Source: Lasiosphaeria ovina
Lineage: Eukaryota; Ascomycota; Sordariomycetes; Sordariales; Lasiosphaeriaceae
Assembly: GCA_033439765.1 (NCBI GenBank)
Contig: JAULSN010000012.1
Location: 372,001-436,000 of the forward strand
DNA length: 64,000 nucleotides
Direction: 5' to 3'
Shown here: positions 1-64,000 of the stretch, piece by piece
How positions within the stretch are numbered: the stretch's first letter is position 1
How the letters are laid out: every line of letters starts with the position of its first letter
Notes under the pieces: generated by a model
Told to the model about the DNA's origin: nothing
The model's database searches: none
The model's input: the letters and a program-made list of their open reading frames with translations, nothing else
Made by a program: the position numbers and the translations under genes

Positions 1-1307
1 TTTGTATATTCTAGCCTTCGTCATATGGAAGTCGACGTTCTTGGGGTCCAATTCCAAAGCCCTCTCGACATATTCCGTTGCTTTTGTAAGATCACGGCTC
101 ATATAGTAGTTGAAGTGCTGTGCCAAGAAGTACAGGGCCGCCCCTTCGCCTTTGGAACTATCGTCGTTGGATTTTCCCTTGCTGCCCGAACTGCTCTTGA
201 GCTCTTGGATGTATTCCTCGGCTAGAACGGGCAGTGTGTCCCTCTTGAACGGGTCTGAGAATAGATGTTTCAGGTTCGCAAACGTCGAAGGTACGCCCTT
301 GTCAAACATCTGGGTCAAGTAAGCCTTTGCAGCTTTTTGGAACCGGTCGCCTAGCAGTTTTGTCAGCACGGATCTCTCACCAAGGCTCCTGGTGCGAACT
401 TACCGTTCAAGAAATCTAGAGGCAGACGCCGTGCAGCATCAGAACGAGGGTATTTGGCGGCGTACTCGTCATAGACTGCTAGTCGAGCAGCCTCGGCCCC
501 CTCTGGGATGCCCAACGCTTCAACCAAGCCCTTATAGTAAACCGGGTGCTCCGGGTTCCTATCTAGTAACGCTCGGTAAGCCTTCGCCGCTTCTTCCTTC
601 TTGCCCAGCTGTGCTAGATAACGGGCACGAAGCTCCATGACGGCTAACCGGTCCAGACTGTGTTTCCCATCGATCTCAAGGTGGTCCAAGGCTCGCTGGA
701 CGTCTCCGGCCTCGGCAATTACTGAGTTCTTGTACAGGACTGCTTCCGAGTTCTCGAAATCGGTCTTCAGTGGGGCGGACGTCACAGACTTTTCGTATGT
801 CGTTAGGATGTTCTCTGCTTGCGGGAGGTTACCCTCGAGATGGTACGCAATTGCAAGAGCAGTCCAGTTTTGACGCAGGTGTGGCCTCGCTTTGAGCATG
901 ACAAACCTGCTCTGTACATAGCCCTGGTAGTCGCGCATCTGTATCTGCAGGATAGCCAGGTCACGCTGAATCTGATGCGAATCAGGCTCGAGCTTGAGCG
1001 CAAACTTGTAGGCCTTGATAGCCTCGTCAAAATTCTTGTTTGTGCGGTACAAAATGCCGTACACGTGCCAGCAGATGTGCGACTTCATATCGATGGTCAG
1101 CGCCTCCTTGGCGAGGGCAAATGCTTCTTCCGTCTTGCCCTGCGCATTCATGATCAGGGCCTTCATCGACATCGTGTCTCCATGCTTGGGATTCTTCTTC
1201 AGAATCTGCTCGGCCGCTTTGAGGCCTCGCTTATATTGCTTATCCTCATAATGGCGGATGACCGTACGGAAGAGGTTGGCCTCTCTTGTACTGAGTGTTT
1301 GCGGCAT
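1..1307 (-). CDS. nat1: NatA N-terminal acetyltransferase auxiliary subunit NAA15/Nat1 (3' part beyond window)
   Basis: The product is the ribosome-anchoring scaffold of the NatA complex, which acetylates the N-termini of nascent proteins with the catalytic partner NAA10. The N-terminus (MPQTLSTREANLFRTVIRHY) and successive TPR helices (residues ~10-290, e.g. GLKAAEQILKKNPKHGDTMS and WHVYGILYRTNKNFDEAIKA) match the family. Exon 1 is 404-1307. A 53-bp intron (351-403, donor GTAAGT, branch GCTGAC, acceptor CTAG on the minus strand) joins LDFLN to GDRFQKAAKAYL. Exon 2 runs 350-1 and leaves the window while still open. NAA15 proteins are normally about 800 residues, so roughly half is missing here. 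Family assignment is firm; the exon join is inferred from frame and conserved continuity. Confidence 0.93.
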
Positions 1308-2093
1308 CGGAAATAGATTGCGGGGGTTCTAGTGGTTCCTCGAAAGCACCGCGGTGACGGAGTCGGAATGCTGGGTTGCGATAGCTAATACGAAGCCCGA
1401 GGTTTCCGATATTTAGAGGTAATTGTCGTCTTTCCGTAGGAGACGAGAGGATCTGTCGGGGGGGAGGAGGGAAGGTTGGATGAGCGAGCCTTTTTTTCCT
1501 TCGCTAAAAAATGCCGGCCCGAGTTGAGTTGGCAATTCCCAAAACGCGCGGGCCACCAGGTTTGGATTTGGCAGAGTGCAAGAATAATATTTCCTGGAAC
1601 CTGAGAACCAAAACTAATCTTTCCCCAGGAGGAGCCCGATTCTCACAGGTTTGTTCCGCCAAGGCCGTGCGTTTCTTGGGTGCGTGTTGGTGAGTATGAC
1701 TTGGTGCCAACATCCTAGCAAAGGTTAGGTCCGATGAGGCGGCGCAGCGGAGCAACACTTGATTACGTAGGTAGCTGCCTTGCACCTCGCGTGCCTCCCT
1801 TCTTCGAGGTGCACACCCCCCACTTTAGGAACCCCTCATTTTCCCTACTTTTTTTCCTTTCGCAATAATCCGTTTCTGACCAACATGCAGAGTATTTCAC
1901 CCAGTGTGAAGTAACAATTGGGAAGAGTTACGACGCTACAAAAGCTGTTGGGGTAAATTCCCAATTGTACCCAGGTAGCTCGTAGTGACTTTGGTTAGGT
2001 ACAGTACAGTACATGCTACTCCGGTATCCCCATCCAACTCAACAAAGGACCTATGTTTCTCCAAATATTTATAAACATTTGTAGACATTCTTA
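1308..2093. other. intergenic region upstream of NAA15
   Basis: No coding signal is supportable. The stretch carries the presumed NAA15 promoter and 5' UTR (proximal to 1307) and the 3' end of the neighbouring gene at 2094. Pyrimidine-rich runs occur around 1480-1505 and 1790-1860. The small ORFs here have no recognisable similarity. Confidence 0.5.
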
Positions 2094-2722
2094 TTATAGT
2101 TGGGCAGTAGCTCTCTGCCATCCGGCAAGGGCCTCTTCCCAGATTTCAACGGTCTCTCCGCACCTTTCTTTGACGATACCCCAAGTCCTAGAGCGGATTA
2201 TGTTTTCGATGCCCCTCTCTTGCCTAACGACAGATGCTAACTTTTCAGTCCGGGGCTCATTTGGAAGGGATCTAGCCGAGTACGGATCGAGCCTCTCGTC
2301 AACAACCCTCTCCTGATTCTTCTCGTTCTTGGCTTCAATCCGTATCGGATCGTCAGGGTCGGGGCTCGTAGCGACCAGTGCGCAGTAGTTCAGGACGTCT
2401 GAGCGGGATTGCCAAGATGGAAACAAGACCTTGTCCTTGAAGCCCTTGCACGACTGCGCATCCACCTGGCGCGCAAGTGGTCGGGATGCTCGGTGTGATG
2501 TTGAAGATGGGTCAAACCCCGCTCTGGCAGGCGTCACCAAAGCATTGAGCTGTTGGTTTATAGGGTCATCGACGGAGCTCCGGGATATTCGTAAGAAATC
2601 TGCTCCTGGTCAGTATGTGCCCCAAAAGAAAGATGTTCAGTTGGGGGTCTCGTAGCCTGACCTCGAAGGGCGGTAGTCGAGAAACAAAAGTGCGGCGTCA
2701 GGTGCGGCGATGTTTGGCTCAT
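2094..2722 (-). CDS. MIX23 / caffeine-induced death protein 2 (Cid2) family protein
   Basis: Two exons give 188 residues. Exon 1 (2662-2722) begins MSQTSPHLTPHFCFSTTALR. A 62-bp intron (2600-2661, donor GTCAGG, branch ACTGAC, acceptor GCAG on the minus strand) follows. Exon 2 (2094-2599) continues DFLRISRSSVDDPINQQLNA and ends in a region with RTWGIVKERC. Spaced cysteines (SCKGF..., LNYC, KERC) and the terminal W..V.ERC motif fit the MIX23/Cid2 family, a small mitochondrial intermembrane-space cysteine protein in yeast and animals. The open frame alone would miss the N-terminus. Family naming rests on remembered motif similarity and is moderate; that the gene is real and spliced this way is more certain. 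Confidence 0.62.
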
Positions 2723-5700
2723 GCTGTCAGAAAGGGGCATCGCAGAGACAGCTGCGACCTCCTTTGTAGGAGCAGCTCGTCTCGACCACAGAATACCCGC
2801 CAGAGTGCCGATGAAGCAATTTCTAGTAATGTGCAGGGTTTGTTGTTCGGCGAGGGCAACTCACTACGCCCGGTGAAGATGCAACAAGTGAGAAGGTATT
2901 ATTGTTGACGGCTCTTATTAGTCGATTCGCGTTAATCTCGATCATGCCGGCGTTAACTTTTAGGCTCCTGCCTATGTATAATACTTGAGGTTGTCCGCAG
3001 AAGTGGGAGCATCATCAATCAGACCCTAGACGGACAACTTGAAGCTTTGGAGCTGAGTCAGCTGGCCGGCACGCTTTGACCACATGACAATGCAGCTTCG
3101 GGTACGGTAGGTACCTGGTAGTAGTTCCATGGTCTAGTCTAATACGTAACACTTTATATCCAATGTTGTTCCCTGGCTGGTTGGTCTTGCCTTTTAAGAC
3201 ACAATGATGTCACTTTATTACCCTAATGTAGGGAACAACACGACGTCAATCCGAGGTGTTCTCTGCGCAGAGGTAAAGGCCCCTACTTATACTTGTATAT
3301 GTTTAAATCTTAGGTGATTCGATAGCCATAACCCTCCATCTTCCCCATGTAAGGATGATCTTGAAATAAGATGCACGAGTGACAAGACAGCCGTTTGAAC
3401 CCTGAGCAAGGTCTTGGTGGCTGCGTGCCCGCTACTACCCAGTTGGAAAGGGACTGGCTGAGCTTGAGCGGCCATCTGATAGCTCAAAACGGTGTGGTCG
3501 CTTGTTTGATAACCGCTCGAGAAGACTAGCTGCCGTTAATGGAAAGACGGTGATTCGCAACTGCTTGATATCTTTTAAGTTTCCGTCGACCAGCAAATGA
3601 GCTTCAACTCTGGGAAAATTCTGGATGAGGCTCCCAGATTTACTTGCTACATAAGTACAACTACACGAGTACAACTAGAGTCCCTTCGTTAAGCTTGAAA
3701 CTTTGTGTTTTCTTCGTCGATGGAAAGTTCCTAGGTGGCCACAGAGTAGGACGGTCGGCTCTACTGTCTTAAGTACTTCTTAGTACTAGTAGGCAACTGC
3801 CATTGGTGTAGAGGGTGTAGAGGCTTAGGTACATTAGAAACGCTAGCTCTGCGGGAGCTCTGGGCCCACGGACCGAGTCGAGCTACCCGAAAGACCCCGC
3901 TTAAGCCCGTTAATAATTCCGCTAGATCGGCAGCTCCGGCACCGTGGTGTCTTACAGACAGTACGAATCGACAATAAAAGCATTAGGTAACTACAGAGTA
4001 TCTCGTAATAAGTTCACCGTCAGTTCGGCCTAATAGCGCTAGCCTCGAAGATTCCTTGGGCCATATAGTGAAGGGTACGGGTATGCAACCCGGGCAGAAG
4101 CGTTTAAGTACCACAAAGACTCAACGTTGGGTTCTGCTACTTTAGTTATCGTGGGTACTGAACGGAGTAGTCGGCCCGCAAAGCCGGCTCGGGATTTTCA
4201 GCCTCGCAACGGGTACAGACATGCATTAGGGGAACCCAGCAAGGTACAGAGTACGTGAAAGATACTTACCTAGGTACCAAAACTTATATACGCTGAACTT
4301 AGGCACGAGCTTTACCTACAAAGGCCGCACATGAAATACTAAGGTATATCTCACGCTACGTAAGCAAGGTACCTTGCTTATTACCTACATATTACCTGAG
4401 TTACGTGACCCCAGAGAGACGAGCCAACACGAGACCTAGAGACGGGGCTGGACTTTGTGCTCCGGGTTTACCAATCCTGGATAAGAACTTGGAAATTAGT
4501 ACCCAAGACTCACCCAGGTGCTCTCGGGATTTAGCTGATTCTTACAATTGATAACATATACTCCGTATACGCAACCTAGACAAGATAAGACGTACGTCGA
4601 GGTAAAGCACCTCATCGCTCAAGTTCTCAACCTCAAGGATCAGCGGCGAATGAACCGCGGCGGCAACAGGGGGTCTGGACGATACAGATGCATTTACACA
4701 CACAATATGCTCGGTAAGCTGGTACAGTACCTGACATACCTTGGTAAGTAGGTACCAATCGCCCCAGGGCATCTGCCAAAGTTAAAGAGCCTAATATGCC
4801 ACGTTCAAATCAGCCAAAACACTTGCAATTTGGCTGGCCACGAGTGATGCCCGGCCTTCATTCATACCCGAGTCGGAACGGTCGGGCGGGGAACGTGAAG
4901 AATAAAAATAAACCAGAGTGCCTAGAAAGACGCAAACCCCCAAGAGTTGCAGAAAATAGCAGTGTCGCTATATCGCCTCCCCTCTCAGAGGCCCAGGGAA
5001 CGGGATGCGGAGATCATTGAGCCCGTTCAGCCACAATTCAGTCGTGTTCGACTTCCAAAGCTGATTGAAGACTCTTCAACCAAGTGCTTAAACTGGAGCA
5101 GCAATAAAAGGCGCGCATTGGCCTCGGGCCCAACGGGCAAGGGTGTCGAGGATAAATGGCCGCCCCGGATGCGGCCCATTAAAAGCTTCCTGACGAGGAG
5201 ATATTGTACATACCTTATGTGCCTAGGCGAGTGTGGAGGCGGCGCAGCCAGCGTGGAGCTGCTGACGGCGGACCTGGGAATGCAAGTTGAAGCAAGTTCT
5301 ATGTACTACTATCGTAGTACGCATCGGTGGAAGGGTAACCTTTCGCATACTACCCTACCCTTGTGGCTCACAACAAGCAACAATGCACAAGGTGCCCAGA
5401 CTGTTACCTAGCTTGAGCAACGTCCTCTGCGCCTGGTTGAAGCGAGAAGCTGCTAGGTGACATGTGAAGTGGGGGCGAAGGCGGCAACGACAGAGACTAC
5501 CCTCCCAACCCAGTTCCATCGCGGCCTCCTCGTCTCAGTTCCCGCGAGGGCCACGCCATTTCCCATAAAAAGGAGTAGGCCGCCTCAGGGGCAAACCAGC
5601 GAGAACTCGGCCGGAATTGCATATGTGACGACCACTTGGTCCGGCTAGCCACAACGAAGATACGTCTCAATAATCAGCTCGACTCGATGCATGGTATATG

Positions 5701-8061
5701 TCGACGAATAGGCTGGGGCGTTTCTTCCGGGCAGAAGCGAAGCTGCATGTTTACTTGTTTCATATGGGATAAAAGGAGGGCGGAAAGCCCTCAACTTGGG
5801 CCGTCTTGCAGGATACAACCGAGAAGGCCGTCGGCTTTGCGTCGTTCGCGGTTGGCGGTAGCCGCGCGACATCCGTGAATGGGGAAACAGCCATAGGACT
5901 ACGGACGACCTAGGCAGAACATCAAAGAGTTGACCCTCAATGGTTTAGATACTATAGATAGCGCTCGCCCTACCTGGTGCTCGGCCTAGACTCTAGCGCC
6001 CCGCGTCCTGTATCTGGGAGGTTTTGTATCATGGTTTGAATCGCCAATTTGCTTAACCTCTCGAGTTTACAGGTTTCTTTTCCTCTACCTAGCCGAGCCC
6101 CCAAGGTATGGCTTGGTGCTGGGAATGCCTACGCGACCAAATGCTAATTAGGACCCGTGGTATCTTCTCTCGGTTTCTTGGAGGAACCTTCCGCATTTGT
6201 TCATATGCGGCATATCTATAGAGGAAAGAAGTACCCCAGTACTACCTAAGGAACCTACCTAGGTACCTTATATCCCTAAGGTAAGGTAGGTAGAACAGTA
6301 GATCTTCAAGTACCTACGTATCTTTAATATGTACTATACGCAAGACAACTTACCAAGTCTAGGCACATGTATAGTTTAGGTACTGGTATCTCTAAGCAAG
6401 GTGCTCCGTTACAACCGTGCGAGTAAATTAACACATATCTGAGTAGGTTACTACATCTTCTTGCCTTGGGATGCCTTGCTGAGGAATACCTAGACCTCTT
6501 TGCTCTACGACTCGTGTTTATAAATACATGTTCATAGAGGACGTCACTGCGAGATGTTGATAATACAGAGGCCCTATGCTTTGATAAAGTAACGAGTAAT
6601 GACTTTCATTCGAGGGCGGCGGTAGGCAAAATGGTTGAGTGCCTTCTCCATTTGAGCTAGTCCGGATGCTAGGGTAGACACTATGCAAAGGTCAGATTGA
6701 TCTAACGCGATCCCCTGCGGCGCGACAAAGGTCGTACCTTACCTACCACCTAAGCGTCATGCCTGATGTTAATACACCCGACTTTGAAGTTCCGGATACT
6801 TACCTACGCGGAAAGTATCCAGGCTGTGCTATAACAATCATCATATAACACACGTGGGTACCTACCAGGTACCCACCTATCTAGGTACTTAGGTAGAAGG
6901 TCAGCCGAATTTCGAACTCGTAGACAAACATACCCACCCGCTACATTAGATCGTCGTGCTCTAGCTACACTACAGGATAGTGCATGTAGCCCACTGTCCT
7001 AAGATCTACGCAGCACGGGGTAGTAAAGATGTGTTATAATCTCATTAAGCGAGAGTTGCGTTAAATTCATGTTTGCCGGATTATACAGACTTCAGGTTTC
7101 CTAGGCCATCTTTGTCATCTGGGGTTGTGGTTTTCGACGCGAGGGGTGGATGCTGGCTGTAAAAATTGACACGGAGCTGGCTTGGACTAAGGTAGTAGCG
7201 GGCGATGGCTTTCTCGTAACGGGCCAATGGCTTTGTTCCCGCAACGGGAAATCTACACCATTCTTCACTCCAGGTGGCCACAGCGCCCATCCCTGCAGAA
7301 TGGCTGGCTTGCGTGCATACCACCCTCCTTACCTCCTTTCCCCCTCCTCGCCCCAAAAATGGAAGAGAAAGATGGAGGTAGAAGGTTAGGTAGTTCATGC
7401 CTCTGCCGCCCCAGACGATCTAAGATCCATCGTCATCTTAATCGCTGACCCCGGTCGACGAAGTCGAAACAGCCTGTTTAACCTTGGTTATCTATTATCC
7501 CAATAAACCCCCTGCGCAGCCATAGGTACCTGCCTCCCTGAAATCTGCAAGACACACCCAGGTTAAGCTTCACTGCATCGTCGCATAAGGAATTGACTCC
7601 ACAACGTTCGTACGGAGTACTTCCGGCTACTATTGTAGTGTATATTCGGCACGCCAAGTCTACACACATTTAAGAATTCAGGGAACCAGGGATCGCGCAA
7701 AGCGACCGGGGCCCAAAACCCCCGTTAAGCCCCAGAGACAGGGGGGCAGGAATTTAAAATCGTCGAAGGAGACGTCTGGAGTAATGAAGCACTGTGCGCA
7801 GACCTGAATTACTCCATGTCATTGTACGCTGAATGGCCTGCAGTGCTAGGAAGCGTGTATTTTCACCTTGCACGGGCCGGCCTTATATCTAGGAAGCTGG
7901 GTAGGTGGGTATCGAAATATTTGTGAGGAGACACATCGGGAACAAGGTAGGCCAGTTCGTCCATAGGGAACCCGGCCCAGGGTCGCGTCGTCCCCTGTCC
8001 CTTTTTTTCTGGTCTGGCCAGGAACCGTGGCTCCATAAAAAAATCTAATTAAATTCCCAGT
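2723..8061. other. 5.3 kb gene-poor intergenic region
   Basis: No ORF here has recognisable protein character; the longest (4947-5411, 154 codons) has no domain, no good start context and no plausible splice partner. The DNA between ~3.7 and 7.1 kb is rich in short palindromic GGTACC/CCTAGG/TACCTAGGTA-type words (e.g. near 4267, 6255 and 6850-6895). Such words recur in ascomycete intergenic DNA. No tRNA, terminal repeat or transposase remnant could be supported. Confidence 0.5.
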
Positions 8062-8409
8062 ATGGCTCAATCCTCCGAGTTGTTCCAGGCTCGACCGCAA
8101 CTTCTGGACTCGAGTCCACTCAAGTCGCGCGCTCAGCTGATTCAGGTGCAGCATCATCAACCAGAACAGACGTTGCCACCTAGGCAGCTGCCACAACCAC
8201 AACCAGCACCACCACCAACGGGCGACGCGAAGACGAACCGCCAGAGCGCGCATTACAATACCGCTAGCCTCGGTGCCGGCCACGCATCCGGAGGCGTAGT
8301 GACAACGGGGTTCCGGATGGTGACTCGACGGTCAATGCCTACCCAAACGAACGATCGCGTGTCGACCGCCGGCTCTGCAGACTCGGTCGAAGGCCACCAC
8401 GCAGACTAG
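8062..8409 (+). other. Q/P-rich upstream ORF in the leader of the Zn2Cys6 regulator
   Basis: An ATG-initiated 115-codon ORF rich in Q, P and S ends in TAG at 8407-8409, only 48 bp before the chosen start of the transcription factor and in the same reading frame as its first exon. It may be a uORF that limits translation of the regulator, or an N-terminal exon whose in-frame stop is removed by splicing (a weak GTGTCG donor at 8359 with the acceptor CTAG at 8409 would keep frame). The sequence alone does not decide. Confidence 0.35.
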
Positions 8410-8457
8410 AACGGAACACGGTGCAACGGCGATCCGCCGTTGACCTCCTCGCCGCTA

Positions 8458-11055
<2,598 letters not shown>

Positions 11056-12779
11056 GCAGGAGGATACCTGGGAAACCCTTACGATTATACGCACACAGGG
11101 TGGTTTGAAAACGCACATGTTACGAACCCTCGACATAACTGTGCCCCATCCACAGGATCCGGCTCACAATCCAGCACACGCGTGACCGCATACGTTATGC
11201 CTTGTTTTGCCGCAAGGTTTATGGAGCAGTCCGACAGTTTCCTTAGCCTGCATTTACGATTTTAGAGATAAAAGGACGGCGTTACTGGCTTGCCAGCTAT
11301 GTTTTCGATGGAAGGGAACGGGGCTAACGGATAACCATCGACGAGGCCGATCAATGGGACTAAAAGATAAGGAGGCGGGTGGCAATGGCATGATGCGGCA
11401 TGGTACGGCATATTAAGTCCACGGTGCATAGGGAGGTTGGGATACTTTAAAGCGCTCGCATTTGCATTTATCGGCAAGTAACAGGCTTTTGTGGTTTTTC
11501 TGTCGCCTGTTTGGTGGTGTTTTCTTGTATTTTTACTAGCCATATTCGAGCTTCAGCCGTAGCGACATAGAGGTGATAATATAAAGGGAGGATTGTAGTA
11601 TACTGCCATAGCCGAGTAACTTGTTTATCGAGTGAAGTTAACGTGGTTGGGTTCTAAACTGAACCGGTTGCTTTTTGTGAATTGACGACGGAATTAAGTG
11701 CCTCGTGTAGTGTAGGTGCCTATAACTGTTCCGTAGACATCAATAGAGAAAACGATCGAGCTAGCAAAACCTAGGTAAGTAAGAACCTCAAGGAGTATCT
11801 TACTTCTTATATCAAAGGTATATGGGTAAGTACCAAGTAAGTATCTAGACCCTTGCCTTCTTTTTCCCGTTGAGAAATTCTCGTTATATTATATAGTCCA
11901 GGACAATGGATGGGTACGAAAGTTTATCATCCTACCTATGCCCAGTCCCGGGCCGAGCCGAATGGAGACAGTCAGGGCTCGGACTCAGGCAACTAGTGGA
12001 ACGGAGGGTTACGGAGTAAAAACGAAAAAGAGGGACTTGGAGTCGCGGGGCGCGGACATAACGGTGGGAAACGTGGATCAATCAAATCGCCTGCCCAATG
12101 CCCAGCAAAAACACCACCTGTAAGCTCGACTAACCACAACAACAACAACCGTTACAACACAATAACACGTCCATTCAGTATCCTTGCTTGCAGGATGAAT
12201 TTATTATGCCATAAGCTATGGCAACAATGATTCCCTTTAAGACCGAGGGACCGAGGCTAGCAGCCTACAGAGGAACGTCATATCAAGCCCAAAACTCAGT
12301 AACACTTAGGACTCTAAAAGGTAGGAAACCGAAACCCAATAATAGGTAACCAAGGAAGGGGCTCGCTTTTCTCGTTGCCTCTTTATTGTATTGTCTGTCT
12401 ATTTCTCGGGCCTCGGTTGACGAGCCCATGTCGTTTATTCCTTCCCTTTAAGAAACAAACACTCCCGCACAGAAATATGATCAGATATGTTAAACGCCTC
12501 CCGTTGGGTGTGTGGGTGGGATATCTCATGAGCCAAAGCCAACGCCGTACTTTTGTTGAAAATGTGTACCAGACCTACCGCTTTTAATACCCAGCCAACC
12601 TTTGCAAAGCCCGTACCATGCAACCCGTGCCTGTTGAAAACCATGCTCTGAAACCCCTAAACACATGCTAGTGAGAAGTGCCCAAGACCCGTTGTGTTGA
12701 AGAAGATCCCTTATAACGAGCTACTTCACACCACACCCCGAACTAGAAGAGCCAGGGTGAGTATACAACACATCAAATA
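11056..12779. other. intergenic region between convergent genes
   Basis: This is the space between the 3' ends of the plus-strand regulator and the minus-strand SAHH gene. It should hold both 3' UTRs. No ORF shows protein character. AT-rich TAGGTAAGTA-type words occur near 11770-11850, and one TACGGAGTA word lies near 12010. Confidence 0.5.
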
Positions 12780-14261
12780 TTAATAACGGTAGCTGAGTGG
12801 GAGTCAAATTAGCGACATCTAGAAAAGCGGGGCTGAGTTAGGACTTACTGGTCGCTCTTGTAGGGACCCTCGACGCCCAGGCCAAGGTACTCGGCCTGAG
12901 TTCCGGTAAGGGTCGTAAGCTCGACATTGACATGATCCAAGTGAAGTCGTGCAACCTCCTCGTCCAAGATTTTCGGCAAAACGTAGACCTGCTTCTCGAG
13001 CTTGCCGCTCTTGGCAAATTCCACATACTTCTTGGAGAACGCTTCGTCGCTGTTCTTGTAAAGCATGATCTGAGCAAGCACCTGGTTGGTGAAGCTGCAT
13101 GACATGACGAACGAGCTGTGTCCGGTGGCACACCCTAGGTTGACAAGGCGGCCCTCGGCGAGCAGAATGATGTGGCGGCCGTTCTTCATCAAGAAGCGGT
13201 CGACCTGGGGCTTGATGTTCTGCACCGACTGGGCGTTAGCCTTGAGCCAGGCAACATCAATTTCAATGTCAAAGTGGCCAATATCTGTATCACAAGTTAG
13301 CAATATCCGCTCGGGGTCTCGCAGCGTGCATACAATCGGCACTGGGGTAGCGTGACTTACTGCACACAATGGCATCGTTGGGCATCTCCAGGAAGTGCTT
13401 GTCAACCAAAATATCGCGGCAGCCAGTTGTCGTTACGAAAATCTGGCCAACCTTGGCGGCCTTCTCCATCGTAGTGACTTGGAATCCAGCCATGGCCGCC
13501 TGGAGAGCGTTGATGGGGTCCACCTCAGTGACGAGCACACGGGCGCCCATGCCCTGAAGAGCCATGGCGCAGCCCTTGCCGACATCACCGAACCCGGCAA
13601 CAACACCGATCTTTCCAGCAATCATCACGTCGGTGGCACGCTTGATGCCGTCAATCAACGACTCGCGGCAACCATAGAGGTTGTCGAACTTGGACTTGGT
13701 GACCGAGTCGTTGACATTGATGGCCGGCACAAGCAAAGAACCGCTCTTGAGCATGCGGTACAGGTGATGAACACCCGTTGTGGTCTCTTCGGAAACACCA
13801 TAGCAGTCCTTGAGCATCTCAGGGTACTTGTCATGCACCAGATGTGTCAAGTCGCCGCCGTCGTCCAGGATCAGGTTAAGACTCTTGCCGTCCTTGAAAG
13901 CAACAAGCTGTTGTTCCAGGCACCAGTTGTACTCCTCCTCCGTCTCGCCCTTCCACGCAAATACGGGAACGCCGACGGCGGCAATGGCGGCGGCGGCGTG
14001 GTCTTGAGTGCTGAAAATGTTGCAAGACGTCCAGGTAACCTCAGCACCCAAAGACGTGAGGGTCTCGATCAAGACGGCAGTCTGAATCGTCATGTGCAGG
14101 CAGCCTGCAATCCGGGCACCCTTCAATGGTTGGTCGGCAGCGTACTTCTTACGGGTGGCCATTAGGCCCGGCATCTCGTTCTCGGCCATCTCAATCTCCT
14201 TGCGCCCGAAGGCAGCGAGGGACAGGTCTGCGACCTTGAACTTGTTGGCAGGAGCAGCCAT
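12780..14261 (-). CDS. sahH: adenosylhomocysteinase (S-adenosyl-L-homocysteine hydrolase)
   Basis: The enzyme hydrolyses S-adenosylhomocysteine to adenosine and homocysteine, relieving product inhibition of methyltransferases in the cytosol. Three exons (13361-14261, 12849-13284, 12780-12792) give 449 residues, the usual eukaryotic length. The start is ATGGCTGCTCCTGCC at 14261. Visible hallmarks are the N-terminal substrate region with [11 protein letters not shown], the NAD-binding loop [20 protein letters not shown]-like TTTGCRDI, and [12 protein letters not shown] after the 76-bp intron 13285-13360. The frame after exon 2 runs into a stop at GPYKSDQ. Splicing a 56-bp intron (12793-12848, donor GTAAGT, branch CCTAAC, acceptor CTCAG) instead adds a 13-nt exon that restores the family's invariant C-terminus HYRY followed by TAA. 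A probable 5' UTR intron lies at 14277-14357 (GTAAGT...CCAG). Confidence 0.97.
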
Positions 14262-15215
14262 ATTGACGGTAATATTCTGGAACGTTTCAGTGATCAGTCC
14301 CAATTCAAAGACCAAAGGCGGTGGGCAATCGGATTTGAAGAAGCCAATATGACTTACATGTGGAAACGGGGAGACGAAGGAAGGAGGGCACAATGTAGCC
14401 ACTAAATTGTGCAATGTGGAATGTCAGCTCCTGCCCAGCAATTTACTTAACAAGAGGCAACTAGGACTGCGGATTAAGATAGACAGTACGTCGCATCTTC
14501 TGGGAGGCCTCACCTTTAGTAGGGTAAGTTGTTGGTTGTGAATGAGGGAGGACGTTGAGGAATGAAGGAGGGGAAAGAGAAAATGGAAGATCAAAGGCGG
14601 GCAGGCGGTGGGGGGGAAAAAAGTCTGGATAGACAGCACAGTACGGCGGTACCTCGCCCCACCGGCACCTGTCGGTGTGAGAATGGGTCGGGTTAACCCA
14701 ATTTCGGCTACCCCCCACCTGCCTGACCCTCCCAGCGCCGATTCGGACTGTCAGAAATCGGAATGAAGCCCCTGAAGCGGGGTTCGGCATTCGGTTTCCG
14801 TACACAGTCGGACCGGACCTCGAACTGAAACGGCCTCGCGAGTAAACCTAGGGTTGCCGCACTCGCAGTAAAATGCAAGCAGGTTTTAATATCTCACTCT
14901 TATCCCGACCATGGCTAAAGACTGTAAATATCTCGGCAAGCCTAAATATGCAAGTCACCGGGCGGTTTCCTCGTGACCCAAATGCAGACACGAAAACCAT
15001 CTTGATCTGCTCAATAAGAATGGGAGGGAACATGTGCTAGTTCCTGGTGCTGTGACTTTACAATACGGAGGTGCGCTGATTGTGAGGCTGAGGCCAAGCT
15101 TCGGTAGTAACATGTCAACAACCGACATTACAGCCCGAAGCGCCAAACCTAATGCCATCTAAGACCCCCGAGCTACAATTCATGGTCCATCAACGCACCT
15201 CTCAACTAGCCCACA
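14262..15215. other. SAHH promoter/5' UTR and downstream region of eIF3h
   Basis: The region contains the SAHH leader, including the inferred 5' UTR intron (14277-14357), and pyrimidine-rich stretches on the minus strand around 14520-14640, common in strong fungal promoters. No ORF with protein character is present. Confidence 0.5.
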
Positions 15216-16411
15216 TCACTCGGGCAGCAGGTTCCCTCTGACAGCAAACATCTTAGCCGTGATGCTCGCTGTGAACCCATCGACCTGCTTGCTGTACTGC
15301 TCTACCTGCCGAGCATTGAGCATACCCTCTAAGCGGCTGGGCTCCTGGGGCAACTTGAAAAGTCTCTGCCACTCATCCTCAGGCAGCGGTTGCTGCTTGG
15401 CCGCCACCCGCGCCGCATTCTCTGCCTTCCGCTTTGTCTGCCATTGCGTGATCTTGAACTGCTCACGAGTGAGCTGGCGCTGATAATATTGGTGGTTATT
15501 GAGATCAGTATAGTGTGCCTCGATGCTGTCAAGGAGCAGGTCGCATGTCTTCTCGAGAAATGGGTCGATAGATAAATCCAGCGTATCAAATGATGGATGC
15601 GCTGGAATCTTTGCGGGATCCCGTCGAATGTCATCGAGTGATGCGGGAAGGGGAATCTCCGCGCTATCTGGCGGGGCAGGTATCTGGTGTAGAAACGATG
15701 TGAGGAGGTGCGAATTGTGGACAACAATAGGGACCTCGACAACGATGTCCTTGAATGTAAGCTTTGACTTTTGGAGGCTACATTCCGGGTTGTGTCAGCA
15801 CGAGAAGCGTCTACTTCAAAAAGTGGGATTCCAACCTCTCTGTGGTGAATTTCGCCTCCTTGTATGCCGCCATAAATTCGGTAGAGAGCTTGAAGGCGCG
15901 GAGGCTCAGTGCGCCCTGTGAGCTACGGCTCACATCGTGAACAAGCGCAACAGTTTTGTCGTTCTCCCTCTGGTAATGGTACTGATTCTCAACGAAACTG
16001 AGGTTGATGAAGTTGCCCATAGTCGCACTAGTATACCATCCCACATTATTCGCATCTACGTTGACTTCCTTGAGGTGTTTGATCATTTCATTTTGGTAGA
16101 CGATGTTGGCCTTCGCGCGAGGCGCCGCCGCCGCAAGACTTGACGCATCGTTCTGGTGGCTGTCGGTAGTGGAAACATCGATAGTCGGGAAGGGAAAGGC
16201 GTTCGTGATTTCGAGAACTCCATTGCTGTCCATTCCCACAATCGATCCCGTCGCAGTCGTGGGAAATTGTGACGAACAGTGCTTCACGATCTTCATCACC
16301 ACCTGAGCAAAGTCGTTAGTATCGTGACTTCCACAGCGGGGTTTCGATCCTGCTCACCAGCGCCTCGATGAGGGCCGACTTAATCGGCACATCCCTTTGG
16401 ATGTCAACCAT
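15216..16411 (-). CDS. eukaryotic translation initiation factor 3 subunit H (eIF3h), MPN domain
   Basis: This is the eIF3h subunit of the cytosolic 43S pre-initiation machinery. Three exons (16358-16411, 15836-16302, 15216-15777) give 360 residues. Exon 1 encodes [18 protein letters not shown]; a 55-bp intron (donor GTGAGC) follows. Exon 2 holds the MPN fold ([40 protein letters not shown]). The His-x-His of catalytic JAMM proteases is absent at WYTSATMG, as expected for eIF3h. Exon 3 continues [20 protein letters not shown] and [14 protein letters not shown] and ends in a helical tail. The second intron (15778-15835) has a non-consensus donor GTTGGA but a good branch (GCTGAC) and acceptor, and it restores the conserved TTES-L-KLTF run. 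Frame is kept throughout (1083 nt). Confidence 0.93.
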
Positions 16412-17650
16412 AGTTACCCGAAGTAATGGCTTGCCGTGCAGTGCGTTGAATGTCTATGTTTTGTTGCCTTTCCTTTGGCGAGAGTGTGCTATTCGGTTCT
16501 AATTGTCGTGCTGAGATGGAGGCGTCTTTTCGTGTGGAGGACTTTTTCTCGCTAATTTGTGGGCAACCAGCCAAGCTCTTGGGGGGTGGGGGGTGGCTAG
16601 CTCTTTGTGGCTTGAAAGACCAGTCCGCAAGCGGGAAAACGCTGGCAGAAATGGGAGTGGAGTATGTCTGTGATCCAATGTTGTGGCGCAGCAGTCACTG
16701 CTAAATGTATTGTACCGAATTACCTTACCTACCTTACATCGTATGGCGGGAACGAAGGCATTTTTGGAGTCATTGTATGCATATATGTGAAGAAAATGCC
16801 TACCCTAAGTTTCATTCTTATGACCTTTCTCGTAATTTCCTTCGCCATCACAAAGACCTACAAGCGCACGAAGCAGGATGATCAGAGTTATACAGGCATT
16901 CATGGAATAAGGAACCTTGGGGAGCCCCAGCCAAGCTATGAACCAAGAGCGATGATGTTGCAGTCCCCTCAGACCCTTTGGTAATAAATCGCAGATTCGT
17001 GTGGAGGTGGAAGTGCCCTGTATATTGGAAGCTGATTTGCTTCGATTCTGGCATCATTGGCTGCCTACGATACCCATTGTTCCTAGGTTTCCATTGTATT
17101 GCGGCCAAATAAAAAGGCGGGGAGGGGGGAGGCTGTGAACAAATCCGGAAACCCTACCAAATAACGCAGTCATGGAAATACCAGTCCCAACCACTGATTT
17201 GACACCATCCACACCATCCCACGCTTCCCCCCCACGTCCTCGCTCCTCGCGATACGCTCTTGAAATCTTAAATGAACGACCCCCGTTCGACATCCTCGCT
17301 TCTCCTCTTTCTTTTATTTCGCGTTGCATTCCTGCCTGCGTTCGTTGACGGCAACCGTCGGCACTCACCCCATCGGTCCCGTCGACCCCCATGTGTTCTC
17401 GTCTCGAAGCCAAGTGGCACATGAGTACATCAATGGGATCGAAATGGCGCGATACAACAATAACTACGCACCTGTCTATTCTCCCTTGACGCCTGCTATG
17501 GATATCTTGCTATCACTCTACCCTTTGAAAAGAAAAGGAGATAAATGGATCAAACGATTTCCCACCGCCTTAAGAAGAGAGCCTGCCTGATTCCGATTGG
17601 CCCTTGCTTCGTTGAGCTGACGGCAGCCGGGCTCTTCGTGTTTCTATCGC
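16412..17650. other. intergenic region between eIF3h and the UPF0643-like gene
   Basis: No supportable gene. An ORF at 16664-16984 contains one hydrophobic run but has no other protein character, and it overlaps likely promoter and 3' UTR sequence. A C/T-rich tract lies at about 17220-17330. Confidence 0.45.
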
Positions 17651-18398
17651 TCAAGGGTGTTGCTGCCCAGTGTCCGCTGTCCAGTCGGTCATTTCCCAGC
17701 TCTCGAAGCGTTCGTGGACGGTTAGTCGATGGCGGTCGATTTTCCAATGTGAATAAAGCGATCTCGCAGCCCCGGCTGCTTTTCGGTGAGCTGGACCAAC
17801 ACCTCCTTTTCTTGCGTCTTCTTGCGACCTCCAGATACACGTCGCAAGGTTGCGGCCCTCTGCATCCGGGGTCCCGAACCAGTACCTACAACAAGTGTTA
17901 GTGTGGTCTCTGGAAACAATGCGGGCTATCGTACTTCAAGAACCCGCCACTTGCAGTTGCTTCAATGTGCGCTGCTTTATCCAGCGTGCCTAGCTCCGCA
18001 TAGACTGTTGTTGGCGGAATCTGCGAACGGAAGGCGACAATATAGAAGGAAGTCTCCTTCCAGACGTAGTTCATCTCCCTGGCAAGATCACGCAGATTTG
18101 TCATGACCTCTGCCCAATTGAACGTCTCCAGATACGGTGCAGTTGCATAGTCCTCCCGGACACATTGCAACTTGACCAAGGCGAGCGCGAGAAGTTGATT
18201 CTCACGATCGAGGCTCCCGAGATCGAGGAGATGGTTTGCATCGGTATAAGGCGAGACAACGAGATATCTGTCTATGTCCCACGCAGGTGTGGTGGTTGCG
18301 ACCTCGCTATCGGATACCACGACTGCGGCAGTCTTTCCGTTTGCGGGATTGATAGTACGGATGGGGGCCACGCATAAAGAGTCTTGGAAAGCGGCCAT
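17651..18398 (-). CDS. conserved fungal protein, UPF0643-like
   Basis: Two exons (17935-18398 and 17651-17885) encode 232 residues, starting MAAFQDSLCVAPIRTINPAN. The 49-bp intron (17886-17934, donor GTACGA, acceptor TGTAG) joins ASGGFLK to YWFGTPDAEGRNLATCIWRS, so the unspliced frame gives a false C-terminus. The second exon has AHRKAAGAARSLYSHWKIDR and ends in a short acidic tail. The YWFGTPDAEGR and SLYSHWKIDRHRL motifs are those I associate with the uncharacterised UPF0643 family (S. pombe PB2B2.08). No catalytic motif, signal peptide or membrane segment is evident. Function is unknown; family naming is from memory, but the gene model is well supported by frame and splice signals. Confidence 0.72.
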
Positions 18399-19037
18399 GA
18401 CCGAACAGACATCAAAACAGCGTGCTTGGTCCACTTGAGTACTATTCGGGGGGGGGGGCAATAATCAGAAGGACGTAACGGACTAGTGGGTTGCGACAGA
18501 CTCTTATACCATTTGCTCGCCTGGTCTCGGCTGTGGGCGGGCCATGAACTGTAACGGAATGGATAGGTGGGAATTCGGAAGGGGGCGGCTGGAGATAACG
18601 ACAGGGCGAGGTCGGACGCAATGGAGGTATCTCGGCAGCAGATAGCTGCTGGTAACATCGCGTCGACAAATCGCAAGTCCTCGTCAGTACCCAGCCATAA
18701 CCTGACAACTGCTTGTGGATCCCGCAGAGATAGACAACGAGCAAGAGTTTTGAAGCTAGGCCACGGAAACTATGTCGATCGCGCCATTGATTGAAATGGT
18801 GGTGCCATTGAAAAGCGCACCAGCGGTCGGCTTGAAACAAAAGCGACTCATTGAGTTTGCCACAGTGTTCGGAAAGGTTGGTAATTGTAAAAGCTGCATT
18901 TATTATTTTTCTCTTTCACCTTGACTCGTGCTATTTTCGGTTCTCGTCTCTTATTAATTCTTAGCTGCTTGATGTTTTTCGCTCGTTATTCTCACCGCTA
19001 GAGACGGGATAGGAGAGTTGGATTTGAGTGGGGCAAA
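18399..19037. other. upstream region of the UPF0643-like gene up to the retroelement island
   Basis: A run of 11 G lies just upstream of the gene at about 18450. No ORF with protein character. The island begins abruptly with the T-run at 19038. Confidence 0.5.
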
Positions 19038-19436
19038 TTTTTTTTCTCATTACGCGTATGCAGCCCGTAGGGCTATAACGCGGCCTATTTAAGCTATAGA
19101 CGGCTACTTGGAGGGTTATAAAGAAAGACTAATCTAATAGGGCATACTAAAAGTAGAAGATCTTAGAGGAAGTATAGTTCTGGTTCCGTGTGCGTTTTTC
19201 AAGTCAAGCGGGTAAGGTATTGTGTACCTAAAAGGAAGAAGGTAAGGAAGGGAAGAGAGAAAAGGTAAATAATTAAGCTAAGCTACCTATTTTGTAGTAG
19301 TTTTAAAACTAACTACAAGACAGTAGCTAGGGAACCCTCGTGTGGCTGGGGGGCTGGCTTGAGGGCTGGTTGGCAGGCTAGCCTAGAGGCTACCTGGCGA
19401 GCTGGCCACTGCCCACTAGCCACCTCAGCGTAAGTG

Positions 19437-19441
19437 GGCCG
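19437..19441 (+). repeat. 5-bp target-site duplication GGCCG of the Gypsy element (left copy)
   Basis: GGCCG directly precedes the left LTR and is repeated at 26191-26195 directly after the right LTR. A 5-bp duplication is the usual size for Gypsy integrases. Confidence 0.9.
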
Positions 19442-19685
19442 TGTCACGGCACGGCCGAACTGAGGTCCGTGGTGCCGCAACCATGCCCTAGCTGCAAGCC
19501 CTGATATGAAGGCCCCACTCCTCCCAATCGGGACTAGGGCCACGACCCCGCACACCACTACAAAACTGCCAGCCTGCAGGGCACGCAGGCTTCTTCTTTT
19601 CCTTTTCCTTTCTTTAGCTTAGTTATCTACGAATCTAGTCACTATTTACTTGCAGCCTCGCCTCTTGTATATGCCTGCCTTCACA
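19442..19685 (+). repeat. left LTR of the Gypsy element
   Basis: 244 bp, begins TGTCACGG and ends TTCACA. Nearly identical to 25947-26190; differences include C/T at TGTCACGGCA versus TGTTACGGTA. Confidence 0.93.
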
Positions 19686-19836
19686 TTTAACTAAGCTCTT
19701 TTCCTTTGCCTGGGAAGGCCCAAATAATATCCCACCCTTGATTGACGATCGTGTACGACCACGCGAGAAGAATCGTCAGGAACCCAGAACCCCCCAGAAC
19801 TAATACGCGGCGCGATCGCCACGTACCACCGACATC

Positions 19837-21604
19837 ATGCCCCAGAGCACTTCGATGTCGAAGCCTGAGCGCGAGCGTGCTCAGCAGGAGGTTAGGTTTG
19901 ACCTAGAAGCCGCAGAGAGCTTCATTGATGGCGACAAGCGTCGACCTAACACCTCGCTACGTCGAAGATCGACGGCAGTCGGTATCAGCATCGATTGCGC
20001 CACAGCAACTACCCAAGGAAGTCCCCAGGGCAGTCGTTCAGGAATACCTGAACCAGAGAACCTATCGGAATGGATCCAAGGAATGAAGGGTCTTCTTCCC
20101 GATATTCGTTTCACCAATACGACAGAAGACCTAGTCAAAGACCTGGTAGCCCGACTACAGACCTTGGCAGACGTCAACCCCCAGAGCGGAAAAAACGGCC
20201 CCAGTCATTCCCTTCCAGGTTCTTACAGAAGCTAACGAGGGTCAGATCCCTTTCGAAGGCCAGATAGACTATAATAACTTCACCAAGCTAGTCCACAAGC
20301 ACCCAGAGAGCATATTTATCGAGTTCAAGTTACGCCACAACATAATGATCGCCTACAAGCAGTAGGCAACAGACCTCCATTCGGTCGCCATCGACCTCGA
20401 CCGCACTATCGTATAAATGTACGATAAGATAACTCTTTTTTCAGCCTTAATTGACGATTAGGCTAAGCGTCTTGAGGATGAACTCTTTAGTACTATAAAT
20501 AAGAAAGAAGATATCTAGGAGTAAGTAGTAAGTCTCTAAGGAGATAAGAAGAAACTAAGTAAGTAAATTACGAGCCTTAACGCCGTGATCGCGACCTATC
20601 TTATTAATATATTCCCGAACCTACGTACTACGGAAGGTCCTCCTACTCCCCTAAGATAGAGATCTACTAGCCGTAGAGTTACCCCCCTTACTAACGTAAC
20701 GGAGGTCTTAGCCAGATCCAAGATGGATCGTAGTGCCAAAATGACCGACCCCCCGGTCTTCTTGGCAGACAAGTCCAAGGATTAGGTAACCTTTAATATA
20801 TAGTACTAACTAATGGAGAATAAGTTAGAGGGAAATAAAGACCACTTCGTTACCGATAGGACCAAAGTCTTTTATATCTAAGGACGACTAGGTAGAGACG
20901 TAGCCCTAAACCTCCTTCCTTATATAAGAACGGGCACCCCCAACTAGATTACTACTTTAGAGGAATTGCTAAGTTACCTATAGAATGAGTACTACGACCA
21001 ATTTAAGGAAGACGAAGCCCTATCCAAGTACGAGAAACTGGTCTTTCGACCTAGAGATGACTTTCCTAAGTTCAAGAACGAGTTCGTTCGCCTAGCTGGG
21101 TAGTACCAGAAGCCCAAGTCTGAGTAGAAGCGCGAGTTCAAGCGTAAGTTGACTACTATGCTCTAGACCAACCTCATAGTCTCTTACGAAGACCCTGGTA
21201 TTGATTTCGAGAAGTATGCTCGCTTAGCCTTAGCCATATCCCTAAGTCTTAAGTAAGGATAGGAGCGTCGGAAGGATGCCCCTTCCGGAGCCAAGAATAG
21301 TAACGGTAATATAAGGCGTACCCCTACTACGCAGCCTACGGCTAAAGGATCCGGACCGTTAAGAAGCCGACTTAGTAAGGAAGAAATCGCCCAATTCATT
21401 AAGGAGGGTCGTTGCTTCTATTACCGTAACCTCGGATATACTAAGTTAGAGTGCCCCGAGAAAACCGCCGTAGATAAGGTAGCTCAGGATAAAAAGAAGC
21501 CCTCGGTAGCCTCCGTTAGTAAGAGCAAGAATAAGAAGGAGAAGCCGGCCGATACGGATTCCGGTTCCACCAGCTCCGACACTTCTAGCGATTCGGAAAA
21601 CTAG
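19837..21604 (+). pseudogene. gag remnant of the Gypsy element
   Basis: A 132-codon open start (MPQSTSMSKPERERAQQEVR...) is followed by a gag-like region broken by many TAG/TAA codons. A retroviral-type zinc-knuckle remnant is recognisable near 21413-21462 (CFYYRNLGYTKLECPEK, one ligand altered), followed by a Lys/Ser-rich tail. Capsid/nucleocapsid role inferred from position and knuckle; the gene is non-functional. Confidence 0.75.
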
Positions 21605-24600
21605 AGACCCTAGGGAATATGAACTCCCTCCTAGGGAAGGTATCCTTAATATATTACGATTTAGGTAAATTCATTAATTAGAAACCCTTATTAGGGGGAC
21701 CTAAGTTCCTCGCGGATTGTACTATAGCAAATAATGGAATATCTTTATCTACTACTAATATACTTATAGATACGGGAGTAACCGGGTATATCTTTATCGG
21801 TATCCCCTTTACTAAACGATTAAGGAAATTTCTCTACCTCGACCGAGTTAAGTACGCCGCTAACCCCGCCTAGATAGGAGGGTACGACGGGAGTAGAAAG
21901 TAGAAGATTAATAGTATCCTCTACGGAGATATTAAGATCTAAGGCCGGACTTTCCGATACGAGGCGATAATCGTTACCGGTAATAACCACGACCTTATTA
22001 TTGGAGATAAGTTTCTGGAAAAATATAATATTAAGACTAGATCTAAGACTAAAGTCCTCGAGTTCCCCGAAGACCTCCCCTTAGACCCCCCTATATAGAC
22101 TACCATATCGATGGACCATATGACCGACTCTCTACCCGACCTATCTTATTAAGCCGATATAGACCGCTGGAATATACTACTGGAAAAGGAGATCAAGAGA
22201 TAAAGGGATGGAGAAGCAATTAAGAAAAGGCTCTAAGAACTCGAGAACCAGAAAGCGGAACGAGAAATACTCCCTTTAATAACCCCGAGACCTAGATCGC
22301 CCTAAGGACCGGTAACTATCCTTCAGAAGTTAAGTAAGAAGAGAAAGAAGGTCTTATAGGACGAAGGTCTAGAGGTAATGGAACGGGACCTCCAGTAGGA
22401 ATCACTACTAAAGAACCTAGAGGCCCCCGACCTAGCTACCTTAAGAAGGAACCTAGCTAGGGACCGAAAACTGGACTACCCTCTGGAAGATAAGTTCGGG
22501 AGGTATAGGATATAGCGAGACTATATTAGCTAGTATAAGGAGCGCCCTCCCGATATCGCCATAGTGAACGAGGCAACCTTTGCGATCTATATAAAAAAGA
22601 CCCCTACTATATATACTAGCCTCCAGGAGATTCAGCAAATTATCGAGGTTAAGCGGATACCCCTCGGCGATCCGGGATTACTAGATCCCTTAGCTTAAGA
22701 TAAATAGAACCTTAGGGAGTAAGCCCTAAAACTCGTCCTACCGGTCTACTATAACTACCTCGACGTATTTAGTAAAGCTACCTCCGATAAGTTGGCCGAG
22801 TACCGGGGGACGTACGACTATTAGATTACCCTCTCTAAAGGTAAAGCCCCTAAAGACTTAGGGTATAGTCTACTCTATAAGATGTCCTTGGAGGAATTGG
22901 AGATCGCTAAATAATATATTATAGAGAACCTGGTAAAGGGATTTATTACTAGTAGTTTAGTAGCCTGGGTAGCGCTAATATTACTCGCTCCAAAGCTAGG
23001 AGGCGGAATGCGCTTCTACGTGGACTACCGGAGACTTAACGCGATAACGAGAAAGGATCGATATCCCCTACTACTTATTGACGAGACTATAGCCCGTATC
23101 GGGAAAGCCAAAATCTTTACTAAGATCGATATTAGGTAAGCCTTCTATAAGATCCGGATACGCCTAGAGGACGAGGACCTTACAACCTTCCGGACGAGAT
23201 ATAGGGCCTATAAATACCGGGTCTTACTATTCGGCCTAACTAACGGCCTAGTAACTTTCTAGCGATATATTAACGAGATCTTATTAGGATACCTAGACGA
23301 CTTCTATAGCGCCTATATCGATAATATCCTTATCTTCTCTAAGAACCCCGAAGAGTACGAGGCCCATATAGCTAAAGTCCTACATCGCCTGAGACAAGTA
23401 GGACTCCAAGCCGACTTGAAGAAGTATAAATTCTACGTTACTAAAACCAAGTACTTGGGATTTATCATCTCTACGATTAGGATAGCGGTAGACCCCGAGA
23501 AAGTGGCTACCGTTAGGGACTAGAGCGTTCCCCGTAACCTCAAAGGAGTATAGTTATTCCTGGGATATTATAACTTCTACCGGCGCTTCGTATAGAATTA
23601 TAGCCGTATCGCCAAACCCCTAACTAGCTTGACGAGGAAAGGCTAGGTATTTAAATGGTCCGAAGACTATTAAGTAGCCTTCGAAGAGCTGAAGGATAAA
23701 CTCATATCCGCCCCGATACTTCGGCACTTCTCTTACGAGCTACCGACCCGGATGGAAACCGACGCGTTAGGAGGTGTCTACGTAGGAGTACTATCCTAAC
23801 TATAGACGGACGATAAGGAATGGCATCCTACTATATTCTATTCAGAAACTATATACGGAGCCGAGTTAAACTACCCAATTTACGATAAAGAGTTGATAGT
23901 AGTCGTTAGAGGGTTAATGGTTTGGAGAGCCGAGCTAATAGGACTCCGAGATTAGCCCTTTACTATTATTACGGACTATAGGGCTCTAGAATACTTCGGT
24001 ACGAAGAGACTCCTAAACTTAAGGCAAGCCGGATAGGCCGATCTTATATCCTAATACCATTTCCAGATTACCTATCGACTAGGAACCGAGAATATAGCCG
24101 TAGACGTACTATCTCGAAAGTCGGAAGATATCAAGACCTAGAAGGAGAAGCAAGAGCTATAAAGGACTATATAGATATTCAAGCTCATAGGGGTAGTAAC
24201 TACGATATTAACTTTATAAGCCCCTATAGCTATATCCATTATCGACGAAGACGTCGAGCCCCCTTCTTTATTAGGTTACGAGATAATCGATACTCTACTA
24301 CGGTATAATAAGAACGACCCCGAACTCGATATCTACCGTACAAAGGCGAGATAGGGTGTTGACGGTTTCTCTATATTAGAAGACCGTATCTTATTATATA
24401 AAGGAAGACTGGTCGTACCCTCCGGAGGGGAACTGAATTTGAGAACTAAGGTCATCTACGAAGTATATTTAAGGATACCCTCCGCATACCCCGGGAGAAA
24501 TAAGACCCGCCGAATAGTCTCGAAACTTTATTAGTGGCCCCGGCTAATAGGATTAGTCGACCGATTCGTCGAGAACTGCCTATACCAATCTAGCAAGAAG

Positions 24601-25866
24601 CCCCGTAGTAAGACCCCGGGCCTCCTTAAGCCCCTCCTAGTACCCCTTTGTAGATGGAGGTCCCTAGTAGTAGACTTCTATAAGATGCCCGAGGACAAGT
24701 ATACTAAGAACAACGCCCTAGTGGTAATTAATAGGCTAAGTAAGGCCGCCTGGATAATCCCTTATAGGGACTCCGCTACGGCTAAGGATACTACCCTAAT
24801 ATACTACGAAGGACCCTTCAGAATCCTTAGACTCCCCGACGAAATAATCAGCGATAGGGGACCCTAATTTATCGTAGACTTTATAGACGAAGTATCTAAG
24901 ATCCTAGGAATTAAGTAGAAGTTATCTTCCTTAGGGCATTCCTAAACTACGGGCCAAGTCGAGATTATGAACCAATACCTTGAATAACGACTTCGACCGT
25001 TCGTGAACCACTACCAAGATAACTAGTTAAGAGCGATCCCCGCTATGGACTTCGCCCAAAACAGCCTACCGTACGCTAGCACGGGAATAGAACCTCACGA
25101 GGTACTATTCGGATTCGAAATACCTACCTAGTACGATTGGACTAAACGTACTAAGCTAGCGGGCTTACTAACGAGGGAGAAGCTGAATAGGGAAGACGCC
25201 TAGGATACTCTGAGAACGATATAGAAGCACGTCGACTACGCTAGGGAGATAATCCAAAAGGCATAACAAGTATAGGTCAACCAAGCTAATAAATATCGCC
25301 GGGAACCGGACTTCGGCACTAGCGATAGAGTATTTATTATTAAGAAGAATTGGTCTACGGATAGACCTAGCGATAAGCTAGATTTCCCCCTTATACGATA
25401 GTACTATCGGATCGTCGAGATGGTTAGATACTCCTATAGATTGGAGGTTCCTACTAGCTGGAAGGCAATAGATATATTCTATATAGATAGGCTCAAGCGT
25501 TATACCAATAACCTACTACCAGGATAAGAAGCAGAGAATCCCTTAGAGATAGTTGATGAGGAGGAAGTATGGGAAGTCGACCGTATATTAACCTCAAGAA
25601 TAACACACGGCCGCCTCGAGTACTAAGTACAATGGAGAGGCTGGGACCCAGATCCGACGTGGTACCCAGCTAGGAACTTCAAGAACGCCCCCGCGAAGCT
25701 ACACGAGTTCCACGAACAATACCCCGACCTAGCAGGGCCGCCAAAGCGCCTACAGTAATGGACAACTATGTATGCAGCCGATAAGACAGCCGACGACCAC
25801 GATGACGATGATAGACCCGTCAATACGGGCGAGCGCAAGCTACGAAGATCAATGAGGAAGAAGTAA
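21605..25866 (+). pseudogene. pol remnant of the Gypsy element (PR-RT-RH-IN-chromodomain)
   Basis: Frames are interrupted by frequent TAG/TAA, but domain order is readable. The protease motif LIDTGVTGY is near 21764; RT has GGGMRFYVDYRRLNA near 22995 and YIDNILIFSKN near 23315 (catalytic YxDD altered to YIDN); RNase H has METDA near 23752. Integrase shows a HPGRNKTRRIVSKL-like zinc region near 24490, VVDFYKMPED near 24665 and IISDRGP near 24848. A chromodomain-like segment with WEVDRILTSRI and VQWRGWDPDPTWYPARNF lies near 25570-25690. One clean 60-codon stretch (24685-24867) remains open. The last stop is at 25864-25866. Confidence 0.85.
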
Positions 25867-25946
25867 TTACAAGTTCGAGCCCTGCGCGATCCAACATTTT
25901 TTATTCTTCATGAATAAAGGACCCTACGCGCGGGAGGGGGGGGTAA

Positions 25947-26190
25947 TGTTACGGTACGGCCGAACTGAGGTCCGTGGTGCCGCAACCATGCCCTAGCTGT
26001 AAGCCCTGATGTGAAGGCCCCACTCCTCCCAATCGGGACTAGGGCCACGACCCCGCACACCACCACAAAACTGCCAGCCTGCAGGGCACGCAGGCTTCTT
26101 CTTTTCCTTTTCCTTTCTTTAGCTTAGTTATCTACGAATCTAGTCACTATTTACTTGCAGCCTCGCCTCTTGTATGTGCCTGCCTTCACA
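25947..26190 (+). repeat. right LTR of the Gypsy element
   Basis: 244 bp, TGTTACGG...TTCACA, preceded by the polypurine tract and followed by the GGCCG duplication (26191-26195). Confidence 0.93.
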
Positions 26191-27438
26191 GGCCGCTGCC
26201 GAAGGGAGGATACGGTTTGAGAGCGCTGTGGGCCTAGTTGTGGGCCTGAGGGAGGTCTTTGGGGGCACTTCAAGGCCCAGGCTTGGTGTAGGCCACTATA
26301 GTTAATATAACTAAGCGGCTTTTTTATTGTTTTTTCCCAGCAATGCATTGAGGAGTGGCCTGGTCGGCTATAGAAGCTATAGATCTGGGGCTTAGTATAA
26401 GTACTAGCGATATAGCTGAAGCCAAAGCACCGGTAGCACTATATCACCCCTGATCTAGGCTTTCTAGTAGGTAGGGCTGGCTGTGTGGCTGGCTGTGTGG
26501 CTGGCTGTGTGGCTGGCTGTGTGGCTGGCTACGTAGTTGGCTGCGTGGCTGGCTTAGGGACCTGATTTTCGAGGATTCATACTCGGAGAGCCTACGCCCC
26601 GAGAGCTATATGCTTCATGTAGTTGAAAAGGACCTTTATAGTATCATAGGGATATATATCTCCTTTTTCTTCATAGTTCCATTCTATAAGCTAGTCAAAT
26701 AGCCACGCAGCCAGCCACGCAGCCAGCCACGCAGCCAGCCACGCAGCCAGCCACGCAGCCGGCCACGCAGCCAGCTACACAGCCAGCCACACAGCCAGCC
26801 ACACAGCCAGCCACACAGCCAGCCACACAGCCAGCCCTACCTACTGGAAAACCTAGATCAGGGGTAATACAGTGCTATCGATGCTTTGGCTTCGGCCATA
26901 TCGCTAGCACTTGTACTGGGCCCCAGATCTGTGGCTTCTGTAGCCGGCCAGGCCACCTCTCAACGCAATGCCAGGAAAAAGTAACGAAAAAGCCGCCAAG
27001 TTGCATCAACTGTAGTGGTCTACACCAAGCCTAGGCCTTAAAGTGCCCCCAAAGACCTCCCTCAGGCCCGGAACCAGGCCCACAACGCTCTCAAGCCGCA
27101 TCCTCGCCTCGGCAGCGGCCTACCTACGCCGAGGTTGCTAGTAGGCAGCTAATTCGTAAGGCAGCCGGCTAACCAGCCGGCCAACTAGCCCGCTAGGTAG
27201 CCCGCCAACTAGTCCGCCAGTTACGCGAGGATTCCCTAGCTACTATCTTATAGTTAGTTTTAAAACTACTATAAAATAGATAGCTTAGCTTAATTACCGT
27301 TCCTCTCCTTTCCTTCCTTACCCTCCTCTTAAGTACATAATACCTTATACGCTTTAACTTGAAAAACGTATACGGAACCGGAATTATACTTCGCCTAGGA
27401 TTTTCTACCTCTAGTATACCCTATTAGACTAGTCTTTC

Positions 27439-29185
27439 AGGGCCAGTTCTAAACCCCGCTGTTAAGACTCTGGAACAGAAACACGAAGACTCGCATTTGG
27501 TTCAAAACAGCACCAAAATCGACGAAAGCGACATCAATCAATTGCCCTCGACGAGCTTTCAACGCCTACGCAATGGCTGCACCGCGCGGCCAGTTGCGCG
27601 GGCGTATGGAGGGTCGAAAAGCAAAGCAATTGGGCCCAAAGACCGACGATGAAGATTCTTCAGACGACCTGCCGGACCCACCGCAGATTACGGAACTTCC
27701 CGAAAGCCCCACCTTAACCCAATGGGCTAGAATCAGCCAAGCAAAAGCCACCAAAAAAGCCACCCAAAAAGCCACCCAAAAATCCACCACCCACAAAGCC
27801 AACCCGGCAGCTAAAGCCACAGTCACAGCCACGGCCATAGCCACAGCCACCAACCCCGCAGCCAACCATGCAGCCACCAACCCCGCAGCCAACCACGCAG
27901 CCACCAACCCCGCAGCCAACCACGCAGCCACCAACCCCGCAGCCAACCACGCAGCCACCAACCCCGCAGCCAACCACGCAGCCAACCACGCAGCCACCCA
28001 CGCAGCTACCTATATAGCTAGCTATATAGGGAACCGCTTGAAGAAGAACCCCCTCGAGGCAAAAAGCCCTTACGAAGAAGATACTAAAATTGAGGATATC
28101 ATTCCAAAGGACCTATGGGAAGATATGGCTATGATGTGGCCATATCTACCATTCGACCAGCTCATGAAATGGAACCACGAAGGAAAAGAAGATATATATC
28201 CCTACGATACGATAAAGGTCCTTTTCAACTGTATGAAGCATATGGCTCTCGGAGTACAGGCTCTCCGAGTACGAGCCTTTGAAAAGCAGGCTTCTAAGCC
28301 GGCCACGCAGCCAGCCACGCAGCCAGCCACGCAGCCAGCTACGCAGCCGGCCACACAGCCGGCCATACGGCCAGCCACACAGCCAGCCACGCAGCAAGCC
28401 ACTCAATTAGCCACGCAGCCAGCCACACAGCCAGCCACACAGCCAGCCACACAGCCAGTCACACAACCAGCCACACAGCCAGCCCTACCTACTGGAAAAC
28501 CTAGATCAGGGGTAATACAATGCTACCGATGCTTTGGCTTCGGCCATATCGCTAGCACTTGTACTGGACCCCAGATCTGTGGCTTCTGTAGTAGGCCAGG
28601 CCACCTCTCAACGCAATGCCAGGAAAAAGCAACAAAAAAGCCGCCTAGTTGCATCAACTGTAGTGGCCTACATCAAGCCTGGGCCTTGAAGTGCCCCCAA
28701 AGACCTCCCTTAGGCCCGGAACCAGGCCCACAACGCTCTCAAGCCGCATCCTCGCCTCAGCAGCGGCCTACCTACGCCGAGGTTGCTAGTAGGCAGCCAA
28801 TTCGCAAGCCCGCCGGCCAACCAGCCGGTCAACCAGCCCGCCAGGTAGCCCGCCAACCAGTCCGCCAGCTACGCGAGGATTCCCTAGCTACTATCTTGCA
28901 GTTGGTTTTAAAACTACTACAAAATAGATAGCTTAGCTTAATTACCCTCTCTCCCTTTCCTTACTTACCCTCCTTTTAGGTACATGATACCTTACACGCT
29001 TTGACTTGAAAAAAGTACACGGAACCGGAATTATACTTCGTCTAGGATTTTCTACTTCTAGTATGCCCTATTAGATTAGTCTTTCCTTATAACCTTTTGA
29101 GTAGCCGTCTATAGCTTAAATAGGCCGCGTCATAGCCCTACGGGCTGCATACGCGTAATGAGAAAAAAAAAAAAAAAAAAAAAAA
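27439..29185 (+). mobile_element. element A copy 3, full length with intact ORF
   Basis: A 1.75-kb insertion framed by a perfect 12-bp target duplication GACTAGTCTTTC (27427-27438 and 29186-29197) inside the tail of A copy 2. The canonical A 5' end (GAACA..GAAACACGAAG) begins at ~27473, preceded by 34 nt not found at other A 5' ends. It has a 5' UTR of ~100 nt, one ORF, the tail shared with LINE-B (28977-29160) and poly(A) of ~23. The 12-bp duplication and poly(A) show target-primed reverse transcription. Confidence 0.93.
27573..28931 (+). CDS. ORF1/gag-like zinc-knuckle protein of element A (copy 3), 452 aa
   Basis: This is the only ORF of the element. The N-terminus (1-90) begins MAAPRGQLRGRMEGRKAKQL and is charged, with an acidic patch EDSSDDLPD. 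Residues ~91-148 are tandem ATNPAANHA repeats. Residues ~150-240 form a unique conserved domain (PLEAKSPYEEDTKIEDIIPK, LWEDMAMMWPYLPFDQLMKW) I cannot assign. Residues ~245-310 are ATQP repeats from a 12-bp GCCACGCAGCCA minisatellite. Residues ~316-375 carry three zinc knuckles: CYRCFGFGHIASTC and CGFCSRPGHLSTQC (both CX2CX4HX4C) and a variant CINCSGLHQAWALKC. The tail contains PTYAEVASRQ and a QPAGQPARQ repeat. A nucleic-acid chaperone/RNP role is inferred from the knuckles and from ORF1 proteins of Tad-like LINEs. No RT or endonuclease follows. Confidence 0.85.
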   Translation: MAAPRGQLRGRMEGRKAKQLGPKTDDEDSSDDLPDPPQITELPESPTLTQWARISQAKATKKATQKATQKSTTHKANPAAKATVTATAIATATNPAANHAATNPAANHAATNPAANHAATNPAANHAATNPAANHAANHAATHAATYIASYIGNRLKKNPLEAKSPYEEDTKIEDIIPKDLWEDMAMMWPYLPFDQLMKWNHEGKEDIYPYDTIKVLFNCMKHMALGVQALRVRAFEKQASKPATQPATQPATQPATQPATQPAIRPATQPATQQATQLATQPATQPATQPATQPVTQPATQPALPTGKPRSGVIQCYRCFGFGHIASTCTGPQICGFCSRPGHLSTQCQEKATKKPPSCINCSGLHQAWALKCPQRPPLGPEPGPQRSQAASSPQQRPTYAEVASRQPIRKPAGQPAGQPARQVARQPVRQLREDSLATILQLVLKLLQNR

Positions 29186-29287
29186 GACTAGTCTTTCCTT
29201 ATAACTTTCTAAGTAGCCGTCTATAGCTTAAATAGGCCGCGTCATAGCCCTACGGGCTGCATACGCGTAATAAGAGAAAAAAAAAAA

Positions 29288-29603
29288 GCCAGCCACATAG
29301 CCAACCACACAGCCAACCACGCAGCCGGCCACATAGCCGGCTACACAGCCAGCTACAAAGCCAGCCACATAGCCAGCCATATAGCCAGCCACATAGCTAG
29401 CCCTACCTACTGGAAAACCTAGATCAGGGGTAATATAGTACTATCGATACTTTGGCTTCGGCCATATCGCTAGTACTTATACTAGGCCCCAGATCTATGG
29501 CTTCTATAGCCGGCTAGGCCACCTCTTAACATAATACCAGGAAAAAGTAACGAAAAAGCCGCTAAGTTATATTAACTATAGTAGTCTACACCAAGCCTAG
29601 GCC
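29288..29603 (+). mobile_element. element A copy 4, left part (RIP-mutated)
   Basis: Plus-strand A sequence from the ATQP minisatellite through the zinc-knuckle coding region, cut at 29603 by a LINE-B T-run. Aligned by eye to the intact copy at 32760-32950, differences are almost all CA-to-TA or TG-to-TA (e.g. GTAATATAGTACTATCGATA against GTAATACAGTGCTATCGATG), i.e. RIP. The element appears to resume at 48754. Confidence 0.75.
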
Positions 29604-31359
29604 TTTTTTTTTCTTTTTTTTTCTCTCATTACGCGTATGCAGCCCGTAGGGCTATGACGCGGCCTATTTAAGCTATAGACGGCTACTCAAAAGGTTATAA
29701 GGAAAGACTAATCTAATAGGGCATACTAGAAGTAGAAAATCCTAGACGAAGTATAATTCCAGTTCCGTGTACTTTTTTCAAGTCAAAGCGTGTAAGGTAT
29801 TATATACCTAGGGGGTAAACAAAGGAAAATAAAGAAAATACAATACAGATATAGGAAATAGTTCAAAGATCGTTTATAGCCAGGTTTTCCTCGCTCCATC
29901 TCGCTATACAGATTCCTATACTACCTAGGTAGCCCCCTAGGGCCTGTCTTCCCTTCGTAGTATAATACAGGGTCTATAGAGAGGGTAGGAGGCCCTATAA
30001 GGCCTTCTTCAGTACTTTCTATTACAAACCGCTCGACTGTGTGGGTCAAGGTTGTATCGTGCACAGGCACTGGGGGTCTGAGAAGTAGATATGAAGAATG
30101 AACAAAGGGCAAGCTCCTATTACACGGGTAATATAGTCAAACTGAGTTTGCCACTCAAAGTATATGAGTGTAGAGAATGTATATTGCTTGCTTGAGGAAC
30201 TAAGCAAGCTCTATCTAAGACCGTGGCTACGGTCATCGTATATACCTATCTTTAGTAGCTAATAAGAGCCCAGCTCTTACTTGCCTACCGTGTCGGTATT
30301 ACCTAGCACTGAGTAGTACCAGGTGGTCGGGCAACCGCTTGCCCGGTGCTAAGCAATACCCTCCTGCCGGGCACATCCTAATTGGTCGGGCAACTACGCG
30401 CCCGGCGTCAGCCAAGCTTTCCTCGCCGGGCAGACGCCAATTGGCAGGGCGGGTCCCACACCGGACCTCCCCGCACGTGCAGGCTGCCCAGTATGTGACG
30501 GGTTCCGTAACACTTTCCTCTCTTCCTTATACCGCTTATAGTATAGTAGGAGGTGTATGGGTATCTCTTTTTGTGTGTAGTCTGCTCCCCTACACTCACT
30601 TGATTCGATTTTTCCAATCTTCGCTAGGTAGGTAGCTAGGTATCCTATCCCGGTCTTCAACTGGGTATAGGCCGATTGGTTCGGCCTTGGTAGGTTCGGT
30701 ATAGTTGGTTTTACACTGTAGGTTATCAGGCCCTGTGCAACCCTTCTATAGTGAGTACCTATGCCTTTTGGTCGTAGGCCTATAGCCTCCCGCTCTTCTT
30801 CGGCTTTCCAGTCGGCTTTCCATGCCTCCTTTATAGCCTTTTTTGCTTGCCTTCGTAGGTAGGCCATAGATACGTAGTAGTTTGTTTTTCTACCACTTTC
30901 TAGGCCTCTTTTAGCTAGGGTATCGGCAATTTCGTTACCTTCAATACCTACGTGGCTAGGGCACCAGTGTATTTGAACTTTGTGGCCTTTCTTCCAGAGT
31001 AGGTTAATCAGGCTATTAGCTTCCTGTGCGTGGTAGCTATAGCCCTGTAGCCTCTGTATTGCGGCCTGGCTGTCAACGAAGATATAGAAGGTTACTTTCT
31101 CTTCCTTTTGCCTTTGCCCTTGTATTTTCCAGGCCTGTTTGAGGGCCTGTACTATAGCTATAACCTCGGCATCGGCTACTTCTATGGCAGGGCCTAGATT
31201 CCAGTATCCTATTCTTATAGGGGCCAAATTTGCACTTAGCCTACATACTGCAGCCGAATTCGTAGGCCTACCCTGTATTGTGCCCTGTGAACCATCTGTA
31301 TAGAAGGCCGATTTTGGTGCTGTTTTGAACCAAATGCGAGTCTTCGTGTTTCTGTGTTC
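29604..31359 (-). mobile_element. LINE-B copy 1, 5'-truncated, with chimeric element-A 5' end
   Basis: On the minus strand it reads a 51-nt element-A 5' leader (31309-31359), then LINE-B ORF2 sequence from FYTDGSQGT onward (RNase H; VTFYIFVDSQAAI and IHWCPSHVGIEGNEIADTLA visible), a solo LTR (30020-30512), the end of ORF2, the 3' tail and poly(A) (T-run from 29604). The A leader fused directly to an internal LINE-B site indicates template switching during reverse transcription. Confidence 0.85.
30020..30512 (-). repeat. solo LTR inserted in LINE-B copy 1
   Basis: 493 bp which on the minus strand begins TGTTACGG and ends GTAATA, flanked by the 5-bp duplication CTTTC (30015-30019 and 30513-30517). 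It interrupts the ORF2 C-terminus. A diverged homologue lies at 49869-50303. No internal retroelement sequence is left, so this is a solo LTR from LTR-LTR recombination (inference). Confidence 0.85.
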
Positions 31360-31490
31360 TTTTTTCGAACTTAACTATACCGCACTAGTAGTAATTAGTT
31401 CAGGGTGGTCATTCGATATATAGGGATCAATCGTATCCGAGGCTACGCCTACTAAATAGTTCTCGATATACGCTATATATACGCGGTCGG
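31360..31490. other. 131-bp segment between LINE-B copies, unassigned
   Basis: AT-rich DNA between the chimeric LINE-B copy 1 and the first sequence common to both long LINE-B copies (AGACCTTCAAACG, ~31491). It may be extra 5' UTR of the plus-strand LINE-B or pre-existing target DNA. The other long copy has different sequence at this position. Confidence 0.4.
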
Positions 31491-31831
31491 TAAGACCTTC
31501 AAACGTAATGTACAAGAGATGGGTAACTTCAAATACCCAAAGGATATGGCTACGGCTACGGCTACGGCTATAGATACGGCTACGGCTACGGCTACGGCTA
31601 CGGCTACGGCTACGGCTACAGCTACGGCTACGGCTACGGCCAAACCATCGGCTACGGCTACGACTACGCCTATAGCTACGCCTATGGCTACGGCTACGGC
31701 TACGGCTACGACCAAACCTACGGCTAAGCGAACACAGAAACACGAAGACTCGCATTTGGTTCAAAACAGCACCAAAATCGACGAAAGCGACATCAATCAA
31801 TTGCCCTCGACGAGCTTTCAACGCCTACGCA

Positions 31832-33205
31832 ATGGCTGCACCGCGCGGCCAGTTGCGCGGGCGTATGGAGGGTCGAAAAGCAAAGCAATTGGGCCCAAAG
31901 ACCGACGATGAAGATTCTTCAGACGACCTGCCGGACCCACCGCAGATTACGGAACTTCCCGAAAGCCCCACCTTGACCCAATGGGCTAGAATCAGCCAAG
32001 CAAAAGCCACCAAAAAAGCCACCCAAAAAGCCACCCAAAAATCCACCACCCACAAAGCCAACCCGGCAGCCAAAGCCACAGTCACAGCCACGGCCATAGC
32101 CACAGCCACCAACCCCGCAGCCAACCATACAGCCACCAACCCCGCAGCCAACCACGCAGCCACCAACCCCGCAGCCAACCACGCAGCCACCAACCCCGCA
32201 GCCAACCACGCAGCCAACCACGCAGCCACCAACCACGCAGCCACCAACCACGCAGCCACCCACGCAGCTACCTATATAGCTAGCTATATAGGGAACCGCT
32301 TGAAGAAGAACCCCCTCGAGGCAAAAAGCCCTTACGAAGAAGATACTAAAATTGAGGATATCATTCCAAATGACCTATGGGAAGATATGGCTATGATGTG
32401 GCCATATCTACCATTCGACCAGCTCATGAAATGGAACCACGAAGGAAAAGAAGATATATATCCCTACGATACGATAAAGGTCCTTTTCAACTGTATGAAG
32501 CATATGGCTCTCGGAGTACAGGCTCTCCGAGTACGAGCCTTTGAAAAGCAGGCTTCTAAGCCGGCCACGCAGCCAGCCACGCAGCCAGCCACGCAGCCAG
32601 CTACGCAGCCGGCCACACAGCCGGCCATACGGCCAGCCACACAGCCAGCCACGCAGCAAGCCACTCAATCAGCCACGCAGCCAGCCACTCAGTCAGCCAC
32701 GCAGCCAGCCACACAGCCAGCCACACAGCCAGTCACACAGCCAGCCACACAGCCAGCCCTACCTACTGGAAAACCTAGATCAGGGGTAATACAGTGCTAT
32801 CGATGCTTTGGCTTCGGCCATATCGCTAGCACTTGTACTGGGCCCCAGATCTGTGGCTTCTGTAGCCGGCCAGGCCACCTCTCAACGCAATGCCAGGAAA
32901 AAGTAACGAAAAAGCCGCCAAGTTGCATCAACTGTAGTGGTCTACACCAAGCCTGGGCCTTGAAGTGCCCCCAAAGACCTCCCTCAGGCCCGGAACCAGG
33001 CCCACAACGCTCTCAAGCCGCATCCTCGCCTCAGCAGCGGCCTACCTACGCCGAGGTTACTAGTAGGCAGCCAATTCGCAAGCCCGCCGGCCAACCAGCC
33101 GGTCAACCAGCCCGCCAGGTAGCCCGCCAACCAGTCCGCCAGCTACGCGAGGATTCCCTAGCTACTATCTTGCAGTTGGTTTTAAAACTACTACAAAATA
33201 GATAG
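31832..33205 (+). CDS. ORF1/gag-like zinc-knuckle protein of element A (copy 5), 457 aa
   Basis: Co-linear with the copy at 27573-28931 and nearly identical in its unique regions (one visible difference IIPNDLWEDM for IIPKDLWEDM). It differs in the number and order of ATNPAANHA and ATQP repeat units, hence 457 instead of 452 residues. All zinc-knuckle ligands (CYRCFGFGHIASTC, CGFCSRPGHLSTQC, CINCSGLHQAWALKC) are kept. The open state in the middle of a RIP-prone genome suggests recent insertion. Confidence 0.85.
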   Translation: MAAPRGQLRGRMEGRKAKQLGPKTDDEDSSDDLPDPPQITELPESPTLTQWARISQAKATKKATQKATQKSTTHKANPAAKATVTATAIATATNPAANHTATNPAANHAATNPAANHAATNPAANHAANHAATNHAATNHAATHAATYIASYIGNRLKKNPLEAKSPYEEDTKIEDIIPNDLWEDMAMMWPYLPFDQLMKWNHEGKEDIYPYDTIKVLFNCMKHMALGVQALRVRAFEKQASKPATQPATQPATQPATQPATQPAIRPATQPATQQATQSATQPATQSATQPATQPATQPVTQPATQPALPTGKPRSGVIQCYRCFGFGHIASTCTGPQICGFCSRPGHLSTQCQEKVTKKPPSCINCSGLHQAWALKCPQRPPSGPEPGPQRSQAASSPQQRPTYAEVTSRQPIRKPAGQPAGQPARQVARQPVRQLREDSLATILQLVLKLLQNR

Positions 33206-33413
33206 CTTAACTTAATTACCCTCTCTCTCCCTTTCCTTACTTACCCTCCTTTTAGGTACATGATACCTTACCCGCTTTGACTTGAAAAACGTACACGGAA
33301 TAAGAACCTTACTTTGTATAGGACTTTGGCTAGGATTTTCTACCTCTAGTATGCCCTATTAGATTAGTCTTTCCTTATAACCTTTTGAGTAGCCGTCTAT
33401 AGCTTAAATAGGC

Positions 33414-33443
33414 CGCGTCATAGCCCTACGGGCTGCATACGCG
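33414..33443 (+). other. 3'-terminal stem-loop shared by element A and LINE-B (exemplar)
   Basis: CGCGT (33414-33418) pairs with ACGCG (33439-33443), and an inner AGCCC (33422-33426) pairs with GGGCT (33430-33434) across a TAC loop. The hairpin lies just 5' of TAATGAG and the poly(A). The same structure occurs in all eleven tails of the island, on A and B elements alike. A role as the RT recognition hairpin is inferred from other LINE/SINE tail-sharing systems. Confidence 0.7.
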
Positions 33444-36400
33444 TAATGAGAAAAAAAAAAAAAAAAAAACCTACGGCTACGACCAAACCTACGGCTACGC
33501 CTAAGGCTACGCCTGTGGCTACGCCTATGGCTACGCCTATGGCTACGCCTGTGGCTACGCCTATGGCTACGCCGATGGCTACGCCGATGGCTACGCCGAT
33601 GGCTACGCCGATGGCTACGCCGATGGCTACGCCGATGGCTACGCCGATGGCTACGCCGATGGCTACGCTGATAGCTACGCCTAAGACTACGCCTAAGGCT
33701 ACGGCTACAACTAAGGAAGATATAGAAGACCTACAGCCCCCCCGGGAGCCTAGGGAGCCCTATATTCCCTTAACGGAGGCTAGTAATACTAGTGCTCGCT
33801 ACGAAAGTAGCACCCCTATAAGCGGTATTACGACCCAAGAAGAGAGGCAGTCCGGCTTATACAGCTCCGGGGGCACTATAGAAGGAGGTGCTGGCCCCGG
33901 AGGTATAGGCTTAGAAAATCTGGCCACAGGCTTACAATCTACGGATTTAGACCCCCCAGAAGGACTAGTAGGGCCCAAGTCGAAAGACCGTGGCCCTCGA
34001 CCCGGTATTCAACTTACCAACTCTTCAAGGGAGTCTACTGCTATAGAAGGCCCTGTGGAGGGCCCCGTTGGCCCTACTCCCCCGCAGAAGCAACCCCTGC
34101 CCCCCCCCAAGCACAATAACAAACCCCCGGAGGGTAGTATGCTAGCTACGGCTAAAGAAGAAAAAGCCCAGGCCCAAGCACTACTACAACGATCGTTATA
34201 CCTCGTAAAAGAAGCCAACACACTACTACCGAGATATAGTAGTATAGTAGAAAGCCTAGAGCAAGCCATAGCTACTACGGCTAATACTACTACTATTACT
34301 ACTACTACTACTCCTAGGAAAATAGTACCTAAGAAAACGTACGCCGAGGTAGTAGCCACGAACCAACTACCGAAGCCTACGCAAAAGGGTACTACGATTA
34401 CTACTAGTATAAGTAGTAGAAAGGATAACAAGATAGTAGTACTACTCGATAAAGAATCTTCGAATATACCTATAATTGACTCAAAGGCTATAAGAGACCA
34501 AATTAATAAGGCTCTGAACGCTATAGTAGTCGCTAAGGTAGAAATATCGCAGAAAAACAACATAGTCATCACAACCGTAAACCAATCAGCAAAGCAGCTG
34601 CTAGAAGCAAAAGAAAAGTGGCGAAACTGCCTTAGCGGTTGGCCTATTCGAAGTATAGAGGAACCAGCTACCTGGCTCAAACTAGTAGCTTATAAAGTAC
34701 CTATATACGAAGCTAGAGAGGGCTTTAGTTCCTTCAAGGCCGAATGTAAAGAGTATAATAGCTTCGAAGTCCAAGGCGAGCCAAGATGGCTAGTTCAACC
34801 AAAAGAAGGCCAGTATTACGGCTCCGTAGTATTCGCAGTAGCTACGAAGGCCCAGAGCAACCTACTACTAAAGGATGGCCTAACTATGGCCGGGACCGCC
34901 CTAAAAGTAGTAAATTACAGGCCTTATTCTACCTCAACGCAGTGTAGAAGATGCCAAGGCTTCGGGCATAACCAAGAGACCTGTAAGAAGCCGGTAGCAT
35001 GTAGGGTATGTGCCAAAGGCCACGATACCGAAAGGCATAGCTGCCCTGTATGCAAAAATACAGGGCCCTGCGAGCATATAGTAGCGAAGTGTAAGAACTG
35101 CGATAAAAACCACGAATCGAACAGCCCTGACTGCGAGGCCGTAAAAGCCTTGAGGCCGGCCCAAAGGCCAGCCCAGGCCCAGCCCACGCAGCCCACACAG
35201 CCTACGAAGCCTACGAAGCCTACGCAGCCTACGCAGCCTACGCAGCCTAAGCAGCCTAAGCAGCCCAAGCAGCCTACGCAGCCTACGCAGCCTACGCAGT
35301 ATACAGACCCTACCCAAAACCTATGGGAATAAAGGTCCTACAACACAATACGAATAGACAAAGTACGGCCCACCAAACGGCCTTAGAACTAGCCTTCAAG
35401 AACCAAGTAGACGTAATACTACTACAGGAGCCGTACTACTCAGGGAAGCCAAATAGCTACTATACTATTAGCCACCCTGCCTTCTATATAATTCTTCCAC
35501 AACCAAAAATGGGTATATTACGGCCAAGAGTGATTACTTATATAAGGAAGAATAACCTTGAATTCACCCCTAGATACGACCTCTGTAATGACCTAGATTG
35601 GCAGATTATAGAGGTCCTTGGCAAAGAAACCTTCTATATAATCAACGTCTATAACGAAAAGGAAAGACTACCCTATAAGGAAGGCCAAAAACAAGCTGAA
35701 TTACTAGGCCGTACAACGGTAAATAGAGCTATATAGTACTATACCAGATAAGCCTATAGTAATAGCCGGGGACTTCAACTTACACCACCATTGGTGGAAC
35801 TGCATAGCGGATCCTACTAAGGTAGCGAACGCATCCAGCTTAGTAGAGTGGTTAAACAGTCAAAAAGCCAGCCTACTAGTTGATCCAGAAGTTATAGAGG
35901 AAAAAGGAGGCACCTTTCATAGGCCCAATCTCCAACAAACCTCTATAATAGACCTAGCCTTCGTGACCCCCTTCAAAAGAACAAAATGGGGGAACTGGGC
36001 TTACCTAGAGGCCACAGGATCGGACCACGAAGCTATAGTATTCGAAGCCTACTACTCAAATTCAAATTGGGTAAAAAAAGATACTATACTACCGGCATAT
36101 AACTATAGTAAGGCCGATTGGGAAGTCTTTGAAAAAGAGCTAAAATCCAGAGAAGAAGAAGCTATAGAAGACATCGAAGAAGCTATAGGCCAAGAAAACT
36201 GGGATAATATAGCCTATACCCTAACTAAGGCCATTTCTATAGCGGCCAGCACAGCTATACCGAAGAAAAGAACGGTAGAAAGGTCAAAACCCTGGTGGAC
36301 AGAAGACCTAACCGAGCTAAGAAAAACACTGCATACTGCACAGAGGGTATATAAGAAGACCCTAACGGTAGAAACCGAGAAGGCCTTCAAAATAGCCCGA

Positions 36401-39400
36401 AATCAGTACTTCCACGCCGTAAGAGAAGCAAAACAAAACCACTGGCAGGAATTCCTAGCAAAGGCTGAAGGAAAGGAGGCATTCAGAGCCCTAGACTATA
36501 CGAAGGCCAAATTCAACGCCAAAATACCAGTAATACGGTATACGGAAGAGGGCAAGGAAAAAGAAGCCATTACCTTTGACGAAAAGTGTAAAGCCTTCCT
36601 AACTACCCTATTTCCGGAACCTATAACTAGAACTAGGCTAGAAGACCCCCAACTAGAACCGAGAACGAGAAGAAAGTGGGAATGGCCGGAGCTAAAGCCT
36701 ATTGAAGTAGAAAGAGCCATATTTACTTCAAACCCAAATAAGGCGCCCGGCCCAGATAGATTGAGCTTCACGGTACTACAAAAGGCCTATACTATAGTAC
36801 CGGACCTCTTCTATAAGGCCTATAAAGGACTGTTTGATAGAGGTATACACCCGAATAGCTGGAAAGAAAGTATCGGTATAATACTACCTAAACCAAATAA
36901 GGTAGATTATACTATACCCAAGGCATATAGGGTTCTAGCCTTACTCAACTGCCTGAGTAAAGTACTAGAGAAAATCTACGCTACTAGACTTGGCTACCTG
37001 GCAAATAGTAGGCCGGATCTACTACACCAAACACAACTAGGAGGCCGGAAACAAAGGTCAGCAGTTGATACGGCTTTACTTCTACAACACTGCGTCCAAC
37101 AGCAAAGAAAAGGCTATATTACGTCTACAGTTTTCCTCGATATCAAGGGCGCGTTCGACCACGTATCAAAAGATAGACTACTAGATGTACTACATATACT
37201 AGACCTACCTAAGACCCTCATTAGCTGGGTAGAGTCGTTTTGTAGCCACAGGAAGATTCAACTAGCGTTTGAAGGCCAGGCCCAGCCGGTAAGACCAGTC
37301 AATACCGGTATACCACAAGGATCACCTATTTCGCCTATATTATTCCTACTCTACGCAGGGAATATAGTAGCCGAAAGGGGTCTCCAACTGTCCTATATTT
37401 TTTTTATTTTTTTCTCTCATTACGCGTATGCAGCCCGTAGGGCTATGACGCGGCCTATTTAAGCTATAGACGGCTATCTAGAAAGTTATAAGGAAAGACT
37501 AATCTAATAGGGCATACTAGAGGTAGAAAATCCTAGCCAAAGTCCTATACAAAGTAAGGTTCTTATTCCGTGTACGTTTTTCAAGTCAAAGCGGGTAAGG
37601 TATCATGTACCTAGGGGGTAGACAAAGGAAAATAAAGGAAAATAAAGGAAAAATGAAATATAGACATAGGAAAAAGGTTCAAAGATCGTTTGTAGCCGGG
37701 TTTTCCTCGCTCCATCTCGCTGTACAGATTCCTGTACTACTCAGGTAGCCCCCTAAGGCCTGTCTTCCCTTCGTAGTATAATACAGGGTCTGTAAAGTGG
37801 GTGGGAGGCCCTGTAAGGCCTTCTTCAGTGCTTTCCTCTCTTCCTTATACCGCTTGCAGTATAGTAGGAGGTGTGTGGGTGTCTCTTTTTGTATGCAGTC
37901 TGCTCCCCTGCAGTCACTTGATTCGATTTTTCCAATCTTCGCTAGGTAGGTAGCTAGATATCCTATCCCGGTCTTCAGCTGGGTATAGGCTGATTGGTTC
38001 GGCCTTGGTAGGTTCGGTATAGATGGTTTTGCACTGTAGGTTATCAGGCCCTGTGCAACCCTTCTATAGTGAGTGCCTAAGCCTTTTGGTCGTAGACCTA
38101 TAGCCTCCCTCTCTTCTTCGGCTCTCCAGTCGGCTTTCCATGCCTCCTTTATAGCCTTTTTTGCTTGCCTTCGTAGGTGGGCCATAGATACGTAATAGCT
38201 TGTTTCTCTACTACTTTCTAGGCCTCTTTTAGCTAGGGTATCGGCAATTTCGTTGCCTTCGATGCCTACGTGGCTAGGGCACCAGTGTATTTGAACTTGG
38301 TGACCTTTCTTCCAGAGTAGGTTAATAAGGCTATTAGCTTCCTGTGCGTGGTAGCTATAGCCCTGTAGCCTATATATTGCAGCCTGGCTGTCGACGAAGA
38401 TATAAAAGGTTACTTTCTTTTGCCTCTGCCTCTGCCTCTGTATTTTCTGAGACAGTTCTAGGGCCAGTTCTAGGGCCCGTACTATAGCTATAACTTCGGC
38501 ATCGGCTACTTCTATGGCAGGGCCTAGATTCCAGTATCCTATTTTTATAGGGGCCAAATTTGCACTTAGCCTACATACTGCAGCCGAATTCGTAGGCCTA
38601 CCCTGTATTGTGCCCTGTGAACCATCTGTATAGAAGGCTACTTTAGAAGCGTTCGAGGCCGGTGCTAAGTGTGGTTTTATAGCTTTGAATAGCTGAAGGT
38701 GTTCCTTTTTGGCTTCCTTTTTTCCACTACTCGATATATGGATTTGAGCCTTGGTAGGTTCGGCCCATGGTGCTTCCCAATATGCTAGGGGCCTTTCTAT
38801 ATTCCAGCTGTCCTTTACTAGCCTATTCAGCCTATTGATAAGGTTTAGAAGCTGTGTAGAGGGCTGTAAGCTGGGGATTAGGGCTAGGTCGTCCCCGCTA
38901 CCTAGTTCATCCTGTACTTCGTTATATAGGGCTTGTTTTACTGGATGGTCCTTCTGGAATAGTAGTATTCTTAGGCTGTAGCTATTGCAGGCCTTTTCGA
39001 ATCTTACTTCTGGTGGTGGTATTGCTGCCTCTATTTCCAACGCCTTATACGGGGATCCTTTGAAGGCCCCTAGTATTTGCTTAGTAGCTAGGTTTTGAAG
39101 CCGTTGGTATAGTTTGACTAGATGACCTTGGCCTCGGCCTTTGGCCTGGCCTTTCCACCAGAGCTGTATGCCGTAGTCCGCTACCGAGGTTACGCAGGCT
39201 ATATATAGTTGACGTAGGGCCCTCAACGATAGGCCTTTTTGTGTTGAGCCTAGTCGTTGTATACCGTAGTATATAGCCGTAGCCGCGTTTACCTTCTTAG
39301 TAACGTGGTCTTTGAAGTTGAGCTTGTAATCGAAGTGGATCCCCAGCCACTTGACTACTTCCTTAGGCTTGAACTCTAAGCCTCCAATAGTAATAGGGTC

Positions 39401-40721
39401 AACTATTGGCTTCCTTTTTGTATGGAAGTGGATTAATTCGGTCTTTACCGAGTCAAATTCAACGGCCTTCTTTTCCGCTTGGTTGAACAACTGGGCTACT
39501 ATAGCTTCTAGTAGTATACAGTTCCTTCTAGCTGATCTAGATGATACTGAAATACTGAAGTCGTCTATATAGGACAGCTGGAGACCCCTTTCGGCTATTA
39601 TGTTCCCTGCGTAAAGTAGGAATAATATAGGCGAAATAGGTGATCCTTGCGGTATACCGGTATTGACTGGCCTTATTGGCTGGGCCTGGCCTTCAAACGC
39701 TAGTTGAATTTTCCTATGGCTACAAAACGACTCTACCCAGCTGATGAGGGCCTTGGGTAGGTCTAGTATCTGTAGTACGTCTAGTAGCCTATCCTTTGAT
39801 ACGTGGTCGAATGCACCCTTAATATCGAGGAAAACCGTAGACGTAATATAGCCTTTTCTTTGCTGTTGGACGTGGTGTTGTAATAGTAAAGCCGTATCAA
39901 TTGCTGACCTTTGTTTCCGGCCTCCTAGTTGTGTTTGGTGTAGTAGATCCGGCCTACTATTTGCTAGGTAGCCAAGTCTAGTAGCGTAGATTTTCTCTAG
40001 TACTTTACTCAAGCAATTAAGCAAGGCTATAACCCTATATGCCTTAGGTATAGTATAATCTACCTTATTTGGTTTAGGTAGTATTATACCGATACTTTCT
40101 TTCCAGCTATTCGGGTGTATACCTCTATCAAACAGTCCTTTATAGGCTTTGTAGAATAGGCTCGGTACTATAGTATAGGCTTTCTGTAGTACCATAAAGT
40201 TTAATCTATCTGGGCCAGGCGCCTTGTTTGGATTTGAAGTAAATATGGCCTTTTCTACTTCAATAGGCTTTAGTTCAGGCCATTCCCACTTTCTTCCTAT
40301 TTTTGGTTCAGGTTCATGGTCAGGGTCTTCCAGCCTAGTCCTAGTTATAGGTTCCGGAAATAAGGTAGTTAGGAAGGCTTTACACTTTTCGTCAAAGGTA
40401 ATAGCTTCTTTTTCCTTACCCTCTTCCGTATACCGTATTACTGGTATTTTGGCGTTGAACTTGGTTTTGGTGTATTCCAGGGCTTTGAATGCTTCTTTTC
40501 CTTCAGCCTTTGCTAGGAATTCCTGCCAGTGGTTTTGTTTTGCTTCTCTCACAGCGTGGAAGTACTGATTACGGGCCATTTTGAAGGCCTTCTCGGCTTC
40601 TACCGTCAGGGTCTTTTTATATACCCTTTGTGCAGTATGTAGGGTCCTTCTTAGCTCGGTTAGGTCTTCTGACCACCAGGGTTTTGACCTTTCTACCGTT
40701 CTTTTCTTCGGTATAGCTATA

Positions 40722-42618
40722 TTTTTTTTTTTTTTTTTCTCTCATTACGCGTATGCAGCCCGTAGGGCTATGACGCGGCCTATTTAAGCTATAGACGGCT
40801 ATCTAGAAAGTTATAAGGAAAGACTAATCTAATAGGGCATACTAGACGTAGAAAATCCTAGCCAAAGTCCTATACAAAGTAAGGTTCTTATTCCGTGTAC
40901 GTTTTTCAAGTCAAAGCGGGTAAGGTATCATATACCTAAAAGGAGGGTAAAAGAGGAAAGGAGAGGGAGGGTAATCAAGCTAAGCTATCTATTTTGTAGT
41001 AGTTTTAAAACTAACTGCAAGATAGTAGCTAGGGAATCCTCGCGTAGCTGGCGGACTGGTTGGCGGGCTACCTGGCGGGCTGGTTGACCGGCTGGTTGGC
41101 CGGCTGGCTTGCGAATTGGCTGCCTACTAGCAACCTCGGCGTAGGTAGGCCGCTGCCGAGGCGAGGATGCGGCTTGAAAGCGTTGTGGGCCTGGTTTCAG
41201 GCCTGGTTCCGGGCCTGGTTCCGGGCTTGAGGGAGGCCTTTGGGGGCACTTCAAGGCCCAGGCTTGGTGTAGTCCACTACAGTTGATGCAACTAGGCGGC
41301 TTTTTTGTTGCTTTTTCCTGGCACTGCGTTGAGAGGTGACCTGGCTTACTACAGAAGCCACAGATCTGGGGTCCAGTACAAGTGCTAGCGATATGGCCGA
41401 AGCCAAAGCATCGGTAGCACTGTATTACCCCTGATCTGGGTTTTCCAGTAGGTATGGCTGGCTGTATAGCTGGCTGTGTGGCTGGCTGTATGGCTGGCTG
41501 TGTGGCTGGCTGCGTGGCTGGCTGTGTGGCCGGTTGCGTGGCTGGCTGGGTGGCTGGCTGGGTGGCCGGCTGCGTGGCTGGCTGCGTGGCTGGCTGTGTG
41601 GCCGGCTGCGTGGCTGGCTGCGTGGCTGGCTGTGTGGCCGGCTGTGTGGCCGGCTGCGTGGCTGGCTGTGTGGCCGGCTGCGTGGCTGGCTGCGTGGCTG
41701 GCTGTGTGGCCGGCTGTGTGGCCGGCTGCGTGGCTGGCTGCGTGGCTGGCTGCGTGGCTGGCTGCGTGGCTGGCTGCGTGGCTGGCTGCGTGGCTATCTT
41801 TGTGGCTGTGGCTGGCTGTGTGGCGGGCTTGGGAGCCTGCTTTTCGAAGGCTCGTACTCGGAGAGCCTGTACCCCGAGAGCCATATGCTTCATACAGTTG
41901 AAAAGGACCTTTATAGTATCATAGGGATATATATCTTCTTTTCCTTCGTGGTTCCATTCCATGAGCTGGCCAAATGGTAGATATGGCCATATTATAGCCA
42001 TATCTTCCCATAGGTCCTTTGGAATAATATCTTCAATTTTGGTATCTTTTTCGTAGGGGCTTTTTGCCTCGAGGGGGTTCTTCTTCAAGCGGTTCGCTAT
42101 ATAGCTAGCTATATAGGTAGCTGCGTGGGTGGCTGCGTGGTTGGTGGCTGCGTGGTTGGCTGCGTGGTTGGTGGCTGCGTGGTTGGCTCCGGGGTTGGTG
42201 GCTGTTTGGTTGGCTGCGGGGTGGGTGGCTGTAGCTGTGGCCGTGGCTGTGACTGTGGCTTTGGCTGCCGGGTTGGCTTTGTGGGTGGTGGATTTTTGGG
42301 TGGCTTTTTGGGTGGCTTTTTTGGTGGCTTTTGCTTGGCTGATTCTAGCCCATTGGGTTAAGGTGGGGCTTTCGGGAAGGTCGGGAAGTCTCGTGATCTG
42401 CGGTGGGTCCGGCAGGTCGTCTGAAGAATCTTCATCGTCGGTCTTTGGGCCCAATTGCTTTGCTTTTCGACCCTCTATACGCCCGCGCAACTGGCCGCGC
42501 GGTGCAGCCATTGCGTATGCGTTGAGAGCTAGTCGAGGGCAATTGATTGATGTCGCTTTCGTCGATTTTGGTGCTGTTTTGAACCAAATGCGAGTCTTCG
42601 TGTTTCTGTGTTCCGGAT
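40722..42618 (-). mobile_element. element A copy 6, full length with intact ORF
   Basis: Inserted in ORF2 of LINE-B copy 3 with a perfect 12-bp duplication GGTATAGCTATA (40710-40721 and 42619-42630). T-run 40722-40738 is the poly(A); the tail is of the GGAATAAGAACC subtype, the same as its host LINE-B. The canonical A 5' end lies at 42613 (minus), preceded by 5 extra nt (42614-42618). Confidence 0.95.
40985..42511 (-). CDS. ORF1/gag-like zinc-knuckle protein of element A (copy 6), 508 aa
   Basis: Same architecture as the copies at 27573 and 31832, but the ATQP minisatellite is greatly expanded (about 30 units, ~41450-41810), making this the longest version. The ATNPAANHA block is shorter. 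The unique domain reads LWEDMAIIWPYLPFGQLMEW. Zinc knuckles CYRCFGFGHIASTC and CGFCSKPGHLSTQC are intact. The C-terminus has a duplicated GPEPG unit. The ORF end LATILQLVLKLLQNR is identical in all intact copies. Plus-strand ORFs over this region are shadows of the repeat. Confidence 0.85.
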   Translation of the reverse strand: MAAPRGQLRGRIEGRKAKQLGPKTDDEDSSDDLPDPPQITRLPDLPESPTLTQWARISQAKATKKATQKATQKSTTHKANPAAKATVTATATATATHPAANQTATNPGANHAATNHAANHAATNHAATHAATYIASYIANRLKKNPLEAKSPYEKDTKIEDIIPKDLWEDMAIIWPYLPFGQLMEWNHEGKEDIYPYDTIKVLFNCMKHMALGVQALRVRAFEKQAPKPATQPATATKIATQPATQPATQPATQPATQPATQPATQPATQPATQPATQPATQPATQPATQPATQPATQPATQPATQPATQPATQPATQPATQPATQPATQPATQPATQPAIQPATQPAIQPAIPTGKPRSGVIQCYRCFGFGHIASTCTGPQICGFCSKPGHLSTQCQEKATKKPPSCINCSGLHQAWALKCPQRPPSSPEPGPEPGLKPGPQRFQAASSPRQRPTYAEVASRQPIRKPAGQPAGQPARQVARQPVRQLREDSLATILQLVLKLLQNR

Positions 42619-43543
42619 GGTATAGCTATATTAGACGCCGTAGTAATAGCCTTAGTTAGGGTCTGGGCTATGCTATCCCAGTCTTCTAGGCCTATAGCTT
42701 CTTCAATGTCCTCTATAGCTTCTTCCTCTCTAGATTTTAGCTCTTTTTCAAAGACTTCCCAGTCGGCCTTACTGTAGCTATATGCCGGTAGTATAGTATC
42801 CTTCTTTACTATATTTGAATAGCGGGCTTCGAATACTATAGCTTCGTGGTCCGACCCTGTGGCCTCCAGGTAAGCCCAGTTACCCCATTTTGTTCTTTTG
42901 AAGGGGGTTACGAAGGCTAGGTCTATTATAGAGGTTTGTTGGAGGTTTGGTCTATGAAAGGTGCCTCCTTTTTCCTCTATAACTTCTGGATCAACTAGTA
43001 GGCTGGCTTTCTGATTATTCAACCATTCTACTAAGCTGGATGCGTTCGCTACCTTAGTAGGATCCGCTATGCAGTTCCACCAATGGTGGTGAAGGTTGAA
43101 GTCCCCGGCTATTACTACGGGCTTATCCGGTATATAGTACTGTATAGCCCTATTTACCGTTGTACGGCCTAGTGATTCAGCCTGTTTTTGGCCTTCCTTA
43201 TAGGGTAGTCTTTCCTTTTCGTTATAGACGTTGATTATATAGAAGGTTTCTTCGCCAAGGACCTCTATAATTTGCCAATCTAGGTCATTACAGAGGTCGT
43301 ATCGAGGGGTGAATTCAAGGTTATTCTTCCTTATATAAGTAATTACTCTTGGCCTTAGTATACTTATTTTTGGTTGTGGAAGAATTGTATAGAAAGCAGG
43401 GTGGCTAATAGTATAGTAGCTATTTGGCTTCCCTGAGTAGTACGGTTCCTGTAGTAGTATTACGTCTACTTGGTTCTTGAAGGCTAGTTCCAGGGCCGTT
43501 TGGTGGGCCGTACTTTGTCTATTCGTATTGTGTTGTAGGACCT

Positions 43544-45569
43544 TTATTCCCATAGGTTTTTGGTAGGGTCTGTATACTGCGTAGGCTGCGTAGGCTGCGT
43601 AGGCTTCGTAGGCTTCGTAGGCTGTGTTGGCTGCGTAGGCTGGGCCTGGGCTGGCCTTTGGGCCGGCCTCAAGGCTTTTACGGCCTCGCAGTCAGGGCTA
43701 TTCGATTCGTGGTTTTTTTCGCAGTTCTTACACTTCGCTACTATATGCTCGCAGGGCCCTGTATTTTTGCATACAGGGCAGCTATGCCTTTCGGTATCGT
43801 GGCCTTTGGCACATACCCTACATGCTACCGGCTTCTTACAGGTCTCTTGGTTATGCCCGAAGCCTTGGCATCTTCTACACTGCGTTGAGGTAGAATAAGG
43901 CCTGTAATTTACTACTTTTAGGGCGGTCCCGGCCATAGTTAGGCCATCCTTTAGTAGTAGGTTGCTCTGGGCCTTCGTAGCTACTGCGAATACTACGGAG
44001 CCGTAATACTGGCCTTCTTTTGGTTGAACTAGCCATCTTGGCTCGCCTTGGACTTCGAAGCTATTATACTCTTTACATTCGGCCTTGAAGGAACTAAAGC
44101 CCTCTCTAGCTTCGTATATAGGTACTTTATAAGCTACTAGTTTGAGCCAGGTAGCTGGTTCCTCTATACTTCGAATAGGCCAACCGCTAAGGCAGTTTCG
44201 CCACTTTTCTTTTGCTTCTAGCAGCTGCTTTGCTGATTGGTTTACGGTTGTGATGACTATGTTGTTTTTCTGCGATATTTCTACCTTAGCGACTACTATA
44301 GCGTTCAGAGCCTTATTAATTTGGTCTCTTATAGCCTTTGAGTCAATTATAGGTATATTCGAAGATTCTTTATCGAGTAGTACTACTATCTTGTTATCCT
44401 TTCTACTACTTATACTAGTAGTAATCGTAGCACCCTTTTGCGTAGGCTTCGGTAGTTGGTTCGTGGCTACTACCTCGGCGTACGTTTTCTTAGGTACTAT
44501 TTTCCTAGAAGTAGTAGTAGTAGTAATAGTAGTAGTATTAGCCGTAGTAGCTATGGCTTGCTCTAGGCTTTCTACTATACTACTATATCTCGGTAGTAGT
44601 GTGTCGGCTTCTTTTACGAGGTATAACGCTCGTTGTAGTAGTGCTTGGGCCTGGGCTTTTTCTTCTTTAGCCGTAGCTAGCATACTACCTTCCGGGGGTT
44701 TATTATTGTGCTTGGGGGGGGGGCAGGGGTTGCTTCTGCAGGGGAGTAGGGCCAACGGGGCCCTCCACAGGGCCTTCTATAGTAGTAGACTCCCTTGAAG
44801 AGTTGGTAAGTTGAATACCGGGTCGAGGGCCACGGTCTTTCGACTTGGGCCCTACTAGTCCTTCTGGGGGGTCTAAATCCGTAGATTGTAGGCCTGTGGC
44901 CAGATTTTCTAAGCCTATACCTCCGGGGCCAGCACCTCCTTCTATAGTGCCCCCGGAGCTGTATAAGCCGGACTGCCTCTCTTCTTGGGTCGTAATACCG
45001 CTTATAGGGGTGCTACTTTCGTAGCGAGCACTAGTATTACTAGCCTCCGTTAAGGGGATATAGGGCTCCCTAGGCTCCCGGGGGGGCTGTAGGTCTTCTA
45101 TATCTTCCTTAGTTGTAGCCGTAGCCTTAGGCGTAGTCTTAGGCGTAGCCATAGGCGTAGCCATAGGCGTAGCCATCGGCGTAGCCATAGGCGTAGCCAT
45201 AGGCGTAGCCATAGGCGTAGCCATAGGCGTAGCCATCGGCGTAGCCATCGGCGTAGCCACAGGCGTAGCCTTAGGCGTAGCCGTAGGTTTGGTCGTAGCC
45301 GTAGGTTTGGTCGTAGCCGTAGCCGTAGCCGTAGCCATAGGCGTAGCCATAGGCGTAGCCGTAGCCGTAGCCGTAGCTGATGGTTTGGCCGTAGCCGTAG
45401 CCGTAGCTGTAGCCGTAGCCGTAGCCGTAGCCGTAGCCGTAGCCGTAGCCGTAGCCGTATCTATAGCCGTAGCCGTAGCCGTAGCCATATCCTTTGGGTA
45501 TTTGAAGTTACCCATCTCTTGTACATTACGTTTGAAGGTCTTCATAGGCCTCATTTGCGGGGGGGGCAC
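43544..45569 (-). pseudogene. LINE-B copy 3 ORF1, frameshifted in a homopolymer
   Basis: Reads MGNFKYPKDMATATATAIDT (start about 45512, with an upstream in-frame extension to 45569), TATA and MATP repeats, then the same core and three zinc knuckles as copy 2, ending NLWE at 43544. The frame changes at a run of 10 G (44714-44723 region; C on the minus strand), where copy 2 has 9 C (34090-34098). The protein is therefore split into 45569-44703 and 44755-43544. A real mutation, ribosomal slippage or a base-calling error at the homopolymer are all possible. Confidence 0.75.
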
Positions 45570-47760
45570 CTGTAGGCCCTCTATATTTACAGAACTTTTG
45601 GGCTTTTGAGGGGCCTTTGGTTCTGAGCGTATAGAGACGACTTCAGTATTTCAGTATCATCAAGATTAGCTAGAAAGAACTGTATACTACTGGAAACTAT
45701 AGTAGCCCAGTTGTTCAACCAAGCTGAAAAGAAGGCCGTTGAATTTGACTCGGTAAAGACCGAATTAATCCACTTCCATACAAAAAGGAAGCCAATAGTT
45801 GACTCGATTACTATTGGAGGCTCAGAGTTCAAGCCTAAGGAAGTAGTCAAGTGGCTGGGGATCCACTTCGATTACAAGCTCAACTTCAAAGACCACGTTA
45901 CTAAGAAGGTAAACGCGGCTACGGCTATATACTACGGTATGCAACGACTAGGCTCAACACAAAAGGGCCTAGCGTTCAGGGCCCTACGTCAACTATATAT
46001 AGCCTGCGTAACCTCAGTAGCGGACTACGGGGTACAACTCTGGTGGAAAGGCCAGGCCAAAGGCCGAGGCCAAGGTCATTTAGTCAAACTATATCAAAGG
46101 CTTCAAAACCTAGCTACTAAGCAAATACTGGGGGCCTTCAAAGGATCTCCGTATAAGGCGCTAGAAATAGAGGCAGCAATACCACCACCAGAAGTAAGAT
46201 TCGAAAAGGCCTGCAATAACTATAGCCTAAGAATACTACTATTCCAGAAGGACCATCCAATAAAACAAGCCCTATATACCGAAGTACAGGATGAACTGGG
46301 CAGCGGGGACGACCTAGCCCTAATCCCCAGCTTACAGCCCTCTACACAGCTTTTAAGCCTTATCAAAAGGCTGAATAGGCTAGTAAAGGACGGCTGGAAT
46401 ATAGAGAAGCCCCTAGCATATTGGGAAGCACCATGGGCCGAACCTACTAAGGCTCAAATCCATATATCGAGTAGTGGAAAGAAGGAAGCCAAAAAGGAAC
46501 ACCTTCAGCTATTCAAAGCTATAAAACCACACCTAGCACCGGCCTCGAACGCTTCTAAAGTAGCCTTCTATACAGATGGTTCACAGGGCACAATACAGGG
46601 TAGGCCTACGAATTCGGCTGCAGTATGTAGGCTAAGTGCAAATTTGGCCCCTATAAGAATAGGATACTGGAATCTAGGCCCTGCCATAGAAGTAGCCGAT
46701 GCCGAGGTTATAGCTATAATACAGGCCCTCAAACAGGCCTGGAAAATACAAGGGCAAAGGCAAAAGGAAGAGAAAGTAACCTTCTATATCTTCGTTGACA
46801 GCCAGGCCGCAATACAGAGGCTACAGGGCTATAGCTACCACGCACAGGAAGCTAATAGCCTGATTAACCTACTCTGGAAGAAAGGCCACAAAGTTCAAAT
46901 ACACTGGTGCCCTAGCCACGTAGGTATTGAAGGTAACGAAATTGCCGATACCCTAGCTAAAAGAGGCCTAGAAAGTGGTAGAAAAACAAACTACTACGTA
47001 TCTATGGCCTACCTACGAAGGCAAGCAAAAAAGGCTATAAAGGAGGCATGGAAAGCCGACTGGAAAGCCGAAGAAGAGCGGGAGGCTATAGGCCTACGAC
47101 CAAAAGGCATAGGTACTCACTATAGAAGGGTTGCACAGGGCCTGATAACCTACAGTGTAAAACCAACTATACCGAACCTACCAAGGCCGAACCAATCGGC
47201 CTATACCCAGTTGAAGACCGGGATAGGATACCTAGCTACCTACCTAGCGAAGATTGGAAAAATCGAATCAAGTGAGTGTAGGGGAGCAGACTGCACACAA
47301 AAAGAGACACCCACACACCTCCTACTGTACTGCAAGCGGTATAAGGAAGAGAGGAAAGTACTGAAGAAGGCCTTACAGGGCCTCCTACCCTCTCTACAGA
47401 CCCTGTATTATACTACGAAGGGAAGACAGGCCCTAGGGGGCTACCTAAGCAGTACAGGAATCTGTACAGCGAGATGGAGCGAGGAAAACCTGGCTATAAA
47501 CGATCTTTGAACTATTTCCTATATCTGTATTGTATTTTCTTTATTTTCCTTTGTTTACCCCCTAGGTACATGATACCTTACACGCTTTGACTTGAAAAAA
47601 GTACACGGAACCGGAATTATACTTCGTCCAGGATTTTCTACTTCTAGTATGCCCTATTAGATTAGTCTTTCCTTATAACCTTTGAGTAGCCGTCTATAGC
47701 TTAAATAGGCCGCGTCATAGCCCTACGGGCTGCATACGCGTAATGAGAAAAAAAAAAAAA

Positions 47761-48565
47761 TTAGCGATCCTTTTCCTAGTTGCTATTGACCGCTGTCACA
47801 GCGGGTAAGGTATTATGTACCTAGGGGGTAGACAACGGAAAATAAAGGAAAATAAAGGAAAAATGAAATATAGATATAGGAAAAAGGTTTAAAGATCGTT
47901 TGTAGCCGGGTTTTCCTCGCTCCATCTCGCTATATAGATTCCTATACTACTCAGGTAGCCCCCTAAGGCCTGTCTTCCCTTCGTAGTATAATATAGGGTC
48001 TGTAAAGTGGGTGGGAGGCCCTATAAGGCCTTTTTCAATGCTTTCCTCTCTTCCCTATACCGCTTATAGCATGATCTTGTCTTACGGCGGTATTATAGCG
48101 TCCAACGCCATAGGGTCATAGTCAACTTCAGTTCTAGCCTTCTGCGTAGTAGCAGCGGCTTCTTCGGGGGATCTCGGCATCGCAACGGAGATACTTCAAG
48201 TCTTCGGTCGGGGTTCGTCAGGTCAATCTTGTCAGTCGGTTTCTTCTTCTTCAGGTCGGTGGGATATTAGAAAGCCTTCCCAGGCGGTGGATATAGACCT
48301 TAGAATGATATAACAGCGGTTAATAGCAACTAGGAAAAGGATCGCTAATATAGCTATACCATAGTCTAAGGATTCTAAGGTGAAGAAGAAAGGAAGAAAA
48401 TCTACAAAGGTGCGATTGTGGTCGCGGGGTAAGTATGGGCTAGGGCTTAGGGAGCACGGACCTCTGGGGCTTGCGGGAGGTCACGTGCGACTAATCCTAA
48501 TCGGGGCTAGTAATGAGCTTAAATCCGTGGTGGGGCCTTGGCGCTGGTGCCGACCGTGACACCCG
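47761..48565. other. rearranged segment with 35-bp inverted repeats and a LINE-B fragment
   Basis: Bounded on the left by 47761-47795 and containing at 48314-48348 its reverse complement with a single mismatch (C/T). Between them lies a minus-strand LINE-B 3' fragment (about 47803-48070) lacking poly(A), then ~245 bp of unrecognised DNA. Beyond the right repeat ~215 bp lead to an LTR-like end CCGTGACA at 48565, followed by CCCGC. It can be read as a TIR-bounded non-autonomous DNA element or, better, as an inversion inside an LTR insertion (see findings). Confidence 0.5.
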
Positions 48566-48753
48566 CTTTGACTTGAAAAACGTATACGGAATAAGAACCT
48601 TACTTTGTATAGGACTTTGACCAGGATTTTCTAAGTCTAGTATGCCCTATTAGATTAGTCTTTCCTTATAACTTTCTAGATAGCCGTCTATAGCTTAAAT
48701 AGGCCGCGTCATAGCCCTACGGGCTGCATACGCGTAATGAGAGAAAAAAAAAA
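48566..48753 (+). mobile_element. A/B-family 3' tail fragment with poly(A)
   Basis: Plus-strand shared tail of the GGAATAAGAACC subtype from CCCGCTTTGACTTG to the stem-loop and poly(A) at ~48753. It is followed by ACTAAGCCTGGGCC, which duplicates the sequence left of 29604 (ACCAAGCCTAGGCC). Whether the parent was A or B cannot be told from the tail. Confidence 0.75.
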
Positions 48754-49816
48754 TACTAAGCCTGGGCCTTGAAGTCCCCCCAAAGACCTCCCTTAGGCCC
48801 GGAACCAGGCCCATAACGCTCTCAAGCCGCATCCTCGCCTCAGTAGCGGCCTACCTACGCCGAGGTTGCTAGTAGGCAGTCAATTCGCAAGCCAGCCGGC
48901 CAACCAGCCGGCCAACCAGCCCCCTAGGTAGCCCGCCAACCAGTCCGCCAGCTACGCGAGGATTCCCTAGCTACTATCTTGCAATTAGTTTTAAAACTAC
49001 TATAAAATAGATAGCTTAGCTTGATTACCCTCCCTCTCCTTTCCTTCCTTACCCTCCTTTTAGGTACATAATACCTTATACGCTTTGACTTGAAAAAAGT
49101 ATACGGAACCGGAATTATACTTCGTCTAGGATTTTCTACTTCTTTTTTTTTTTTTTTTTTCTCATTACGCGTATGCAGCCCGTAGGGCTATAACGCGGCC
49201 TATTTAAGCTATAGACGGCTACTCAAAAGGATATAAGGAAAGACTAATCTAATAGGGCATACTAGAAGTAGAAAATCCTAGACGAAGTATAATTCCGGTT
49301 CCGTGTACTTTTTTCAAGTCAAAGCGTGTAAGGTATCATGTACCTAGGGGGTAAACAAAGGAAAATAAAGAAAATACAATACAGATATAGGAAATAGTTC
49401 AAAGATCGTTTATAGCCGGGTTTTCCTCGCTCCATCTCGCTGTACAGATTCCTGTACTACTTAGGTAGCCCCCTAGGGCCTGTCTTCCCTTCGTAGTATA
49501 ATACAGGGTCTGTAGAGAGGGTAGGAGGCCCTGTAAGGCCTTCTTCAGTACTTTCCTCTCTTCCTTATACCGCTTGCAGTATAGTAGGAGGTGTGTGGGT
49601 GTCTCTTTTTGTGTGCAGTCTGCTCCCCTGCACTCACTTGATTCGATTTTTCCAATCTTCGCTAGGTAGGTAGCTAGGTATCTTTCTACTTCTAGTATGC
49701 CCTATTAGATTAGTCTTTCCTTATAACCTTTTGAGTAGCCGTCTATAGCTTAAATAGGCCGCGTCATAGCCCTACGGGCTGTATACGCGTAATGAGAGAA
49801 AAAAAAAAAAAAAAAA
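48754..49816 (+). mobile_element. element A copy 4, right part, interrupted by LINE-B copy 4
   Basis: Resumes at CAAGCCTGGGCC with the A C-terminal coding region (CAGCGGCCTACCTACGCCGA-like at about 48840) and the 3' UTR. It is split at 49143-49682 by a truncated LINE-B and ends with the stem-loop and poly(A) to 49816. Several RIP-type changes; not coding. Confidence 0.75.
49143..49682 (-). mobile_element. LINE-B copy 4, severely 5'-truncated (540 bp)
   Basis: T-run 49143-49160, shared tail, and the last ~75 codons of ORF2 on the minus strand. Framed by the 10-bp duplication TTTCTACTTC (49133-49142 and 49683-49692). Typical dead-on-arrival LINE insertion. Confidence 0.9.
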
Positions 49817-49868
49817 GTACTCTATTTAGTTAATACTAAGGGTCTTAGAAATAAGAAAGTAAGTAACG

Positions 49869-50303
49869 TATTATAAACCGCTCGACTATATAGGTCAAGG
49901 TTCGTATCGTATATAGGTACTAGGGGTCTAAAGAATAGGTATAAAGAATGAATAAAGGGCAAGCTCCTATTATACGGGTAATATAGTCAAACTAGGTTTG
50001 CCACTTAAAGTATATAAGTATAGAGAATGTATATTACTTACTTGGAGAACTAAGTAAGCTCTATCTAAGATCGTGGCTACGGTCATTATATATATCTATC
50101 TAAGGTAGCCAATAAGAGCCCAGCTCTTACTTGCCTACCCTACTGGCGTTGCCCGGTGCCGGGCAAGATAATATGGTCGGGCAGCTGCGTGCCCGGTGCC
50201 AAGCGGGCTCTTCCCACCGAGTATACGTTGATTGGTCGGGCGGGTCCCGCACCGGTCCCTCCCGCACGTGCAGGCTGCCCAGTATGTGACGGGATCCGTA
50301 ACA
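49869..50303 (-). repeat. diverged LTR, relative of the solo LTR at 30020-30512
   Basis: 435 bp beginning on the minus strand TGTTACGG (50303) and ending ATAATA (49869). It is collinear with 30020-30512 but shorter and with many transitions. The flanking 5-mers (TAACG and TTATA) do not match, so this LTR no longer has a target duplication. Confidence 0.75.
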
Positions 50304-51081
50304 TTATATGCTTCATATAGTTGAAAAGGACCTTTATCGTATCGTAAGGATATATATCTTCTTTTCCCTCGTGGTTCCATTCCATAAGCTGGTCGAATAG
50401 TAGATTTGGCCATATCTTAGCCATATCTCTCCATAAGTCCTTTGGAATAATATCTTCAATTTTGGTATCTTCTTCGTAGGGGCTTTTCGCTTCTAAGGGG
50501 TTCTTCTCAAAGCGTTTCGCTATATAGCTAGCTATATAGCTCGCCGTATTATCAGCCGCAAGGCTAGTATTACAGCTAGCTATACGGCTAGTTATATTAG
50601 TAGATGTATGGTTGGCTGCGTGGTTGGCTATGTGGTTGGCTACGTGGTTGGCTGCGTAGTTGGCTGCGCGGTTGGCTGCGGGGTTGGTGGCTACGTGGTT
50701 GGCTGCGGGGTTGGTGGCTGTGGCTGTGGCTGTGGCTGTGATTGTGGCTATGGCTGCGGGGTTGGCTTTGTGCGCGGTGGATTTTTGGGTGGCTTTTTGG
50801 GTGGCTTTTGCTTGGCTGATTCTAGCCCATTGGGTCAAGGTGGGGCTTTCGGGAAGTTCCGTGATCTGCGGTGGGTCCGGCAGGTCGTCTGAAGAATCTT
50901 CATCGTCGGTCTTTGGGCCCAATTGCTTTGCTTTTCGACCCTCTCTGCCCCCGCGCAACTGGCCGCGCGGTGCAGCCATTGCGTAGGCGTTGAGAGCTAG
51001 TCGAGGGCAATTGATTGATGTTGCTTTCGTCGATTTTGGTGCTGTTTTGAACCAAATGCGAGTCTTCGTGTTTCTATGTTC
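50304..51081 (-). mobile_element. element A copy 7, 5' part only
   Basis: On the minus strand it starts with the canonical A 5' end (GAACATAGAAACACGAAG, 51081) and the 5' UTR, then the A ORF from MAAPRGQLRGGREGRKAKQL (50979) to the LWRDMAKIWPNLLFDQLMEW domain, broken at 50304 by the LTR. The ORF reads on into the LTR (50140). A diverged insert with TASYIASYIAKR precedes the conserved domain. It could be the missing 5' half of copy 1, displaced by the nested stack, but the two overlap by about 90 bp. Confidence 0.8.
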
Positions 51082-51142
51082 GTATGCATGTTACTTTTTG
51101 TACACTACCCGAGTAGACTTTCTCATAATATAAACCCTCTTT

Positions 51143-52469
51143 TTAACTGTTATTAATCGTGGATCTCCTCGAAGAGCTATTTACATCGAAGAATGGTTTC
51201 TCTCCTAGCCCGACAACCCGGTTACCAAACCGGTCGCCATATCCACCCTCTAGGTAATCGAATGTAGCGGTATGAAAGACGGAGCGATTGTCCCAGATTG
51301 CTGAAGAGGCGTATTGTCAGCGACAGTAAGAGGCAGGGGATGAAGAATGCAACCGGCTTCTTATTAGATAGTGGAGTTACTGCTCACCAATGTCATTCGG
51401 GCTTTTCCACTTGAACCGCACCTGCAGATCATGATTCTTGTACACGAGATCCAGAAACCAGGTCAGGAGCTTTGAGCTCTCCTCTTCGGTGAGGCCGTTG
51501 ATGTGTTTGACGTGGCCCCCAACAGGAAAGATACTGTTCCAGCCGGTGACGGGGTTGGTGCGAACCACGGGATGGATGGCCCTTAGCTCCGTGCCTACAT
51601 TCTCGGGGGCGCCTCGGGGCTTGTCGTAGAGAGCGAACCCGGCGCGCTCGGCAACTTTCTGAAAGCCCGGCTGCTCAAAGGTGGCCGTGAGAGATTCGAG
51701 AAATCTTTGGTAGGGCTCGCTTATGCGGTCGTATATTTCATAGCCCGAGGCCCAGAGCGTGTCTAAACAACACAGCCATTGTCAGTCAGTCAGCAACACT
51801 CCATAGACGTTGCTACGGCCCAGCCGCCTCTCTGTGCACGGGACATGCAGGACCAGCAGCGGCGCTCACCTCCCCCGGTAGTTGGCAGCTCAACGAGACG
51901 CAGGGACGTGTAGTCGGCGGGTACCGGCTCGAAAGCAATGTCGCTATGCCACTGAGCGCTGTTCTGCTTCTTGGGGCTCAGTTCGCTAGGGGTCGACTGC
52001 GAATAGAATCGTTTGGTCTGGATGGAGCTGATAGTGCTGATCTCCACGTCGCTGCCCCCAAGCTCGCGCTCCGAGTTGAGGATGGGGTGGATATGGAGGC
52101 CTGATGTGGCGGGACGCCCAGTGAGCTCCCCGAGCCGCAGAATCAACTTCTTCTGCAGCTCGTTCGTCAAGTCGTCCTGGGCGCGGAAAAAGACAACCCC
52201 CCTCTGCGAGACTGGTTCTTTTGGTTAGCTCATCCGTTTGAAAAGTCCGTGGCGTGAAACTGACTTGTGATTGCCAGGTCCCTAATGAGCTCATCTGAGT
52301 TAGGAGCATCCAGCCACTCGACCAGCTTGGCCTTTGGGTACTCGCGGCCAATAACCGGAGTCACGTCAAACGACTCGTACGAGTCAGTGGCGCCAGAGAG
52401 TACAAGCGGCGTCCGGTCAGCCCTCTTTGTGTTGACGGGCAAGACGCTCTCGATTGCTGAGGGAGCCAT
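51143..52469 (-). CDS. TauD/TfdA-family 2-oxoglutarate-dependent dioxygenase (sulfonate dioxygenase-like)
   Basis: The family uses Fe(II), O2 and 2-oxoglutarate to hydroxylate taurine, alkylsulfonates or related compounds, releasing sulfite. Four exons (52265-52469, 51870-52211, 51388-51762, 51143-51300) give 359 residues; introns are 53, 107 and 87 bp with good GT-AG signals. The start MAPSAIESVLPVN was chosen over an in-frame ATG 36 codons upstream because it matches the usual family N-terminus. Seen: SFDVTPVIGREYP, VFFRAQDDLTNELQK, the metal site HSD in SAQWHSDIAFEPVPADYTSL, DTLWASGYEIYDRIS, PVVRTNPVTGWNSIFPVGGH, the distal His in VFHTATFDY and the 2-oxoglutarate-binding Arg in RFGNR. Substrate not determinable. 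The retroelement island ends 62 bp after the stop. Confidence 0.93.
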
Positions 52470-54581
52470 GATGTCTTTGTTGGTGGACTCAGTGCTTCCG
52501 GTGCTTATACGATATGTTGCAGATGGGCGGGAACCGAAGCTGCCTGAGCTTAGCTCAAACGGGGTCAGGGCATTCATTAGATCCTGACAGGTTTTATATT
52601 CAAACCACCGACCACCCAGCCGGCCCTCCTATTCGGCCTCCGCCACACACTCGCTTGATAGAAGGGCCCAAACAATCTACCTCGTCTGCATACTGATTAA
52701 TAAACGAGACTCGTCCAAGAGATCACGTTCCACCTCGGCATGCCATCATGTTGCATCAATCAACATACCATCCACTCCACGACCCTCTGCAATGGCAAAC
52801 TGTTCCCCGATGGCCGAATCACGTTCAGCCACAGAGGATGGCGAGCCTCTTGACATGTATGCCGTGATACTTGCATGGCAGCAATAGGTTGCAATATCAG
52901 TAGCGGGTTGCCGGCCGCCCCCGCACACGTTTGCCTCGCCGTGGCATCGAGTGCGGGACCACACCCTCAGAATAATCAAGAATAATGAGGTCCCAACCCA
53001 ATCAATGACAAGACTCGAACGTTTGACTGCTTACCGTGGCGTCCACGAGGGTGCTGTTCACGGCCGAGCCCCCACGCTTGGTGGTCCGGACGTTTGCATA
53101 TCCAAGTACGCATGTCGGTTCCAGATTCCTGTCTTGTCAGCACCCTCGCTCACACAGGTGTACGGGCAGACTCAATCCAGGCTCCAGGTGCGACAAGGAG
53201 GCAAAGTGACCTAGACCTAGTATAGTCCCATTTATGAATATTTTGTTGGCGCAGTGCCTAGGTAGGTAGGTACCTGGGAACAAGGAAATATTATAGCAAA
53301 TAAATCGGCTAGGAAAGACCTCTAATGATTGTTACCAGGAAAGAGATCGGCCTCTCATCAGATTCCCAAATAATAGAGATTCCAGGGGCAACTACCTCCC
53401 TCGGCAAAAAAACCTCAAGGTAATTAGGGCGAGCCGTAAGGTAGTTAATACTGAAGCCTTTCAGATCCTGGAAAGTCTCCCGCCAGGTACCTATCTAACA
53501 AACATTCAGGGATTGAGCCGTATCGGGCAGGTATTGGGTAGGTAGTTTTGGCTGAGCAGTTTTCCGGAAGCTGGGCATGTCGTCATGGGCATGTGGCGTT
53601 ATGAAATGGGGGATTGGCCAATCGAATGTCTCACCTGGGCTGTCCAGGAATGCGATTGGAAGGTTGCGCCAGGACAGGCAGAATCACGTATCATCACGCC
53701 ATCTCGCCGTCATGACTTAGCCGAATTGCCAGAACTGGCAATCTTCTCACCAATTTTGCACACCCGCCGGGAGGACAGGTCGCTCTCTCGGGTCCGTGGG
53801 GTCGTTCGTGATGCTAGATGGAAATCCCGAGGACGTGGTTTTGGGTCACAAACTCCCTGGTTGCCAGAAGCTTTGATTCCCCACGCCTGCCAGTCTAGGT
53901 ACCCACACGGGCGTTGCACACAATGTGCCTTTGCCGGCCGGCTTCACTGTGGGATCTGGCATGCAGCTTGCCTTGCCACCACCCCGGGTCGAGGTCTGGA
54001 GCCCGAGGTGTTTGACGATGCCATCGCCGCCACCCACCCTTTTACGTGGCTACCTAACTAGATACTGCCCCCCCCCCCCCCCCCCCCAACACGATGAGGA
54101 GGAGCGATAACCCAGGGGCCAGACCAGTCTGACCAGTCTACAAAAGCGCCACTGTCGTGTTTTGCTGGCTGGGTCTTGGTTGGAGTGATTCTAGAACTTG
54201 ATGAGCAGAGAGCAAATGGAGACCTATCCCTGATACCGCGGCAATAAAGGTACCTACCAATTAGCGTTGCGCCTCCAGTGGCCACCACTTCTTAATCGGT
54301 ATTAGAGGAGCTTCGATGCATGTAAAACGCGATAATGCGGACACCTTTCGCCATCCATAACACCCCCCCTTGTTCTTTTGCCCGGCACCTAACTCCGGGC
54401 CAAGAGCCGGGGTGTGATGGCACCCCTCTCGACCAGGTCCTCAGGCGAGTCTCTCCAGCTCGACGTGGACGATCGTCGTATGGATATTTAGACGCGACTT
54501 CGCAACCCTTCAACAGGACATTTGCCCCCCCCCTTTGCTGTTCCCCCAACATAGAGCCAATTCGAGGCCCCAGCAATCTCC
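52470..54581. other. divergent intergenic region between the dioxygenase and permease genes
   Basis: A 2.1-kb region that should contain both promoters, since the flanking genes are transcribed away from it. It includes a pure 20-C tract (54068-54087) and TACCTAGG-type words near 53258-53275. The ORF at 53585-54061 (158 codons) shows no protein character. No sulfur-regulator site could be assigned with confidence. Confidence 0.5.
54068..54087 (+). repeat. 20-nt poly(C) tract
   Basis: Uninterrupted C run in the shared upstream region of the dioxygenase/permease pair, about 500 bp before the permease ATG. Confidence 0.95.
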
Positions 54582-57105
54582 ATGGCTACTGTGCTCACCA
54601 AGGAGAAGGCCTCGAGAGGCGAGGGAGACTCGGATAACAAACTCGACCCGGATGCGTCGACCAGGTCGGTCACGAGTATCCCTCCTCTCGGGGCCCCAGT
54701 TGAAGAAAGGCGGTTCTGGTTCCAACGTGCCAAATCTTACGACCCCGATGCAATTGCAACCCAGGTGAGTCTCCTTCCAGCCCAGTCGGGCTTTTTTTCC
54801 CCCTTGGTTGTGTTTTTGTTTTTAGCTTATTTCATGAGAGGAAGCTCACTCTGTGGTATGAAGGCCAGCGTATTCGATGACCCAGAGACCGCAGAGAAAT
54901 ATCACCCGCGGGGCGACTGGTGAGTTTCCATCCCAGGAGAACCCTTATAGAGACACTTCGATTGGCTAACAGTGCTGGTCAGGGAGAACATCAGTAGATT
55001 CGACCCTCTTGCCCGTTGGTATGTCCAGCAGAAAAGTGTTCTCTCGGGGTCTCTAACTAGTTGTGACCTGTCTAGGTAGTCTGGTAGAGAATAGAGGAGC
55101 TGACTCTTCAATAGGACCTGGGCCGAGGAGCACCGCTTGGTGCGCAAGATTGACCTTCGAATCATGGTGTGGGCCTGCATCATGTTCATGGCTCTCGAAC
55201 TCGACCGAGCCAACATTGCGCAGGCCTTGACAGACAACTTCCTGACTGACCTCCACTTGACAACAGACGGTATGAAATAAAACCCCATGTTGCTCACTCT
55301 GGGAATATGCCTAGCAGCCCATTGCAGAATAGCTGACTGGTATTAAAGACTACAACTTCGGGAACACCGTGTTCAAGCTATCTTTTCTCTGCGCCGAGCT
55401 GCCGTCCCAGCTCGTCTCCAAGTGGATGGGCCCGGATCGATGGATCCCATCGCAGATGGTCCTGTGGAGTTTGGTGGCGAGCAGCCAGTTCTGGTTGTCT
55501 GGTCGCGATTCGTTTTTGGCCTGCCGAGCGCTTCTGGGCCTCCTCCAGGGCGGCTTTATTCCCGATGTACGGAACTTGTTTACCCCTGCCACCCAATCTC
55601 GACAATCTGCACTTTTTACTAATGGTATTTGTTGCGCCGGGCAGGTGATTCTATATCTATCGTATTTCTACAAACATCATGAGATGTCACTTCGCCTCGG
55701 CTTCTTCTGGACCGCGATGAGTACAGCCGACATAATCTCGGCTCTTCTTGGTGCCGGTCTCCTGCACTTGAGAGGAGTCCAGGGAAAGTCAGGCTGGAGA
55801 TGGCTGTTTCTGATCGAGGTATGTTTATTACGGTGCTCCTTGACCCTCACTCGGTTGCCCAGTCTGGTGTTTGAGCTGATATGTGGTTGTACGCGTAGGG
55901 TCTTTTGACACTTATCATTGGAATCTTCGCCTTCTTGCTCATGCCTGCTGGGCCCTGCCAGACAGCAAGTTGGTTCCGGGGGAAAAAGGGTTGGTTCGAT
56001 GAACGGTACGTACCCTACTTGCGCGCATCTCACAATTTTTTCGTACTAATTAAGATGTCTGTTGTTGTGCAGAGAAGAGAAAATTATTGTGAATCGTGTT
56101 TTGCGAGAGGACCCGAGCAAGAGCGGCATGCATAACCGTGAGCCAATTACGCCTAGGTTACTCTGGCAAAGCCTCAAGGACTATGACCTCTGGTAAGAAA
56201 CCCCCCATACATGGCTGCCTTGGATCGGTCTAATATATTTTGGCCAGGCCGTTGTACATCCTGGGGCTCGTCTTCCAGATTCCCGCGACCCCCCCGCAGC
56301 AGTATCTTACCCTCTCTCTAAGAGGGCTGGGCTTTGATACTTTTCAGTCCAATTTACTTTCAATTCCTTGGAATGTGCTTCACAGTGGGTGAAAATCCAA
56401 CAGCGCCCCCCCCCTTAAACCATTTACCGCGAGGAATAGCAAGCCTGACAAAATACAGTGATATCCATGCTTGGACTTACCTACCTTGCCGAGATTATTA
56501 ACGAGTTGACGCTCGTCTCGATGTCCGGGCAGATCTGGGTTCTCCCGTTTCTGATCTACTTGTCTGTTGCCAATACGGGGCAGGCAAACCGATGGGTGCT
56601 TTTCGCGGTCACCTCCCTACTCCTCAGCTACCCGAATGGTGAGAGTTTGATTTTAAGTCCCAAGTGTTGTTGTCACCGGGTGGCTAACTGTGGCCGCAGC
56701 TCACCCAATCCAGGTCGGCTGGAATTCCCGCAACTCAAATACCGTCAGATCTCGCACCGTATCCGCTGCCTGCTACAACATGTTTGTCCAGGCGAGCGGC
56801 ATCATCTCGTCCAACATCTACCGATCTGGTACGGCGTGACAACGTCAAAGACAAACCCAGAAAGAACTTCAGCGGCTGACCACTCTGCAGATGACGGTCC
56901 TCTGTACAGGCGAGGCAACCGGCAACTTCTCGCCATCACGTGCATGAATATAGTTCTGTATGTCCTGGTGAAGGTCTACTATGTCCAACGGAACAAGAGT
57001 AGAGATAGAAAGTGGAATGCAATGAGCACAGACGAACGGCTAGAATACCTTGCGACGACAGAGGACAAGGGCAACAAGAGACTCGACTTCAGATTCCAGC
57101 ACTAA
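54582..57105 (+). CDS. MFS permease, DAL5 / anion:cation symporter family
   Basis: Plasma-membrane proton-coupled uptake of an organic anion is expected from the family (allantoate, nicotinate, pantothenate, biotin or sulfonate permeases). Twelve exons give 569 residues in one frame (1710 nt): 54582-54764, 54864-54919, 54983-55018, 55115-55269, 55349-55566, 55645-55818, 55899-56005, 56073-56192, 56248-56384, 56459-56638, 56700-56828, 56891-57105. Family landmarks are [20 protein letters not shown] (TM1), [68 protein letters not shown] and [20 protein letters not shown] in the central loop. TM7-12 include [20 protein letters not shown]. Intron 55567-55644 is 78 nt, in frame and stop-free, so retention would add 26 residues to TM4. 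It is divergent from the TauD-type gene, suggesting a shared substrate. Confidence 0.9.
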
Positions 57106-58227
57106 ATCTACATCTGCGACGAGCGGTACCAGATCTGCGTCTGCGCACACCTTAGAGAGAGGCAGGGGCGGCGTTGGCAAGATATGGATTGGCAGACGAG
57201 AGATGCCGGTGGAAAGGGGGCGTCTGATGCATGGTCTCCAGGTCTCCACCGAGGCACGGAAAGACGGTGGAACGAAGGGGTGAAGGCGAGGGTGGGTTGC
57301 GCTTCAGCTGCATCTGTCCAGTGGCCAGGGCTTGCAGTGGCGCTGGCTGTCGGTGGCGCATTGTGCTGGGATGGAACAGAAGCTAGACTGGCTTTTCTCG
57401 ACTTTTAAAACAAACGAGAAGGTTGAGTGAGTTTTTGAAGAATCCGGGAGGGAAAAGGGGCTGTGTTGTGTAATATGTTGGGCTTGTTGGGCTGGGGGTT
57501 TTAATTGGAAGTGAGATTGGGGGGATTCCCATTGAATCGATAAAGTCGGATAACGAGCAAGTGTACTGACAGAAGAATTCCGTAATATGAAAAATTAAAA
57601 AGAAAGCGAAGGGAAAAAAAGAAGCACATAATTAAGCGACCCAAGATACGGGGGAAGCCAAAGGCACGTGATAGGCAGCGTTTAAAGTACCTAAGGTAAG
57701 CTTGCAAAGCTCTCAAGGCCCATACTGGTCGGTACCTATTAGGTACGTATTTTCCTTTCACGCCAGTCAACCTGGCGAGCCAGCGTTTTGAGTCAGTACC
57801 GTGGCCAACTTATTAAGCCACGAATGGAAAACGAAAGCCATTTCCAAGCGTCTTCTGTTTGGCCGTATTTCTAGCCACGCCGCCTTATCAGGGAATAGGT
57901 TAAATGCGTCATTGCCTGGCGACTGGGCCTGTGGAGATGCGTGCGTCTTGGTCGCATCACATGACAAAGGCTTACTCGGGCCCCACGGCAATTCTAAACA
58001 GAATTGCGTGCGGACCCAACCCGGCGCTGTTAGCGGCGGGCCCCCGTTTCGTACCTCGCACTGTCCGTGGCAGCTTTGGGAGCCCGAAGCTGCTGCACTG
58101 TGGGATTATTCGCTCCAGGTCCAGTCACTCCACCCGCAGGCCGCTGCTTTCCGACATCTTCGCCCGATGCGCGATTTCACTGCCATACAATCGCTCCCCA
58201 AAGACAAATCTTGCCAAGTCGAGCAAC
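57106..58227. other. intergenic region upstream of ribose-5-phosphate isomerase
   Basis: Contains the permease 3' region and the promoter of the isomerase. From an ATG at 57904 the isomerase frame is open upstream for 108 codons, giving an Arg/Ser-rich, acid-poor leader (see findings). Nothing else coding is supportable. Confidence 0.5.
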
Positions 58228-59091
58228 ATGGCCATGTCTACGTCCGAGTCTGCGATTCCGCTTGAGCAGCAGGCGAGGCTGGTCGAGAAGTCCAAGCGTT
58301 TCGCCTCCTACCAGGCCGTCAAGGACCACCTGGTCGCCAGCTATACGAGAATTGGTATCGGCTCCGGCAGCACTGTCGTATATGTTGTCGAGGCCATCGC
58401 TGCACTCGGCCCCGGCGTGACTTCCAACATGAAATTCTATCCCACCGGCGCGCAGTCCGAGGAACTCATCGAAGCGGCCGGCCTGACTCTGCAGTTCATC
58501 AATAAGCTGCCTGCTGGCCAGCTGCTGGATGTGGCCTTTGACGGTGCCGACGAGGTGGACGACGACCTCAACCTGATCAAGGGCGGTGGCGCCTGTCTAT
58601 GGCAGGAGAAAATCGTCGCCACTAGCGCCAAGAGGTTTGTCTGCGTCGCCGACTTCCGCAAGCTGTCCCCACGCCTGGGGACCAACTGGAAGAAGGGGAT
58701 CCCCATCGAGGTCTTGCCCATGGCTGCCCCGCGGGTCTTGGACGAGCTCAAGCAGATGGGCTCTCACAACCCCCGCATCCGCCCGGGGCTCCCCGGCAAG
58801 GCCGGCGCCATCGTCACAGACAACGGCCTGTGGATCATCGACGCACCATTCACGCCGCTCCACCTGCCAAAGGACAGCAGCGAGAGCGGGATTCAAGCTG
58901 GGAACGGAGACAATGGCGTTTGGACTGTGGACGCACTGGCGGACCGGCTGATCAAGATCCCCGGAGTGGCCGAGATCGGCCTGTTTTACGGCAAAAATGG
59001 TCTGCAGGTTGAAAGTGGCGGCCAGAAGCCGGTGGCCGCGTATTTTGGCATGGCGGATGGTACTGTCGAGGTGAAAAGTGACATGGGCTGA
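58228..59091 (+). CDS. rki1: ribose-5-phosphate isomerase A (pentose phosphate pathway)
   Basis: Interconverts ribose 5-phosphate and ribulose 5-phosphate in the non-oxidative pentose phosphate pathway. A single exon of 287 residues starts MAMSTSESAIPLEQQARLVE. RpiA signatures are visible: IGIGSGSTVVYVVEAIA (phosphate loop), FYPTGAQSEELIEAAGL, VAFDGADEVDDDLNLIKGGG (catalytic Asp/Glu region, with the usual KGGG Lys), LWQEKIVATSAKRFVCVADF and AAPRVLDEL. The C-terminal part has a short insertion around HLPKDSSESGIQAGNGDNG before VWTVDALADRLIKIPGVAEI and GLFYGKNG. Start chosen at 58228 because family similarity begins right after it. An in-frame ATG at 57904 would add 108 residues. Confidence 0.95.
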   Translation: MAMSTSESAIPLEQQARLVEKSKRFASYQAVKDHLVASYTRIGIGSGSTVVYVVEAIAALGPGVTSNMKFYPTGAQSEELIEAAGLTLQFINKLPAGQLLDVAFDGADEVDDDLNLIKGGGACLWQEKIVATSAKRFVCVADFRKLSPRLGTNWKKGIPIEVLPMAAPRVLDELKQMGSHNPRIRPGLPGKAGAIVTDNGLWIIDAPFTPLHLPKDSSESGIQAGNGDNGVWTVDALADRLIKIPGVAEIGLFYGKNGLQVESGGQKPVAAYFGMADGTVEVKSDMG

Positions 59092-62000
59092 ACTTGGAGT
59101 AGATAGCGGAAGAGAACGAGGCGACAGCGCGTGGATCACATGATACTGATTGTTGTTCTTAACATTAGCGCGCGAGCTAATCATGCCCTGGCCCGGAGAA
59201 GAAGAACGGACCCAAAAGAGAGGGGGGGCCCTGGACAATAGTTCTCTACAGGGTCACCTAGGGCCGTCAGTACCTACGACGGGACGTGATAGCGCAGTTT
59301 AAAAAAGGCGGACGAGTAGAAAAACAGCAAGCCCATCTCTCATTCGAGTTTCGACGAGCCAAAGTTTCTTTTACTAAACACCCCGAACCTCCCGAGAAAC
59401 CTTTATACCTACACAAATGAGTTCCTTCAACATGATCAAGAGCTTAGATGGCAAGGCAAAAGGGTTGAGTGTGCTAGCAGGGTGATTTAGCCTACGGCTG
59501 ATGCGTAAGGAGGCGTGCTCTGGACCCTTCTCCAGCGATAACCCTTACTCCGAGCGAGAGGCGTTGTGCGATGGTGCCGTATATTGGCACTTCTAGAGTT
59601 TGGGGCTGACGAAAGAACGTGCTGGCACCTACCTATTTGACCGGGCGATGGAGTTATGAGTGCACATGTAGGCCACAATTGTGCTGACCGGCCTGCTTGT
59701 AATGACAATGACGGAGGCCGCGCGCGGATCGCCGCATTTCCAATCCGGCCCGGCCCCACGGCAAGCGCTTGCGGCGTTTTTCTGACGCAAAGCGACCAAT
59801 AAAGATGAATGGACCCGGAGTCAGGCCCTTGGGGCGTATATAAGCGATACGAGATCAGAGGGACGGCAATGCATCGAGGAGCTAAAGGCTTCATTAATAC
59901 TACCAAAAAGAGCGTGATGGGACTGTTACCCCTTTTTCTTTCTTTCTTTCTCTACTTCTCTCCGTTTTTTTCCCGTTTTCTGTTCGGTGGGGTTTCTAAC
60001 ACTGGGAATTGGTGCCGAGTTTGAGATGTGGCCTATACAGACCGCTTGCGCTTGCCTGCCGTATTGATAAAATGCTCTACATTCTCTGCACCACCTAATT
60101 TTGCTCGTCTCCTGTATGTACATACTTACTGTACCGTACCAGTGCGAGACTGGGCCAGCTGAGACATCTAGAGGGTCAAGCATTCGGCTGCCCACTTGTG
60201 TTGCAGTTTTTAACTGAGGTGATAGCAGCGAGCTGAGCCCGAGAGACTCCGTCGCCGCGCCTATTTTTACTTTCGGACTGTGAACAGCCTGAGCCTGACA
60301 GGTGCTGCGCGTGGCGGCTGCGGCAAGGTGCAGGCCTTGGCGGTCTCGACTTGCCCCTTGGACACGCTTGTTCTGCAGCGTGGTTTCGAAAAACAGCACT
60401 GACGCCAACTGACACACGGTGGAGGATGGAATGGTTGGGGCTGCCGTTCAGACTGGCCGCATTCTCCATCGTCACTCGCTGCGGCAGTTTTTCAAGAATA
60501 GCACGGAGCACGGCGATGTTTGTGCAGTACTACACACACGGACATAATGGCCATGAATGATCTTTTTAGTGGTTTCATCGCTCTCGGTATGTACTGTGTA
60601 AATGTTCCTTCCCCTGGTTATTTCTTTTCGAAGACAGCCCCAACATATTATGCCAGCTGTAAAGAAACCACCCCCTTCGTCCTGAGACGGGAGGTAATAT
60701 GGGGGTGGGGGGTCGCCTCAGACGAGAGCCGGCCTCTTCGGACTTGTTTACGTTCGCAGCGCGACAGCGCATTTGTATTTGCGACAGCTTACTTGGGACA
60801 GGCCGCGGCTGATTTTGTGGCATGCGTTAATAACCCATACATGCGAGTCGACACCTAAGTCCACTGTATACTGCTGCTGGTCGTAGGGCGCTGTCATAAG
60901 AGCTAATAAAGAGCTTCGTGTTTAACTCACGATTGAAGGCGGTCGGTAGGCCTGGCTTTGTTGAGAGATCCTATTTCCTGGCTCGGTGTCCGGAAAGCCC
61001 GGCGGATGCGAGAAATAAACGGGGACGAATCCAAAGGGCGATGTACGTACTCCGTACAGTACAGAGTTACTGCGAGTGTGTCCAGAGTCAGTACAACCCA
61101 CCTTACCTTATTTACCAAGGAAGGCACGGAGTACTCCGTAGTTAAGAGGAAATGCGTCCAGGGGGGATCTTGCTTTGTCGATCGTGAATTTGACAGCTGC
61201 TTTGAGAAGGAAAGAGAGCTGGTGTTTGTCCCTCTGGTCGCCCGAATGTGAGGCCTGTGAGGGAGAAGGAGTAGGGCAGAGGGGGTGGTGGGGGGTGTCG
61301 ATCGAGATGGGAAGGCCGTCTTCAACTGGGGGTGGGGACTCGGCGGTAGAGCGGGTGCCCGGCCAGGACACGCACCCTCCCTCCCTGCCGAGGGCCGCTT
61401 TAGAGGCGGGATCAACCACGCTTCTCAGTACCTTCGGTATACGATGCGCGGCAGCAGGTGTATTGGGGTTAAAGGTTAAGGTGCCTATGCGACGCAGGTG
61501 CCGGGCTAAATGAAATCCGGCGAGACGGCCTCTATACATTAATATAGCGACGTGGCATTTTAGCCTGTGGGTTGACATGGGGCGGCGACGACGGGCGACG
61601 ACGGGCGACGACGACGGTCGACGGGCGTCGGGCGCAGCTCTACCAAGTCCCCAGAAAGTGGCCCGGCGACGAGGTGCGTTGGGAGGACATTGGCCGTCAT
61701 ACCGATTGAGCTACCAGGTACTACAGAGAGCTACGGTAGCTGGCCTTGTCTACGTGAAGTCCGCGGAATGGAATGACTTGCCACTGGCAGACCCGGCGGC
61801 TCCACTTCGCCCGAGAGAGGCGTTGCTGTCGCCCTCATTGATTGCGTGTGTTTCCCCGAGTTTTTCGCGGCCCACCCGAGCTGCTCCTGCTGTTCTACTG
61901 CGGGGGTTCCGTCCGAGATTTTCGGACAGCCACACCTTTGGCGCGAGGAGTGAACAAAGAAAGAAAGGCGACAACTCTCATCTTCCATTCTATTATCCCC

Positions 62001-64000
62001 TTGTTGCGTCGCCCAAACTCGAGTTAGGGATGCTCTTGTAGAATTGACTGTGCAGTACGGAGTAGAGAGAGCCTTGGCTCGAATACAACGTGTTGAAGCG
62101 TCGGATTGATAAGACTACCCTAGGCCAGGCCTGGGCGTTGCCGTCGGGGGCGGGCGGAAAGCCGGGTTCCAGGGGGGTGGCAGTTGAGCAACTCCGTGAG
62201 AATCGTCCCACGAGGGTCGGGTTGTTTCGTGAAATGTGGGGCGCTCTCCAATGGCTGCTCCCGAGTGCGGCATCGAGACACGTACGGAGTACCCTACAGG
62301 TGAGATGGACTCGGTCGGTCGGGCGGCGCAGCCACCTTCCCCAAAGCCCCCCCCGAGTGCGTCGCTTGAAACCACGGTGGATATTGGGGGGACCGGTGAG
62401 TGAGTGACTAAGTACGTGTGTATGCGCGGAAACTTCATTATATTTCCTTTGCTTGCAATTTTTGTCAGTGGCTCGTCTTTATCATTCCCTTCTTCTCACA
62501 CGCACCACCGACGAGTAAGTTGGCCGACGGAGGCAGCGCAGTGAGGCGCCATGCAAAGGATGACGGCGCCGCCGGAGCAAGCAGTCCATTCGATTGTGCC
62601 TCAGCGGCAAAAGAATCAGGTCCGCAGCCCAAGGACCCGGATGCACCAAGGTGGCCGCGCGGGATGCTTGGTCAGAGGCAGGTACTGGTACATACCTCCT
62701 CCGTCCCTCCCTGCCCTTCATACGAGGCTGGCATGCTGAGCAGGTTCGTGTGAATGTACGGATACCGGACGGATTGACCTAGGTAGGTAGGTAAGGTAGT
62801 CTCTACCATTTTTGAAGCAACCTGGCGAGCCAACGGCGTGTGCCACCCGTCTCTCCTGAGTCCTCCCAGCTGCGTGCGCAGCGGGTAAGGAGCCAACCTC
62901 CGGTCTCTATGCCGACCAGCCGACCTGCGAGGTCAAGGCATGGCATGAAGTGGCGGGAACAGCGCCCAGCAGTCACAGATTCCATGCTGGTGCCGACGGG
63001 GGCTTGCGGCCGCCGCCACCAACACAGCCGTCCTCTTGGTGCTGCTCGCTTCATCTCATCCCCTGACACGGCACCTGGCGTGCATGACAAACAAACAGCC
63101 TGGAGGGCCCGACCGGACAAGAAGGCCGACCGAGTGCAACTGGCCAGCACCCCCCCAACTGGAGTGTCACCTCCAACCCGCAACCAAAGGGGACCGACCG
63201 GGTTAGGTGACTGGTAGTTTCTTATGGTGAGAGGAAAACGCCCAAAGGCCTTGGTTGTCGTAATGGCTCTATGTGCGTCCTCTTTCTCTTCCTAATCTTT
63301 CAAGAATCTCCAACTTCTAGGTAGTTCTAAGTGGGTTTCTTTGCGGCAAAGAGGCTTGCGCAATTCAGGTGGCGCTGTATGGTCTACTGTGTATGCCTTT
63401 GCGCATTTGGTCTACGACTCGGTTTGTGTCCGTCCGAATTTAGCGGTCGGCGGCTGATTCGAGCCGGCTCCTTTTTTCATTTTCGGCTGAGGCGTCGAGG
63501 CAACTCACTGCCGTCAATGGCGGGCGTGTTTTCAAAGCAAGCGCAATGCTTTTTGGCACCCTGGAGACAGGTGGTCTCGCCATTTCCTTGCAAGGTCGGC
63601 CAGGGCTTTCTTTGCACACGTCCTCACATGCGGATTTCCTTATTTCTCTCTCACCTGTCATTGTTTATTCATGAGTGCGAATGGAAGGCACAGTATGAAG
63701 GTAGGTAGGCGCCTTTCTTCGTCTACTTGTTGTCGAAATGCATTCTGATGCCAAATGTTATTAATAGGTGATAGGTAAGGTACTCGTTACCTTACTATGT
63801 AAAGGTATGTACCCTATGTACAGTATGTACGGATATTTGAGGAACGGATGCTTTCCGTGCATGCGTGCCTAGGCAGGCGGGGGGTCTGGGTGTTTCCCGT
63901 CATATTCGATCGCCGGCGATGACGGGGCGCCCAGCGGCCGCGATTGTAGGCTTCGTCGCTTTCTTCGCCGGATGCTCTGGGCTCAGTTCAATATAGGATG
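59092..64000. other. 4.9-kb region without a supportable gene
   Basis: Small ORFs only, none with domain features or convincing splice partners. Four of the window's TACGGAGTA/TACTCCGTA words fall here (61048, 61132, 62056, 62283). A GCGACGACGG simple repeat lies at 61574-61625. The end (63700-63840) is rich in GTA/TAC words. A gene with very small exons could be missed by eye. Confidence 0.45.
59417..59485 (+). other. possible 22-codon ORF downstream of the isomerase
   Basis: MSSFNMIKSLDGKAKGLSVL... ends in TGA at 59485. It follows a promoter-like stretch (an A-rich run and a CCCATCTCTCATTC leader, 59290-59416) with a good ATG context (ACACAAATGAG). It may be the first exon of a small gene or chance; no continuation could be fixed. 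Confidence 0.2.

Follow-up and report, generated by a model that had tools for sequence, protein, structure and literature searches.

An ORF1-only retroelement of Lasiosphaeria ovina that shares its 3' tail with a neighbouring LINE, its probable source of copying enzyme

Retroelements that encode only a Gag- or ORF1-type protein are already known in mammals (HAL1) and in Drosophila (HeT-A). L1 selects its RNA chiefly by the poly(A), and knuckles define the Gag of HeT-A, a Drosophila telomeric non-LTR element whose partners are TART and TAHRE. In eel-type SINE-LINE pairs, the non-autonomous element ends in the 3' sequence of its LINE; to our knowledge, SINEs carry no conserved ORF. HAL1 is described as a non-autonomous L1 derivative encoding ORF1p only (PMC5753468). 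HeT-A encodes Gag, has no RT and lies in arrays with RT-bearing relatives, and its Gag is reportedly under negative selection (PMC5537684).

Related arrangements are described in fungi and algae. In Magnaporthe telomeres, MoTeR2 has had its RT region replaced and probably uses the RT of MoTeR1, a partner that shares its termini; 860 bp at the 5' end and 77 bp at the 3' end are common to the two, and its own 786 bp are described as having no obvious function (PMC7367193). MGL, WEIRD and Mg-SINE of Magnaporthe form LINE chimeras attributed to template switches, one of them tripartite with 14-bp direct repeats (PMC2104539). Nested or clustered LINEs are represented by Zepp in Coccomyxa, with one cluster per chromosome at putative centromeres, and ZeppL in Chlamydomonas (PMC3446292, PMC8226300). 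A literature search of partial coverage found no fungal Gag- or ORF1-only retroelement with a conserved ORF.

The window analysed here is a stretch of 64,000 nt from L. ovina (GCA_033439765.1, JAULSN010000012.1:372,001-436,000, forward strand), to which the positions in Table 1 and all positions without a contig prefix refer. Element A is a genuine retroelement: its 5' end is fixed, it has one ORF with CCHC knuckles, and it closes with a tail, 186 or 198 nt long, and a poly(A). Besides its conserved central domain, the ORF encodes three CCHC knuckles and a YAEV motif. The head motif has four matches in the window (up to 3 mismatches) against none expected from 100 shuffles. The four headed copies of A (27475, 31730, 42613 and 51081), counted with the headless pieces at 26710, 26190-26554, 29287/48755 and 19038, agree with the original prediction of at least six copies. 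The three ORFs called intact are so, and each is followed by a B-type tail and then poly(A). Some calls needed correction. The copy said to begin at 27439 starts at 27475, the intervening 27439-27474 being flank past the truncated tail of the older A fragment; the head at 31359(-), taken for an A copy, belongs to a chimera of 51 nt of A with the RNase H region and 3' end of B. The tail, given as a single one of about 185 nt, is indeed of B type but has two forms, type I with 186 nt and type II with 198 nt. Copy 1 has no clean target-site duplication (TSD), with 4 nt left once the As of the poly(A) are discounted. A search of the whole window against Rfam at the gathering cut-off gave no match. 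A does not have the features of a SINE, a short RNA without coding capacity and with a head of pol III type; its conserved ORF is 441-508 aa long.

Table 1. Positions of element A, LINE-B and their chimera in the 64,000-nt window
Feature	Position	Strand	Details
Older A fragment	26710..27438	+	C-terminal part and truncated tail
A copy 1	27475..29185	+	head minus 4 nt; ORF 27573-28931 (452 aa); type I tail 28977-29162; poly(A)
Diverged A fragment	29287..29605	+	resumes 48755-49108 past nested insertions
B portion of 31359 chimera	29605..31308	-	ORF2 3' end, 3'UTR, type I tail, poly(A); 0.5-kb insert 30020-30512
First 51 nt of A	31309..31359	-	joined directly to B ORF2 RNase H region at 31308
A copy 2, within B1 ORF1	31730..33469	+	ORF 31832-33205 (457 aa); mosaic type II tail 33253-33450; poly(A)
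A copy 2 TSD CCTACGGCTA	5' 31717..31726, 3' 33470..33479	+	directly visible around 31730-33469
LINE B1	33489..37398	+	ORF1 33489-35332; ORF2 5' part 35323-37398; 5' piece 31492-31726
LINE B1 continued	45630..47747	+	ORF2 3' part, 3'UTR, type I tail 47563-47747
LINE B2, in the RT of B1, hosting A copy 3	37416..45634	-	ORF1 45634-43577; type II tail 37613-37416
LINE B2 ORF2	43553-42619 and 40720-37679	-	EN, RT, RNase H
A copy 3, within B2 ORF2	40722..42613	-	head 42613; ORF 42511-40985 (508 aa); type II tail 40938-40741; poly(A)
A copy 3 TSD TATAGCTATACC	5' 42619..42630, 3' 40710..40721	-	directly visible around 42613-40722
A copy 4, 5' half, broken ORF	50306..51081	-	interrupted by MITE-like insert 49869-50303

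The common 5' end recurs across the genome. At least 43 head matches are present (40 of 45 candidates scored), with differing flanks; dropping six on contigs C16 and C17, which are near-copies of part of C23, leaves 37. Intact ORFs of 441-508 aa lie behind 16 of the 39 parsed heads. The ORF end could be reached in 34 of the 39 headed units; units 1 and 17 are cut by the fetched stretch, 9 and 39 are interrupted or can no longer be traced past the central part, and 36 is the chimera. The tail follows at 40-42 nt from the ORF in each of these 34 units, too close for an RT to fit between. The original prediction that A has no RT therefore stands: a downstream RT, the finding that would have overturned it, was sought, and the tail came first in every unit that could be followed. 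A as a piece of an RT-bearing element in the L. ovina genome is ruled out by the same lack of an RT between ORF and tail in the 34 units.

A has the features of non-LTR products of target-primed reverse transcription, namely a 3' poly(A), TSDs that are short and variable, and copies that are 5'-truncated or consist of the tail only. Where both ends are readable (26 units, C16/C17 left out), 10 have TSDs of 9-12 nt with poly(A) As excluded and 16 have none of 9 nt or more; among mismatched flank pairs used as a control, 5 of 644 reach 9 nt. One tail-only insertion of 61 nt is flanked by a TSD-like repeat. The units at C2:930045, C23:1459159 and C23:1494262, on two contigs, are 100% identical in the compared core, and each has its own duplication of 10-12 nt, which indicates recent mobility.

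The A ORF is under purifying selection. The substitution ratio of the 16 intact ORFs is 0.28, compared with 0.70 in a neutral simulation in which none of 1000 runs was as low; the set shares recent common ancestry and was picked for intactness, and the simulation likewise discards stops. The pooled pairwise ratio is 0.21. In the same copies, the ratio is 0.13-0.14 in the central domain and knuckles versus 0.65 in the C-terminal stretch; for comparison, ten ORF2 pairs of LINE-B give 0.17-0.38. Some of this selection may predate the loss of an RT, but the differences counted are those among copies about 93-100% alike.

LINE-B, labelled Tad1-like in the original prediction, contains EEP endonuclease, RVT_1 and RNase H domains, and its stop-free ORFs include an ORF2 of 1317 aa and an ORF1 of 723 aa. 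Other RT sequences are plentiful, with at least 150 RVT_1 matches (150 of 187 candidates scored); most contain stops, but outside the nests there are a few without, for instance on C28, C9 and C32. The A ORF had been predicted to be distinct from B ORF1, which is correct outside the knuckles; the knuckles themselves are 32% identical over 77 aa (E 2e-8, two-sequence comparison), with no significant match elsewhere in the two proteins. Comparison of the A body with B ORF1 and ORF2 at the nucleotide level gave no match. A is thus not the ORF1 of B, as only the 77-aa knuckle stretch aligns and nucleotides do not. The 5' leaders also differ, apart from one weak match (39 nt, 74%; E 0.006 in a very small search).

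The zf-CCHC match of the A protein falls below the Pfam cut-off. A PDB profile search returned 15 matches up to E 0.1, mostly nucleocapsid-type knuckles; the few others resemble low-complexity matches. The predicted structure (mean pLDDT 36.6) is too poor for use. With the whole ORF as query, 52 matches were obtained, and most of the five inspected look like low-complexity PATQ; P0003 was retained besides the window's own P0001, followed by P0053 from a second search. The P0053 knuckles find P0003 and P0053 only. A-like ORFs on other contigs are 38-63% identical over part of their length, and scans of viral contigs and genome contigs found no relatives. Within L. ovina, all A protein matches listed (some weak ones are unlisted) lie in nests shared with B. 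P0053 as query adds two matches outside them, C29:236135 (E 2.6e-11) and C27:4562196 (E 3.7e-4, weak). The former is ruled out as a second A-type LINE, being a 46-codon piece between inverted repeats.

A and its partner LINE-B have a near-identical 3' tail in common. Both types occur in A (31 tails) and in B (6 tails), 9 of 46 tails not assignable to either element being left out; one further B tail is of type II. The tail of A is thus homologous to that of LINE-B in both types, as in a tail-sharing LINE parasite. Near-identical A bodies bear different tails: units u23 and u24 agree at 1465 of 1477 aligned body positions, besides 75 gap columns, and their tails agree at 175 of 187 plus a 12-nt indel. 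The body tree comprises 22 units; 15, 26 and 39 were left out as interrupted, and so were 13 and 22, in each of which one piece could not be located. Tails have been exchanged between A and B, which keeps them matched; the route may be template jumps in reverse transcription or conversion between nested copies. The folding stability of the tail RNA is not unusual (z -0.85 to -1.35). Besides the chimera in the window, a 3.15-kb unit joins A to the 3' end of B in two copies that are 99.84% identical and have different flanks. TSDs were looked for on the A-B chimeras and none were found. Tail swaps and chimeras together point to exchange as the way in which the 3' ends are kept matched.

Among the matches listed, A and B are found in one and the same set of eight nests, which make up about 0.5% of the genome. 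The nests are internal to contigs (e.g. at 6.34 of 9.16 Mb on C1), and TSDs are found at internal sites. Exact TTAGGG arrays are present on C8 and C24 only, contig ends not being proven chromosome ends. One nest per contig is not proof of centromeres: a contig is not a chromosome, and no nest of A or B is listed for C28 (4.1 Mb), C29 (3.6 Mb) or C30 (3.2 Mb).

These features are best explained if A, an ORF1-only element, is moved in trans by B by way of the tail they share, with help from its own protein; we hold this reading to be likely, with B as the presumed agent. A would be a non-autonomous non-LTR retrotransposon encoding one Gag/ORF1-type protein, its RNA having a fixed start, one ORF and a 3' tail that corresponds to the tail of the complete LINE-B sharing its nests. 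A has no copying enzyme but carries the same 3' tail as B, and so probably uses the enzyme of its neighbour. The endonuclease and RT of B would recognise the tail and copy A by target-primed reverse transcription, which would account for the observed poly(A), the truncation at the 5' end and the short duplications of the target. The A protein may bind, in cis, the RNA that encodes it and improve its copying, which would be the simplest reason why selection has kept it. The original prediction of an RT-less coding element moved through the B tail is upheld by the TSDs, purifying selection, shared tail types, co-localisation and chimeras; from these we infer that B ORF2 acts on A RNA.

A could have originated as the ORF1 half of another LINE (C), still intact in other fungi, that in L. 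ovina lost ORF2 and gained the tail of B, making A a deletion derivative instead of a long-lived independent lineage. Its knuckles are of the Gag/LINE ORF1 kind and resemble those of B ORF1, and two other public contigs, only 1334 and 1981 bp long, carry A-like ORFs with no readable sequence downstream. However, the listed A-protein matches within L. ovina are confined to the nests, no followable unit has an RT before the tail, and the matches outside the nests are the C29 piece, not a LINE, and the weak one on C27. This origin is possible, though we lean against it; it concerns where A came from and is compatible with the proposed trans-mobilisation. A third reading, very unlikely, makes A a retroposon that simply borrows a tail, with an incidental ORF and a protein idle for mobility. 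Tail-only pieces do insert in L. ovina, but the substitution ratios, overall and by region, argue against a mere tail-borrower with an idle ORF, and the intact ORFs behind many heads and the recognisable ORFs on other contigs also speak against it.

The A protein might also serve B in trans, for instance by directing the RNAs of both elements to the nests, in a division of labour instead of a parasite-host relation. The strong A and B matches are listed only in the same nests, and HeT-A Gag is reportedly required for TART targeting (PMC5537684). Yet B owns an ORF1 with knuckles, open in some copies, and nesting may simply mean tolerance of insertions there or loss elsewhere; we hold this arrangement to be unlikely. 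Its extension to a fungal counterpart of HeT-A/TART, with an exchanged tail, one nest per chromosome (possibly the centromere) and the A protein steering both RNAs, is distinctly unlikely. The nests could finally have arisen by DNA-level duplication or exchange and not by repeated A retrotransposition. Flanks do recur (C2:929305/C23:1481887 and C12:6230270/C23:1459159), and C16 and C17 nearly duplicate part of C23, but 10 units have distinct flanks and separate TSDs, and the fixed 5' end and poly(A) occur at differing sites; we consider this origin extremely improbable.

If A is mobilised by B as proposed, it works like HeT-A or HAL1 yet misses a defining feature of each. Like HAL1 as described, A codes for an ORF1-type protein and has no ORF2, but its ORF does not derive from the ORF1 of its partner, whereas HAL1 derives from L1; the original label "HAL1-like" thus fits the mode of life and not the descent, A resembling B ORF1 in the knuckles only. 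A and B also have a specific tail in common, where L1 goes chiefly by the poly(A). With HeT-A it shares Gag-only coding capacity with knuckles, but HeT-A is added to chromosome ends and A lies inside contigs with TSDs. MoTeR2, in its published outline, is likewise fungal and RT-less and has terminal sequence in common with an RT-bearing partner, whereas A shares only the 3' tail with B, has a conserved ORF and is internal. The A-B chimeras resemble the fungal LINE chimeras reported for MGL, WEIRD and Mg-SINE, but WEIRD is presented as a non-coding RNA, unlike A, which is coding and has its own fixed 5' end. The partner-LINE tail at the 3' end is as in eel-type pairs; the conserved ORF is the difference. 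Zepp and ZeppL are nested or clustered in a similar way, but the available parts of their accounts mention no ORF1-only partner, and the pattern in L. ovina is one observed per contig.

The confinement of A and B to a few nests is a lead on targeting. The partner of A is clear, the tail they share comes in two natural variants, and the copies of A number in the dozens, some of them very recent. The pair therefore opens two questions to testing in a fungus: what the RNA of an element with a borrowed RT gains from its own ORF1 protein, and what keeps the 3' end of a LINE and that of its dependent alike.

The genome around the window comprises 51.7 Mb in 32 contigs, and a nest of two retroelements lies at ~26-51 kb of the window. 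LINE-B (hereafter B) is a LINE that encodes both ORF1 and ORF2, the latter carrying EEP-type endonuclease, RVT_1 and RNase H domains. Intact copies of A, the ORF1-only element, measure 1.7-1.9 kb from head (the 5' end) to poly(A): a ~102 nt leader, a single ORF, ~47 nt of A's own 3' UTR, a tail equivalent to that of B, and poly(A). Because two A copies lie with duplications inside B ORFs, and one B copy inside the RT of another, A and B in the window are separate insertions, not two halves of one element.

Locations of A and B insertions, A-B chimeras and nests
Feature	Location	Orientation	Details
A copy 2	within B1 ORF1		duplication CCTACGGCTA
A copy 3	within B2 ORF2		duplication TATAGCTATACC
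B2	within RT of B1
Chimera	window 31359	(-)	first 51 nt of A joined directly to B ORF2 RNase H region, through B tail
Chimera unit	C12:6234569-6237711 and C12:6241778-6244914	opposite	two copies
Nest	C1, 6.336-6.378 Mb
Nest	C2, 0.908-0.952 Mb
Nest	C4, window
Nest	C12, 6.228-6.251 Mb
Nest	C23, 1.457-1.499 Mb
Nest	C27, 0.719-0.777 Mb
Nests	C16, C17		additional to the six above

Other repeats accompany the window nest. A ~0.45-0.5 kb repeat with one GC-rich end, present in the chimera (window 30020-30512) and in the broken A copy 4 (49869-50303), resembles a short non-autonomous DNA element. A 36-nt stretch past the B1 poly(A) (47761-47796) recurs inverted ~0.5 kb on (about 48310-48350), and the pair encloses sequence without A or B matches. 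In the AT-rich stretch adjoining the nest there is an RVT_1 match with stops (window 22990-23469; C4:394990-395469); broken RT copies of this kind are numerous elsewhere and may reflect RIP-like mutation.

A is copied as one unit through an RNA intermediate. Its head has at least 43 genomic matches (40 of 45 candidates scored), or 37 if the six on C16 and C17 are not counted. These contigs (27 kb each) nearly duplicate C23 ~1.446-1.473 Mb, from which they differ by changes that break reading frames, and probably represent redundant products of the assembly. Among the 39 heads parsed in the stretches examined, the 5' end is constant within a few bases, as the original prediction of a common start site had it, and flanking DNA varies between copies, except for a few flanks in common. 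Outside C16 and C17, a direct repeat spans 10 of the 26 A units with a readable 3' end (9-12 nt without poly(A) As; 9-14 nt with up to three possible ones included), and none was found across the other 16. As a control, a repeat of at least 9 nt occurred in 5 of 644 mismatched flank pairs, one of which (units 6 and 23) has a common flank. Three units lying apart from one another are identical in their cores, and every one has a duplication of its own; A has therefore moved recently.

The prediction that no A copy has an RT held when a downstream RT was looked for: none occurs between ORF and tail in the 34 of 39 headed units followable to the ORF stop. In all 34 the tail begins only 40-42 nt past the ORF, which leaves no space for an RT. 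For units 15 and 26 the ORF end in question belongs to a nested A. Of the five headed units outside this count, 1 and 17 are cut short, 9 and 39 are interrupted or lost, and 36 is the chimera.

The A protein is under selection. A count of full-length copies and their dN/dS had been proposed; 16 intact ORFs of 441-508 aa were found among 27 units examined, and their alignable parts, scored against the majority codon, hold 59 synonymous and 53 non-synonymous changes, a per-site ratio of 0.28. Neutral simulation (random mutations with matching base spectrum and context, stops discarded, 1000 runs) gave a mean of 0.70 (95% range 0.46-1.02), and no run was as low as 0.28. Constraint is seen in the central domain (0.13) and the knuckles (0.14) but not in the C-terminal stretch (0.65). 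The set was picked for intactness and is of common ancestry, neither of which explains the regional difference within the same copies. For B ORF2, pairwise counting over ten pairs gave 0.17-0.38.

Relatives of the A protein occur on other public contigs. P0003 (272 aa, 1334-bp ENA contig) and P0053 (260 aa, 1981-bp ENA contig) have in common with A the three knuckles, the last being incomplete in P0003, as well as portions of the central domain; P0053 additionally matches A in a YAxV motif and in having a C-terminus rich in leucine. Their divergence suggests an origin in other species, and on that view the ORF family probably predates the burst in the L. ovina genome. Elsewhere in that genome, a small element with inverted-repeat ends (C29:236.0-236.4 kb), something like a small DNA element, carries a 46-codon piece, 63% identical to the P0053 central domain, that it has apparently captured from a relative of A; a weak match to P0053 (E 3.7e-4) lies outside the nests at C27:4562196-4562486.

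The A tail is of the B kind. The 46 tail ends found in the stretches examined comprise 31 assigned to A, six to B and nine to neither. A common tail of ~185 nt with a hairpin had been predicted; the common tail and hairpin stood, but not the single form, since the 37 assigned tails fall into type I (186 nt; 184 in one diverged copy) and type II (198 nt), which differs from type I by 12 inserted nt and a block of substitutions. Both types are present in A and in B, and an additional B copy beyond the 37 has type II. In both elements the common stretch starts at TAGGTAC after a pyrimidine-rich run; its 3' part folds into an RNA hairpin of not unusual stability. The bodies of A units u23 and u24 (1552 and 1477 nt) are identical at 1465 of 1477 aligned positions, with 75 gap columns; one tail is type I, and in the other the type II block precedes a 3' half resembling type I. 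Tail types are also intermixed on the tree of A bodies, several nodes of which have low support. Tail sequence is thus exchanged while the A body stays.

Joined products of the two elements also occur. The C12 chimera runs through A, A poly(A), the last part of B ORF2, B 3' UTR and B tail. Its two copies, each flanked on either side by sequence that the other lacks there, are 99.84% identical over 3151 bp; they end at the A head (nt 1, nt 8) and B poly(A), as copying of a read-through RNA would produce. No target-site duplication was found on the window chimera or the C12 pair, and the pair could also reflect DNA-level duplication. A piece consisting solely of the final 61 nt of the tail, with poly(A), is inserted in a B ORF1 (C2:908462-908522), with a TSD-like repeat of ~10 nt on each side in an ORF stretch that is itself repetitive.

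A and B reside together. A-protein, A-head, B-ORF2 and tail matches all lie, among those listed, within the same nests, as do the listed B-ORF1 matches except three weak ones; the lists give minimum numbers (for the A head, 40 of 45 candidates were scored, for others 40 of 79 and 62 of 158, and there are further A-protein matches beyond those listed). The nests total ~0.23 Mb, or 0.29 Mb with C16 and C17, ~0.5% of the genome. RVT_1-bearing sequences overall are scattered through the genome, mostly with stop codons. The six nests, one per contig, are contig-internal and are candidate sites of centromeric or otherwise specialised chromatin; the centromere idea is worth testing because Zepp clusters of Coccomyxa are described as one per chromosome (PMC3446292).

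B ORF2 would recognise the tail and copy A, and the A protein may act on its own A RNA. The alternative, in which A descends from the ORF1 half of a different LINE, is a matter of origin and has a probability of roughly one in three. The nearest fungal case among those compared is MoTeR2, which, as described, has both ends in common with its partner and a part of its own without obvious function, unlike A (PMC7367193). Chimeras explained by template switching have been described from fungi (PMC2104539), and FoTeR is reported as a telomere-associated RT-bearing family (PMC12857005). The mode of life of A is known from HeT-A (PMC5537684) and HAL1 (PMC5753468), and A departs from each, as those accounts describe them, in one feature: from HeT-A in telomeric attachment, and from HAL1 in descent from the partner's ORF1, so that the predicted 'HAL1-like' character applies to mode of life and not to descent.
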